A stretch of 38,863 bases of DNA from a virus. The position numbers were made by a program, and so were the translations under genes. The notes under the pieces are model-generated. The model was not told the DNA's origin. It ran no database searches and saw only the letters and a program-made list of their open reading frames with translations. This document shows positions 1-38,863 of this stretch, piece after piece. Numbering within the stretch: the stretch's first letter is position 1; each line of letters opens with the position of its first letter. The DNA is taken from positions 1-38,863 of IMG/VR virus record IMGVR_UViG_3300022538_000217; one strand, written 5' to 3'.

Positions 1-468
1 ATTTGTGGCTTCTTTCTTAGCAGTATCGCCGGCAGCTTTGGCTTTAACCTCTTGCTTAGTCTGGACTTCACCAGATTCCGACTTAACCTGCTTTTCCTCC
101 TTGTTTAACAACTCTGGTATTAATTCAAGTAATGCAGCATCATCAAGGTCGGACGCAAACTCTTTAATCTCATCTTCTGTCCAACCCTGTTCTAAACAAG
201 CGTTAGTAAACGCATCTGGTATCTCAGTACCGTCTTCCTCTTTAGCATCAGGGTCAGGTTCACCCAATACTTCTCTCTTTATCTTTGCAACAACCTCTCC
301 CCCATCTTCTTTCTCCCCAGAAGATGTGGGAACATCGTCTATTTTAACATCTAAAGTTTTAGTATCTACTTCTTTAGTATCCTTCTCCTTAACATCCCCC
401 TCCAACTCAGTAGCGGGGTCGTCTGCACTGGCAATATAGCTATTAAATTCTATCTCTTTATCTGCCAT
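1..468 (-). CDS. Acidic head-module protein, truncated at window edge (possible scaffold)
   Basis: Starts at ATG 468, one base overlapping the TAA of the upstream gene (TAATG), with GAGG before it. It stays open for 156 codons to the window edge, so the C-terminus is missing. The protein is highly acidic and Lys/Glu/Asp-rich with low-complexity linkers and one likely helix (GWTEDEIKEFASDLDDAALL, about residues 100-120). Position downstream of terminase, portal, protease and co-chaperonin genes, plus the acidic helical composition, fits a capsid scaffold gene just before the major capsid gene, but no family signature is recognised. The scaffold role is inference. Confidence 0.7.
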   Translation of the reverse strand, partial: MADKEIEFNSYIASADDPATELEGDVKEKDTKEVDTKTLDVKIDDVPTSSGEKEDGGEVVAKIKREVLGEPDPDAKEEDGTEIPDAFTNACLEQGWTEDEIKEFASDLDDAALLELIPELLNKEEKQVKSESGEVQTKQEVKAKAAGDTAKKEATN

Positions 469-779
469 TATTTAGCCTCGCTTTCCTTTTTATCACATCC
501 ACAACTTTTCTGTGCTGGGGAACGCTTAAAGTACAAGTTACTACAGATTAAACACCTATGCAAAATACCATAGGATTCCAACAACTCATTAACCTGTTTG
601 GTAACTAACTCTTTGACAGTTGCTTCGTAACTTTCCACTTCGGGTTTCTTCTTCTTGTTTCTATCCTCTGGTGTCTTGGCCCCAGGCCATAATTTCTTAC
701 ATTGCCCACAAATACCACCCTCCAGAGTTCCTGACTTGAATCCCTCAGAAAGACATACAGTACATTTGTTTTCTTCCAT
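468..779 (-). CDS. Zinc-ribbon protein, function unknown
   Basis: A 103-residue protein with an N-terminal CxxC (CTVC) and second CxxC (CGQC), and a C-terminal pair (CLIC and CGC), separated by a charged lysine-rich stretch and a predicted helix. The four cysteine pairs suggest two structural zinc sites. AAAGGAG lies 8 bases before the ATG. It is co-transcribed with the GroES-like gene upstream and the acidic head-module gene downstream. No known family is recognised. Confidence 0.75.
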   Translation of the reverse strand: MEENKCTVCLSEGFKSGTLEGGICGQCKKLWPGAKTPEDRNKKKKPEVESYEATVKELVTKQVNELLESYGILHRCLICSNLYFKRSPAQKSCGCDKKESEAK

Positions 780-791
780 TTTCTATCTCCT

Positions 792-1052
792 TTAATCTTC
801 CAAAGCTAAAATCATATTCTCACTTATTATAATATAACCTTCATCCCCTATGACTGGGTAGTCTCCTAAGTGCGGAGGTGCGGGAGGGAATATCACAATA
901 TCCCCCTCATTAATATCCTCCTCTACTTTTGGGCCAACACTAATAACTTTACCCCTTAACCAAACATCCTGAACTACATCAGGCATCACAATCTTTCCAA
1001 GTTGGTCTTTAGATAACTGCTTAACTATAATGTTCTTATATGTTGGTTTCAT
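792..1052 (-). CDS. GroES-like co-chaperonin
   Basis: An 86-residue protein matching the Cpn10/GroES fold pattern: N-terminal strand (YKNIIVKQL), a mobile-loop region ending in the hydrophobic tripeptide IVM followed by PD (residues about 21-25), then RGKVISVGP, the turn NEGDIVIF, and the closing EGYIIISENMILAL. GroES is about 95 residues, so this is a slightly compact version with a short mobile loop. Phage co-chaperonins such as T4 gp31 cap the host GroEL to fold capsid protein. Location in the head-gene cluster supports that role. The host GroEL as partner is inference. Confidence 0.85.
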   Translation of the reverse strand: MKPTYKNIIVKQLSKDQLGKIVMPDVVQDVWLRGKVISVGPKVEEDINEGDIVIFPPAPPHLGDYPVIGDEGYIIISENMILALED

Positions 1053-1074
1053 CTAACTGTCTCCTTAAAAAATT

Positions 1075-1455
1075 TTATTGTCTCCCCTTAAAATCATCAG
1101 GAGAGAACTCCTCATAATTACACTGCTTCATAAGTTTCAACTTCTCAGCACGATTTTTTATTAATGGGCGGTAACTGTGACCAAATTTTTTCCAATCACA
1201 TTGGGGCGATAATTTTCTTGCATCTTCAATTTGAGTTTCTGAAACCCCAAGCGTAACAGAATAGCGGGGATTTTCCCCGTAAGCAATGTTTACTACTTCT
1301 TTTTTTGTATTGGGGTCATTGACAGAATATTTTTCAACACATTTCCCAACTAAAATAGTTCCACAAAGGCCACAATCACCATAACTACCTCTACCAATAT
1401 GCTTGAAATATTTGTCACATTTAGGACAATATGCTCTTACAACATAAGTTGCCAC
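1075..1455 (-). CDS. Zinc-ribbon protein, function unknown
   Basis: A 126-residue protein starting at GTG 1455 behind a G-rich ribosome binding site. Two CxxC pairs near the N-terminus (CPKC at about 9-12 and CGLC at about 28-31) form a probable zinc ribbon; the rest is mixed helix and strand ending in a charged tail. It lies between a small membrane protein gene and the co-chaperonin gene in the late operon. No family is recognised. Confidence 0.75.
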   Translation of the reverse strand: MATYVVRAYCPKCDKYFKHIGRGSYGDCGLCGTILVGKCVEKYSVNDPNTKKEVVNIAYGENPRYSVTLGVSETQIEDARKLSPQCDWKKFGHSYRPLIKNRAEKLKLMKQCNYEEFSPDDFKGRQ

Positions 1456-1467
1456 CGCTAACCCCCA

Positions 1468-1581
1468 CTAAGAATTAAACACCAAAATTTTTATAAAAAT
1501 TGCTGGTAATACCCAAAGAGGCCAAAAAATATAACCAATAACAAATACTGTTATTATATCACTGATTACTCTTTTAATCAT
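1468..1581 (-). CDS. Small membrane protein (37 aa)
   Basis: Its ATG at 1581 overlaps the TAA of the upstream gene as TAATG, which implies translational coupling. The peptide has one long hydrophobic segment (ITVFVIGYIFWPLWVLPAIF) and basic residues at both ends, so it is probably a single-pass or hairpin inner-membrane peptide. It fills what would otherwise be a gap between the neighbours. Function unknown. Confidence 0.6.
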   Translation of the reverse strand: MIKRVISDIITVFVIGYIFWPLWVLPAIFIKILVFNS

Positions 1582-1961
1582 TACGCCGACCCCACTATGA
1601 GATAGTCAACTGTGCAAACCTCCGTACCATCCTCATTCTTTATAAATATATCATCAGTACCATCTGGTTTTATAATCCGACACTCTCCCTCAGCAACAGA
1701 TTGGGTTTCAGCAAATGCACCTGCATTGGCACAATCTACATCTATAAGAAGGTCATTAGATGTTGCTTTTATAATAACCAGTTCTACCGTACTTATCCCA
1801 CAGAGATTCAAAGCCTCAGCAGTATTGGTGGTTGCCTGAATTTGTCTATTGAGAACTGCCTTTATGATTGTTCCTGTTACTGTAAACTTCTCAAGAAACT
1901 GCAAACCCTCACCCAATCCAGTTACATCTGCAATAATACTCACATTACACTCTGCTGCCAT
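1581..1961 (-). CDS. Hypothetical beta-rich protein, possible minor virion protein
   Basis: A 126-residue protein, overlapping the upstream stop as TAATG. It has alternating short hydrophobic and polar strands, several threonine/valine stretches and three cysteines, consistent with a compact beta protein. It sits among head genes and has no enzyme motif. A decoration or head-completion role is possible but not shown by the sequence. Confidence 0.7.
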   Translation of the reverse strand: MAAECNVSIIADVTGLGEGLQFLEKFTVTGTIIKAVLNRQIQATTNTAEALNLCGISTVELVIIKATSNDLLIDVDCANAGAFAETQSVAEGECRIIKPDGTDDIFIKNEDGTEVCTVDYLIVGSA

Positions 1962-2209
1962 TATTTTATTCTCCTAACCCATTTCTTCGGAATATTAAGT
2001 ACCCCCATTACACTATTATCTTTTGTATCGCCCTGAGTATGAGATACTATAATAAAATTTTTACTCTCTCCAAGATATAAAGCATTTGTTCTGCAAAAAG
2101 CATTGTTAGATTCTTCCATTGCCTTTTCAGAAGTAGTCCACCCATCTGTTGAATAAGCATCAATCCATTCAATATAAATTTTGTCCCCGAAGGACTTTTT
2201 AATCTTCAT
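1961..2209 (-). CDS. Hypothetical protein (82 aa)
   Basis: A small soluble protein with aromatic-rich strands (IYIEWIDAYSTDGWT; NFIIVSHTQGD) and a basic C-terminus. Its ATG overlaps the TGA of the gene upstream (ATGA), so it is translationally coupled. No family recognised; the context is the head-assembly part of the late operon. Confidence 0.7.
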   Translation of the reverse strand: MKIKKSFGDKIYIEWIDAYSTDGWTTSEKAMEESNNAFCRTNALYLGESKNFIIVSHTQGDTKDNSVMGVLNIPKKWVRRIK

Positions 2210-2328
2210 CTTTTCTTTCTTTTAAGTCTTTTACGCCCCACCATAAACTCACGGTATTTGTCCATATTAAGAATAGCAAAATCCTGTAAGTTTTTTAAAG
2301 TCATCTCCGGAGTATATTTTTCAGCCAT
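2206..2328 (-). CDS. Small basic protein (40 aa)
   Basis: Begins MAEKYTPEMT and ends in a run of lysines and arginines (GRKRLKRKKR). Stop and next start overlap as ATGA, and its start lies inside the 3' end of the upstream gene. A helix of about 25 residues precedes the basic tail, which may bind nucleic acid. Function unknown; supported by the coupled spacing on both sides. Confidence 0.6.
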   Translation of the reverse strand: MAEKYTPEMTLKNLQDFAILNMDKYREFMVGRKRLKRKKR

Positions 2329-2467
2329 GTTTCTTCTTCCGCTTTAGGTGCGTACCAGTTATAGTTTTCTTTTGCTGAGAAGCATAAAAAACATCCTCCC
2401 CTTTTTCCTTACCATACTGTTCTTCCATTGCTTTCTTTATCTTATGACCTTTTCTTGTCAACGGCAT
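2321..2467 (-). CDS. Small basic phage protein (48 aa)
   Basis: Begins MPLTRKGHKIKKAMEEQYG and contains a VFYAS segment, a pattern often met in short proteins beside portal genes of tailed phages. It is strongly basic and mostly helical. Its start overlaps the stop of the protease gene (TAATG). Exact function is not known to me. Confidence 0.65.
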   Translation of the reverse strand: MPLTRKGHKIKKAMEEQYGKEKGEDVFYASQQKKTITGTHLKRKKKHG

Positions 2468-3165
2468 TACTCTAATCCCTCAAGATACTTAATAGCATCA
2501 TACTTTTCAAGTACCGCTTCAATAACCTCTGCTCGAACAAGATAATTCATTCCCTCAGTGGCAGGAAAGATATAATGCCAAACAAATATACCTAATATAT
2601 TTCCATTTTTATCAAAAATAGGACACCCTGAGTTTCCACCATTCAAAGCAGCATCAGTAATTATCATATTTTTAGTGTTGGTATGATTGTCGTGCATACC
2701 AATAGCAGATATAATACCTTTAGTTAAAACAGGAAAAACCCCAAATGGATTTCCATATGCCCACACTTCCTCACCAAGTTTAGCATTATCAAAAGATAGT
2801 GTACATTCAACATCATTCGTATCAACCTCAATAAACCCAATATCTGCCTCCGTTTCTAAATACCAAGATTTCGCTTTATATTCTTTTCCATCAACAGTAG
2901 AGACATTAGCATCAGATATATTATCAACAAGGTGACCCGCTGTAAGAATTAAATCATCTCTTATAAATATCCCCGTTCCCTGCCATTCAGCGAACTCACC
3001 TGTATACCAATCTATCTCAGTACTAACAACCTTAATTTGAACTACATTTTGTAATGGTAAATCAAAACCAAAAATTTCATTTACTACTACAAAACCTATA
3101 CTTGATACTACAGTAATTATTGCAATAATCATTAGTACGGTTATAAACCTAAACCCCTTTTTCAT
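2467..3165 (-). CDS. Trypsin-like serine protease with N-terminal membrane anchor
   Basis: A 232-residue S1-fold (HtrA/DegP-like) protease. The catalytic triad is visible in order: His78 in LTAGHLV, Asp108 in ADIGFIEV and Ser179 in GGNSGCPIF; all are intact. Residues about 8-28 form a hydrophobic helix, either an uncleaved anchor or a signal. There is no PDZ domain. Its ATG overlaps the portal stop, so it is translated with the portal. Many tailed phages carry a prohead protease just after the portal, but those usually have ClpP-like or herpes-assemblin folds; this could replace it, or act at the envelope. The role is inferred from context only. Confidence 0.85.
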   Translation of the reverse strand: MKKGFRFITVLMIIAIITVVSSIGFVVVNEIFGFDLPLQNVVQIKVVSTEIDWYTGEFAEWQGTGIFIRDDLILTAGHLVDNISDANVSTVDGKEYKAKSWYLETEADIGFIEVDTNDVECTLSFDNAKLGEEVWAYGNPFGVFPVLTKGIISAIGMHDNHTNTKNMIITDAALNGGNSGCPIFDKNGNILGIFVWHYIFPATEGMNYLVRAEVIEAVLEKYDAIKYLEGLE

Positions 3166-4949
3166 TTAGTCTGACCCCCTGCACTGGTTGTTCGCTTTTG
3201 CTGTTGATTCATATTAGCAGTTCTCGATTGAGGGCTACTTCCGAAAGTATCATTCTGTTGTCCAGGGGACTTGCTACCTACATTCGGCCCTTTAGGTCGC
3301 TGCTGCTGTCCAAGTGGTTCCATCATATAACCCACGCCATCCAACTCATGGGGGATTGCAGTACGGTAGAATTGGTTAAAGTTCTCAAATCCCATATAGT
3401 CACTAAGTATTCTTGTAACAGTAGGCACATCAAGTTCAGCACCCTGTGCCGCAGCAAACTGGTATGTTGGCAATACCCATTGAGTCATAAAGCCCATAAG
3501 CTTCTGAGCCATTACTTCTGGTGATGTCCTCTGCGTAGAGTATGGCATAACCTTAAACACAAAAGAATAGAAATCCTCAACTCTATCAGCAGAAGAAAAC
3601 ACCTTTGGCAAATCACCCACACCTGGTATATGGTGCATTAGTGGTATATATTCAGACGGGTCTTGCAATACTTTATAGGCCAACTTATTTATAATACTCG
3701 TCATAAATCCCTGAAAACGAGTGTGCATATTATTTACAATACGAGAAGCATTTTGAAAGACCATCTGTTCTTGACCCAATGTGGGAGATTGTGACCCCCT
3801 CCCCGCAAGAACATCTGAACTGGCCCCTGTCTTAGTAAATGATTGTTCTGCGAAGTTCATCCAATTATAGTTCTCTGGGTTCACCCCGCCAAACGAAAGT
3901 TTAACGGCACTCTCTTTTGGATTGTCTACTTCTAAAACATCAAGGTTCTTGGCTGTTACAATCTTTTTACCAAATTCCCTGCTCTGTGGCGTAACTGCAA
4001 TTATGTCTTTTTGGCTCTCGGCCTGCTCCCTTGCGGTCTTAGCAAGCACATTCATTGTAACATCCAAATCGTGCCACGCCCACGCTGGGGGTATTGGATA
4101 TGTAGTGCCTGGGAAGAACTTGTACCCTAAGAAGTCATAAGGTGTACCCCCAGGGCCATCCTCTTCAACAGTATGAAGAACCTTGGCCGCCTTACCATAA
4201 GGCATTATGGTAATGGTAATACCCTCATCATATAAATATAAGTCTATAAAGGATGTATATTCTCTTAAAGATAATCTATTTATATCCCACTCCCCATTTG
4301 CAATCTTATCGGGGTGGTAATCACTTGTCAATTTACAATCAGAGGATATATCATCTGCAAATTTGGAATATAAATCTTTGGCATAGTCCGTAGGAAGTTT
4401 GTAAATATCCCCCTCGATAATAAAATCATCTCTTGTCTTAGCCGCTACATCTCCTATGTAATCAGCATCATCAATAACACGTATTACATTTTTACCATAT
4501 TTTATGGCATTATCATCAAGATTTATAACCCTGTCATACTCAGTAAAAGTTCTGGTGATACCTGCACCAAACATAGAGTTTATGGCAGCGGGGATTAGGG
4601 TTCTCTCTGCGAAGTTTATTTTATCGAGAATGAAGTTTAGTGCTAACTGAGTGGTAAATGCCCAAGGTCTACAATTCGCTATCTTTGTCTCAACAAGAAT
4701 TTTAGGATTGCCTTCTACAAGATAAGGAACTATAGTGAACACACCTCGGTCGATGAGGTTAATAAGATGTTCCCGACCATACCCAGCGTCAAAGAAACCA
4801 CTTGCCCACAAAGCCAACAATTTCTGCCTCTTTCTGAGAGGTTCCTCCTGCCGTTTTTGCCACGCTTTTGTCAATTTTTGGACACGGACTTCAAAACTTC
4901 TATCGTCACCTATACCATTGTTATAAAGATAATTCTTAGTCTTTGGCAT
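3162..4949 (-). CDS. Portal protein
   Basis: A 595-residue protein directly after the terminase genes. Typical features are the charged N-terminal helical region, a long helical stem region around LGQEQMVFQNASRIVNNMHT, where portals of this type have a conserved stem helix, and a Gln/Pro-rich disordered tail. Portals form the dodecameric ring at one capsid vertex through which DNA is pumped by terminase. Length and gene order match portals of podovirus-like and related phages. It overlaps the upstream small gene by 14 bases and the protease gene by 4. Confidence 0.88.
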   Translation of the reverse strand: MPKTKNYLYNNGIGDDRSFEVRVQKLTKAWQKRQEEPLRKRQKLLALWASGFFDAGYGREHLINLIDRGVFTIVPYLVEGNPKILVETKIANCRPWAFTTQLALNFILDKINFAERTLIPAAINSMFGAGITRTFTEYDRVINLDDNAIKYGKNVIRVIDDADYIGDVAAKTRDDFIIEGDIYKLPTDYAKDLYSKFADDISSDCKLTSDYHPDKIANGEWDINRLSLREYTSFIDLYLYDEGITITIMPYGKAAKVLHTVEEDGPGGTPYDFLGYKFFPGTTYPIPPAWAWHDLDVTMNVLAKTAREQAESQKDIIAVTPQSREFGKKIVTAKNLDVLEVDNPKESAVKLSFGGVNPENYNWMNFAEQSFTKTGASSDVLAGRGSQSPTLGQEQMVFQNASRIVNNMHTRFQGFMTSIINKLAYKVLQDPSEYIPLMHHIPGVGDLPKVFSSADRVEDFYSFVFKVMPYSTQRTSPEVMAQKLMGFMTQWVLPTYQFAAAQGAELDVPTVTRILSDYMGFENFNQFYRTAIPHELDGVGYMMEPLGQQQRPKGPNVGSKSPGQQNDTFGSSPQSRTANMNQQQKRTTSAGGQTK

Positions 4950-5208
4950 TATTCTCTCTTAATTGTATATTTATAAAATGCCTAATGTGCCCCTGTTCTC
5001 TAATTATATAGGCAGTTATCTCATAATTTCTATAACCAGCATGGCACAAAAGATAATCCACTTCTTTCAAAAACCCCTCATGCCTATATTGACATTGAAC
5101 ATACATTTTATGCCCACAAGAACATTCTGTATTTACACCATTATCCCTTAACAACTTAACAATAGAACGTACTTCTGGTTCAATATTTTTTTCATACCAA
5201 TTTTGCAT
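4936..5208 (-). CDS. Hypothetical protein (90 aa)
   Basis: Starts MQNWYEKNIEPEVRSIVKLL and carries a Cys/His-containing segment (NTECSCGHKMYVQCQY) typical of small phage proteins found between terminase and portal. No clear Shine-Dalgarno sequence precedes the ATG, so it probably depends on translation of the terminase gene ending 6 bases upstream. Function unknown. Confidence 0.7.
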   Translation of the reverse strand: MQNWYEKNIEPEVRSIVKLLRDNGVNTECSCGHKMYVQCQYRHEGFLKEVDYLLCHAGYRNYEITAYIIREQGHIRHFINIQLRENNAKD

Positions 5209-5213
5209 AATAA

Positions 5214-6287
5214 TTAAAATAAATATCTCCGCACTTCAAATGCTTCCTTCTTTTCGTCTTCCTGCACTTTGTTATATCTGGCCTGAAAACTATTAACGGG
5301 TGGATTCTCAGCTTTCTCCCAATTACCTTTTAACTGCTCTTTACAGGCTAATACTGCCAACCCAGCAGTTATAACCCTGTCACCGTGCCTTTCCAAAGCA
5401 CCAGTGCTTAAATCTGCCTTTTTAGAAACTACAGCACCAACTCCACTATCTCTAAACACATAATCAAATAATTCATCTAATAGGTCTTTATCGTGAATTA
5501 TAATTGATTTATACTCACCTATATCATCATTTAGGCCACCGCTTAATGCTATTGCAAGCTCCCCTAACAGGTCGTCTTTTTTCTTTGCGTTACCAATCCA
5601 CCCCCATTTTTTCATTTGTTTGCGGGTTTTGGAATCCTCCCTACGTTGGGTATAAATATAAGGGTATCTGTGAAATACTAATCTGTTAGTAAACATAGTG
5701 CCACAACCACCACCAGCATCCCAGATGATATAAGTGGGTTGTATCCCTCCACACCAAAAGGCCATACCTACAACTATATCTGCCAACTGTTCTGGTTTGG
5801 TGTTTGCATCAGCCCATGCCCCTACTTGCTCGTAGGCATTTCTATCATATATCATTATGGCTGAGTTAGCAGAGCCCAAACCATATGATGGGTCAATCGC
5901 AATAATATAATTATGTCGTTGCTCCGGCCTACCAAATGGTAATTTTCCCCACCATTGTAATCTACCCATTATTCCTGGTACATATCGTATATCCTCAGTA
6001 TTCATCATACCGTTGGAATACTGGGAAATATACAGTTCGCCCTTATAATCAGGCTCACAAATGTCTTTGTTTTTAATCTCCTCAAGAACAGTGTGGTCAA
6101 ATGGGGCGTCACTTGCTCCGAGCGGATTCGCACAAACGTTACAAATAAAGTCTCTTTTATTCCCTCGCCTTTTACGTTCTTGTAAGTCAAACCAAGGGCT
6201 TCTATAAGGGGATGGAATACCTTTCAGAGCATCAGCGACAAAGAGCCCCCGTAAGTTTTCAGGCAATTTTTCTACTACCAACCGCAT
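5214..6287 (-). CDS. terL: Large terminase, C-terminal nuclease half (split gene)
   Basis: This 357-residue protein contains the RNase H-like nuclease domain of the DNA-packaging motor. The acidic triad can be followed: Asp132 in IIAIDPSYG, Asp190 in YIIWDAGGG and Asp303 in RHGDRV. It cuts concatemeric DNA at initiation and termination of packaging. The ATPase half is encoded separately at 6753-7670, with an endonuclease gene between them, and the two halves lie in the same reading frame. The ATG at 6287 has no recognisable ribosome binding site and overlaps the endonuclease gene by 29 bases, so translation probably depends on coupling. The residues about 29-36 (RSPWFDLQ) resemble the linker region that normally follows the ATPase domain. 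Confidence 0.9.
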   Translation of the reverse strand: MRLVVEKLPENLRGLFVADALKGIPSPYRSPWFDLQERKRRGNKRDFICNVCANPLGASDAPFDHTVLEEIKNKDICEPDYKGELYISQYSNGMMNTEDIRYVPGIMGRLQWWGKLPFGRPEQRHNYIIAIDPSYGLGSANSAIMIYDRNAYEQVGAWADANTKPEQLADIVVGMAFWCGGIQPTYIIWDAGGGCGTMFTNRLVFHRYPYIYTQRREDSKTRKQMKKWGWIGNAKKKDDLLGELAIALSGGLNDDIGEYKSIIIHDKDLLDELFDYVFRDSGVGAVVSKKADLSTGALERHGDRVITAGLAVLACKEQLKGNWEKAENPPVNSFQARYNKVQEDEKKEAFEVRRYLF

Positions 6288-6756
6288 ATTTATTAATATA
6301 ATTAATAGCCATTTCTAAGTTTAAGACACCAAAAATATCAACATCTAATAATCCTATTGCAGTATTACACCTTGCACACAATAGTCCACGAACTTGCTGA
6401 TTCAAATGATTATGGTCTACGTCTAATACTCTCGCACCATACTGATTTTTAGCAATAGAGGGTTTACCACATATCGCACATACACCTTTTTGCAACTCTA
6501 TCTTTTTATTAAAATCAGAAAGGGTTAAACCATACTTTTTTAATTGACTTTCTCTGTCTTTAATTTTATATTTTTCTGGGTTCTTTTTTCGATGCTCAAA
6601 CTGCCGTTTCGCAATCCTATCACGATGTTTCTTATTATAATTACCTGCTTGCTTACTCGCACAAGGCTTACAATAACTTCTATAATATTTACCACTTTTA
6701 CAAAAATCTGATAAAAACTTTTCTTTTTGACAAATTTTACATATTTTGGCTTTCAT
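6259..6756 (-). CDS. Endonuclease VII-type HNH homing endonuclease inserted in terL
   Basis: A 165-residue protein with an N-terminal CxxC zinc finger (CKIC and CKPC), a basic helical middle, and a C-terminal recombination endonuclease VII domain: CAICGK, then LDVDHNH (the catalytic DH.H), then GLLCARCN, with four zinc-binding cysteines. Its ATG overlaps the stop of the terminase ATPase half (ATGA), and its 3' end overlaps the nuclease half by 29 bases. Such genes are mobile and spread by cutting uninterrupted alleles. It is richer in A+T than the terminase halves. Homing activity is inferred from family and position. Confidence 0.88.
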   Translation of the reverse strand: MKAKICKICQKEKFLSDFCKSGKYYRSYCKPCASKQAGNYNKKHRDRIAKRQFEHRKKNPEKYKIKDRESQLKKYGLTLSDFNKKIELQKGVCAICGKPSIAKNQYGARVLDVDHNHLNQQVRGLLCARCNTAIGLLDVDIFGVLNLEMAINYINKYAVGSRKIA

Positions 6757-7670
6757 TCTGTCTCCACGTATTCTTTTAATTCAGGATATTTCTCCAACCA
6801 CCAATCCTCATCAACAAGATTAACCTCACCAGGTAATTCTGTTTGATATAAACCATAATTTTCAATTGGGTTGTCATACCACAATAACCGGATTACCTCA
6901 GTTGTTTCTTTATTAATACAACGGGCAAACGTGTGATTTACGCCCAACCAATGAGTTGAAGAATATATAACACAATCTGCCACATCATGGATTGAACCTT
7001 CAATAGCGTCTGCTGTGGCTTTTTCAACCCTTCCAAACTCATCCAAACAAATAGCCGAAGCCCGACTACCTGCTGAAAAACTTTCATTCGTAGTCTCCCC
7101 TTGTATTGAACTTCCTGTCTCTGGAATTACTATTTGCATATCTTTTCTACAATTTTTTACATCATAACCACATCTTTTTTTCCACCAAGATGGAAGAAAA
7201 TCAAGAGCATTATCACATTTTCCCATTAATGTAGTTGGGTCGCCAGCACAATCAACGAGTTCTTTTTTTCTACTCCCTAAAATAAAATGAGAAAGCTCCT
7301 CTAACAAACATTTTGCAACAAAAAGCTTAGCACAAATTTCAGATGCTCCCTGTTTGCGAGTTTTATCAATTCCCACATCCCGTTTATTATCTATACACCA
7401 GTTCAGCCGCTCAACTGCCGGTATCTGTGCTGGCCGTAGTATAAACGGCTGATTCCTCTCCCCAGGCATTAATTGTGGATTTAACGTCCACGCCGTGCTC
7501 GAAAAAAAGATGGGGTAATACCTTCTACATAACTCAAGGAATATCTGTTGTAGGGTTTTGTCTGTTGCAAGTATCTTATGCAACTCAATCCGAAACTTTA
7601 TATTTTCCTGTATTTGAGTAGGTATTGCTTTATAAAACCCCTCCGGTGTATCAAATACTTTACTTTTCAT
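6753..7670 (-). CDS. terL: Large terminase, N-terminal ATPase half (split gene)
   Basis: About 305 residues from the preferred ATG at 7670, which overlaps the small terminase gene by 11 bases; an in-frame ATG at 7781 would overlap that gene far more. The terminase-type Walker A is at residues about 103-110 (KTRKQGAS), Walker B is at about 206-213 (AICLDEFG), and YSSTH at about 236-240 fits the coupling motif. The polypeptide stops at YVETE, where intact large terminases continue through a linker into the nuclease domain. It must therefore work in trans with the product of 5214-6287. Confidence 0.9.
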   Translation of the reverse strand: MKSKVFDTPEGFYKAIPTQIQENIKFRIELHKILATDKTLQQIFLELCRRYYPIFFSSTAWTLNPQLMPGERNQPFILRPAQIPAVERLNWCIDNKRDVGIDKTRKQGASEICAKLFVAKCLLEELSHFILGSRKKELVDCAGDPTTLMGKCDNALDFLPSWWKKRCGYDVKNCRKDMQIVIPETGSSIQGETTNESFSAGSRASAICLDEFGRVEKATADAIEGSIHDVADCVIYSSTHWLGVNHTFARCINKETTEVIRLLWYDNPIENYGLYQTELPGEVNLVDEDWWLEKYPELKEYVETE

Positions 7671-8196
7671 TTGTCTCACGAATAACTGCTTCGTACAATT
7701 TACCCGCACATCTTCTAATTTCTGCCTCTGTGTATTCCTTAATTTCAATCGTTTTCTTATTAACTTCAACCCTCTGCACATCCTGGAAGTACTCTGGGAG
7801 GCGACATTTAAGGATAAACCTCAATAAAGCCTCATTAGGCAATGCCCTCTTAATCTTGACTTTCCTACCATCAACCACTTCTTTCATCACAGGAGCACCC
7901 GTTTCGTCTCTGTTATTAAGTATATTCCGGTAGGTTCTATCTTCTTCCTGATATTCGTAGCCCAGAGCACATTTAACCGCTGCCACGATAAGAGTAATAT
8001 CAGCACGTTGCCGAGCAATCTCAATGAACTCATCTATCGTAGTACATTCGGCTTTAAGGTCTTTTAGCCACTTCAAACTGTCCTCGCCCAACGCACCTAC
8101 TATAGCCCCAATATCAGCCACACTTTGATTATTTTCAAGTAAATCCTTAGCTACGAGGGCAAAGGCCGCATTAACATCTTTTTTCGGACGTGGCAT
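7660..8196 (-). CDS. terS: Small terminase subunit
   Basis: A 178-residue helical protein immediately upstream of the ATPase half of the large terminase. It has an N-terminal segment that could be a helix-turn-helix (NQSVADIGAIVGALGEDS, about 23-40), a central CALGYEYQEE segment, and the ALPNEALLRFILKCRLPEYF region typical of small terminases that recognise packaging sites and recruit the large subunit. The C-terminus is coupled to the next gene by overlap. The assignment rests on these patterns and on order. Confidence 0.85.
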   Translation of the reverse strand: MPRPKKDVNAAFALVAKDLLENNQSVADIGAIVGALGEDSLKWLKDLKAECTTIDEFIEIARQRADITLIVAAVKCALGYEYQEEDRTYRNILNNRDETGAPVMKEVVDGRKVKIKRALPNEALLRFILKCRLPEYFQDVQRVEVNKKTIEIKEYTEAEIRRCAGKLYEAVIRETNEK

Positions 8197-8386
8197 TTAA
8201 TTCCTCTTCTATGACATCTGTCTTAATATAATCAAACTTGTAGTCGTTATACTTAATAGGCTTTTTATGAGTTAAAATCCACTCTAATGCTGCTCGCCAA
8301 GCTTCCTCCATCACATCCCATTCATAACCTTCAGATGACCAATTCTTTTTGTTATGTCTTTCAATCCAATTCTTAAACTGTTCCAC
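8171..8386 (-). CDS. Hypothetical protein, WxAALEWI family
   Basis: A 71-residue protein starting at GTG 8386 with GGAG 9 bases upstream. It contains AWRAALEWIL followed by a stretch ending in IEEEL. The same arrangement occurs in two plus-strand genes at 28763-29002 (TWKAALEWI then IDEEL) and 29733-29951 (GWKAAMELI then IEKEL), so the three appear to be paralogues. Function unknown. It overlaps the terS start by 26 bases. Confidence 0.75.
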   Translation of the reverse strand: MEQFKNWIERHNKKNWSSEGYEWDVMEEAWRAALEWILTHKKPIKYNDYKFDYIKTDVIEEELNATSEKRC

Positions 8387-8400
8387 TTTCTGTCTCCAAC

Positions 8401-8523
8401 TTAATCTCTTTCATTATAAACTAAATCTGCACCTGACTCTTCAGAATAGTCATCTTCAACCATTATATTTTCACCCATTTCATAGTAAGGATTTGGAGGG
8501 CGGTCTTTATTTTCCCTAATCAT
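8401..8523 (-). CDS. Small acidic protein (40 aa), first gene of the late operon
   Basis: Starts MIRENKDRPPNPYYEMGE, with GGGAG before the ATG at 8523, and is acidic in its second half. It is the first open reading frame leftward from the divergent control region, so it should be the promoter-proximal gene of the packaging operon. Proline-rich at the N-terminus and probably disordered. Function unknown. Confidence 0.6.
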   Translation of the reverse strand: MIRENKDRPPNPYYEMGENIMVEDDYSEESGADLVYNERD

Positions 8524-8575
8524 TTTTACTCCCTAATAAATAGAATCTCACATTGATACAACATTCTATATATTT

Positions 8576-8608
8576 AGTGCCATATATAACTTTGTTTATC
8601 AAGGCACT
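8576..8608 (-). promoter_or_regulatory. Leader stem-loop shared with the 18.1-kb control region
   Basis: On the minus strand this reads CCTAAGTGCC, 21 bases, then GGCACTAAATA, forming a 6-bp stem (AGTGCC/GGCACT). The counterpart at 18133-18167 has CCTAAGTGCT, 23 bases, then AGCACTAAGTA: the closing C-G pair is replaced by T-A, a compensatory change. Each copy lies a few dozen bases upstream of the first gene in its direction. It may be a leader RNA structure or a protein-binding dyad. Confidence 0.55.
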
Positions 8609-8644
8609 TAGGTAGTATACATCATAATATTAATTTCATTTATA

Positions 8645-8686
8645 TAGTTGCTTTAGCAACTACGCTGCGACTATAGGATAGCAGCG
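8645..8686. other. Two adjacent stem-loops
   Basis: TAGTTGC-TTTA-GCAACTA (8645-8662) forms a perfect 7-bp hairpin with a four-base loop. It abuts CGCTGC, 12 bases, GCAGCG (8663-8686), a 6-bp GC-rich stem that stands out in this AT-rich region. There is no T-run on either strand, so simple intrinsic termination is not indicated. A structured leader RNA or origin element is possible. Confidence 0.5.
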
Positions 8687-8722
8687 TTATCTTCTGTGGT
8701 TATATTAGTATATCATATTTGT

Positions 8723-8740
8723 CCCCTTTTACTTAGTACG
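8723..8740 (-). repeat. 18-base element repeated upstream of the 18.2-kb gene
   Basis: The minus strand reads CGTACTAAGTAAAAGGGG; the plus strand at 18096-18113 reads CGTACTAAGTAAAAAGGG. In both places the element precedes the CCTAAGTGC stem-loop and the first gene, in the same orientation relative to transcription. It may be a phage-specific promoter or activator site. Confidence 0.55.
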
Positions 8741-9174
8741 TAACCAGTTGTAGTTTCCAAGAACACTTCTTGACATAAAATTATACAAGTATTCATAAGT
8801 ATATATTGTATAAAGAGATAAAATTTTTAATATATTTTATAATGTTCTTAAGATATACTTCTCTAATGTAGTCCATATTTCTAATTCTTTATAGACTATT
8901 GTATTGTCAAGATACTTTTAATTTAGTATTGATTATATTATCCTATAATACACCACACATATGAATCAGCCATATATTATAGTCCCATATTATGGCAGAG
9001 AATAGTACAAGTATGTACGATATTATAGGGTTTAATTGTATAAACTATTTACGAAATCGGACTATGTCAAGTTAAGTATAGGACAGTAAATATTGGAAAA
9101 TATAGTTATAGTTTTAGTAGTCTATGCACCTCCCCTTACCCTTCTATTCATAACCAGGCTACCCCACCCACCGC

Positions 9175-9200
9175 TACAATCGTTATAATCATTACAGGTG
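9175..9200 (+). repeat. Repeat shared with 18006-18022, containing a 9-base insertion
   Basis: TACAATCGTTA, then TAATCATTA, then CAGGTG. The copy at 18006-18022 is the same 17 bases without the nine-base middle block. It lies directly beside the operator pair at 9201. The role is unknown; shared control-region sequence suggests a common protein-binding site. Confidence 0.5.
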
Positions 9201-9262
9201 GCTGTTAACCATCTATCTAACAGCAGAGCTATCCACTAAGCCTGTTAGTTGATTATCTAACA
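9201..9262. promoter_or_regulatory. Tandem operator-like dyads
   Basis: Two dyads of the form CTGTTA-N6-TATCTAACA: the inner TGTTA/TAACA half-sites sit at 9203-9207/9218-9222 and 9243-9247/9258-9262, each with a ten-base spacer, starts 40 bp apart. They lie just upstream of the promoter at 9289. A matching copy and a degenerate one, 39 bp apart, occur at 17416-17474. This geometry is typical of a dimeric regulator binding two operators. The protein is unknown; the HTH protein at 17741-17995 is a candidate. Confidence 0.55.
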
Positions 9263-9288
9263 TAGGCAAGGTATATTTTATTTTATCC

Positions 9289-9317
9289 TTGCATTATAGT
9301 CGATAGTATGCTATACT
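9289..9317 (+). promoter_or_regulatory. Sigma70-type promoter P1
   Basis: TTGCAT (9289-9294), 17-base spacer, TATACT (9312-9317), located 24 bases before the ATG of the first rightward gene. The upstream TATATTTTATTTTAT run resembles an UP element and is repeated before promoter P2. Two close relatives lie at 9749 and 10341. Confidence 0.7.
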
Positions 9318-9340
9318 ATACATAGAAAGTGAGGTGCAAA

Positions 9341-9538
9341 ATGGCAAAATATAGAGTTATAACCTTCTATACTGCAAGCATCAGTACCGATGTTATTGCG
9401 GATAGTGAGGGGGCAGCCTGCGAACTTGTGCGTGCCGACGAAACACCAGTAACACAAGATAGTTTACGTAATGCTTTAGACGACATTCAGGAGAGCTGGA
9501 CACAACATCGTAGGGCTTTTAATTTTGACTTGTTATAA
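9341..9538 (+). CDS. Hypothetical early protein (65 aa)
   Basis: First gene of the rightward arm, with GAGG 7 bases before ATG 9341 and promoter P1 just upstream. The protein begins MAKYRVITFYTASISTDV and ends with a helix and ESWTQHRRAFNFDLL. It is soluble, acidic in the middle and probably an alpha/beta domain. Early position suggests a role in host takeover, but nothing in the sequence shows one. Confidence 0.75.
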   Translation: MAKYRVITFYTASISTDVIADSEGAACELVRADETPVTQDSLRNALDDIQESWTQHRRAFNFDLL

Positions 9539-9562
9539 CGTCCGATATACAATGGTGCACCT

Positions 9563-9700
9563 ATGATAGTCCTACCGGTTGTAGCACTTGTGGGGGTTGT
9601 GGTCTTTAACACACTTGTATCAACCTTACAACATACCATTATTACACCACTTATACCACTTATCCCTTATCCTATTATATGCCCATATCGTGTTCATTAA
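9563..9700 (+). CDS. Possible hydrophobic peptide (45 aa)
   Basis: An open frame starting MIVLPVVALVGVVVFNTL, hydrophobic throughout and rich in proline and isoleucine in its second half. There is no Shine-Dalgarno sequence before the ATG, and the DNA is partly low-complexity (repeated CATTA/CACTTAT units). It could be a small membrane peptide or chance. Low confidence. Confidence 0.25.
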   Translation: MIVLPVVALVGVVVFNTLVSTLQHTIITPLIPLIPYPIICPYRVH

Positions 9701-9748
9701 TTACTTAACATTTCAATAAGTTATATAAAGATATATTTTATTTTTTAC

Positions 9749-9776
9749 TTGCATTTCCCTGATAATGTGTTATACT
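9749..9776 (+). promoter_or_regulatory. Sigma70-type promoter P2
   Basis: TTGCAT (9749-9754), 16-base spacer, TATACT (9771-9776), preceded by the same TATATTTTATTTT tract as P1. The spacer and downstream bases (TATACTTTG) closely match P3. It would drive the genes from 9818 onward. Confidence 0.7.
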
Positions 9777-9817
9777 TTGGTTGTAGGGTAAGTTAAAATG
9801 ATTTGAGGATAACAAAA

Positions 9818-9898
9818 ATGAAATTCGGACTATTTGACAACATACCAACTAAGTCGATGCTATTGCTTATAGTATTGGCATACTGCTGTTTGTGCTAA
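9818..9898 (+). CDS. Small membrane peptide (26 aa)
   Basis: MKFGLFDNIPTKSMLLLIVL followed by AYCCLC. GAGG lies 9 bases upstream of the ATG and promoter P2 about 40 bases upstream. It has one hydrophobic segment with a Cys-rich end. The well-placed ribosome binding site supports expression. Function unknown. Confidence 0.45.
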   Translation: MKFGLFDNIPTKSMLLLIVLAYCCLC

Positions 9899-9908
9899 GG
9901 GTTTGATA

Positions 9909-10097
9909 ATGAAGCAGGGAAAACGGACTAAAGAACAAGAACAGACTAAGTGGCGTATTATTTGTGATAACTGCTATCGCAAGCAATACTGTCAATTTGT
10001 ATTGACTACGAATAGCTGCATATTGTTTAGACTAAGTAATGAGACAAAACTATGGGATTATTGGGATAAGCAAAATGTCAATCGGTTTACCAAATAA
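9909..10097 (+). CDS. Small Cys-containing protein (62 aa)
   Basis: Starts MKQGKRTKEQEQTKWRIICD. AAGGG precedes the ATG at 9909; an in-frame TTG at 9903 is less likely. Four cysteines (CDNCYRKQYC and a later C) could bind zinc. The C-terminus overlaps the next start. Function unknown. Confidence 0.65.
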   Translation: MKQGKRTKEQEQTKWRIICDNCYRKQYCQFVLTTNSCILFRLSNETKLWDYWDKQNVNRFTK

Positions 10098-10206
10098 TAA
10101 GACCGAGAAAAAGGCAAGGTATGAAATGTTGGTTAAACAAGGTAGTATGACAATACAACAAGCAAAACAAGCGTATCGGGATTATTTAGAAAGGTTAAAA
10201 AAATGA
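10075..10206 (+). CDS. Small basic protein (43 aa)
   Basis: Starts MSIGLPNNKTEKKARYEMLV and is basic and almost wholly helical, with MTIQQAKQAYRDYLERL as a second helix. It overlaps the gene before and its stop overlaps the next start as ATGA. Function unknown. Confidence 0.55.
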   Translation: MSIGLPNNKTEKKARYEMLVKQGSMTIQQAKQAYRDYLERLKK

Positions 10207-10331
10207 ATAAATATAAGCTAATCAATGATTATGATGGTAATGAGGAAATTATTTTAGACGAAACGGACGAAAAACTTGCGATGTTAGAAGCTATCGAAAA
10301 ACTCGGCTGGGTATTTATTGAGGAAAAATAA
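10203..10331 (+). CDS. Small acidic protein (42 aa)
   Basis: Begins MNKYKLINDYDGNEEIILDE and ends in an amphipathic helix (MLEAIEKLGWVFIEEK). It looks like a small two-strand plus helix fold common among phage miniproteins. It is coupled to the preceding gene by ATGA. Function unknown. Confidence 0.55.
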   Translation: MNKYKLINDYDGNEEIILDETDEKLAMLEAIEKLGWVFIEEK

Positions 10332-10340
10332 ACTTTTAAT

Positions 10341-10368
10341 TTGCATTTTTTGATTTATGTGTTATACT
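10341..10368 (+). promoter_or_regulatory. Sigma70-type promoter P3
   Basis: TTGCAT (10341-10346), 16-base spacer, TATACT (10363-10368), about 100 bases before the gene at 10467. Its TATGTGTTATACTTTG end matches P2 almost base for base. A second box pair further down (TTGACA 10386-10391, TATAAA 10407-10412) has a 15-base spacer and is less convincing. Confidence 0.68.
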
Positions 10369-10466
10369 TTGTATAGGTTGGTTCATTGACAACTTAATAT
10401 GTATCGTATAAAAACGGACTTTGTGAAACGAGAAAAACAATATTGTTTTATTGAGAGGATTGTAAA

Positions 10467-10820
10467 ATGGCAGGAAAAAAGAAAATCGAAAGAACACTGA
10501 CAAAAATGAGTATTGTCAAGAGTGAGTGCATCGACTGTCAAGCCAAGTATGATGCTACAAAGTCGGAATTTGATAACGGTGATGTAACAGTATCACCGCC
10601 AAGATGCCCGCCTTGCCAAACTACCCACTTGACGAACCTGCGAGTCAACAAGACGATAAAGGATTTATCGCTGTTAGGGAACCTTAGAACCCGATTGACC
10701 AAAGAGCAAAGAGATGCTGTTATCACGGCCATCACAGCGGGAGTGGAAGTATTGATGGATAGATACAGCGGTAGCACCGTCAAGGCCTCGGCGTTCGACT
10801 TAAAGAAAGTTAAAGCCTAA
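10467..10820 (+). CDS. GC-richer zinc-finger-like early protein (117 aa)
   Basis: Strong GAGAGGATT ribosome binding site. The protein has two cysteine pairs (CIDC at about 18-21 and CPPC at about 47-50) around an acidic segment, then a helical half with NLRTRLTKEQRDAV and a basic end. Its G+C, by a rough count of several 60-base rows, is about 48 percent against roughly 30-38 percent for adjacent genes. With P3 upstream and a 14-bp hairpin after it, this looks like a strongly expressed early gene. DNA binding is possible; no family recognised. Confidence 0.8.
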   Translation: MAGKKKIERTLTKMSIVKSECIDCQAKYDATKSEFDNGDVTVSPPRCPPCQTTHLTNLRVNKTIKDLSLLGNLRTRLTKEQRDAVITAITAGVEVLMDRYSGSTVKASAFDLKKVKA

Positions 10821-10823
10821 AAC

Positions 10824-10894
10824 GTCAATATTGACAATAACGGTTCATGGGCTATATACCGAAGATAAGCTACATACCGAGTATATAGTCCATG
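10824..10894 (+). terminator. Palindrome and 14-bp stem-loop after the early gene
   Basis: GTCAATATTGAC (10824-10835) is a perfect 12-base palindrome. It is followed by a long hairpin: 10846-10859 (CATGGGCTATATAC) pairs over all 14 positions with 10881-10894 (one G-U in RNA), with a 21-base loop. No U-run follows, so rather than a classic terminator this may be an RNase III-type processing site, transcript stabiliser or regulator site. Confidence 0.5.
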
Positions 10895-10924
10895 TGCGGG
10901 TATTGTTAAATTAAGAGGATAATT

Positions 10925-11074
10925 ATGTACAACAAAGACGAAATAGACCAGCAAGCCGAGGATGAGGGAGCGGCACTAAAACAACAGGGACGTTACACTC
11001 AATCACGATACCGATGGATACGTCTGCAAGAGGAACACAAGGTAGGTATTGAGAGAAAAGCGTTTAAGGGGTAA
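10925..11074 (+). CDS. Small hydrophilic protein (49 aa)
   Basis: MYNKDEIDQQAEDEGAALKQ followed by a basic helix ending in ERKAFKG. AAGAGGATAATT precedes the ATG. Charged and helical throughout, so possibly a coiled-coil or DNA-mimic-like peptide. Function unknown. Confidence 0.55.
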   Translation: MYNKDEIDQQAEDEGAALKQQGRYTQSRYRWIRLQEEHKVGIERKAFKG

Positions 11075-11077
11075 ACC

Positions 11078-11260
11078 ATGTACTCACTAACAATAGGTGA
11101 TACGGTATTGAACCGCTATAAACTGCGATGGAAAAATTATAATGGGAAACGATACTATGTATATAAAACCCACGTATTGCATGGTATATCCTTGCAGGAT
11201 GTAAAGGCCAAAGCATTGAAACTGTTTGGTTGTAAACCGGATTCTATACAGAGGGTATAA
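11078..11260 (+). CDS. Small basic protein (60 aa)
   Basis: Starts MYSLTIGDTVLNRYKLRW, with AAGGGG before the ATG, which lies three bases after the previous stop. Tyr/Lys-rich strands followed by a helix (SLQDVKAKALKLFG). Nucleic-acid binding is plausible from charge, but no family is recognised. Confidence 0.6.
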   Translation: MYSLTIGDTVLNRYKLRWKNYNGKRYYVYKTHVLHGISLQDVKAKALKLFGCKPDSIQRV

Positions 11261-11263
11261 ATT

Positions 11264-11443
11264 ATGATGTGGGGTAAAACTAAACAACAATGGTACAGGG
11301 ATTATTGCGGCGACCATCGATGGTTTGCCTGGTATCCTGTAAAATTAAGAACTGGACAGTGGTGTTGGTTACAAACAATATGGTATCGGGGTACCGGCAA
11401 AGGCGGTAATATTTATTCTATATCTTTGCCCAAATCCCACTAA
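11264..11443 (+). CDS. Trp-rich small protein (59 aa)
   Basis: MMWGKTKQQWYRDYCGDHRW then WYPV and repeated aromatic strands (WCWLQTIWYRG). It carries nine tryptophans in 59 residues and looks like a single small beta-sheet. The GDHRWFAWYPV type of segment recurs in small phage proteins of unknown function. Spacing to both neighbours is tight. Confidence 0.6.
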   Translation: MMWGKTKQQWYRDYCGDHRWFAWYPVKLRTGQWCWLQTIWYRGTGKGGNIYSISLPKSH

Positions 11444-11465
11444 AAAATAAAATAAAGGAGTTCAT

Positions 11466-11735
11466 GTGTTTAATTTAAGCGAACAAGTCCGCAGACTGCA
11501 ACAGCTAAAACACGATAAGCTACACGGCTTGCCGTATAAGCCTAAACAGTATGATACCAAAGTTAAACAAGCAGATGATACACCTTACAATACAACAGCA
11601 GAACAGGAACATACATATATGCTACGTTGTTTTCGTAATCATTCCAAGGACTTTGGCAGACGGTTATCTAAACGCAAAGGTCAATCACATCACCCAGGCG
11701 GGGGTTACGCTGGGCACATAATTAAAGGGGGGTAA
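11466..11735 (+). CDS. Hypothetical basic protein (89 aa), GTG start
   Basis: Start GTG 11466, 5 bases after AAAGGAG; an ATG at 11464 is out of frame and stops after four codons. Helical N-terminus (SEQVRRLQQLKHDKLHGL), a polar middle, and a basic His/Gly-rich end (RKGQSHHPGGGYAGH). Function unknown. Confidence 0.65.
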   Translation: MFNLSEQVRRLQQLKHDKLHGLPYKPKQYDTKVKQADDTPYNTTAEQEHTYMLRCFRNHSKDFGRRLSKRKGQSHHPGGGYAGHIIKGG

Positions 11736-11736
11736 A

Positions 11737-11904
11737 ATGATTGTAAGATTAACAAAAGAACAAATAGCAATTCTTTCATTTGCTATGGGCTTATATACAG
11801 CCAAAGTATATGAGCAAAACACGATTATACCAACTGATATGGAAGATTCTGCTAAGACTGTAAAAGAAATAGTGAACGCTTTTGACGTAGCAGCAGAGGA
11901 GTAA
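11737..11904 (+). CDS. Small protein (55 aa)
   Basis: MIVRLTKEQIAILSFAMGLY begins a helical protein ending in an acidic tail (DVAAEE). AAAGGGGGG precedes the ATG closely. The moderate hydrophobicity of residues 10-22 suggests a buried helix rather than a membrane span. Function unknown. Confidence 0.55.
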   Translation: MIVRLTKEQIAILSFAMGLYTAKVYEQNTIIPTDMEDSAKTVKEIVNAFDVAAEE

Positions 11905-11907
11905 ATT

Positions 11908-12051
11908 ATGCAGTACGAGTTTGAGTGTTTGTGTGGCCATGTTTGGATAGACAGTGAGCGACAAAGCTGTCCGATGTGCGGAGAACAGGTGAATATCACA
12001 GCTGAACCATACGAGAGCTTACTACCGGATAAACTTAATAGGGGGAAATAA
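11908..12051 (+). CDS. Zinc-ribbon miniprotein (47 aa)
   Basis: MQYEFECLCGHVWIDSERQS followed by CPMCGEQ. The CLCG/CPMCG pairs make a single zinc ribbon of the FmdB/rubredoxin-like kind, followed by a short acidic tail. Tight spacing on both sides. Such minimal ribbons occur in many phages; function unknown. Confidence 0.65.
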   Translation: MQYEFECLCGHVWIDSERQSCPMCGEQVNITAEPYESLLPDKLNRGK

Positions 12052-12052
12052 A

Positions 12053-12211
12053 ATGGCAAACGAAAGTAACAACGGCCTTTGTGCAATAGAGATTATAGGT
12101 GTTGTGTTAGCCATAGTATTGTCATGGACAAAAAATGCTTCGATATTATTGGCTATCTTGCACGCCTTATGTGGTTGGTTTTACGTAATTTACTACGCTA
12201 TATTTTGTTAA
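12053..12211 (+). CDS. Two-helix small membrane protein (52 aa)
   Basis: After a polar N-terminus (MANESNNG) come two hydrophobic helices, CAIEIIGVVLAIVLSW and ILLAILHALCGWFYVIYYAI, joined by a short TKNAS turn. GGGGGAAATAAA precedes the ATG. Topology is hairpin-like. Small hairpin membrane proteins like this are frequent in phage early regions; a holin role is not supported by location. Confidence 0.65.
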   Translation: MANESNNGLCAIEIIGVVLAIVLSWTKNASILLAILHALCGWFYVIYYAIFC

Positions 12212-12221
12212 GGAGTAAACT

Positions 12222-12407
12222 ATGACAATAAGAAAACAGTACAGCCATGCGATAGCAGACAAGCACAAAGAGAAGAAATGTGAAGAAGCTGACGCAAGAT
12301 TAAAACTACGAAAAGCACGTAGTAATAAACAACAGCTTGTTAAACTTGATGCGGGTAGTTATGTAGCTAAAAAAGAACGTGCAAGATTATTAAAATCAGG
12401 GAGATAA
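12222..12407 (+). CDS. Basic helical protein (61 aa)
   Basis: AAGGAG lies before ATG 12222. The sequence is very rich in Lys, Arg and Ala (ADARLKLRKARSNKQQL) and probably helical with a positive surface, so nucleic-acid binding is plausible. It ends one base before the next start. Function unknown. Confidence 0.65.
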   Translation: MTIRKQYSHAIADKHKEKKCEEADARLKLRKARSNKQQLVKLDAGSYVAKKERARLLKSGR

Positions 12408-12408
12408 A

Positions 12409-12840
12409 ATGGCGACACAAACGCAACAAATACCCATAGGGGGTAAACTTACATCAATACAACCACAACAGTTATCCACCAAAGAATTATCTGCATTATA
12501 TGACCGCATATATGATATTGCAGATAGGTTGATTAAAAAATATAACCCTTGTAAAATACACACCAAAAATAAAAGGTTATGCTGTGAGACTTATCCTATG
12601 GGGAAGGAGCGTTTGTGCTGCACGGGCTGTTGGGACAATGAAAATACAGACCACTACTCCTTTTTTGGTTGTACGGTCAAATGCTTGAAGTGCAAAACTT
12701 GGTTATGTGTTAAAGCAGAGACAGGAAACAAATTATTATACCACCGATTATGTAAATTACAAAATTTTGCGTTTGACCACCTCCCGCCTTATTGGTATTA
12801 TGAATCAAAAGAACAGTGGCTAAAACAAATAGAGGGTTAA
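12409..12840 (+). CDS. Cysteine-rich protein (143 aa), function unknown
   Basis: N-terminal extended region (QIPIGGKLTSIQPQQLSTKE), a helix, then a Cys/His-rich half with about ten cysteines, including CCETYP, CCTGCW, CTVKCLKCK and later C residues. At least two zinc sites are likely. The upstream gene ends two bases before. The downstream coding sequence starts in the same frame after the TAA. No family recognised. Confidence 0.75.
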   Translation: MATQTQQIPIGGKLTSIQPQQLSTKELSALYDRIYDIADRLIKKYNPCKIHTKNKRLCCETYPMGKERLCCTGCWDNENTDHYSFFGCTVKCLKCKTWLCVKAETGNKLLYHRLCKLQNFAFDHLPPYWYYESKEQWLKQIEG

Positions 12841-12843
12841 ACT

Positions 12844-13002
12844 ATAGTAGATAAAGTATACATTGTTTGGTGTAAACTAAACAAAAGTACAGATAAATTT
12901 GATTTGGGTGTTTTTATAGACAAGCAAAAAGCCACAGAAACTATAGAAGCTGCACGTTCTATTGGTGGCAAAGTATGGATACAGGAATATAGATTATCTT
13001 AG
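12844..13002 (+). CDS. Probable 52-aa protein with non-canonical ATA start
   Basis: From ATA at 12844 (7 bases after GAGGG) the frame encodes VDKVYIVWCKLN, then FDLGVFIDKQKATETIEAAR, then KVWIQEYRLS and a stop. The alternation of strands and helix looks like a real small domain. There is no ATG, GTG or TTG near the beginning; the first in-frame TTG comes about 21 codons in. The frame continues directly from the TAA of the upstream gene. Either an ATA start, a start lost by mutation, a sequencing error, or rare readthrough. Neighbouring genes have AAACTATG at the matching place. Confidence 0.5.
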   Translation: MVDKVYIVWCKLNKSTDKFDLGVFIDKQKATETIEAARSIGGKVWIQEYRLS

Positions 13003-13011
13003 GAGGTAACT

Positions 13012-13212
13012 ATGAGTTATCACAATAATATAACATTCACTAAACTAACCCCCGATGATATAGCAACGCATGAAGATATTTATATCAATATGTTAGTGGA
13101 TTTAGCTCCTGGAGCTACTGGTATTTCCACTATCCCTGCTCGTTTATACTATGAGTACGCAATAAAAGAAGTACAAAAAGCCAATGATTTATTTCAAGAA
13201 ACGTTCGGATAA
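13012..13212 (+). CDS. Hypothetical protein (66 aa)
   Basis: Strong AGGAGGT ribosome binding site before ATG 13012. Starts MSYHNNITFTKLTPDDIATH and ends in a helix (YAIKEVQKANDLFQETFG). It is followed by two hairpins that may end or process the transcript. No family recognised. Confidence 0.7.
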   Translation: MSYHNNITFTKLTPDDIATHEDIYINMLVDLAPGATGISTIPARLYYEYAIKEVQKANDLFQETFG

Positions 13213-13228
13213 TTAAACCATTTTATTA

Positions 13229-13268
13229 GTGTTATCTTGTGATAACACGAGTATTTCAAAGAAATACT
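13229..13268 (+). terminator. Two tandem perfect hairpins
   Basis: GTGTTATC-TTGT-GATAACAC (13229-13248) and AGTATTTC-AAA-GAAATACT (13250-13268) are both perfect 8-bp stems, one base apart. The second is followed by AACTTTTTT, so it may act as an intrinsic terminator although the stem is AT-rich. Alternatively they are regulator-binding dyads before the gene at 13372. Confidence 0.5.
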
Positions 13269-13371
13269 AACTTTTTTGAAAGGGACAAAATATGATTACG
13301 GGAAGCGAACTGAAACCAAACAAAGAAGATTAAAAATAAACCAGAAACACTATTTAATAAGGGGACAAGAA

Positions 13372-13617
13372 ATGGCAAAGAAACCTGTAAAGAAAACACA
13401 AGTAATACCAAACCCCAAGGATATTGCAAGGGGGGGTACATTCGATGATTTAGCCGATGGGGACTATTTCATAATGGATGGGGAGTTATGGCAAAGGGTC
13501 GATTCCTGTGAGTGTAACCAAGCTGGAATAAACTCACTTACCGGAGATGTAGAAGACGACCTTTGTGAAAGAAGTGTAGTTCCGGTTGCAGTAACCATCA
13601 CCTGGGCACAAAAGTAA
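13372..13617 (+). CDS. Hypothetical protein (81 aa)
   Basis: ATG 13372 follows AAGGGGACAAGA. The basic N-terminus (MAKKPVKKTQVIPNPK) leads into a beta-type domain with DGDYFIMDGELWQRVD and PVAVTITWAQK; two cysteines lie in CECNQ. The in-frame extension to 13276 lacks support. A compact barrel fold is likely; function unknown. Confidence 0.7.
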   Translation: MAKKPVKKTQVIPNPKDIARGGTFDDLADGDYFIMDGELWQRVDSCECNQAGINSLTGDVEDDLCERSVVPVAVTITWAQK

Positions 13618-13705
13618 CACACTATATTGTCAGTGGATGATATAGTTAACCAGTGATAAGGGCTTGGGTAGTAAGCACATATCCTCTGTCCTATAATTAC
13701 TGGTC

Positions 13706-13788
13706 GGCCTGGTAGACTAAAGATGTTAAATGGAATAGGTCGCTTCCTTCTCAGGGGAGTAATGCAGGTTCGAGTCCTGCCCAGGCTA
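13706..13788 (+). tRNA. tRNA, anticodon CUC (Glu), with 9-base D-loop insertion
   Basis: The acceptor stem is GGCCTGG (13706-13712) with CCAGGCT (13781-13787), seven pairs including a terminal G-U. Anticodon arm CTTCC-TTCTCAG-GGGAG gives CUC; variable loop TAAT; T-arm GCAGG-TTCGAGT-CCTGC is canonical; A13788 is the discriminator and CCA is not encoded. The D-stem GACT/GGTC forms, but its loop is 19 bases. Removing AAAGATGTT leaves an ordinary ten-base loop (AAATGGAATA) and a 74-base tRNA. Identity as Glu is from the anticodon only, and the insertion may make it inactive. Confidence 0.65.
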
Positions 13789-13824
13789 TTACAGGTAACT
13801 GAAAATATATTTAAGGAGTATAAA

Positions 13825-14097
13825 ATGACGACAACACACACAGTGATTACTGAAGATATTGAAAAATCATTTAATATCAAACAAGATATGAATGTTTACT
13901 TCAAGAGACTGAATAAAATCCTTCCGAGAATAGTAAACGGATGTAATACTCCTTTTAACGAATGTTGCATTTGTCAGAACGATTATTCAGTCCAGTTTTT
14001 AGATATAGCGGTTTGTATACTATACGAAGATGGGCTTATTAGCAAAAAAACTAAAGAAAATATTATGTGTAAACTTTATGATGGACATAGAGGATAA
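13825..14097 (+). CDS. Hypothetical protein (90 aa)
   Basis: TAAGGAG precedes ATG 13825; the in-frame ATG at 13723 lies inside the tRNA and is rejected. Helical protein with a Cys-rich middle (CNTPFNECCICQNDYS), then IAVCILYEDGLISKKTKENI. It is alone between the tRNA and the replication region. Function unknown. Confidence 0.7.
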   Translation: MTTTHTVITEDIEKSFNIKQDMNVYFKRLNKILPRIVNGCNTPFNECCICQNDYSVQFLDIAVCILYEDGLISKKTKENIMCKLYDGHRG

Positions 14098-14206
14098 AAT
14101 ACTCCATTCTCAGCGTAGCTTGTTGGCCTTGCCACAGGGGAGGGATATATGCTCAAACCGTATTGGGGCTATTATAAGTAACCCTTAAATAAGGAGTTGT
14201 AACAAT

Positions 14207-15760
14207 ATGCCGAAATATAAAAAATATAATTTCGTTAAAATATTAAAAGAGTACAATAAAGAATACAAAAAAAATTCCTCACTTGTTCCAGAAATAAGCA
14301 AAGCTATAATAGTACACTCCCTTGAACCTAGCAGCTTTGATGTTACATATAGGGATGGGTACAGCGACTCCCGTGACGACTCTTTGGAGAATTTTCTATA
14401 TTACAAAGTTCTTTCGCCCCCTGATGTTGGAAAACTTATAGCATTTATACTACATAAAGAAGAAGGTAGTTTGAGTCTAAAAATAGTAATATTACCATCA
14501 AACAAAATAAGATATGCTTATTTACAGAGTAATTATTTTGCCTCAGGTGTTGGCAATCTCGGCAAGAGTTGTATGCGTTCAAAGGAACACCAAAGGTCAT
14601 TAAATTTTTATATTAAGAATAATGTGAAAATTGTTGTAGTTACAGACGATAATCATAAAATACATGCCCGTGCTTTACTGTGGGATAATGTTAAGTCCAT
14701 ACAACTCAAAACCTCATTTACATATTTAGATAGAGTATACACCAAATCAGAACATCTTGTATCTTTATTCAATGATTTGGCAAAGGAGAATAACTGGAAA
14801 GCTTATCAGACAACCAGCCCTGGAAATGCAAAAAGTGGTTATTATATAGATAATATAGATGTAACAAATATGTGCCACTTTCCCTATACTGATACATTTA
14901 GGTTCCTGTATTACAAAGATAATCTTGTTGCCTCAAGTACACCAAACAGTATTATTCATATGATAAAACATACAGATTGTCTTATACACCTAACTAATCA
15001 AAGTAATGGTGGGTATTATCCAGAACTCGACCCCAATAGGGTACGAGAGGCGATTAGTGGTAACTACATATCTAAGAAAGACGCTGTTAAAGTAAAAAGA
15101 TACAATGGATATGTATTAAAAAGAAATATTGCAAATATAGACGGTGCTTACTACAGTATTTTTGATGATTTAATAGTAAAAGCAGCAAACGATAAGTATA
15201 TACTTAAAGAAAACTCTGTAACCGAGATTTTCACTAACAATGTAATAGATAAAAGTAAAGCCATACAATCTCCCAAATATAAAGAATATATATATAAATC
15301 TAATGTTGTATACATTAAAGATGAGATATACCATAAGCTTGACAATAATATTATTTGTTTTCATGATAAATGGTATCACATTTCACAATGTTTTATAAAT
15401 TATAATCGGGAAGAAGCGAATAAGGAGATTGCAAAGCAACCAGTGTTCTTTCACCAAGATTTATCTAAAAACTGGGTACCTTATGTAACAGTAACAAGAG
15501 AAGGAGATATAATACCGAAAGAACACGCAATAATAGCATACGACCTCATCTGTAATCCGGCATTAGATGAAATTCAGTATCAGGAGAGATATTTTACAGA
15601 AAGGTCGGGGCTTATTAAACTTACTACTGGTGAGTTTATAGTGGATACACCTAACAACAGAAAGTATCTAAAAAAGTTTAATAATAAGTACTATATAAAA
15701 CAGGATTTTAAGTTACCTAATAAAAAGCAATTAGCGTTTGACTTCGGGGGTATAAAATGA
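14207..15760 (+). CDS. Large protein of unknown function with C-terminal QLAFDF tail
   Basis: A 517-residue protein with AAGGAG before the ATG. An N-terminal domain (about 1-240) has a conserved-looking core GNLGKSCMRSKEHQ, KIVVVTDDNHKIHARALLW and TYLDRVYT, a combination I have a sense of from large phage proteins of unknown function. The rest is repeated Tyr/Lys/Asn-rich strands (for example KRYNGYVLKRN, KYKEYIYKSN, NRKYLKKFNNKYY) that look like a repetitive beta structure. It ends KKQLAFDFGGIK, a variant of the tail found on twelve miniproteins downstream. Its stop overlaps the first of these. No enzyme motif is recognised. Confidence 0.8.
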   Translation: MPKYKKYNFVKILKEYNKEYKKNSSLVPEISKAIIVHSLEPSSFDVTYRDGYSDSRDDSLENFLYYKVLSPPDVGKLIAFILHKEEGSLSLKIVILPSNKIRYAYLQSNYFASGVGNLGKSCMRSKEHQRSLNFYIKNNVKIVVVTDDNHKIHARALLWDNVKSIQLKTSFTYLDRVYTKSEHLVSLFNDLAKENNWKAYQTTSPGNAKSGYYIDNIDVTNMCHFPYTDTFRFLYYKDNLVASSTPNSIIHMIKHTDCLIHLTNQSNGGYYPELDPNRVREAISGNYISKKDAVKVKRYNGYVLKRNIANIDGAYYSIFDDLIVKAANDKYILKENSVTEIFTNNVIDKSKAIQSPKYKEYIYKSNVVYIKDEIYHKLDNNIICFHDKWYHISQCFINYNREEANKEIAKQPVFFHQDLSKNWVPYVTVTREGDIIPKEHAIIAYDLICNPALDEIQYQERYFTERSGLIKLTTGEFIVDTPNNRKYLKKFNNKYYIKQDFKLPNKKQLAFDFGGIK

Positions 15761-15951
15761 ATTTTAAGGTAGGTGATAAGGTTATGGTAAAAACACCTGG
15801 ATGGCAGGAAGAATGCGTAGTCATTAAAATGGGATGTAGCAGCAAGATAATGTTTGTACGTAGAACTGACGGAGCGGTACCAGCCATATACAAAAGTTGG
15901 GCATTGCCTATATCTAAAAACCAGCAACTACTATTCAATTTTATGGATTAA
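15757..15951 (+). CDS. SH3-like miniprotein with QLLFNF tail (family member 1)
   Basis: 64 residues: N-terminal FKVGDKVMV strand, a short barrel-like body, AIYKSWALPI, then the tail NQQLLFNFMD. Closest to member 2 at 17497, which shares the AIYxSWA block. Start overlaps the previous stop (ATGA). Members of this family have the KVGD...G..G.V pattern of small SH3/KOW-like barrels plus a C-terminal QLxFxF peptide. The peptide resembles bacterial sliding-clamp-binding motifs (inference). Confidence 0.85.
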   Translation: MNFKVGDKVMVKTPGWQEECVVIKMGCSSKIMFVRRTDGAVPAIYKSWALPISKNQQLLFNFMD

Positions 15952-15955
15952 AATT

Positions 15956-16183
15956 ATGAATGAATTTACAAAACTATTCAGAATAAAACTTGATAAACAT
16001 ATCGTACCACAACGAATACAGGAATTGGGATATGAGGCTTGTAATCGCCTCGATAGTGTTGAGAATGCCCTTATCTGTATATCAGAAGCATCTGTGAAGT
16101 TTGAGCGTAAACATCATAAAGTGGGGCAAAAGCTCTTAACAAAAGCATTTAGAATTATTGAAACTGCTATGGAGATTTCATAA
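15956..16183 (+). CDS. Hypothetical helical protein (75 aa)
   Basis: ATG 15956 follows the family-1 miniprotein by five bases. The protein is helical and basic (FTKLFRIKLDKHIVPQRIQE; FERKHHKVGQKLLTKAFRII). The stop overlaps the peptidase start as TAATG, suggesting coupled expression and perhaps joint function with it. No family recognised. Confidence 0.7.
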   Translation: MNEFTKLFRIKLDKHIVPQRIQELGYEACNRLDSVENALICISEASVKFERKHHKVGQKLLTKAFRIIETAMEIS

Positions 16184-17421
16184 TGGATGCTTATTGGTTT
16201 CAAAAACTAATTGATGTGCTTAGAGTACAAACAAACAGTGAGAACGAAAAACTGATGGTACTGTATCTCGATAAAGAACTTAGAAAACTAAAGTTACCCT
16301 ATACTATTGACGCTGCTGGAAATATCCTTGTTACAAAAGGTAAGGCAAAAACCTACCCTTGTGTGGTATCACATATGGACACTGTGCACAGTTTTGTGCC
16401 TAATTTTAATGTATATCAAGATATAGATGATAACGATACATTGTTTGCATTAAATGGTAAAGAGAGAGTAGGTGTAGGTGGAGACGATAAATGCGGTGTA
16501 TTTGCATGTTTGTACCTATTAAAGACAGTACCGCAAATAAAGGTTGTATTTTTCTCAAGAGAAGAAAAAGGGTGTGCTGGCAGTAGAGCCATAGATAAAG
16601 GATTCTTTGCTAACTGTCGATACCTAATACAGTTAGACAGAAGGGGGAGTAGAGATTTCATTCAAACTTATTGGAGTAAGAAAACTATATCCCACGAATT
16701 CTCCTCTGAGATTGGGTTGATAAAAAAGAAGTATAGATACAAGAATGCTACTGGTACTGTTACAGATGTAATGAGACTATGGGATGATAGGGTAGGAATT
16801 TCTTGTATTAATCTATCCTGTGGATACTACCAACCTCATACTAATTGGGAGTATGTCTCTATCAAGGGTTTATGGAATAGCGTAAAATTTACAGAGGAAG
16901 TAGTAAATAGTATGCAGCCAAAAAGGTATGCTTCATTACCCCCTGTATCAACCGTAGTAACAACATTAGTTGCCCGAAGTTACCCAAGCTATGACATGTG
17001 TAGTGTATGCAAAAGATGGAAAAAAGATACATTGTTATATAAAATCAAAAACAGTAAAGAGAAAATATGCTGGTCTTGCAAAGTAGATAAGAATCTTAAA
17101 AAAGTAAGAGAACACTCTGATAATAAAAATATAGATTACAGTAAACTACCAAACGGTGATATTATACTCTTTCTCTGTCACGAATGTGGTAAGAGAACAG
17201 ACGAAATGAAAAAAGGGGATAGTTTGAGGTATTATGCAGGGGACGATAATCATTTATACTGTAATGAATGTGCTTCGGTACTCTTTGCAGCCAATGTAGA
17301 AAAGCCCCCTGCAAAGTGCTATGTGTGTGATAAGATAATACCGAAAGACCACCAGGTTATAGAACGATTTGGTGTGCGTGTATGTGAATATTGTGCTACT
17401 CAAGAGGAGCTAACCTGTTAA
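16183..17421 (+). CDS. M20/M28-type metallopeptidase fused to zinc ribbons
   Basis: A 412-residue protein. The first 245 residues carry the metal ligands and catalytic residues of co-catalytic zinc peptidases in order: His64 and Asp66 (SHMDTVH), Asp101 (GVGGDDKCG), Glu127-Glu128 (SREEKG), Asp152 (IQLDRRG) and His219 (YQPHTN). Only 67 residues separate Asp152 from His219, too few for the M20 dimerisation domain, so a single-domain form. Residues about 270-412 hold three paired CxxC ribbons (CSVC/CWSC, CHEC/CNEC, CYVC/CEYC). Such enzymes normally trim peptides; the ribbons suggest docking to protein or nucleic acid. Its target is unknown. Confidence 0.85.
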   Translation: MDAYWFQKLIDVLRVQTNSENEKLMVLYLDKELRKLKLPYTIDAAGNILVTKGKAKTYPCVVSHMDTVHSFVPNFNVYQDIDDNDTLFALNGKERVGVGGDDKCGVFACLYLLKTVPQIKVVFFSREEKGCAGSRAIDKGFFANCRYLIQLDRRGSRDFIQTYWSKKTISHEFSSEIGLIKKKYRYKNATGTVTDVMRLWDDRVGISCINLSCGYYQPHTNWEYVSIKGLWNSVKFTEEVVNSMQPKRYASLPPVSTVVTTLVARSYPSYDMCSVCKRWKKDTLLYKIKNSKEKICWSCKVDKNLKKVREHSDNKNIDYSKLPNGDIILFLCHECGKRTDEMKKGDSLRYYAGDDNHLYCNECASVLFAANVEKPPAKCYVCDKIIPKDHQVIERFGVRVCEYCATQEELTC

Positions 17422-17474
17422 GCAATTATCTAACAAGAATAGACAATTTTGTCTTGTTAAGCAGTTACTTAATT
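17416..17474. promoter_or_regulatory. Tandem operator-like dyads and hairpin
   Basis: TGTTA-N10-TAACA at 17416-17435, ending TATCTAACA, matches the two dyads at 9203-9222 and 9243-9262. A degenerate copy starts 39 bases later (17455-17474, TGTTAAGCAGTTACTTAATT). Between them TAACAAGA (17431-17438) and TCTTGTTA (17452-17459) form a perfect 8-bp hairpin. The first half-site lies in the end of the peptidase gene. Likely regulator-binding; the HTH gene at 17741 is close by. Confidence 0.55.
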
Positions 17475-17496
17475 TATTGTCGGTTAGGAGCTAAAA

Positions 17497-17736
17497 ATGC
17501 AGTTTTTTAAGGTAGATGATAAGGTTGTATTAACAAATGTAGCGACATGGTATGGCGGTGCCTTACAGAGAAATGAAAAATGTGTAGTTACACGCTTAGG
17601 TGTCGACTCCAAGTACGTAAGTGACCCAGTTATATGGGTGAAAAATACCAAAGGAATAGAAACAGCTATATATCAAAGTTGGGCATCCAAAATTACACCT
17701 AACCACCAACAGTTATTATTCAATTTTATGGAGTAG
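17497..17736 (+). CDS. SH3-like miniprotein with QLLFNF tail (family member 2)
   Basis: 79 residues. FKVDDKVVL opens the barrel, AIYQSWASKI closes it, and the tail is NHQQLLFNFME. It shares the AIYxSWA block with member 1, so the pair are nearest relatives. TTAGGAG lies 7 bases before the ATG. It is the first gene after the operator cluster at 17416-17474. Confidence 0.85.
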   Translation: MQFFKVDDKVVLTNVATWYGGALQRNEKCVVTRLGVDSKYVSDPVIWVKNTKGIETAIYQSWASKITPNHQQLLFNFME

Positions 17737-17740
17737 TTAT

Positions 17741-17995
17741 ATGACTACAAAACAAATAATAACATTAGTTCTTTTTGCACAAAACTATTCATTGCAAACC
17801 ATTGCAAAGAGACAAAGGGTATCACTAACAACTGTGAGGCAACGCATAAAAGCCCTTAGTAAAAACCATTCCAGGGAATTTAACAACGCTCTTGCTTTAC
17901 GAAATAGTTACAAAAGAATACGAGACGGTATTAGATATACTGACCGCTTCAAAGATATGGATGCCGAGTTAGGCAATATTCACACTAAGTTTTAG
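17741..17995 (+). CDS. Small helix-turn-helix DNA-binding protein
   Basis: 84 residues. A helix-turn-helix is visible in NYSLQTIAKRQRVSLTTVRQ at about residues 14-33, similar in spacing to sigma region 4 or LuxR-type HTHs, followed by a basic helix (RIKALSKNHSREF). Position just after the operator-like dyads suggests it is the regulator that binds them; that is inference. It is followed by the 18.0-kb control region. Confidence 0.75.
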   Translation: MTTKQIITLVLFAQNYSLQTIAKRQRVSLTTVRQRIKALSKNHSREFNNALALRNSYKRIRDGIRYTDRFKDMDAELGNIHTKF

Positions 17996-18005
17996 GCATA
18001 ACTGA

Positions 18006-18022
18006 TACAATCGTTACAGGTG
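18006..18022 (+). repeat. Repeat shared with the 9.2-kb control region
   Basis: TACAATCGTTACAGGTG, the uninterrupted form of the sequence at 9175-9200. It opens a 205-base gene-free stretch after the HTH gene, and the same stretch carries two more blocks shared with the divergent control region. Confidence 0.5.
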
Positions 18023-18054
18023 TAAGAGAAACTTTGATAAATTTAAGATTTTTC

Positions 18055-18167
18055 TGAGATTTATTTATTATAGGGCGTAAAAATACAACCGATTCCGTAC
18101 TAAGTAAAAAGGGCTATAGTATTTATAACCTAAGTGCTAATATATGCGGGACGCAATATAAAGCACT
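18055..18167 (+). promoter_or_regulatory. Second control region with leader motif and stem-loop
   Basis: Contains TGAGATTTATTTATTA...GTAAAAAT (18055-18084; a near copy precedes the 8523 start on the minus strand), CGTACTAAGTAAAAAGGG (18096-18113; near copy at 8723-8740), and the stem-loop CCTAAGTGCT-N23-AGCACTAAG (stem 18133-18138 with 18162-18167; counterpart 8576-8608). TAAGT units recur several times. It precedes the gene at 18205 by about 40 bases and probably holds a regulated promoter. Confidence 0.55.
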
Positions 18168-18204
18168 AAGTATAAGTACAAAGTACTATATAGGGGTTTA
18201 TATA

Positions 18205-18456
18205 ATGAAATGGCATGAAAAGTTTAAGGTCGGACAAAAGGTTAAAGTTATCCGAAAAATTAAATATTGGAATGGTGTGTCTTGGAATAGTGGTCAGATG
18301 GACAATACAATAGGTAAAGTTTATACAATAGTTCAAGTGGATGAAAAATATGGGTATCAGTTGCAGACACATAATATTTATGGTTATTGGTATCCATTAG
18401 AATCATTATCTTATGTTAAAGGCGAACAGTTATTATTTAGTTTTATGGAAGGGTAG
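18205..18456 (+). CDS. SH3-like miniprotein with QLLFSF tail (family member 3)
   Basis: 83 residues. FKVGQKVKVIRKI opens the domain, NTIGKVYTIV forms the central strand, WYPLESLSYV closes it and the tail is GEQLLFSFMEG. First gene after the second control region, with TAGGGG upstream of the ATG. Tyr/Trp content is higher than in other members. Confidence 0.85.
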   Translation: MKWHEKFKVGQKVKVIRKIKYWNGVSWNSGQMDNTIGKVYTIVQVDEKYGYQLQTHNIYGYWYPLESLSYVKGEQLLFSFMEG

Positions 18457-18460
18457 TATT

Positions 18461-18904
18461 ATGTCAAATTATTCTAAAGAGGAGATTGCAGCTTTTAAGG
18501 AGAAAGATTTAAGAATAAGCAGATTAGCTATATTAAAATCACTAATAGAAAAATGTTCAGAGGAGGACGTTTATGGAGTTGATAAAATTGTTGAACTGAT
18601 GGCTAAGTACATTGATTATGTCTACGAGGAACGTAAGGAGACTACAAAAAGGGGTCAAGTTGCCAGTGTAGGTGACAGTACCGAGGGCATTAAATGGGAA
18701 CAGATAGCCAAAGGATTAAATCTTGCTATACCTAACAGCCAAAATATAAAGATACTCAATCAGGTTATTGATGAGTATAAAAAGGCACATAAAGCAAGTG
18801 CTAATCCTCCCGATATTCTTGTTCACATTATCAGTACCTTCGGGAAATACCCCCACAATCCAGAAAGTGTAAGTAAAATTGTTAGTTCATTTTTTGAAAG
18901 GTGA
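18461..18904 (+). CDS. Hypothetical replication-region protein (147 aa)
   Basis: ATG 18461, five bases after the family-3 stop region. Helical, begins MSNYSKEEIAAFKEKDLRIS and has a linker (KRGQVASVGDST) dividing two helical halves, with a C-terminal segment rich in helix caps (NPESVSKIVSSFF). It resembles uncharacterised phage proteins found near helicase genes. No catalytic motif is visible. Confidence 0.75.
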   Translation: MSNYSKEEIAAFKEKDLRISRLAILKSLIEKCSEEDVYGVDKIVELMAKYIDYVYEERKETTKRGQVASVGDSTEGIKWEQIAKGLNLAIPNSQNIKILNQVIDEYKKAHKASANPPDILVHIISTFGKYPHNPESVSKIVSSFFER

Positions 18905-18909
18905 CACAG

Positions 18910-19269
18910 ATGAAAACGAAAGTAAAGTTAAACGGCAAAAAGGTCACTATTGACCTTAGCAAGCCAAAAGTAGCAAAGCTTGTAACAGAGCTGGTGCAGG
19001 CATGTCTCACAAGAACATTCCCAATCGGGATGGTACTTGAGCACGCAAATGGCACGGAGTATCAACTGGCATCAATCAAGAGCAACAAGTATACTTCGGC
19101 AAGAGCATACCTGGTCAACACAGATACCGGACGTGCTCGCAACAGCAGCAAGGTCGTGCCGGTTCTGGGCGACTTCCACTCTGAGGATGGTCTGTACACA
19201 GAAGACCTTCCGTGCGAGCGTGATAAATTCGTAGACCCAGACGAAGACGGTGAGTACATAGATATATAG
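18910..19269 (+). CDS. GC-rich small protein (119 aa), likely strongly expressed
   Basis: ATG 18910 follows AAGGTG; a GTG at 18901 is the alternative. The protein is a basic N-terminal domain (MKTKVKLNGKKVTIDL) with a beta-rich middle and a very acidic C-terminus (DPDEDGEYIDI). Base composition by rough count is 45-57 percent G+C, against about 28 percent just upstream, with codon choices unlike its neighbours. It is followed by a stem-loop. High expression or recent acquisition would both fit. No family recognised. Confidence 0.8.
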   Translation: MKTKVKLNGKKVTIDLSKPKVAKLVTELVQACLTRTFPIGMVLEHANGTEYQLASIKSNKYTSARAYLVNTDTGRARNSSKVVPVLGDFHSEDGLYTEDLPCERDKFVDPDEDGEYIDI

Positions 19270-19281
19270 TCTATGTAAGTA

Positions 19282-19316
19282 AAAGGCATGAGGTAGAGGT
19301 TTTGCCTTGTGCCTTT
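19282..19316 (+). terminator. Stem-loop after the GC-rich gene
   Basis: AAAGGCA (19282-19288) pairs with TGCCTTT (19310-19316), seven pairs around a 21-base loop; only a short T-rich stretch follows. It may be a weak terminator or transcript-stabilising hairpin after a strongly expressed gene. Confidence 0.4.
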
Positions 19317-19330
19317 ATTGGAATCATATT

Positions 19331-19579
19331 ATGAAATATAAATACCCAATAGGTACTCGAATTAGATATAAAGGGAGTGCTAAGCAAGATGTTGGTAAGG
19401 AAGGTAAAATTGTTGGATGGGTAAATCCACGTATTGTACGTATCGTAATACCAAATTCACACGTAGCATTACATTGTTACAATGACTCTACTCATCCTTG
19501 GACTACTTATATAACAGATGTAGAGATATTAGCAATAAAAAACCAACAGTTACTATTTGAGTTTATGAATGAGGAGTAA
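19331..19579 (+). CDS. SH3-like miniprotein with QLLFEF tail (family member 4)
   Basis: 82 residues. YPIGTRIRYKGSA opens the domain in the PIGT form shared with members 6, 7 and 8; VGKEGKIVGW is the central turn and strand, ITDVEILA the last strand, and NQQLLFEFMNEE the tail, which runs three residues past the usual end. Confidence 0.85.
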   Translation: MKYKYPIGTRIRYKGSAKQDVGKEGKIVGWVNPRIVRIVIPNSHVALHCYNDSTHPWTTYITDVEILAIKNQQLLFEFMNEE

Positions 19580-19583
19580 TATT

Positions 19584-19850
19584 ATGAGTAGTAGTAAACC
19601 AGAACATACAGTAAGATGTGGTGGCATCCAGTTAGCAATATGGGCTAATGAAACCACTAAAGGAACATTTCAGAGTATCACAATAGACAAGTCATACAAG
19701 GATGGGGAGACTTGGAAGCGTACTAAGAGCTTTAAGCCAGCAGATTTGGTTAAACTACAGCTTGGTATTGGTAAAGTTCTTGAGTATCTCTATTTAAGGC
19801 CAGATGTAATACAACCTAAAGTTGATAAAAATGATGGCATACCATTTTGA
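19584..19850 (+). CDS. Conserved hypothetical protein, possible ssDNA-binding fold
   Basis: 88 residues with GGIQLAIWANETTKGTFQSI followed by SYKDGETWKRT and a C-terminal helix that contacts LVKLQLGIGKVLEYL. The IWxNE...F.S.T....YKD...W pattern is a family I know from many bacteria and phages as uncharacterised, with a beta-sheet plus helix layout like PC4-type single-strand binding proteins. Location beside the helicase agrees, but DNA binding is only suggested. Confidence 0.7.
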   Translation: MSSSKPEHTVRCGGIQLAIWANETTKGTFQSITIDKSYKDGETWKRTKSFKPADLVKLQLGIGKVLEYLYLRPDVIQPKVDKNDGIPF

Positions 19851-19860
19851 GGAATAAAAT

Positions 19861-20088
19861 ATGAAGTTTAAGGTAGGACAAATAGTAGAACTTGTGGATG
19901 ATAGTGGTATGGCTGCGGGTGTAGGGGCTACTGCTGTAGTAACAGGTGTCGGGACTCAATATCTTTCTGTGAAATGGATAAGAAATTCTCTGGATGATAA
20001 CCAGGGAAATGGTGGATACTGCCCACATTTATTCAAAGTTGTGTCACAAAAGGGCAAACAATTACTATTTAGTTTTATGGAGATATAA
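19861..20088 (+). CDS. SH3-like miniprotein with QLLFSF tail (family member 5)
   Basis: 75 residues. FKVGQIVELVDDSG, then GVGATAVVTGVG and YLSVKWI strands, and tail GKQLLFSFMEI. GAGGAATAAA precedes the ATG. Stop overlaps the start of member 6 as TAATG, so two family members are directly coupled here. Confidence 0.85.
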   Translation: MKFKVGQIVELVDDSGMAAGVGATAVVTGVGTQYLSVKWIRNSLDDNQGNGGYCPHLFKVVSQKGKQLLFSFMEI

Positions 20089-20318
20089 TGGCTACTAAAA
20101 AGTATCCAATAGGTACAAAGGTTAAATATATTGGGAGTTGTAGAAGCTGTAGTGAACATACTGGTAAAGTTATTAGGGCATATGATAATATGTGTCGTAT
20201 AACTTTACATCATTCCAATTGTAGTGGTGCAAGGGGTGGGAGTATTACGTGTGTCTGGTCTGATATAGAACGATTGATAAAAAAGAACAAGCAACTTTTG
20301 TTTGCCTTTATGGAATAA
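20088..20318 (+). CDS. SH3-like miniprotein with CxxC and QLLFAF tail (family member 6)
   Basis: 76 residues. YPIGTKVKYIGSCRSC opens the domain, TGKVIRAYDN is the central strand, two further cysteines follow (SNCSG, ITCVW), then WSDIERLI and tail NKQLLFAFME. More than half of its residues are shared with member 7, so the two arose by recent duplication. The four cysteines may bind zinc. Confidence 0.85.
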   Translation: MATKKYPIGTKVKYIGSCRSCSEHTGKVIRAYDNMCRITLHHSNCSGARGGSITCVWSDIERLIKKNKQLLFAFME

Positions 20319-20321
20319 TCT

Positions 20322-20633
20322 ATGTCCAAACCGTCTAAGCCACATTCAGAAGAAGACGTCTTTGATGTAATGAAAGACTACTCTCAAAAGAAGGGGTACT
20401 CATTCACTGATACACAGTTGAGGTTTATGGCTGAAAATTGCTATTTATTGTATGAGAGCAAGGATTGGTATGGTATAAAGTACTGGCCTCCGTTAGCAAT
20501 GAAATGGGTTCTCAACGAAAGAGGGAAGTTCAATAGTAAACCTACAAGTTATAAGAAACCTAAACCATGTGGTAAGTCAATTAGAGATAAGGTAATGGAA
20601 CGTGAAAACATGGAGCAAGAAAATGATGGATAA
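20322..20633 (+). CDS. Hypothetical protein upstream of the helicase (103 aa)
   Basis: 103 residues, beginning MSKPSKPHSEEDVFDVMKDY, with a helical, aromatic-rich core (LRFMAENCYLLYESKDWYGI, YWPPLAMKWVLNE) and a basic tail (KKPKPCGKSIRDK). It lies between family members 6 and 7 and two genes upstream of the DnaB-type helicase. It could be a helicase loader or primosome part, but I see no ATP-binding motif. Confidence 0.7.
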   Translation: MSKPSKPHSEEDVFDVMKDYSQKKGYSFTDTQLRFMAENCYLLYESKDWYGIKYWPPLAMKWVLNERGKFNSKPTSYKKPKPCGKSIRDKVMERENMEQENDG

Positions 20634-20853
20634 AACATACCCTATTGGTACTAATATTAAATACATTGGATACTGTAGGAAGTGTAAAGGTAAAACTGGT
20701 AAAATTATTAAGGCATATGACAACTGTGTTCGTGTAAGTTTACCACAATCTACTTGTAGCGGTGCCACAAGTGGTAGTATTGTATGTCGTTGGCCTGATG
20801 TAGAACTACTAATAACAAAAGGCCAACAGTTACTATTTGCTTTTATGGAGTAA
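20623..20853 (+). CDS. SH3-like miniprotein with CxxC and QLLFAF tail (family member 7)
   Basis: About 76 residues from ATG 20623 (GGAG 7 bases upstream; the next codon is also ATG). YPIGTNIKYIGYCRKC, TGKIIKAYDN, two more cysteines (STCSG, IVCRW), WPDVELLI and tail GQQLLFAFME. Close relative of member 6. It overlaps the preceding gene by 11 bases. Confidence 0.85.
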   Translation: MMDKTYPIGTNIKYIGYCRKCKGKTGKIIKAYDNCVRVSLPQSTCSGATSGSIVCRWPDVELLITKGQQLLFAFME

Positions 20854-20857
20854 GAAA

Positions 20858-21112
20858 ATGATTGACGTAGAATATAGGTTAAAGTTTCCAATAGGGGCTA
20901 CAATTAGATATACACCCAACGCACATAATGTTTGTTCTGCAGCATGTAAAGATATTGGTAAACAAGGAACGGTTATTGACCATTTGTACCATCAAGTAAA
21001 GATTTACTTACCTACATCAGAAAAACGAAGTAAAACTTGGAGAACACTGTGGAAGAATATAAAAAAGTTACCGCAGAAAAATGAACAATTATTATTTTCC
21101 TTTATGGAGTAG
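20858..21112 (+). CDS. SH3-like miniprotein with QLLFSF tail (family member 8)
   Basis: 84 residues from ATG 20858, with GGAG 7 bases upstream in the end of member 7. FPIGATIRYTPNAHNVCSAA, GKQGTVIDHL, WKNIKKLP and tail KNEQLLFSFME. It is immediately followed by the helicase gene, whose ribosome binding site overlaps its stop. Confidence 0.85.
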   Translation: MIDVEYRLKFPIGATIRYTPNAHNVCSAACKDIGKQGTVIDHLYHQVKIYLPTSEKRSKTWRTLWKNIKKLPQKNEQLLFSFME

Positions 21113-21117
21113 GTAAA

Positions 21118-21984
21118 TTGCCACTCTTTGACCTTAGAAAAGACATTCAGGATATTAAGGAGAGCATAGGCAAGCCTTTCGATGGTGTTAAATCAGGCAT
21201 CACGGTATTAGATAGTTTTATACTTGGCTTTGGTAAAGGTGAGATGTCAACCATAGCAGGCCGCCCTGGTATGGGCAAGAGTAGTATGGCAAGAGATATA
21301 CTATTGAATATAGGGCAACCTACAGTCAACGAAGGGGCTTGTTTGTTGTGTACTCTGGAAATGCCCTGCGAAGAAATCACGGAGCTACTCGCAGCAAACT
21401 TAGCTAAGGTGGACTACCAAAGCATAAAGAGGGGGGATGCCACTGAGCAAGTGTTAACCAAGTTTCAGGTGGCTCTTGAACAGCTATCTCAGTACAGCAT
21501 TATAATCAATGACGATTCGTATGTTGTGCCGGATTCTATAAGGGAGATTCTTAAAACTATTGAAAAGGATGAGCCTATTGCGTGTTTAATAGTAGACTAT
21601 CTCCAACTCATGTCTTTGAGAAAGCAGGTAGTAAACAGACAGGAGGAAGTATCAGAGATAAGTAGGGAACTAAAGGCTATAGCCAGGGAGTTTAATATAC
21701 CTGTTATAGCGTTCTCTCAACTTAACCGCAATGTAGAGTCCAGAGTAGACCCAAGACCCCGTATGACAGATTTACGTGAAAGTGGGGCTATGGAGAATGA
21801 CTCTACTAAGATTATATTGATACATAGGCCGAGTTATTTTGACAAACAGTTAGACCCAAATGCTGAGGATAGTGGGGAAGCCGAATTAATTGTTTGTAAA
21901 AATCGTAGTGGGGCTGTAGGCACAGTGGAGTGTGCCTTCATCTCACAGTGGATGAGTTTTAAGGATAAGCCAGAGGATTTCTAA
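21118..21984 (+). CDS. DnaB-type replicative helicase, RecA-like domain only
   Basis: 288 residues from a TTG start at 21118, preceded by GGAGTAGG in the end of member 8. Walker A is GRPGMGKSS (48-56), Walker B LIVDYLQLM (157-165), followed by AFSQLNRNVESR and LRESGAMENDSTKI (219-232), all hallmark DnaB/gp4-type helicase segments. Full DnaB is about 450 residues, so the N-terminal primase-interacting domain is missing. It unwinds DNA at the phage fork, with the primase encoded two genes later. Confidence 0.92.
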   Translation: MPLFDLRKDIQDIKESIGKPFDGVKSGITVLDSFILGFGKGEMSTIAGRPGMGKSSMARDILLNIGQPTVNEGACLLCTLEMPCEEITELLAANLAKVDYQSIKRGDATEQVLTKFQVALEQLSQYSIIINDDSYVVPDSIREILKTIEKDEPIACLIVDYLQLMSLRKQVVNRQEEVSEISRELKAIAREFNIPVIAFSQLNRNVESRVDPRPRMTDLRESGAMENDSTKIILIHRPSYFDKQLDPNAEDSGEAELIVCKNRSGAVGTVECAFISQWMSFKDKPEDF

Positions 21985-21985
21985 T

Positions 21986-22204
21986 ATGGAATTAAAAGTT
22001 GGTGACAAAGTACGGATAGTCAAGTTTCCTGACAAGGATATTGTTGGATTGATTGGTGAAGTTATTAGAGTAGACAATCACCCTGTGTGTCCTTATGAAG
22101 TTAAACTGGTATCAAATCAGTTTTGGGTTTGCTCAATGTACCCTTCTGAAATAGAGCCTCTTATTAAGGTAGGTCAACAACTATTATTCTCATTCATGGA
22201 ATAG
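21986..22204 (+). CDS. SH3-like miniprotein with QLLFSF tail (family member 9)
   Basis: 72 residues. LKVGDKVRIVKFPD, IVGLIGEVIRVDNH, MYPSEIEPLI and tail VGQQLLFSFME. One of the most canonical members: the first and last barrel strands are easy to align with members 5 and 12. It sits exactly between helicase and primase genes. Confidence 0.85.
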   Translation: MELKVGDKVRIVKFPDKDIVGLIGEVIRVDNHPVCPYEVKLVSNQFWVCSMYPSEIEPLIKVGQQLLFSFME

Positions 22205-22210
22205 AATTAT

Positions 22211-23062
22211 ATGCGAGATTCAGACTTTCAACAATTAAATATCATCTTTACAGAACATGATAAAGTATGGGCTTATTGCGTTTATCATAAAGATACTGTT
22301 AGACCCAATTTATCTATATCTCTATTAGATAAATATTATGGTAGGTGGAAATGCTGGGCTTGTCCTGCCGAGGGGTATCTAACTAAACAACAAATGAGCA
22401 AATTAAATTTGTCAAATTGCATTGTATACAAAGCTGATAGGAAGAGGTTGGATACAAGATGGAAACAGTTTAATGAAAGTTGTTATGATAATTTACAGAA
22501 ATTCCCACTGTTAAAGTTGGGATTGGCTAAGGAATTAAATGTAGGTACAAAGAGTTTAGATGAATGGCAAGTTGGGTTTGATGGTCGTAGCTTCACAATA
22601 CCAATGTTTAGGGAAGATTTGTCCGAGTATCACAGAGAGGGCGGGTTTTGTGGAGTGCAACGTAGGTTCCCAGATGGGTCTAAGCGTTGTATTACAGGTT
22701 CCCGTTTAGGGCTTATGTATCCGTATAACCATATCGGTGATTATTATATATTCATTTGTGAGGGATTTAGTGATGGTATCTCCGTATGGGATTTAGGATT
22801 ACAGGGTGTAGCACGTCCACACTGTAGGCACACAGATGGTATTGAGGAGTTCCTTGAGGATGTTTTGGGAGGTATTGAAGGAGTGATAATAATACCAGAC
22901 AACGATGCTGTGGGGATAGATGGTGCTGAAAGGCTGCAACATATATTAAAATATGAATATGATTGTGTGATACATCTTTTCAGTGGGGCGAAAGATATTC
23001 GTGAACTAATCCGACTCGAAGGAAAATCTTTTGTTAAGCAAGAATTGGAGGCTTACTTATAA
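22211..23062 (+). CDS. DNA primase (DnaG-type, zinc finger plus TOPRIM)
   Basis: 283 residues. N-terminal zinc motif CVYH...CWAC (about residues 23-51), a middle region, and a TOPRIM domain with ICEGFSDGISVWD (about 187-199; catalytic Glu) and VIIIPDNDAVGIDGAERL (about 229-246; DxD). It makes RNA primers for lagging-strand synthesis. The stop overlaps the start of family member 10 (TAATG). It is shorter than full DnaG and lacks a recognisable helicase-binding domain. Confidence 0.9.
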   Translation: MRDSDFQQLNIIFTEHDKVWAYCVYHKDTVRPNLSISLLDKYYGRWKCWACPAEGYLTKQQMSKLNLSNCIVYKADRKRLDTRWKQFNESCYDNLQKFPLLKLGLAKELNVGTKSLDEWQVGFDGRSFTIPMFREDLSEYHREGGFCGVQRRFPDGSKRCITGSRLGLMYPYNHIGDYYIFICEGFSDGISVWDLGLQGVARPHCRHTDGIEEFLEDVLGGIEGVIIIPDNDAVGIDGAERLQHILKYEYDCVIHLFSGAKDIRELIRLEGKSFVKQELEAYL

Positions 23063-23331
23063 TGAAATCTAAATTCAAAGTTGGTGGTAGGGTTCATGTT
23101 ATAAAGTGGTTAAATATGCCGAAAATTATGCAGGAATCTTACGGTACAAATACTATGAGGATTGGGGAAATTGGGATTATAAAGAGAGTTCTTGAAGAAG
23201 AATATGATAATACAATTTGTTATGATGTTCTTTTTAATGGTGATAGATACCCTGTGTTTTTCTTTGAACAAGAACTTGAATCAACTATTAAAGTGGGGGA
23301 GCAGTTAACGTTTGGTTTTATGGAAAAATAG
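23062..23331 (+). CDS. SH3-like miniprotein with QLTFGF tail (family member 10)
   Basis: 89 residues, one of the longest members. FKVGGRVHVIKWLN, a longer insertion, RIGEIGIIKRVLE, YPVFFFEQELESTIKV and tail GEQLTFGFMEK. Members 10 and 11 share the T variant of the tail. It is followed by a 5-bp GC hairpin. Confidence 0.85.
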   Translation: MKSKFKVGGRVHVIKWLNMPKIMQESYGTNTMRIGEIGIIKRVLEEEYDNTICYDVLFNGDRYPVFFFEQELESTIKVGEQLTFGFMEK

Positions 23332-23333
23332 AG

Positions 23334-23350
23334 CGGCGTAAGAGTCGCCG
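23334..23350 (+). other. Short GC-rich hairpin
   Basis: CGGCG-TAAGAGT-CGCCG (23334-23350), a five-pair stem between two genes, close to the ribosome binding site of the next gene (AAAGGGG). It may modulate translation of the gene at 23363. No T-run, so not a classic terminator. Confidence 0.35.
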
Positions 23351-23362
23351 GAAAGGGGTAGT

Positions 23363-23572
23363 ATGGCTAAAAAAGTAATATTTCAGAATCACCATTTACT
23401 GTACGAGAATAAAGAGAAGCGGGTTAAAGCTGTTACCCGCAGGATACGTAAAGGTGTTCACATGGCGATTACTCTACTCAGAAGATTTACTTACTTAACT
23501 GACCAGGAGATTAACACGATAAAATTAGAAAGCGAATTGAAAAGGAAATATAGTAATGGGGAAAGTGGCTAA
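23363..23572 (+). CDS. Hypothetical protein (69 aa)
   Basis: AAAGGGG precedes the ATG. The protein starts MAKKVIFQNHHLLYENKEKR, a QNHHLxY opening that I recognise from uncharacterised phage proteins, followed by a basic helical region (RRIRKGVHMAITLLRRF). The C-terminus overlaps member 11 by 17 bases. Function unknown. Confidence 0.7.
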   Translation: MAKKVIFQNHHLLYENKEKRVKAVTRRIRKGVHMAITLLRRFTYLTDQEINTIKLESELKRKYSNGESG

Positions 23573-23795
23573 ACATAACTTCAAAATTGGGAACGAAGTA
23601 AAGCTAAAAGACCCCAGTGATTGGAGTATGGGTGATAGGGTTGGTATAATCGTTAGGTTTACTGCTCCATACATACGGGTCGATTGGGAGGGTAAAGAAG
23701 CATGGACGAAAGGTTATCCACACCTTCCAAAAGAAATAGAACATATAGTGAAAATTGGTGAACAACTTACATTTCAATTTATGAAAGGAGAATAA
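23556..23795 (+). CDS. SH3-like miniprotein with QLTFQF tail (family member 11)
   Basis: 79 residues. FKIGNEVKLKDPSDW, MGDRVGIIVRF, YIRVDWEGKEAW, LPKEIEHIVKI and tail GEQLTFQFMKGE. The start lies within the end of the preceding gene. Its last gene neighbour is the lipoprotein at 23797. Confidence 0.85.
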   Translation: MGKVAKHNFKIGNEVKLKDPSDWSMGDRVGIIVRFTAPYIRVDWEGKEAWTKGYPHLPKEIEHIVKIGEQLTFQFMKGE

Positions 23796-23796
23796 A

Positions 23797-24303
23797 ATGA
23801 GAGTGATTCTATTGGGGTTGGTCTTATTAACATTGCTTGGATGTGCAATGTTCCCTGTAGGCGGTGGGGCCACAGGGGGTAATACAATATCCATTTCTAC
23901 ACCAGCTAATCAGCTTTGGCAAGCAGCAAGACAGACTAACTGGCTTGTGACAGTTTCTATTATCATTATTGCTTTTGGGGCTGTAGCTTTTTTTCAGGGT
24001 ATGGTAAAACTTGGTACGTCAGCAGCATTATTTGGTTGTGTAACATTATTTCTAAGTTTAGCAACTGCTCGATTTGCATTATGGATGGCTGTGTTTGGGT
24101 TGGTTGGTGCAGTAGCGGTAGTCGCAGCAAGTATATTATTGAAGAACAGAGCACTGGTTGAAATGATTTCTGGGACACAAAAATTGAAAGAGGGATTAAA
24201 TAAGGATGAAAGTAATAAAATACTTTCAAAACCACAGTCCAAGTCAACACAAAAGTTGGTACAGACGATTAAAACAAACCTTAAACTGAAAGGGAGATTA
24301 TGA
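23797..24303 (+). CDS. Predicted lipoprotein with several membrane segments
   Basis: 168 residues. Lipoprotein signal MRVILLGLVLLTLLGC with lipobox LLGC and Cys16 as the modified residue, a Gly/Thr-rich linker, then three hydrophobic segments (about 50-66, 70-90 and 92-112) and a basic soluble tail (LNKDESNKILSKPQ...). The next gene, also membrane protein, overlaps it by ATGA, so they may form a complex. Possible roles are superinfection exclusion or a membrane anchor for replication; none is shown. Confidence 0.7.
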   Translation: MRVILLGLVLLTLLGCAMFPVGGGATGGNTISISTPANQLWQAARQTNWLVTVSIIIIAFGAVAFFQGMVKLGTSAALFGCVTLFLSLATARFALWMAVFGLVGAVAVVAASILLKNRALVEMISGTQKLKEGLNKDESNKILSKPQSKSTQKLVQTIKTNLKLKGRL

Positions 24304-24554
24304 GTTGGATAATATTAATGATTTTAATAGCTATTGGTGGGTTTGATTTGTATTTATATTTTACCAAACAAAAGACATTATCACAAGGATGGCTATTCGA
24401 TAGATTGGGGATAAAAATAGGCCAACCAAGTAGAGCAGTAAAAGCAGGGATACTGATTGGTTTGATGATACTGGTTTGGGTACTTGGTGGAGTGTCTTTA
24501 TTTGTTCGTGTATTGATAGGGGTAATTTTGGGGCATTTGTTGTGGCCGGAGTAG
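24300..24554 (+). CDS. Small membrane protein (84 aa)
   Basis: 84 residues with at least two hydrophobic spans: ILMILIAIGGFDLYLYF near the N-terminus and ILIGLMILVWVLGGVSLFVR, plus a hydrophobic end (VLIGVILGHLLW). Coupled to the lipoprotein gene. No holin signature is recognised, and the location away from lysis-type genes argues against that role. Confidence 0.7.
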   Translation: MSWIILMILIAIGGFDLYLYFTKQKTLSQGWLFDRLGIKIGQPSRAVKAGILIGLMILVWVLGGVSLFVRVLIGVILGHLLWPE

Positions 24555-24557
24555 AAA

Positions 24558-24728
24558 ATGACTATTAACGAAAAGATGAAATGGCCTGCGGATAAACCCA
24601 AGTATGATAAGAACTATCTTAGATTGTATGGCAAACCGTGTCCGCACTGTGGTGGTGTGGGTGGTAAGGTAGGGATGTATCCCTGTGATAATTGCAAAGG
24701 GTTGGGTTATGTGGAGAAAAAGAAATGA
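24558..24728 (+). CDS. DnaJ-type zinc-finger miniprotein (56 aa)
   Basis: MTINEKMKWPADKPKYDKNY followed by CPHCGGVGG and CDNCKGLGY, i.e. two CxxCxGxG repeats like half of the DnaJ zinc domain. The stop overlaps the start of member 12 (ATGA). It may act in protein folding or nucleic-acid binding; without a J-domain a chaperone role cannot be assumed. Confidence 0.65.
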   Translation: MTINEKMKWPADKPKYDKNYLRLYGKPCPHCGGVGGKVGMYPCDNCKGLGYVEKKK

Positions 24729-24970
24729 AATTCAAAGTAGGGGATAGGGTTAAGACACTGCCATCGGCTGTAGATATTGGTGTATTCAAGAGTGATATTG
24801 GTAAAACAGGAGTAATTATAGATTGCAATTTTTTGGATATGTATATTAGGGTTGACATGGATAGTGTGTGTAAAGAAGCTGGTTGTAAGAAAGAATGGGC
24901 TGTACGTCCTGACGATATAGAATTAGCAGTTATGATAGGACAACAACTATTATTTAGTTTCATGGAATAG
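24725..24970 (+). CDS. SH3-like miniprotein with QLLFSF tail (family member 12)
   Basis: 81 residues. FKVGDRVKTLPSA, DIGKTGVIIDCN, YIRVDMDS, RPDDIELAVMI and tail GQQLLFSFME. Contains three cysteines in the middle. It is the last member of the array, 3.6 kb after the helicase start. Confidence 0.85.
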   Translation: MKFKVGDRVKTLPSAVDIGVFKSDIGKTGVIIDCNFLDMYIRVDMDSVCKEAGCKKEWAVRPDDIELAVMIGQQLLFSFME

Positions 24971-24974
24971 GGAA

Positions 24975-25424
24975 ATGAAAAACACAACATTAAATACTAC
25001 CTTCAACATATACCTACTATACCCCACTAACAGGGATGATGAAGGAAACTTCTATAGATTACTACGAAACTACAGTAATATAGGTATAGAGCTTCAAGCC
25101 TATCTGATAGATTGGGAGAAGATGGATGGTTTACCTAAGTCCTACCTGTATGTACCCGCTGACCATGAACTCTTTGTACATCGTGCTTATAAGGACAGCC
25201 TTCTGACAAAGGAGCAGATAACCTCTATAAACTGCAAGATTATAGAGGAATGTAATCTACTGATAAACTTCGGAAATGGGGCGGCTGTTGGTAGCAATCT
25301 TCCCAAGGAACTATCATATGCACAGCAGGAGAAGATACCGATATACTCAATGCCTGATTTATCGCCAATGGCTATACAGTCACTAAGGCTTGCTATCAAG
25401 CTAATTATACGGAGTAAAGATTAA
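24975..25424 (+). CDS. Nucleoside 2-deoxyribosyltransferase-like protein
   Basis: 149 residues. Pattern of the deoxyribosyltransferase-like superfamily: NIYLLYPTN at the N-terminus, YVPADHELFVHRAYKDS, LTKEQITSINCKIIEECNLL and NFGNGAAVGSNLPKELSYAQ. These proteins bind nucleosides or NAD-type ligands. A second version is encoded at 30675-31103 (VPGAYEEFV...LTEKQILDIDCDII). It may salvage or modify nucleotides. Catalytic specificity cannot be read off. Confidence 0.7.
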   Translation: MKNTTLNTTFNIYLLYPTNRDDEGNFYRLLRNYSNIGIELQAYLIDWEKMDGLPKSYLYVPADHELFVHRAYKDSLLTKEQITSINCKIIEECNLLINFGNGAAVGSNLPKELSYAQQEKIPIYSMPDLSPMAIQSLRLAIKLIIRSKD

Positions 25425-25519
25425 TGAATTCGATTCCAGGTTTCCCAAACTACTTCATATGGTATATGCAGACAAACTGTTTCTCGAATAGTATTAAGAA
25501 AAAGTTGGAAACATATTAA
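25424..25519 (+). CDS. NUMOD4-like peptide, probable homing-endonuclease remnant
   Basis: 31 residues, MNSIPGFPNYFIWYMQTNCF then SNSIKKKLETY. The IPGFPNYFI opening and FSNSIKKKL end match the NUMOD4 DNA-binding motif that normally starts an HNH homing endonuclease. No catalytic domain follows. The ATG overlaps the previous stop (TAATG). Likely a decayed remnant, or chance similarity of a short peptide. Confidence 0.45.
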   Translation: MNSIPGFPNYFIWYMQTNCFSNSIKKKLETY

Positions 25520-25533
25520 AGCGGAGGAGTAAA

Positions 25534-25878
25534 ATGTCTAAAATGCAATGGGCAGCGATAGCACTAATTGTATTTATGATAAATCCACTGGGAATAGTAA
25601 TTATGGTATTAATTTCAGTGGTTCTGCCGTCTGTTATGGCTATTCTCGGAGTCATTTGTTTGTGTGGTATTGTATATCTTGTTTGTACATCAGATAATTG
25701 GGATGATGAATCATACGATACTGAAGATGAGGATTGGGATATAGAGAGAATAGAGCGGCACGTGTCAGACCTTGACCGCCAGTTTCCTGTAGAAGCAGCT
25801 ATTAACGAATATGCTGCTGGTCTTATTAGCAAGGACGAACTTGTCAACATTTATTCACGGGAACACCCCAGAGAATAA
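25534..25878 (+). CDS. Membrane protein with acidic cytoplasmic tail (114 aa)
   Basis: GGAGGAG precedes the ATG. Residues about 5-52 are hydrophobic (two spans: WAAIALIVFMINPLGIVIMV, then AILGVICLCGIVYLV), and the rest is very acidic (DNWDDESYDTEDEDWDIERI) with a helical tail containing FPVEAAINEYAAGLISKDEL. Function unknown. Confidence 0.7.
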   Translation: MSKMQWAAIALIVFMINPLGIVIMVLISVVLPSVMAILGVICLCGIVYLVCTSDNWDDESYDTEDEDWDIERIERHVSDLDRQFPVEAAINEYAAGLISKDELVNIYSREHPRE

Positions 25879-25890
25879 GAAAGGAAGAAA

Positions 25891-26169
25891 ATGAAAGAAG
25901 AAACAAGTTATCCGAGACCTTACGAGAATACGGCTTATAGCCCTATGGAACTTCTTGCTGATTACCATAAAAACTTAGCAAAAATTAAGAGTTTACAAAA
26001 AACAATAGATTCATTGGTCAAGGAGAAATATACTTTATATGGCAATGGCTATGGCTTTCTCGCCACTGATATTGCTGGCAATCAAGTATGGGTTAATTCT
26101 GTAAGTATTGCTTTAGAACAAAAAGATGAGCAAATTAAGGAACTCGAGGAAGAAAAGGAGAAAAAATGA
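25891..26169 (+). CDS. Coiled-coil protein (92 aa)
   Basis: N-terminal Pro/Tyr-rich stretch (SYPRPYENTAYSPMELLADY) followed by a helix (NLAKIKSLQKTIDSLVKEK), a loop with GYGFLATDI, and a charged coiled-coil end (ALEQKDEQIKELEEEKE). Stop overlaps the next start as ATGA. Function unknown. Confidence 0.7.
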   Translation: MKEETSYPRPYENTAYSPMELLADYHKNLAKIKSLQKTIDSLVKEKYTLYGNGYGFLATDIAGNQVWVNSVSIALEQKDEQIKELEEEKEKK

Positions 26170-26396
26170 AATGGATTAGTGTTAAAGATAGATTACCAGA
26201 GGGGGTTTGGTCAAAGCAGCACCCGACCTTATCCGAAGAGGTACTGATAGTCAACAGTTGTGCTATTCTTGTTGGGTATTATGATAGACATAATGAAATA
26301 TGGTATACTGGTGGAGATGTTGGTAATGAATGGGTAGATAAGATTACTCATTGGATGCCATTACCCAAGAACCCGCATAAAGGAGGTGTTAAATGA
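26166..26396 (+). CDS. DUF551-family protein
   Basis: 76 residues with the family signature MKWISVKDRLPE at the start and ITHWMPLPKNP at the end; the middle is beta-rich (EVLIVNSCAILVGYYD). DUF551 proteins are common in phages and prophages and have no known function. Overlaps both neighbours by ATGA. Confidence 0.8.
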   Translation: MKWISVKDRLPEGVWSKQHPTLSEEVLIVNSCAILVGYYDRHNEIWYTGGDVGNEWVDKITHWMPLPKNPHKGGVK

Positions 26397-27226
26397 AATG
26401 GGAGAACCGCTATAATTTACCCGATAGAGTGATTAGAGTATTAAAAGGAAGATATAAGGAGCATAGGCCTGAGCTAAATAGATTGTCCATCACTGATTTA
26501 ATTGACGACCCATTACCCCGTATACTATTCATTAATCATTGGGATGATATAGTACGGGATTATTCCGACCTAATAACTATGGTACAAGGTATATCCTTAC
26601 ATAGTAGATATGAGGACTGTGCATTGGAGGATGTAGATGTAGAGCATAAGTTTGAGGATATAGTGGATGGGATTATTGTAGTAGGTAAGGCCGATAGTTA
26701 TTTTGATAGTACTCTGCTTGAGTTGAAACAAACAGGGGTATACGGGCCGAAGTATAGAATCCCTAAGTGGACTAAGCAGATGAACTGTTACACTTGGCAG
26801 AGGCGTATTAGAGGGTATCCAGTAGAAGAATTAGGGGTTGATGTGTGGTACAGGGATTGGAAACAGGGTAATGTGTATTGGAGAGATTACCCCCCGATTC
26901 CTTATGAGTATATCTGCTTAGACTTGTGGAGTTTGGATAAGCAAGAACAATATATACGTAGTCAGGTACAGAAGCATTTAGCCCATCCTGTATTTGATAA
27001 GCCCAACCAATATGAGAAACCTTGTAGTGATAAGCAGCGAGGCATTAGATGGGAAGCCTATAAAGGTAAGAACAAGACACCTACTAAAGTAGAAGATACT
27101 GATAGTGAGCTATTTCTATGGTGTGAACAGCAACCACAAAAGTTTGATATACGAAAGAGTGAACCTATATTCTGTCAAAGATATTGTCGGGCACGAAGTA
27201 TATGCCCATTTGTTAAAGGAGAATAA
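26393..27226 (+). CDS. RecB/Cas4-like PD-(D/E)xK nuclease with probable Fe-S cluster
   Basis: 277 residues. The nuclease core is VVGKADSYFDSTLLELKQTG: Asp101, Glu110 and Lys112 make the D...ExK site. ISLHSRYED (about 67-75) may supply the upstream histidine motif. The C-terminus has FCQRYCRARSICPF (about 260-274) with a further cysteine near 245 (LWCEQQ), the four-cysteine arrangement that binds a 4Fe-4S cluster in Cas4 and AddB. It is probably the recombination or end-processing exonuclease. No recombinase gene is adjacent. Confidence 0.82.
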   Translation: MKWENRYNLPDRVIRVLKGRYKEHRPELNRLSITDLIDDPLPRILFINHWDDIVRDYSDLITMVQGISLHSRYEDCALEDVDVEHKFEDIVDGIIVVGKADSYFDSTLLELKQTGVYGPKYRIPKWTKQMNCYTWQRRIRGYPVEELGVDVWYRDWKQGNVYWRDYPPIPYEYICLDLWSLDKQEQYIRSQVQKHLAHPVFDKPNQYEKPCSDKQRGIRWEAYKGKNKTPTKVEDTDSELFLWCEQQPQKFDIRKSEPIFCQRYCRARSICPFVKGE

Positions 27227-27227
27227 A

Positions 27228-27419
27228 ATGAGAATATGTTGGCACAATTTTGTTCCTTATGAACCAAATACTAAATTTCGGATAGGTTGTGATTTTTTGA
27301 AAGTTAAACCACGAACTATACATCTTATATATAAATGTCAAAAATGTGATGTTGTTAAGTCTGTTCTTGATTTAAGCCTACGTACTTGCAGAAAATTAAT
27401 GAAAAAATACAAAGACTGA
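27228..27419 (+). CDS. Small Cys-containing protein (63 aa)
   Basis: AAAGGAG lies before ATG 27228, two bases after the nuclease gene. Sequence MRICWHNFVPYEPNTKFRIG, then IYKCQKCDVVKSV, then a basic helix. CQKC may be a half zinc site. Function unknown. Confidence 0.65.
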   Translation: MRICWHNFVPYEPNTKFRIGCDFLKVKPRTIHLIYKCQKCDVVKSVLDLSLRTCRKLMKKYKD

Positions 27420-27431
27420 AGGGGGAATAAA

Positions 27432-27683
27432 ATGAAAAGAGAAGATGTCTATAAATTGATTGATGGCGAGAGAGATTATCAGGATTCTCAACCACCAAGG
27501 CCGGAAGAGGAAGCAGTAACTCCGGTGGCCAACTGGATTTTATATATACAGCAGCATTTAGGTCGAGCTTCTGACCAAATTTATTGGTTGGATAAAGATG
27601 CTGCTTTAGAGGATATAAGAAAGATAGCTGCTTTAGCCGTAGCTTGTATGGAATATAATGATACAAAAGCAAGAAAGGAATAA
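27432..27683 (+). CDS. Conserved phage protein, MazG-like helical
   Basis: 83 residues. Signature DGERDYQD near the N-terminus, NWILYIQQHLGRASDQIYWL in the middle and ALEDIRKIAALAVACMEY at the end. This is a widespread phage family resembling all-alpha NTP pyrophosphatases (MazG-like), with acidic residues placed to bind metal, but activity is not established here. AAGGGGG ribosome binding site. Confidence 0.7.
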   Translation: MKREDVYKLIDGERDYQDSQPPRPEEEAVTPVANWILYIQQHLGRASDQIYWLDKDAALEDIRKIAALAVACMEYNDTKARKE

Positions 27684-27684
27684 A

Positions 27685-27819
27685 ATGGCTACTTGTAGAG
27701 AGTGCGGAGCAGAGCATGTAATTGCACGTCATTGTGAACTCTGTGGTAACTATGGTTGTATAGAGTGTAGTGACCATTGTCCAGGTTGTACAAATCATAT
27801 GGAGGAGGTAGAAGAATGA
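27685..27819 (+). CDS. Zinc-finger miniprotein (44 aa)
   Basis: MATCRECGAEHVIARHCELC followed by GNYGCIECSDHCPGCTNH. Nine cysteines and three histidines in 44 residues suggest two cross-braced zinc sites, of B-box/RING-like spacing. The last codons carry GGAGGAGG, which is the ribosome binding site of the next gene. Function unknown. Confidence 0.65.
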   Translation: MATCRECGAEHVIARHCELCGNYGCIECSDHCPGCTNHMEEVEE

Positions 27820-28040
27820 GAAACCCAGATAGGATAGATGATATGCTCAAATTAATATCTGAGATATGGCATAAGAATCCTGACCAACGGCTGTGTCAAC
27901 TTATAGGTAATTGTTTTATCAGTACTCCTTATCATGGGCAAGATTTATATTATATTGAGGATGATAAGTTACGGAAGTTATTAATTAAGTATCTCAAAGA
28001 GCTAAAGCTTGTGGAAAACTTTATAAATAGAAAGGAATAG
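27816..28040 (+). CDS. DUF1040-like protein
   Basis: 74 residues from ATG 27816, overlapping the previous stop. Pattern RNPDRIDDMLKLISEIWHKN, PDQRLCQLIGNC and YYIEDDKLRKLLIKYL, the layout of the small DUF1040-type family in bacteria and phages. Function unknown in the family. Confidence 0.7.
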   Translation: MRNPDRIDDMLKLISEIWHKNPDQRLCQLIGNCFISTPYHGQDLYYIEDDKLRKLLIKYLKELKLVENFINRKE

Positions 28041-28041
28041 T

Positions 28042-28752
28042 ATGGGTAGTAAACTAAAATACACAGATGACCTTCCAGTTTATATGGCAGGACTAACAAA
28101 CATTAAGAACGCTAACTCAGGACAGTACCAGTGGTTGTGGGAGAATGGTTGTGTACATCGCCATAGGTACAGTCGGCATTTTAGTTGTTTCTTAAAGAAG
28201 TATGGTATTGAAGAGCGTATTTTATTTGTAGATATTGAAACAAGTAATCTTAAAGCTAATTTTGGAATTGTATTATGTTGGTGTGGGCTTGCGGATAATG
28301 GTACATTATATCAGGATTGGCTTACCAAGAAGGATGTGTTATCGGGTACGGAAGATAAACGAGTGGTTAGTACTTGTATTGAAACTATGCAATCATTCGA
28401 TAGGGTAGTGGGTCACTACAGTACATACTTTGACATTCCGTTCTTAAGAACCCGTGCCTTAATACACGGTGTAAAGTTCCCAGAAGTAGGCACGTTGCTT
28501 CATACAGATGTCTGGCGTATGGCTAAGACCAAGTTGTGTTTACATTCTAATAGGCAAGATGTAATAGCTGAATCTTTGTATGGTAAAACAGTTAAGACGA
28601 GGATTTCCCACCCACATTGGAGGCAGGCTATGATGGGGAATGAGAAGTCTTGTATGCAAGTGCTCGACCATTGTCAGAAAGATGTTCAAGACTTAAAGAA
28701 AAACTATTACTCTTTGTTGCCATATTGCAGGATACTTAAAAGTTCTATATAG
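28042..28752 (+). CDS. DEDDh 3'-5' exonuclease (RNase H-like)
   Basis: 236 residues. Exo I: LFVDIETSNL (Asp64, Glu66); Exo II: VVGHYSTYFDIPFL (Asp131); Exo III: DHCQKDVQDL (His210, Asp214). All four catalytic acids and the DEDDh histidine are present. The long N-terminal extension (1-58) is aromatic and basic. A second, shorter exonuclease domain belongs to the split DNA polymerase at 32101. It may proofread, process ends or degrade RNA. Confidence 0.85.
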   Translation: MGSKLKYTDDLPVYMAGLTNIKNANSGQYQWLWENGCVHRHRYSRHFSCFLKKYGIEERILFVDIETSNLKANFGIVLCWCGLADNGTLYQDWLTKKDVLSGTEDKRVVSTCIETMQSFDRVVGHYSTYFDIPFLRTRALIHGVKFPEVGTLLHTDVWRMAKTKLCLHSNRQDVIAESLYGKTVKTRISHPHWRQAMMGNEKSCMQVLDHCQKDVQDLKKNYYSLLPYCRILKSSI

Positions 28753-28762
28753 GAGTAATATA

Positions 28763-29002
28763 ATGGCATTAAATGTTTGGGACTGTGATTACTTTCCTGG
28801 AAAGGATGAGAAGATGAAAGAATTTAAGAAATGGAATCTAAAACAATCAAATGATATATTACAAAATAATCACAGGTTGTACGCTTATGTTGATGAAGAA
28901 AGAAAGCGTACTTGGAAAGCAGCTTTAGAGTGGATAAAATATGCGGGTGTATTAGAACCAGGTTTAGCTAATGATTTAATTGATGAAGAGTTAAAGGAAT
29001 AG
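28763..29002 (+). CDS. Hypothetical protein, WxAALEWI family
   Basis: 79 residues. Aromatic, acidic N-terminus, then TWKAALEWIKYAG and IDEELKE at the end. Paralogue of 8171-8386 and of 29733-29951. AGGAG precedes the ATG. Function unknown. Confidence 0.7.
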   Translation: MALNVWDCDYFPGKDEKMKEFKKWNLKQSNDILQNNHRLYAYVDEERKRTWKAALEWIKYAGVLEPGLANDLIDEELKE

Positions 29003-29006
29003 TATT

Positions 29007-29579
29007 ATGAGTAAAAACTGTAGTGTTTGCGGCAAAACATTTCCATCTACTACAGAATACTTTTATAAATGTAGAAACAGGTTACGGGGACAATGTAAAT
29101 TATGCTACAAAATAAAACGTGATGAATATAGACACGGGCACATGGACAAGTATAATCAGTGGGCTAAAAACAGATATGACCCTGTAAAGCGTAAAGAATA
29201 TTATGGGAAAGTAAAGGAAGAAGTCTCCATTAAATATAAAAAAGATTATAAAAATAACCCCGAAAAATATTTGAAACGCTGCCGCAGATATAAACAAACT
29301 ACTGTAGGATATTTACGTAGTATTTATGAGGCTATACAAACCCGTACATCTAATCCTAAATGTGACAGTTATAGTTGGTATGCTTCAAGGAGTATAGAAT
29401 GTATATTCAAAAGCCCTACTGAGTTTGTAAAGTATTGTTTGAAAACTTTTACTGATGTTAATTTTATAGGAAGTGAATGTCACAGAATTGATAACACTAA
29501 AGGCTATGAGCCTGGGAATATTATTTTTATTAGTAAAGGAGAGCATTATGCAATTCACAAGCAGCAGAGGTTATGCTGA
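29007..29579 (+). CDS. HNH-type homing endonuclease
   Basis: 190 residues with an N-terminal zinc finger (CSVC...CKLC), a Lys/Tyr-rich helical middle, and a C-terminal nuclease-like segment (SECHRIDNTKGYEPGNIIFI, then HYAIH). The H-R-I-D...G-Y-x-P-x-N signature is the His-Me finger core. It overlaps the start of the next gene by 32 bases, similar to the terL endonuclease. Probably a mobile, freestanding endonuclease. Confidence 0.75.
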   Translation: MSKNCSVCGKTFPSTTEYFYKCRNRLRGQCKLCYKIKRDEYRHGHMDKYNQWAKNRYDPVKRKEYYGKVKEEVSIKYKKDYKNNPEKYLKRCRRYKQTTVGYLRSIYEAIQTRTSNPKCDSYSWYASRSIECIFKSPTEFVKYCLKTFTDVNFIGSECHRIDNTKGYEPGNIIFISKGEHYAIHKQQRLC

Positions 29580-29736
29580 TTTCTGCCTTTACTGTACAGG
29601 CAACAAGGTAAAAGATATTCGTGAGTGTGATGATAAGGCTTGTCCATTCTATCCATTTCGTAGGGGCGGCCTCGAAAAAGAAGTTGAGAAAGAAATATGT
29701 CAGAAGATATTAAAGGAAACGGGGGTGTTACAATGA
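29548..29736 (+). CDS. Small Cys-rich phage protein (62 aa)
   Basis: AAAGGAG lies before ATG 29548, inside the end of the endonuclease gene. Sequence has CLYCTGNKVKDIRECDDKAC and PFYPFRRGG, then an acidic helix. This is a recurrent small phage protein with four conserved cysteines, so a zinc ribbon is likely. Function unknown. Confidence 0.7.
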   Translation: MQFTSSRGYADFCLYCTGNKVKDIRECDDKACPFYPFRRGGLEKEVEKEICQKILKETGVLQ

Positions 29737-29951
29737 TGGGATTTAATGAATGGTACAATAATATAGAACAAGAGTATCCTCTCTATCAAGACAAGGATGG
29801 GTATAATATAGGAAATACCAGGGCGTTAAAGGTGGGTTGGAAGGCTGCTATGGAATTGATATTAACTACATTCAAATGCAATCTTGCTGCTGAGGACGGT
29901 GAGTTAGTTGATGTTTATAAAATGATAGAGAAAGAATTAAAGGAGGAGTAG
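29733..29951 (+). CDS. Hypothetical protein, WxAAMELI family
   Basis: 72 residues from ATG 29733 (the next codon is also ATG). N-terminal MMGFNEWYNNIEQ, then RALKVGWKAAMELILTTF and IEKELKEE. Paralogue of 8171-8386 and 28763-29002. The start overlaps the previous stop as ATGA. Function unknown. Confidence 0.7.
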   Translation: MMGFNEWYNNIEQEYPLYQDKDGYNIGNTRALKVGWKAAMELILTTFKCNLAAEDGELVDVYKMIEKELKEE

Positions 29952-29953
29952 AT

Positions 29954-30301
29954 ATGCGGGAATTTGAAAGTGGGGCAACAAGAGATACTGTAGAAGATAA
30001 ATTAAATTATATTAAAGCTCTATCTCCTATTGTAATACAGCGGTATGTAAAATACCTCGGAGAGCATAGAACACAAGCAGATGGGACAAAACGTGATTGG
30101 GATAATTGGAAGAAGGGGATACCTAAAGAAACTTATTTGGAAGGAGAGGACAGGCATCATCGGGCTGTATGGAAGTTACTTCAAGGCTATCCAGCTTTTG
30201 ATAATCATGGGCCTGTAACCTTGGAAGATTCCTTGTGTGGTGTAATCTTCAATTCAATGGGGATGCTTTTTGAAATTTTGGAAGGGAAGAAAGATGAATA
30301 A
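29954..30301 (+). CDS. DUF5664 / dATP-dGTP diphosphohydrolase-like protein
   Basis: 115 residues. Family pattern REFESGATRDTVEDKLNYIK, LSPIVIQRYVKYLGEHR, DNWKKGIPKETY, HHRAVWKLLQGY and EDSLCGVIFNSMGMLFEIL. The family is annotated as dATP/dGTP diphosphohydrolase, related to MazZ of phages with diaminopurine genomes. All-alpha fold with acidic metal-binding residues. No PurZ-like gene is visible here. GGAG precedes the ATG. Confidence 0.78.
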   Translation: MREFESGATRDTVEDKLNYIKALSPIVIQRYVKYLGEHRTQADGTKRDWDNWKKGIPKETYLEGEDRHHRAVWKLLQGYPAFDNHGPVTLEDSLCGVIFNSMGMLFEILEGKKDE

Positions 30302-30440
30302 AATTAAACTACTCTGTGCAGTATTACTAATAACATCTATGTTGGGTCTATCAGTGATAAATCTTACAAGTGGTGATTGGAAAACATTTGTGTTGGGTAT
30401 TTTGTACGCCGTAGCTAATATAATAATTTTTATAGTATAG
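30294..30440 (+). CDS. Two-helix small membrane protein (48 aa)
   Basis: MNKIKLLCAVLLITSMLGLS and FVLGILYAVANIIIFIV are hydrophobic helices with a short polar loop (NLTSGDWK). Start overlaps the end of the DUF5664 gene. It is followed by a lipoprotein gene with AGGAG. Function unknown. Confidence 0.6.
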   Translation: MNKIKLLCAVLLITSMLGLSVINLTSGDWKTFVLGILYAVANIIIFIV

Positions 30441-30448
30441 GAGATAAA

Positions 30449-30562
30449 ATGAATTGGAAAGCGTTTATAATATCGGCCATAGTAACAGCTATTATATCGG
30501 TTATTCTAATAGTTTGTTTATCAGGATGTGCCGGACAGGATTTGAGAAGAAAGCTACATTAA
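30449..30562 (+). CDS. Predicted lipoprotein, frameshifted or truncated (37 aa)
   Basis: AGGAG precedes ATG 30449. Long hydrophobic signal (AFIISAIVTAIISVILIVC) ending in lipobox LSGC with Cys27. The frame ends after GQDLRRKLH. In the -1 frame the sequence continues KKATLIPDSVGISFSQARYR to 30663. Either a frameshift mutation, a sequencing error or programmed -1 shift at the GAAGAAAG run would yield a 70-residue lipoprotein. Confidence 0.6.
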   Translation: MNWKAFIISAIVTAIISVILIVCLSGCAGQDLRRKLH

Positions 30563-30663
30563 TTCCTGATAGTGTGGGTATATCATTTAGTCAAGCAAGA
30601 TATAGAGAGGAAGATGCAGCTTATAGAGGATTTACAATTAATGCTCAATGGAACTTAAAATAA
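30541..30663 (+). pseudogene. Downstream -1 frame segment of the lipoprotein
   Basis: In the -1 frame relative to the lipoprotein, KKATLIPDSVGISFSQARYR and EEDAAYRGFTINAQWNLK have the balanced composition of a beta-strand domain and end just before the next ribosome binding site (AAAAGGGG). No start codon with a Shine-Dalgarno sequence serves this frame on its own. It most likely belongs to the lipoprotein. Confidence 0.5.
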
Positions 30664-30674
30664 AAGGGGTAGAA

Positions 30675-31103
30675 ATGAGTAATGAAATAAAAGTTTATAT
30701 ATCTCATAGTATTAGAGGTAAGATGGGAAATAATGCAACCAAAGAATATATGGACACTAATAACAAGAAAGCTATAGCGTTTGGTGATGCACTTGGTAGG
30801 GAGTTTCCAAACATAAGTTTTCACGTTCCAGGTGCTTATGAGGAATTTGTTGGGCCAGCTTACCGTAAGGGACATTTAACAGAGAAGCAGATATTAGATA
30901 TAGATTGTGACATTATTTCTAATGGTAGTTTTATTATTGTATTCTCACCAGATGATTTTATATCTAAAGGTATGAAGGTGGAAATAGATTACGCAGTAAA
31001 ACATAGTATTCCCATAATCTCTGCTGTGGACGGAAGTGATAAAGAATACTTTAATAAAATATGTTATGGCATAAATTGCCATTTAACAAGTATGATGAGG
31101 TAG
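30675..31103 (+). CDS. Nucleoside 2-deoxyribosyltransferase-like protein (DUF4406-like)
   Basis: 142 residues. VYISHSIRGKMG, FHVPGAYEEFVGPAYRKG, LTEKQILDIDCDIISNGSFI, and SKGMKVEIDYAVKHSIPI form the pattern of DUF4406/deoxyribosyltransferase-like proteins, with conserved acidic residues in the third block. Distant paralogue of 24975-25424. Possible nucleotide salvage or metabolite-cleaving role. AAAGGGG ribosome binding site. Confidence 0.75.
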   Translation: MSNEIKVYISHSIRGKMGNNATKEYMDTNNKKAIAFGDALGREFPNISFHVPGAYEEFVGPAYRKGHLTEKQILDIDCDIISNGSFIIVFSPDDFISKGMKVEIDYAVKHSIPIISAVDGSDKEYFNKICYGINCHLTSMMR

Positions 31104-31106
31104 ACT

Positions 31107-31796
31107 ATGAATAAACACTATCATAAGTATAAAGAAGGGTACAAAAAGCGTGCTACCAAATGGAGAAAAGAAAACCCTGAACAGGTTAAAGAAAATGGTT
31201 TGAAATATCGGCACGGAATATCTATAAAAGATTATGATAAGTTATTTAGGAGAATTTGGATGCTCCCTTTTCCAACTAAAAAATACCAAATAATTTATGC
31301 AGACCCTCCTTGGAATTTTAATTTTAAGAATAGAAAAGGATTAAGTACAGAAGCTAAAGAGGCTTTATATGAAACTATGAAGCCACAAGATATTCTTACC
31401 TTACCTATACAGTGTATAGCTGAGGATGATTGTGCTTTGTTTTTGTGGATTATGGACGCACAAATACAGCTTGGATTAGATGTAATCAGGGCTTGGGGGT
31501 TTACTTATAAAACTGTAGCGTTTACTTGGGTTAAATTAGCTAAAGTTAAATATCATTTTGGTGGTGGTAATTGGACACGTTCTAATCCCGAACAGTGTTT
31601 GTTAGCAACCAAAGGAAATATCAAACGAATATCGGCCTCAGTACGACAGCTTGTTATAGAACCACGAAGAGAACATAGTAGAAAGCCTGATAGGATACGA
31701 AGTGATATTGTTGAACTTCTTGGTAAGTTACCAAGAATAGAATTATTTGCTCGTCAACAAGTAGATGGGTGGGATGTGTGGGGAGATGAAATATGA
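31107..31796 (+). CDS. MT-A70-family adenine DNA methyltransferase with endonuclease VII-like N-terminus
   Basis: 229 residues. The catalytic motif is YADPPWNF (DPPW at 66-69); further segments LFLWIMDAQI, TWVKLAK, and PEQCLLATKGN, EPRREHSRKPD and IELFARQQVDGWDVWGDE are typical of MT-A70 N6-adenine methylases. Residues 1-50 instead resemble the helical lead-in of endonuclease VII proteins (WRKENPEQVKENGLKYRHGI, compare RKKNPEKYKIKDRESQLKKY in the terL endonuclease). This looks like a fusion. No partner restriction enzyme is adjacent, so it probably protects phage DNA. Confidence 0.85.
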   Translation: MNKHYHKYKEGYKKRATKWRKENPEQVKENGLKYRHGISIKDYDKLFRRIWMLPFPTKKYQIIYADPPWNFNFKNRKGLSTEAKEALYETMKPQDILTLPIQCIAEDDCALFLWIMDAQIQLGLDVIRAWGFTYKTVAFTWVKLAKVKYHFGGGNWTRSNPEQCLLATKGNIKRISASVRQLVIEPRREHSRKPDRIRSDIVELLGKLPRIELFARQQVDGWDVWGDEI

Positions 31797-31963
31797 AAAC
31801 ATTACTTGACACAAAATATGTAAAGATAGTTATTGATTTGAAATCTTGGGGGTTACCTTTACTTGTTGATTGGAGGCACAACGGTATAACACGACCTTAC
31901 TACATAGACTTCTTGTGTCTACATTTTGAGATGGGAAAAGACCCATATAATGAAAACCATTGA
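31793..31963 (+). CDS. Small protein (56 aa)
   Basis: MKTLLDTKYVKIVIDLKSWG, then hydrophobic/aromatic strands (LPLLVDWRHN, YYIDFLCLHFEMG). Start overlaps the methyltransferase stop, and its stop lies within the next gene's start. A small alpha/beta peptide of unknown function. Confidence 0.55.
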   Translation: MKTLLDTKYVKIVIDLKSWGLPLLVDWRHNGITRPYYIDFLCLHFEMGKDPYNENH

Positions 31964-32120
31964 CTTTACTATACCTACATATAGCAAAAAACAATTAAAG
32001 TGTTTTGATAATTATTGTCTTAAATACCACGATACGGGAGTTTATGTTTATAAATTTAGACAAAAAAAGATAGTGTATTGCAACTTTTGTAAGCGTAATT
32101 ATGGAGCAAACAATAATTAA
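31950..32120 (+). CDS. Zinc-finger miniprotein (56 aa)
   Basis: MKTIDFTIPTYSKKQLKCFD followed by NYCLKYHD and YCNFCKRNYG. Cysteines and a histidine could form one zinc site. It overlaps the preceding gene by 14 and the polymerase exonuclease start by 20 bases. Function unknown. Confidence 0.6.
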   Translation: MKTIDFTIPTYSKKQLKCFDNYCLKYHDTGVYVYKFRQKKIVYCNFCKRNYGANNN

Positions 32121-32391
32121 AACCCCAAATGATTTTCGAGATTGGTGTAGTAACCTCAAGAGTATATGGGTATTAGATACTGAGACTACATCTCTTGATT
32201 GGTTAGACCTTGAGATTATAGGCTTCTCAATCTGTGATGGTTCTCAAGCATGTTATGTGGACATCAAGAGGAGGTACAAGAAAGGGTTGTTGATGATTCT
32301 GGATTACTATTTATCAGAGGCTAAGATGGTGGTTATGCACAATACCCCCTATGATATGATGTCACTTAGAAAGGAAGGGATAGAAATATGA
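32101..32391 (+). CDS. Family A DNA polymerase, 3'-5' exonuclease part (split gene)
   Basis: 96 residues that match the N-terminal part of a Pol I-type proofreading domain: Exo I WVLDTETTSLDW (Asp26, Glu28) and Exo II VVMHNTPYDMM (Asn81, Asp85). The frame stops after RKEGIEI. The Exo III tyrosine and aspartate (YATED) are found at residues 54-58 of the polymerase frame that starts at 32555. The two parts are separated by a 55-codon membrane-protein gene. They must associate in trans for proofreading. Confidence 0.88.
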   Translation: MEQTIIKTPNDFRDWCSNLKSIWVLDTETTSLDWLDLEIIGFSICDGSQACYVDIKRRYKKGLLMILDYYLSEAKMVVMHNTPYDMMSLRKEGIEI

Positions 32392-32555
32392 CTTATATTA
32401 TACTATATTTTCTAATAGGTATAATATTTGCTGTTATTAGCAGGCTACATGATAAAGAACCTTATCCTCTTTATTTGCTACTTGCAATAGTAATTATGTG
32501 GCCGTTTTTTATATTAATGCTTATAATATATTTTATAGAGCATATTGAAATATAA
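32388..32555 (+). CDS. Small membrane protein inserted in the DNA polymerase gene (55 aa)
   Basis: Two hydrophobic helices, YIILYFLIGIIFAVISRL and LYLLLAIVIMWPFFILMLII, with a short polar loop (HDKEPYP). It is fitted exactly between the exonuclease and polymerase frames, with ATGA at the front and TAATG at the back and GGAAGGG before its ATG. Its last residues (HIEI) and those of the exonuclease (GIEI) come from near-identical 12-base sequences. Nothing in it resembles a nuclease or intein. Confidence 0.65.
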   Translation: MTYIILYFLIGIIFAVISRLHDKEPYPLYLLLAIVIMWPFFILMLIIYFIEHIEI

Positions 32556-34084
32556 TGCCCCTAATCTTCGACACCCTCACTTCGTCACATCTTTTGAACG
32601 AGCTACTGCCTGAGAACGGGCTAAAATACCTAACTCGTACTCAACTCCATAGAGAAGTGACAGAATATAAAGACGCCATACAGTATGGTACTGATAGTTT
32701 GGAATTTGCTAAGTATGCCACAGAAGATGCAATTAATACTTATGATTTATATAAGCTACAGTCACCCCAGATAGAAAAAGAAGGCTTGCATCATCTTGCT
32801 TATGACATTGAATTCCCGTTCCAGAGAGCATTGATGTACCTTGCAATAAATGGGATACGAGCAGACGTAAGTGCTGCAAAGACAATGAGATACGAAGTGC
32901 AGCATCTCTTTTACGAGATAGAAAATGAACTATTAAATATATTTGGTGGGAAGTATGTTACGACTATTACACCACGAAGTCGAGTGGTGTCGTGTACCCC
33001 AAGTATTAATTTTAATAGTTCGCAACAAGTTGTTCCCCTGATAGAAGGATTGGGCTTCCCAATATATGAGAGGAGTAAAAAAGAGAAGAAGAAGTCTTGG
33101 AATAAACAAAGTAAGAATAGACTGAAAGGCAAACATTATGCAATAGACTTGTTGATTAAGTTAGGGGTTGTGGAGAAATTACTTAATGGGTTCCTTGTGC
33201 CATTTGGAGGTTTTGTAGATGATGATGGACGTATTCGTTGTAGCTTTCATAACACTGTGTGTGTTACTGGTCGCTTATCTTGCTCTAAGCCTAATATCGA
33301 GCAACTTCCTAAGAATAATAGTATTGCTAATATTAGGAATTTGTTTATTGCTGAACCTGGCAATGTTATTATAGTAGCAGATTACAGCGGTCAAGAAGTA
33401 AGGATAATGGCTCAGGAGAGTGGTGACACCAACCTAAAAAGTGCACTACGAAAAGGTTATGATGTTCATTTGGCTACAGCCAACGAGATGCACAACTTGA
33501 ACATATCTGCTCTTGGCCTGACTGATAAGACAGAGGAACACAGTGTTGCAAAGACGAAGTATAAGACTCAACGTGATGACTGCAAATGTGTGGTGTTTGG
33601 TACAGCATATGGTAAGTCAGCTTATGGGTTTTCCAGGGACTTTTCCTGTTCAGAGAAAGAGGCACAAGCGTTCATAGATAAGTTTTTCGCCCAGTACCCA
33701 GGGCTTAGACGGGCTATTGAGAAAACCAGAGAGCAGGTATATAAGCACGGGTTCGTTAAGAATATGTCAGGGCGAAAGAGGAGATTTCCTGACTTTCATA
33801 AGTTAAACAAATGGGGTAAGGAGAGGTGTTATAGAATGGCCTTCAATTTTAAGATACAGGGCTTCGCTGCTGATGTTACCAAACGAGCAGCAGCAAATGT
33901 AATACAAAATAATAAACTGCGGCTAATAAACATAATCCATGACGAATTAGTAATTGAAACATCTAAAGCTTACGCAGAAGAAGGAATGGAATATGTAAGG
34001 CAAGCAATGATTAAAGCACTTCCTATATTCCTACCCTGGGACATTGATATAGGATGTGGAGAGAGGTATGGTGACTGTAGATGA
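32555..34084 (+). CDS. Family A DNA polymerase, polymerase domain (split gene)
   Basis: 509 residues. Starts PLIFDTLTSSHLLNELLP, the normal continuation after Exo II, and contains Exo III YATED. The palm and finger motifs are complete: motif A VADYSGQEVRI (Asp276), motif B RDDCKCVVFGTAYGKSAYGF (Arg340, Lys344, Tyr352) and motif C NIIHDELVIE (His462, Asp463, Glu464). It replicates the phage genome. No 5' nuclease domain is visible. Ribosome binding before the ATG is weak, so coupling to the small membrane gene is likely. Confidence 0.92.
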   Translation: MPLIFDTLTSSHLLNELLPENGLKYLTRTQLHREVTEYKDAIQYGTDSLEFAKYATEDAINTYDLYKLQSPQIEKEGLHHLAYDIEFPFQRALMYLAINGIRADVSAAKTMRYEVQHLFYEIENELLNIFGGKYVTTITPRSRVVSCTPSINFNSSQQVVPLIEGLGFPIYERSKKEKKKSWNKQSKNRLKGKHYAIDLLIKLGVVEKLLNGFLVPFGGFVDDDGRIRCSFHNTVCVTGRLSCSKPNIEQLPKNNSIANIRNLFIAEPGNVIIVADYSGQEVRIMAQESGDTNLKSALRKGYDVHLATANEMHNLNISALGLTDKTEEHSVAKTKYKTQRDDCKCVVFGTAYGKSAYGFSRDFSCSEKEAQAFIDKFFAQYPGLRRAIEKTREQVYKHGFVKNMSGRKRRFPDFHKLNKWGKERCYRMAFNFKIQGFAADVTKRAAANVIQNNKLRLINIIHDELVIETSKAYAEEGMEYVRQAMIKALPIFLPWDIDIGCGERYGDCR

Positions 34085-34221
34085 GGTATATTAAACTGAC
34101 ACAGTTGAAATGGGCGTATGTAGATGATGAAGATTATATGGCCTCACAACAAGCAGAAAAGGAGTTAATGGAAGACAGAAAAAAATATCCTTTGTTCTTT
34201 CTTAAAGAGGGAATAGTATAA
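34081..34221 (+). CDS. Small acidic protein (46 aa)
   Basis: MRYIKLTQLKWAYVDDEDYM, then a helix (QQAEKELMEDRKKYPLFFLK). Start overlaps the polymerase stop as ATGA. Function unknown. Confidence 0.55.
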   Translation: MRYIKLTQLKWAYVDDEDYMASQQAEKELMEDRKKYPLFFLKEGIV

Positions 34222-34222
34222 T

Positions 34223-34324
34223 ATGGAAACACTTAAAAGCTTTTTAATAATAGTGGTAATGATTTGGATTGTATACCGAATCTTTATATTGACCAAACGA
34301 ATTATGAGAGGGTGGAAAAGATGA
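34223..34324 (+). CDS. Single-pass small membrane protein (33 aa)
   Basis: METLKSFLIIVVMIWIVYRI is hydrophobic, with a basic end (TKRIMRGWKR). Stop and next start overlap as ATGA. A probable inner-membrane peptide of unknown function. Confidence 0.5.
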   Translation: METLKSFLIIVVMIWIVYRIFILTKRIMRGWKR

Positions 34325-34653
34325 ACACAGAAGAAGCATTGAGAGATTATATATTAGAACTTGAAGCCGAAAACCATAAATTAAAACTAACTATGCAACT
34401 TCACGCAGGGGACTGTTGTAGTCTTAACAATGAAGTTGAATTATTCAAAGGTCACTGGGACGATGCTGAGGATAGATGTGCAGAACTTGAGAAAGAGAGT
34501 AAAGACTTGAGGAACTTCTTAAGCGATTGGGATGGTCACGATTCAGATTGTGGTAGAAATAGGAAAGGATTTGAAGGTTGTGATGAAACAATGTTTAATT
34601 GTGACTGTGGTTATACAAAAGCAAAACGAAAGGTTTTGGAGAGTATAAAATGA
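34321..34653 (+). CDS. Coiled-coil protein with Cys-rich end (110 aa)
   Basis: N-terminal coiled coil (MNTEEALRDYILELEAENHK, then AELEKESKDLRNFLSDW) and a C-terminal CGRN..CDET..CDCGY segment with cysteines and histidines (GHDSDC) able to bind zinc. Stop overlaps the DUF4326 gene start. This resembles small phage Ea-type coiled-coil proteins. Function unknown. Confidence 0.7.
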   Translation: MNTEEALRDYILELEAENHKLKLTMQLHAGDCCSLNNEVELFKGHWDDAEDRCAELEKESKDLRNFLSDWDGHDSDCGRNRKGFEGCDETMFNCDCGYTKAKRKVLESIK

Positions 34654-34955
34654 AAACCACCCTAATAAACTATAGAACATACAATTTAGATAGGTCAGCG
34701 AAGCTTGCAGGCAAGGCCTCTAAAGTAACACCCATTGATAGAAGGAGTATATTTGGTAATCCATTTCCTTTAAGTAAGTATAGCAGAGAAGATTCTATTC
34801 TTCAATATTCCATATGGTTTTATAGACAATTAGAGTTTCGTCCAGAGTTTGTTGAAGCAGTTAAAAATCTAAAAGGTTGCACCCTTGGGTGCTGGTGTGT
34901 ACCTAAGCCGTGTCACGGGGATGTAATCATAAAGTACTTGGAGGGTTTAGAATGA
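34650..34955 (+). CDS. DUF4326-family protein
   Basis: 101 residues. Signature RRSIFGNPFPLSKYSREDSI and LKGCTLGCWCVPKPCHGDVI, the family-specific GNPF and LxCWCxPxxCHGD motifs. The cysteines and His are candidates for a metal or nucleotide site. The family is widespread in phages and unexplained. Confidence 0.82.
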   Translation: MKTTLINYRTYNLDRSAKLAGKASKVTPIDRRSIFGNPFPLSKYSREDSILQYSIWFYRQLEFRPEFVEAVKNLKGCTLGCWCVPKPCHGDVIIKYLEGLE

Positions 34956-35134
34956 AAGATAAAACAAAAACTTGCAATAATTGCTATTTCTGTGAAGAAC
35001 AAAAATGTTTTGTCAAAAACTGTAAAATAAAAACATACAAAGAAAACTGCATATATTGGACAGAAAAATCAGAGAACCTTAATCAAAGTTATAACCATTG
35101 TTATAAGTGCCCCAAGAGTAATACTCCACGCTAA
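34952..35134 (+). CDS. Cysteine-rich small protein (60 aa)
   Basis: MKDKTKTCNNCYFCEEQKCF, then VKNCKIK, ENCIYWTE and HCYKCPKS. Ten cysteines suggest two zinc sites. It is the last rightward gene and overlaps by 66 bases, tail to tail, with the leftward gene at 35069-35236. GGAGGG precedes the ATG. Confidence 0.65.
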   Translation: MKDKTKTCNNCYFCEEQKCFVKNCKIKTYKENCIYWTEKSENLNQSYNHCYKCPKSNTPR

Positions 35135-35236
35135 TATACTATATCTAAAGTGATGTTGTAGGTGGTTATTAAATTGTTGGATAAGAATATCTTGCTTAGT
35201 ATCTACTTTGATTAGCAAGTCATGGTCGCTATCCAT
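35069..35236 (-). CDS. Holin-like/XhlA-like membrane protein (55 aa)
   Basis: Minus-strand frame reading MDSDHDLLIKVDTKQDILIQ, QFNNHLQHHFRYSILAW and a C-terminal transmembrane helix (SITLGALITMVITLIKVL). An amphipathic front followed by one span is the layout of hemolysin XhlA-type proteins next to phage lysis genes. Start overlaps the stop of the internal virion protein (TAATG). Overlaps the plus-strand gene at 34952 on the opposite strand. Confidence 0.65.
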   Translation of the reverse strand: MDSDHDLLIKVDTKQDILIQQFNNHLQHHFRYSILAWSITLGALITMVITLIKVL

Positions 35237-38157
35237 TATCTTTTTATCTCCCGCCTTAGTGTAGAGAGTGCTTTGTTCTTTGCCACCTTAACAATTATCT
35301 GTACTCTGGCAATTCTCCTCTTTTCTTCAACACCTGTAAAATCTATCCGAGATAACCTCTCATCAACAAATTGTGCAACAAGCTCCTGATACCTATTGTA
35401 CCTCTTGTCATTGAGATACCAGTTCTTAGGTCGTCTACTTACCCCTATACTTATATCATCAACCCATTGGCGATTAGGTTTAGAGAGCATACCAGTAATT
35501 CTTTTGCCCGCCCTCAACTCCTCTTCCTTTATCCTCTCGATAGAGATAGGTTTACCCACCCGCTCCTTCCTTACTCTTTCAGATAGAACCTCAAACTGCT
35601 TCCTGTGTTCAGACCGTAATCTATTCTGCTCCCGCATACTTAACTCATCCCAATCCTTATCGTGCTTTGTCTGTGATACAATATCCCTGAACTTAGAGCG
35701 AGTGGCTGTTGCCCTAACAGGGTATGTAGATATGCCAATCGCCATAGTGGACGTACTAAGAGCAGCAATGCTTGGCCATAAACCATCAGCCATACCCGCC
35801 TCAAACGTAGCTTCAATAATCTCCGGCCCCACAGCCCTTACCGTAGCTTCAAATCTCGGTATAGGTTCGCCTAACCAATCTTTACCAGTAAGCATAGTTT
35901 TGGCGTATCCTAACACAGCTGTCTCCCTCGTAGTCAAGTAACTTGTTAATGTCTCACTTACAGTAGGAACCCGTTTACCAGCAAACTCTGTAATTCTTTC
36001 ACCAGTAATCGTTTCCCTCCCACGCATATAAGCACTGACGCCTATGCGAGCTATCGCTCTATAAAACGGGCCATCTCCCATACTGGGGTCAAATACTGTA
36101 TTAAGCCATCTTATTTTACCCCAATTACCGTCTAACACATTAAGTTCACCATTTATATCAGGTTCTTCCGTTGGGTTTTGGAGCCTCATTTGGTGTCCAA
36201 TAATAGCCGGAATAGCTGTGGTTGCAAATATACTGGCTATATTAGTAGCAATAACTTCACCAGCATATCTTCTACTACCTTTATTAGCTACCATTGCTTT
36301 AATAGACAATGGCCTACCAACAGTCATAGATGGAGAAAATAAAACATAATTGGCTACCTGTTTTAGTTTTCTAAGCCCTTTATATTGTTCACCTGGTGGT
36401 ACTCTAAGAATCTTCATAAAAGTATTATGGGTCTTAGCCCTGTTTACTAACCATAGCTTTTCTTGAGCAGGAGTAAGATTGAGCTTACGTACCTGTTTCA
36501 TAGAGTTATCATACAAACTCTTTTGCATTGTGTTAATACCAGCTACAGCACCTCGCTCGGATGCCTCAAGTAGTTTACCCCAGGCTCTAAGAGGTTTGTA
36601 CTTTGATACCAACAACCTCTCGGTAAGCCCCAAACTATAATATTCTAATCGTTTGGAAGAGTAACCCGCTTCGCCTACATAGTTGTATCCAATCTTCTCA
36701 GAATGAGTATAACCTTTACTGTTCCGCACGTTTGTAAACACTCGCTCAGCGTACTTATTACTAACATAAGCACGGGCATTAACCCAGGATGCTTTCAAAT
36801 AATCAGAAGGGTGCATAACAGCCAAACTCCTTGCCTGCCTGAACATCTGAATATCAAAACCAAACTTAGTCTTAAACCCCTGTATAATTAATGCCGGTAA
36901 CTCCCAACCACTAAACGGTCGTTTTTTTATCAACTCACTAAACAATTTCTTAGTAGCATCCCTACCAAATATAGGCTCAAGCAACCCAAATTCATAGTTG
37001 GTGGGGATTTTGCCTTGAGTCATTTTTAATATAGCATTAGCCGAGCCACTACGCTGAAACTGATACTCCGCTGGGTAAACTTGTTCTATTCTCTTACGGT
37101 ACAAATCTTGTTGTGTGATGGTTAATTTCAATGGTTCTATTTCAGGTACAACAGCTTTACCTTTATATGCTTTTTTAGCGGCAGCTAATTTTCCAAATAA
37201 ACCTTCACCTTCTTTCCAAGCTGCTATACCTCTTGCCGCTTGTTGCTTACGAAGTCGCTTTACTGCTACTTTACGCTCAGTCTTATTTAACATCTTGGCC
37301 TTCTTAGACCAGTCTGTTATTGCTTTGTTTGTTGTATCCACAGTAGGAGTCGTTGCCTCTGTGATAGCTTTCATAACCTTGGGGTTACGTTTTCTTATCA
37401 GACTCTTAATGGCCTTTGGTGTTCTCAAAGCTACAGGTAACGCAGCAGCGATACCAATTTGTACGGGGTCTATCTCACCAGTGTCTATCTTCTGTTCTAA
37501 TGCAACAACACCTGCCAATGCAGCAGATTCAGCAGCCAATCTACCAGCCTTTATTGGTAATGTAACACCTTTGATAATCTTACCAGGAGCGGTAAAAGCA
37601 CCGTGCATAGCATACCCCAACCCAGGTATCCCACCAGAGGATAAGTTCTCCATCTCCCACAAGGCCGCTTCTGGTGCACCAGGCATCACCTTTCTTAGTA
37701 CAGCAAGCTTAGTAACAAACTTACCAATGCCAGCGGTTATATCCACCGCCTTCTCCCCTATGGTAGTGGGTGGTGTTACTTCAAATTCAGGTATCTTTGT
37801 GCCCTTTAATATGCTTTGTTTAATTCTCTTTTGTATATCTCTTAATGAGGGAGGGTCAATACCTTGTTTTTTTAATCTCCTGCTTATTGCTTTTGCACCA
37901 ATCCAAGACACTATTTTACCACCACCTACCCCATAAAGTACTTCTTTAGCTGTCTCAGGGAGTACATTAATATACTGTTTAAGCCCACGTATGGCAAGAC
38001 CCTCTTCTGTCCACGTACCAGTGGCCCCTGTTCCTCTAAATGCCCCTTGTCCTCGTTTTAACGGACGTTCTACCTGGGGTGATACCAATATCGCCTCTTT
38101 TTCCCATTTGGGGCGTGTACCAGTTATAGGTATAGCTTTTGTCTCCCACTTAGCCAT
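35236..38157 (-). CDS. Large internal virion / DNA-ejection-type protein
   Basis: 973 residues from ATG 38157 (TAATG overlap with the previous stop, GGAG 9 bases upstream); an ATG at 38172 is less likely because it abuts AGGAG. The start region is rich in basic and hydrophobic segments (GGKIVSWIGAKAI, LPIKAGRLAAESAALAGVVA). The region of about 640-735 has FSPSMTVGRPLSIKAMV, several membrane-like helices (IFATTAIPAIIGHQ), then NGELNVLDGNWGKIRWLNT and a TG-containing helix (MRGRETITGERI), a pattern of large internal virion or polyvalent proteins of podovirus-like phages. It is probably ejected with the DNA. No lysozyme motif is seen. Confidence 0.75.
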   Translation of the reverse strand: MAKWETKAIPITGTRPKWEKEAILVSPQVERPLKRGQGAFRGTGATGTWTEEGLAIRGLKQYINVLPETAKEVLYGVGGGKIVSWIGAKAISRRLKKQGIDPPSLRDIQKRIKQSILKGTKIPEFEVTPPTTIGEKAVDITAGIGKFVTKLAVLRKVMPGAPEAALWEMENLSSGGIPGLGYAMHGAFTAPGKIIKGVTLPIKAGRLAAESAALAGVVALEQKIDTGEIDPVQIGIAAALPVALRTPKAIKSLIRKRNPKVMKAITEATTPTVDTTNKAITDWSKKAKMLNKTERKVAVKRLRKQQAARGIAAWKEGEGLFGKLAAAKKAYKGKAVVPEIEPLKLTITQQDLYRKRIEQVYPAEYQFQRSGSANAILKMTQGKIPTNYEFGLLEPIFGRDATKKLFSELIKKRPFSGWELPALIIQGFKTKFGFDIQMFRQARSLAVMHPSDYLKASWVNARAYVSNKYAERVFTNVRNSKGYTHSEKIGYNYVGEAGYSSKRLEYYSLGLTERLLVSKYKPLRAWGKLLEASERGAVAGINTMQKSLYDNSMKQVRKLNLTPAQEKLWLVNRAKTHNTFMKILRVPPGEQYKGLRKLKQVANYVLFSPSMTVGRPLSIKAMVANKGSRRYAGEVIATNIASIFATTAIPAIIGHQMRLQNPTEEPDINGELNVLDGNWGKIRWLNTVFDPSMGDGPFYRAIARIGVSAYMRGRETITGERITEFAGKRVPTVSETLTSYLTTRETAVLGYAKTMLTGKDWLGEPIPRFEATVRAVGPEIIEATFEAGMADGLWPSIAALSTSTMAIGISTYPVRATATRSKFRDIVSQTKHDKDWDELSMREQNRLRSEHRKQFEVLSERVRKERVGKPISIERIKEEELRAGKRITGMLSKPNRQWVDDISIGVSRRPKNWYLNDKRYNRYQELVAQFVDERLSRIDFTGVEEKRRIARVQIIVKVAKNKALSTLRREIKR

Positions 38158-38863
38158 TATGGTTTTCTCCATCTCCTACCACCCTGGTCTATAAACTCAG
38201 TACCAGAAGGTAAAGCATCATATTCCGCATCTGATGTAACAGTAGGTAACCCTGCTTCCGTTCGTACCCCTACATCAAGTTGCTTGGTAGCTAATCTATC
38301 TTTACCATACCCCCTAAACATTAATTCAGGCTGTTCAGTTGTTGGTTCCTCACCTATTAAAGCATCAATCTCATCCTCTTCGAGCATTACCCCTTTTGAC
38401 TCCAATACTTGCATAGCTATATCTCTATTATCTCGTAACCACTCTGGGTCTAAGTAGTAAGGGACAGTACCAGTTCTTACACCAGATATTTGCTGCTCCA
38501 TTTTAGCCTCGTACAGTTGTCGTTCAGGCGTTCCCTCTGGGGCTTCACGTCCCCTCATCCAATATGGTTGAACACCAAACCTATCTTCCTCATCACCAGG
38601 AAACGCAGAAACAGGAACACTAACACCTGTCTTACTTATCTCCAACTTTTGTTTGATGGGATATGCTTCCTTCTCTGTTATCCTGCCAGCCAGCACTTCC
38701 TTGTCTATCTGCTGTATGGCACTGTCTATACTGTCCAGTTTACGTTGACGTAACTGCTCCTCACGTTGGAAGTCTATCTGGGAACGCAACTGCATCTTGT
38801 CAATTTCCCATTGCTTAGCACGCTCCTGCATCTGCAAGTCTATGACCATATCCTGCTGCCGTA
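38157..38863 (-). CDS. C-terminal part of a coiled-coil virion protein, cut by window edge
   Basis: Open from the window edge for 235 codons; ATG 38849 is in frame but the upstream codons (RQQD) continue the same Gln/Arg-rich coiled coil, so the start lies outside. Begins with a long coiled coil (IDLQMQERAKQWEIDKMQLR), then a proline-rich middle, and ends SDAEYDALPSGTEFIDQGGR with RWRKP. The last segment is the ALPSGxxFxxxxGxxxRKP ending seen on many large phage virion proteins. It is probably an internal or tail-associated structural protein. Confidence 0.75.
   Translation of the reverse strand, partial: RQQDMVIDLQMQERAKQWEIDKMQLRSQIDFQREEQLRQRKLDSIDSAIQQIDKEVLAGRITEKEAYPIKQKLEISKTGVSVPVSAFPGDEEDRFGVQPYWMRGREAPEGTPERQLYEAKMEQQISGVRTGTVPYYLDPEWLRDNRDIAMQVLESKGVMLEEDEIDALIGEEPTTEQPELMFRGYGKDRLATKQLDVGVRTEAGLPTVTSDAEYDALPSGTEFIDQGGRRWRKP

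Follow-up and report, generated by a model that had tools for sequence, protein, structure and literature searches.

An array of paralogous phage miniproteins with a C-terminal tail resembling clamp-binding motifs, set between replication genes

The question raised by this locus is what a dozen small, related proteins do between the replication genes of an uncultivated phage, and which partner their common C-terminal end recognises. The DNA analysed, referred to as the window, is the whole 38,863-nucleotide stretch (38.9 kb) of virus record IMGVR_UViG_3300022538_000217, which encodes a DnaB helicase, a Toprim primase, a family A DNA polymerase, an exonuclease-like protein and an MT-A70 methyltransferase. 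Core genes in a fixed series alternate in the window with genes for miniproteins, the series running from a 517-aa protein through an M28-type peptidase homologue, a helix-turn-helix protein, two unknowns, a small protein with an SSB-like tip and another unknown to the helicase, the primase and further genes. The twelve miniprotein genes listed in the first-pass annotation are present at the starts it gave, with lengths of 64-89 aa, and its placing of them directly against replication-region genes is right in substance, as the core series includes the DnaB helicase and the Toprim primase. All relatives covering the region keep the core gene order and carry miniproteins in mostly the same gaps. 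The features of the array and its surroundings are as follows.

14207..15760, + strand: 517-aa core phage protein with an array-type C-terminal tail (NKKQLAFDFGGIK), the thirteenth tail in the window
15757..15951, + strand: miniprotein 1, 64 aa, tail QQLLFNFMD
16183..17421, + strand: M28-type peptidase homologue, array core gene (Pfam Peptidase_M28, phrog_4191)
17497..17736, + strand: miniprotein 2, 79 aa, tail QQLLFNFME
18205..18456, + strand: miniprotein 3, 83 aa, tail EQLLFSFMEG
19331..19579, + strand: miniprotein 4, 82 aa, tail QQLLFEFMNEE
19584..19850 (likely start 19584), + strand: conserved small mid-array protein with a bacterial SSB-like acidic tip, DKNDGIPF
19861..20088, + strand: miniprotein 5, 75 aa, tail KQLLFSFMEI
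20088..20318, + strand: miniprotein 6, 76 aa, tail KQLLFAFME
20623..20853, + strand: miniprotein 7, 76 aa, tail QQLLFAFME, most similar within the array to miniprotein 6
20858..21112, + strand: miniprotein 8, 84 aa, tail EQLLFSFME
21118..21984, + strand: DnaB-type replicative helicase, array core gene (Pfam DnaB_C, E=1.4e-72)
21986..22204, + strand: miniprotein 9, 72 aa, tail QQLLFSFME, flanked by the helicase and primase genes
22211..23062, + strand: Toprim primase, array core gene (Pfam Toprim_2, E=2e-7)
23062..23331, + strand: miniprotein 10, 89 aa, tail EQLTFGFMEK
23556..23795, + strand: miniprotein 11, 79 aa, tail EQLTFQFMKGE
24725..24970, + strand: miniprotein 12, 81 aa, tail QQLLFSFME, the member used for structure prediction
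26393..27226, + strand: exonuclease-like core gene downstream of the array (phrog_2139, E=3e-17)

Several features outside the array are recorded here for completeness. The family A polymerase (window 32101-34084; related contigs L043, L053 and L050) is interrupted at a single site in every relative checked, with the exonuclease part ending in GIEI or GIDV and the polymerase part beginning with MP.I.DTLT. The gap is occupied by different ORFs, one that is small and membrane-like in the window, one zinc-finger-like in L043, and methyltransferase-like ones in L053 (one) and L050 (two), and it looks like a cargo slot within the polymerase gene. By position and sequence impression, a large-terminase-like protein lies in two ORFs in the window (5214-7781, - strand) and in all relatives, and an HNH-type endonuclease-like ORF (6259-6756) sits between the two halves in the window. 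In a search for cultured relatives, the 595-aa protein encoded at 3162-4949 had no match in 50,697 phage records.

In all twelve miniproteins the QLxFxF tail lies 2-4 residues from the C-terminus, and an alignment of the twelve bears out both the shared tail, in which Q, L, F, F and M are invariant, and the shared head pattern, with a [FYL].[VI]G...[VI] opening and a conserved mid-head glycine. The last strand of the form W/Y..[DE][IVL]E that had been proposed with it is found in most members and not in all. Synonymous codons do vary at the constant tail residues in the window, with the glutamine encoded by CAA in seven genes and CAG in five, the leucine at position 2 by TTA, CTA and CTT in seven, three and two, and the phenylalanine at position 4 by TTT in nine and TTC in three; the tail is shown to be under selection as protein. 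A permissive form of the tail pattern occurs at the C-terminus of 2 of 282 ORFs from unrelated phage and bacterial DNA, a background of about 1%.

Because the twelve proteins had originally been chosen by their tails, circularity was countered with a head-only profile, made by cutting the tail from a 48-member alignment and run against all ORFs of the window and of eight related contigs. In the window the profile recovers exactly these twelve and no convincing tail-less member, and in the related contigs it finds further members in conserved slots between the same replication genes. Counted after dropping two near-duplicate contigs, there are 55 non-redundant members, with 48 tails of the form Q[LM].F.F and seven close alternatives (QLMLF in three, QLLLW, QILFGF, QTLFDF and QQLFSF), and no tail-less member at E<1e-3. 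The QLMLF miniprotein tails fall in two lineages. A more distant relative, reached through the small SSB-tip protein, has the same gene order and slots and an array of its own, with the tails QLHFMFK, QLHFQFK and QTYFQFK. A weak match in L054 (8609-8887, - strand; E 0.004) joins only the first part of a head to a helix-turn-helix-like sequence, and the tail is absent.

The best cross-genome match lies in the same slot for 39 of the 55 members, against 7.7 expected by chance, which indicates that the family diversified before these phages diverged. Only two members, the pair at 20088 and 20623, have their best match in their own genome; recent tandem expansion is ruled out except for this pair, nearly all members being closer to a counterpart in another phage. 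Heads in the same slot are about 51% identical (median), helicases 57-90% and core proteins 51-90%, and on these alignments the heads diverge fast while the tails do not. The residues flanking the motif are more alike within a genome (0.434) than between genomes (0.331; reached in 0 of 2000 shuffles), as would be expected if one partner per host selects all the tails, and gene conversion could be another or an added source of this likeness. In L038, two miniproteins on the - strand (3874-4101 and 4332-4592) do not differ at their 3′ ends or in the DNA that directly follows (TTTATGACGCCGTAGgcgtactaaattgctacg), which points to a recent exchange of sequence within the family.

Searches further afield returned little. 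Against Pfam the miniproteins gave nothing above cut-off and against PHROGs weak matches only, without function, so that an origin of the tail in an unrelated known domain, the outcome named beforehand as counting against the clamp reading, finds no support. One miniprotein searched against 50,697 phage records had no match, a helicase profile run against 84,980 bacterial and archaeal genomes brought up no relative, and the tail DNA pattern hit 20 sites in the same genomes, none of them in a tail-bearing relative.

The tail is also found on a larger protein, the 517-aa product of the first gene of the array, whose relatives end in QLAFDF, QLLFEF or QLQFSF in some cases and in QLLLF, QSLLF or QLNLF in others, with QLLLL also seen. 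The tail of the 517-aa protein is predicted to be disordered (pLDDT below 50) in a model that is poor overall (pLDDT 58). Distant homologues from Cellulophaga and Thermus phages (L124, L125 and L126) lack the motif, their ends being acidic stretches, and their genes too adjoin one for a peptidase or metal-dependent hydrolase.

The first-pass annotation had likened the tail to the peptides by which bacterial proteins bind the beta sliding clamp. Natural ligands of the clamp carry the motifs Q-phi-x-[L/M]-[F/L] and Q-phi-x-[L/M]-x-[F/L], the tightest forms being QLxLF and QLxLxF, and the motifs often lie at a flexible C-terminus, where acidic flanks or a free carboxylate help (PMC11139829). In the phage family all 48 QLxFxF tails and all seven alternatives have the glutamine at position 1, and position 2 is leucine in 48 of 48 QLxFxF tails, with I, T or Q in three of the alternatives and T in one tail of the distant relative. 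The final aromatic position agrees as well, with phenylalanine at position 6 in all QLxFxF tails and at position 5 in most pentamer variants, one of which has tryptophan, and the motif sits in an accessible C-terminal segment of low predicted pLDDT. Position 4 is where the two part. Known E. coli ligands have only leucine or methionine there, and a Pol III alpha peptide with phenylalanine at this position was a weaker competitor (PMC11139829). In the common phage form the residue is phenylalanine, a departure from a consensus that is drawn from E. coli ligands; the pentamer variants QLMLF, QLLLF, QSLLF, QLNLF and QLLLW have leucine, and QLNLF is itself the motif with which E. coli Pol V binds the clamp (PMC11139829). 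Clamp motifs in the DnaE of assorted bacteria likewise have leucine at position 4 in the clear cases. A few residues follow the phage motif, as in Pol III alpha, and a Pantoea DnaE ends in QVELEFL. Strict membership of the clamp-motif class is not claimed for QLxFxF; our claim is that, by its sequence, the tail would work like such a motif. The proposed clamp binding has thereby gained strong comparative support, the tails toggling in homologues between QLxFxF and forms matching the canonical DnaN pentapeptide, with the departure of the common form at position 4 standing against it.

Clamp genes were sought in nine contigs, which may be incomplete, and no DnaN or gp45 family member was found (PF09116 absent); with no recognisable clamp gene in the contigs, the candidate partner is the clamp of the host. 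The phage helicase, primase, family A polymerase and exonuclease have no such C-terminal motif.

The head of the miniproteins is predicted to be a small barrel. The AlphaFold2 model of miniprotein 12 (mean pLDDT 82) shows a KOW/SH3-like barrel followed by a tail predicted to be flexible, pLDDT being 77-91 in the head and 52-64 in the tail. Its best structural matches are KOW6 of DSIF, ribosomal eL21, the KOW domain of NusG and Bacillus YorP, all KOW/Tudor-like barrels at Z 8-10 (VIA-align Z up to 10.0). These small domains resemble the phage head in predicted fold, and their sequence similarity to it is weak: a sequence search of solved structures gave 46 weak matches, many of SH3/KOW type (best E 8e-4), and no informative relative. 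To our knowledge, no QLxFxF-type tail is carried by KOW/SH3-like small domains. The heads are mostly basic, with a median net charge of +3 and a median pI of 9.2, several being near neutral or acidic; the basic character makes nucleic acid binding possible and DNA mimicry unlikely for most.

Taken together, the comparisons make the sliding clamp of the host, DnaN, the probable docking site of the tails, and the observation that weighs most is the drift of homologous tails to QLMLF, QLLLF, QSLLF and QLNLF, even if these pentapeptide variants represent only a handful of independent events. Against docking, the family A phage polymerase has no such C-terminal motif, and the phage need not rely on a clamp for synthesis. 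As short linear motifs, the tails would dock in the hydrophobic pocket by which DnaN binds proteins, and each miniprotein would join a KOW/SH3-like head, small and usually basic, to a flexible end bearing the clamp-binding-like motif, an anchor that the 517-aa protein would share. Made alongside the early proteins of the phage, helicase and primase among them, the miniproteins would occupy clamps at the fork and bring their heads there, and a hub that normally serves host polymerases and repair proteins would be turned to phage use. The heads would differ in their tasks from slot to slot, and the competition would, as a likely side effect, drive host partners off the clamp and might affect host replication. 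This overall reading, clamp docking with the heads as specialised adaptors, is the one we favour, with moderate confidence.

The main rival of the adaptor reading is a pure decoy, in which the heads matter little and a dozen tails fill the clamp pocket by mass action, stopping host replication and repair. Many copies, one constant tail and heads that diverge faster than the helicase (median about 51% against 57-90%) are what such a system might look like, and phages are known to attack the clamp, as Gp168 of Twort does (PMC11139829). The retention of head types in their slots, in 39 of 55 members with two own-genome best matches, instead suggests individual functions rather than an interchangeable dose, and the 517-aa core protein bears the tail as well. 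Nothing directly separates a decoy from an adaptor, and it is the slot-specific conservation of the heads that argues against the purely competitive version of the first proposal; we regard it as unlikely.

The other explanations are weaker still. Docking on a phage replication protein such as the helicase, primase or polymerase, the likeness to clamp motifs then being convergence, would account for the phenylalanine at position 4, which known clamp ligands do not have, and for the position of all tail-bearing genes among replication genes, but homologous tails would not be expected to turn into QLMLF, QLLLF, QSLLF and QLNLF, so close to clamp motifs, if the site were unrelated, and this reading appears rather improbable. 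A role in clamp-coupled transcription, with heads contacting RNA polymerase as NusG-type KOW domains do and tails tying it to a clamp that tracks on DNA, as for late genes with T4 gp33 and gp55, draws on the match of the head fold to the KOW domains of DSIF and NusG and on the binding of the clamp by C-terminal motifs of gp55 and gp33 (PMC9690074). KOW/SH3 barrels are so common that the fold match says little about partners, no gp45-type clamp was found in the nine, possibly incomplete, contigs and a dozen such factors would be excessive, which leaves this role very improbable. There is scarcely any chance that the conserved end is a nucleic-acid-level artefact that serves the next gene in ribosome binding or coupling. 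The terminal ATGGAG does double as a Shine-Dalgarno sequence in about half of the window genes, and as the last residues (ME) overlap the signal of the next gene in only that half, the tail is not explained by it; a Shine-Dalgarno sequence lies inside the gene end in just 13 of the 55 members overall, and the tail residues also end a protein in other contexts, as in the 517-aa relatives. The variation of third codon positions in Q, L and F codons under constant residues largely refutes a Shine-Dalgarno origin.

A second element of the array may bear on the preferred adaptor reading. The small protein in the middle of the array ends in DKNDGIPF, which we take to resemble the tip of bacterial SSB, and its counterparts in relatives end in KKDDDNIPF, SDENVPF, GDTPF and GDVPF; the protein has no relative among solved structures. 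If real, the SSB-like tip would be a second host docking motif borrowed by the phage. A wider proposal, which we put forward tentatively and with less than even confidence, is a clamp-hub takeover in which an anciently diversified dozen of adaptors, one between nearly every pair of replication genes, ties KOW-like heads to the host clamp and, together with the mimic of the SSB tail, docks the phage replication apparatus on the host replisome through borrowed motifs.

Known systems share parts of this arrangement. The clamp-binding motifs of Pol III alpha, Pol IV, Pol V, Hda and IS transposases, the last carrying theirs at the C-terminus (PMC11139829, PMC4549789), resemble the phage tail in the glutamine at position 1, the leucine at position 2, the last phenylalanine, the flexible C-terminus and the occurrence of pentamer and hexamer forms, whereas the common phage form has phenylalanine at position 4 and is carried by a large paralogous family of miniproteins rather than by one enzyme, and clamp binding is proposed for it. 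Gp168 of Staphylococcus phage Twort is a phage protein aimed at the host clamp, as proposed here, but it fills the DNA channel of the clamp and not the protein-binding pocket (PMC11139829), and no array or docking tail is described for it. T4 gp33 and gp55 likewise come from a phage and grip a sliding clamp through a hydrophobic motif at the C-terminus (PMC9690074); they differ in binding the phage's own gp45, which is not recognisable in the present contigs, through the motif LDFL. Caulobacter SocB blocks replication through the usual clamp-binding motif (PMC9690074), and unlike the array it is a single gene and a component of a bacterial toxin-antitoxin system. A literature search limited to open-access papers found no described array of this kind in any phage. 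Phages were already known to attack or borrow the clamp with single proteins; what appears to be new here is a paralogous array in which many small proteins, encoded in conserved slots among the replication genes, have a clamp-type anchor in common.

Should the tails indeed dock on the clamp, the array would represent a new route by which phages commandeer the replication machinery. With dozens of different heads on one anchor, it would provide a natural panel for learning how a phage reorganises the replication hub, and the phenylalanine at position 4 would map the tolerance of the clamp pocket to sequence change. The tails would also be a source of pocket-binding peptides.
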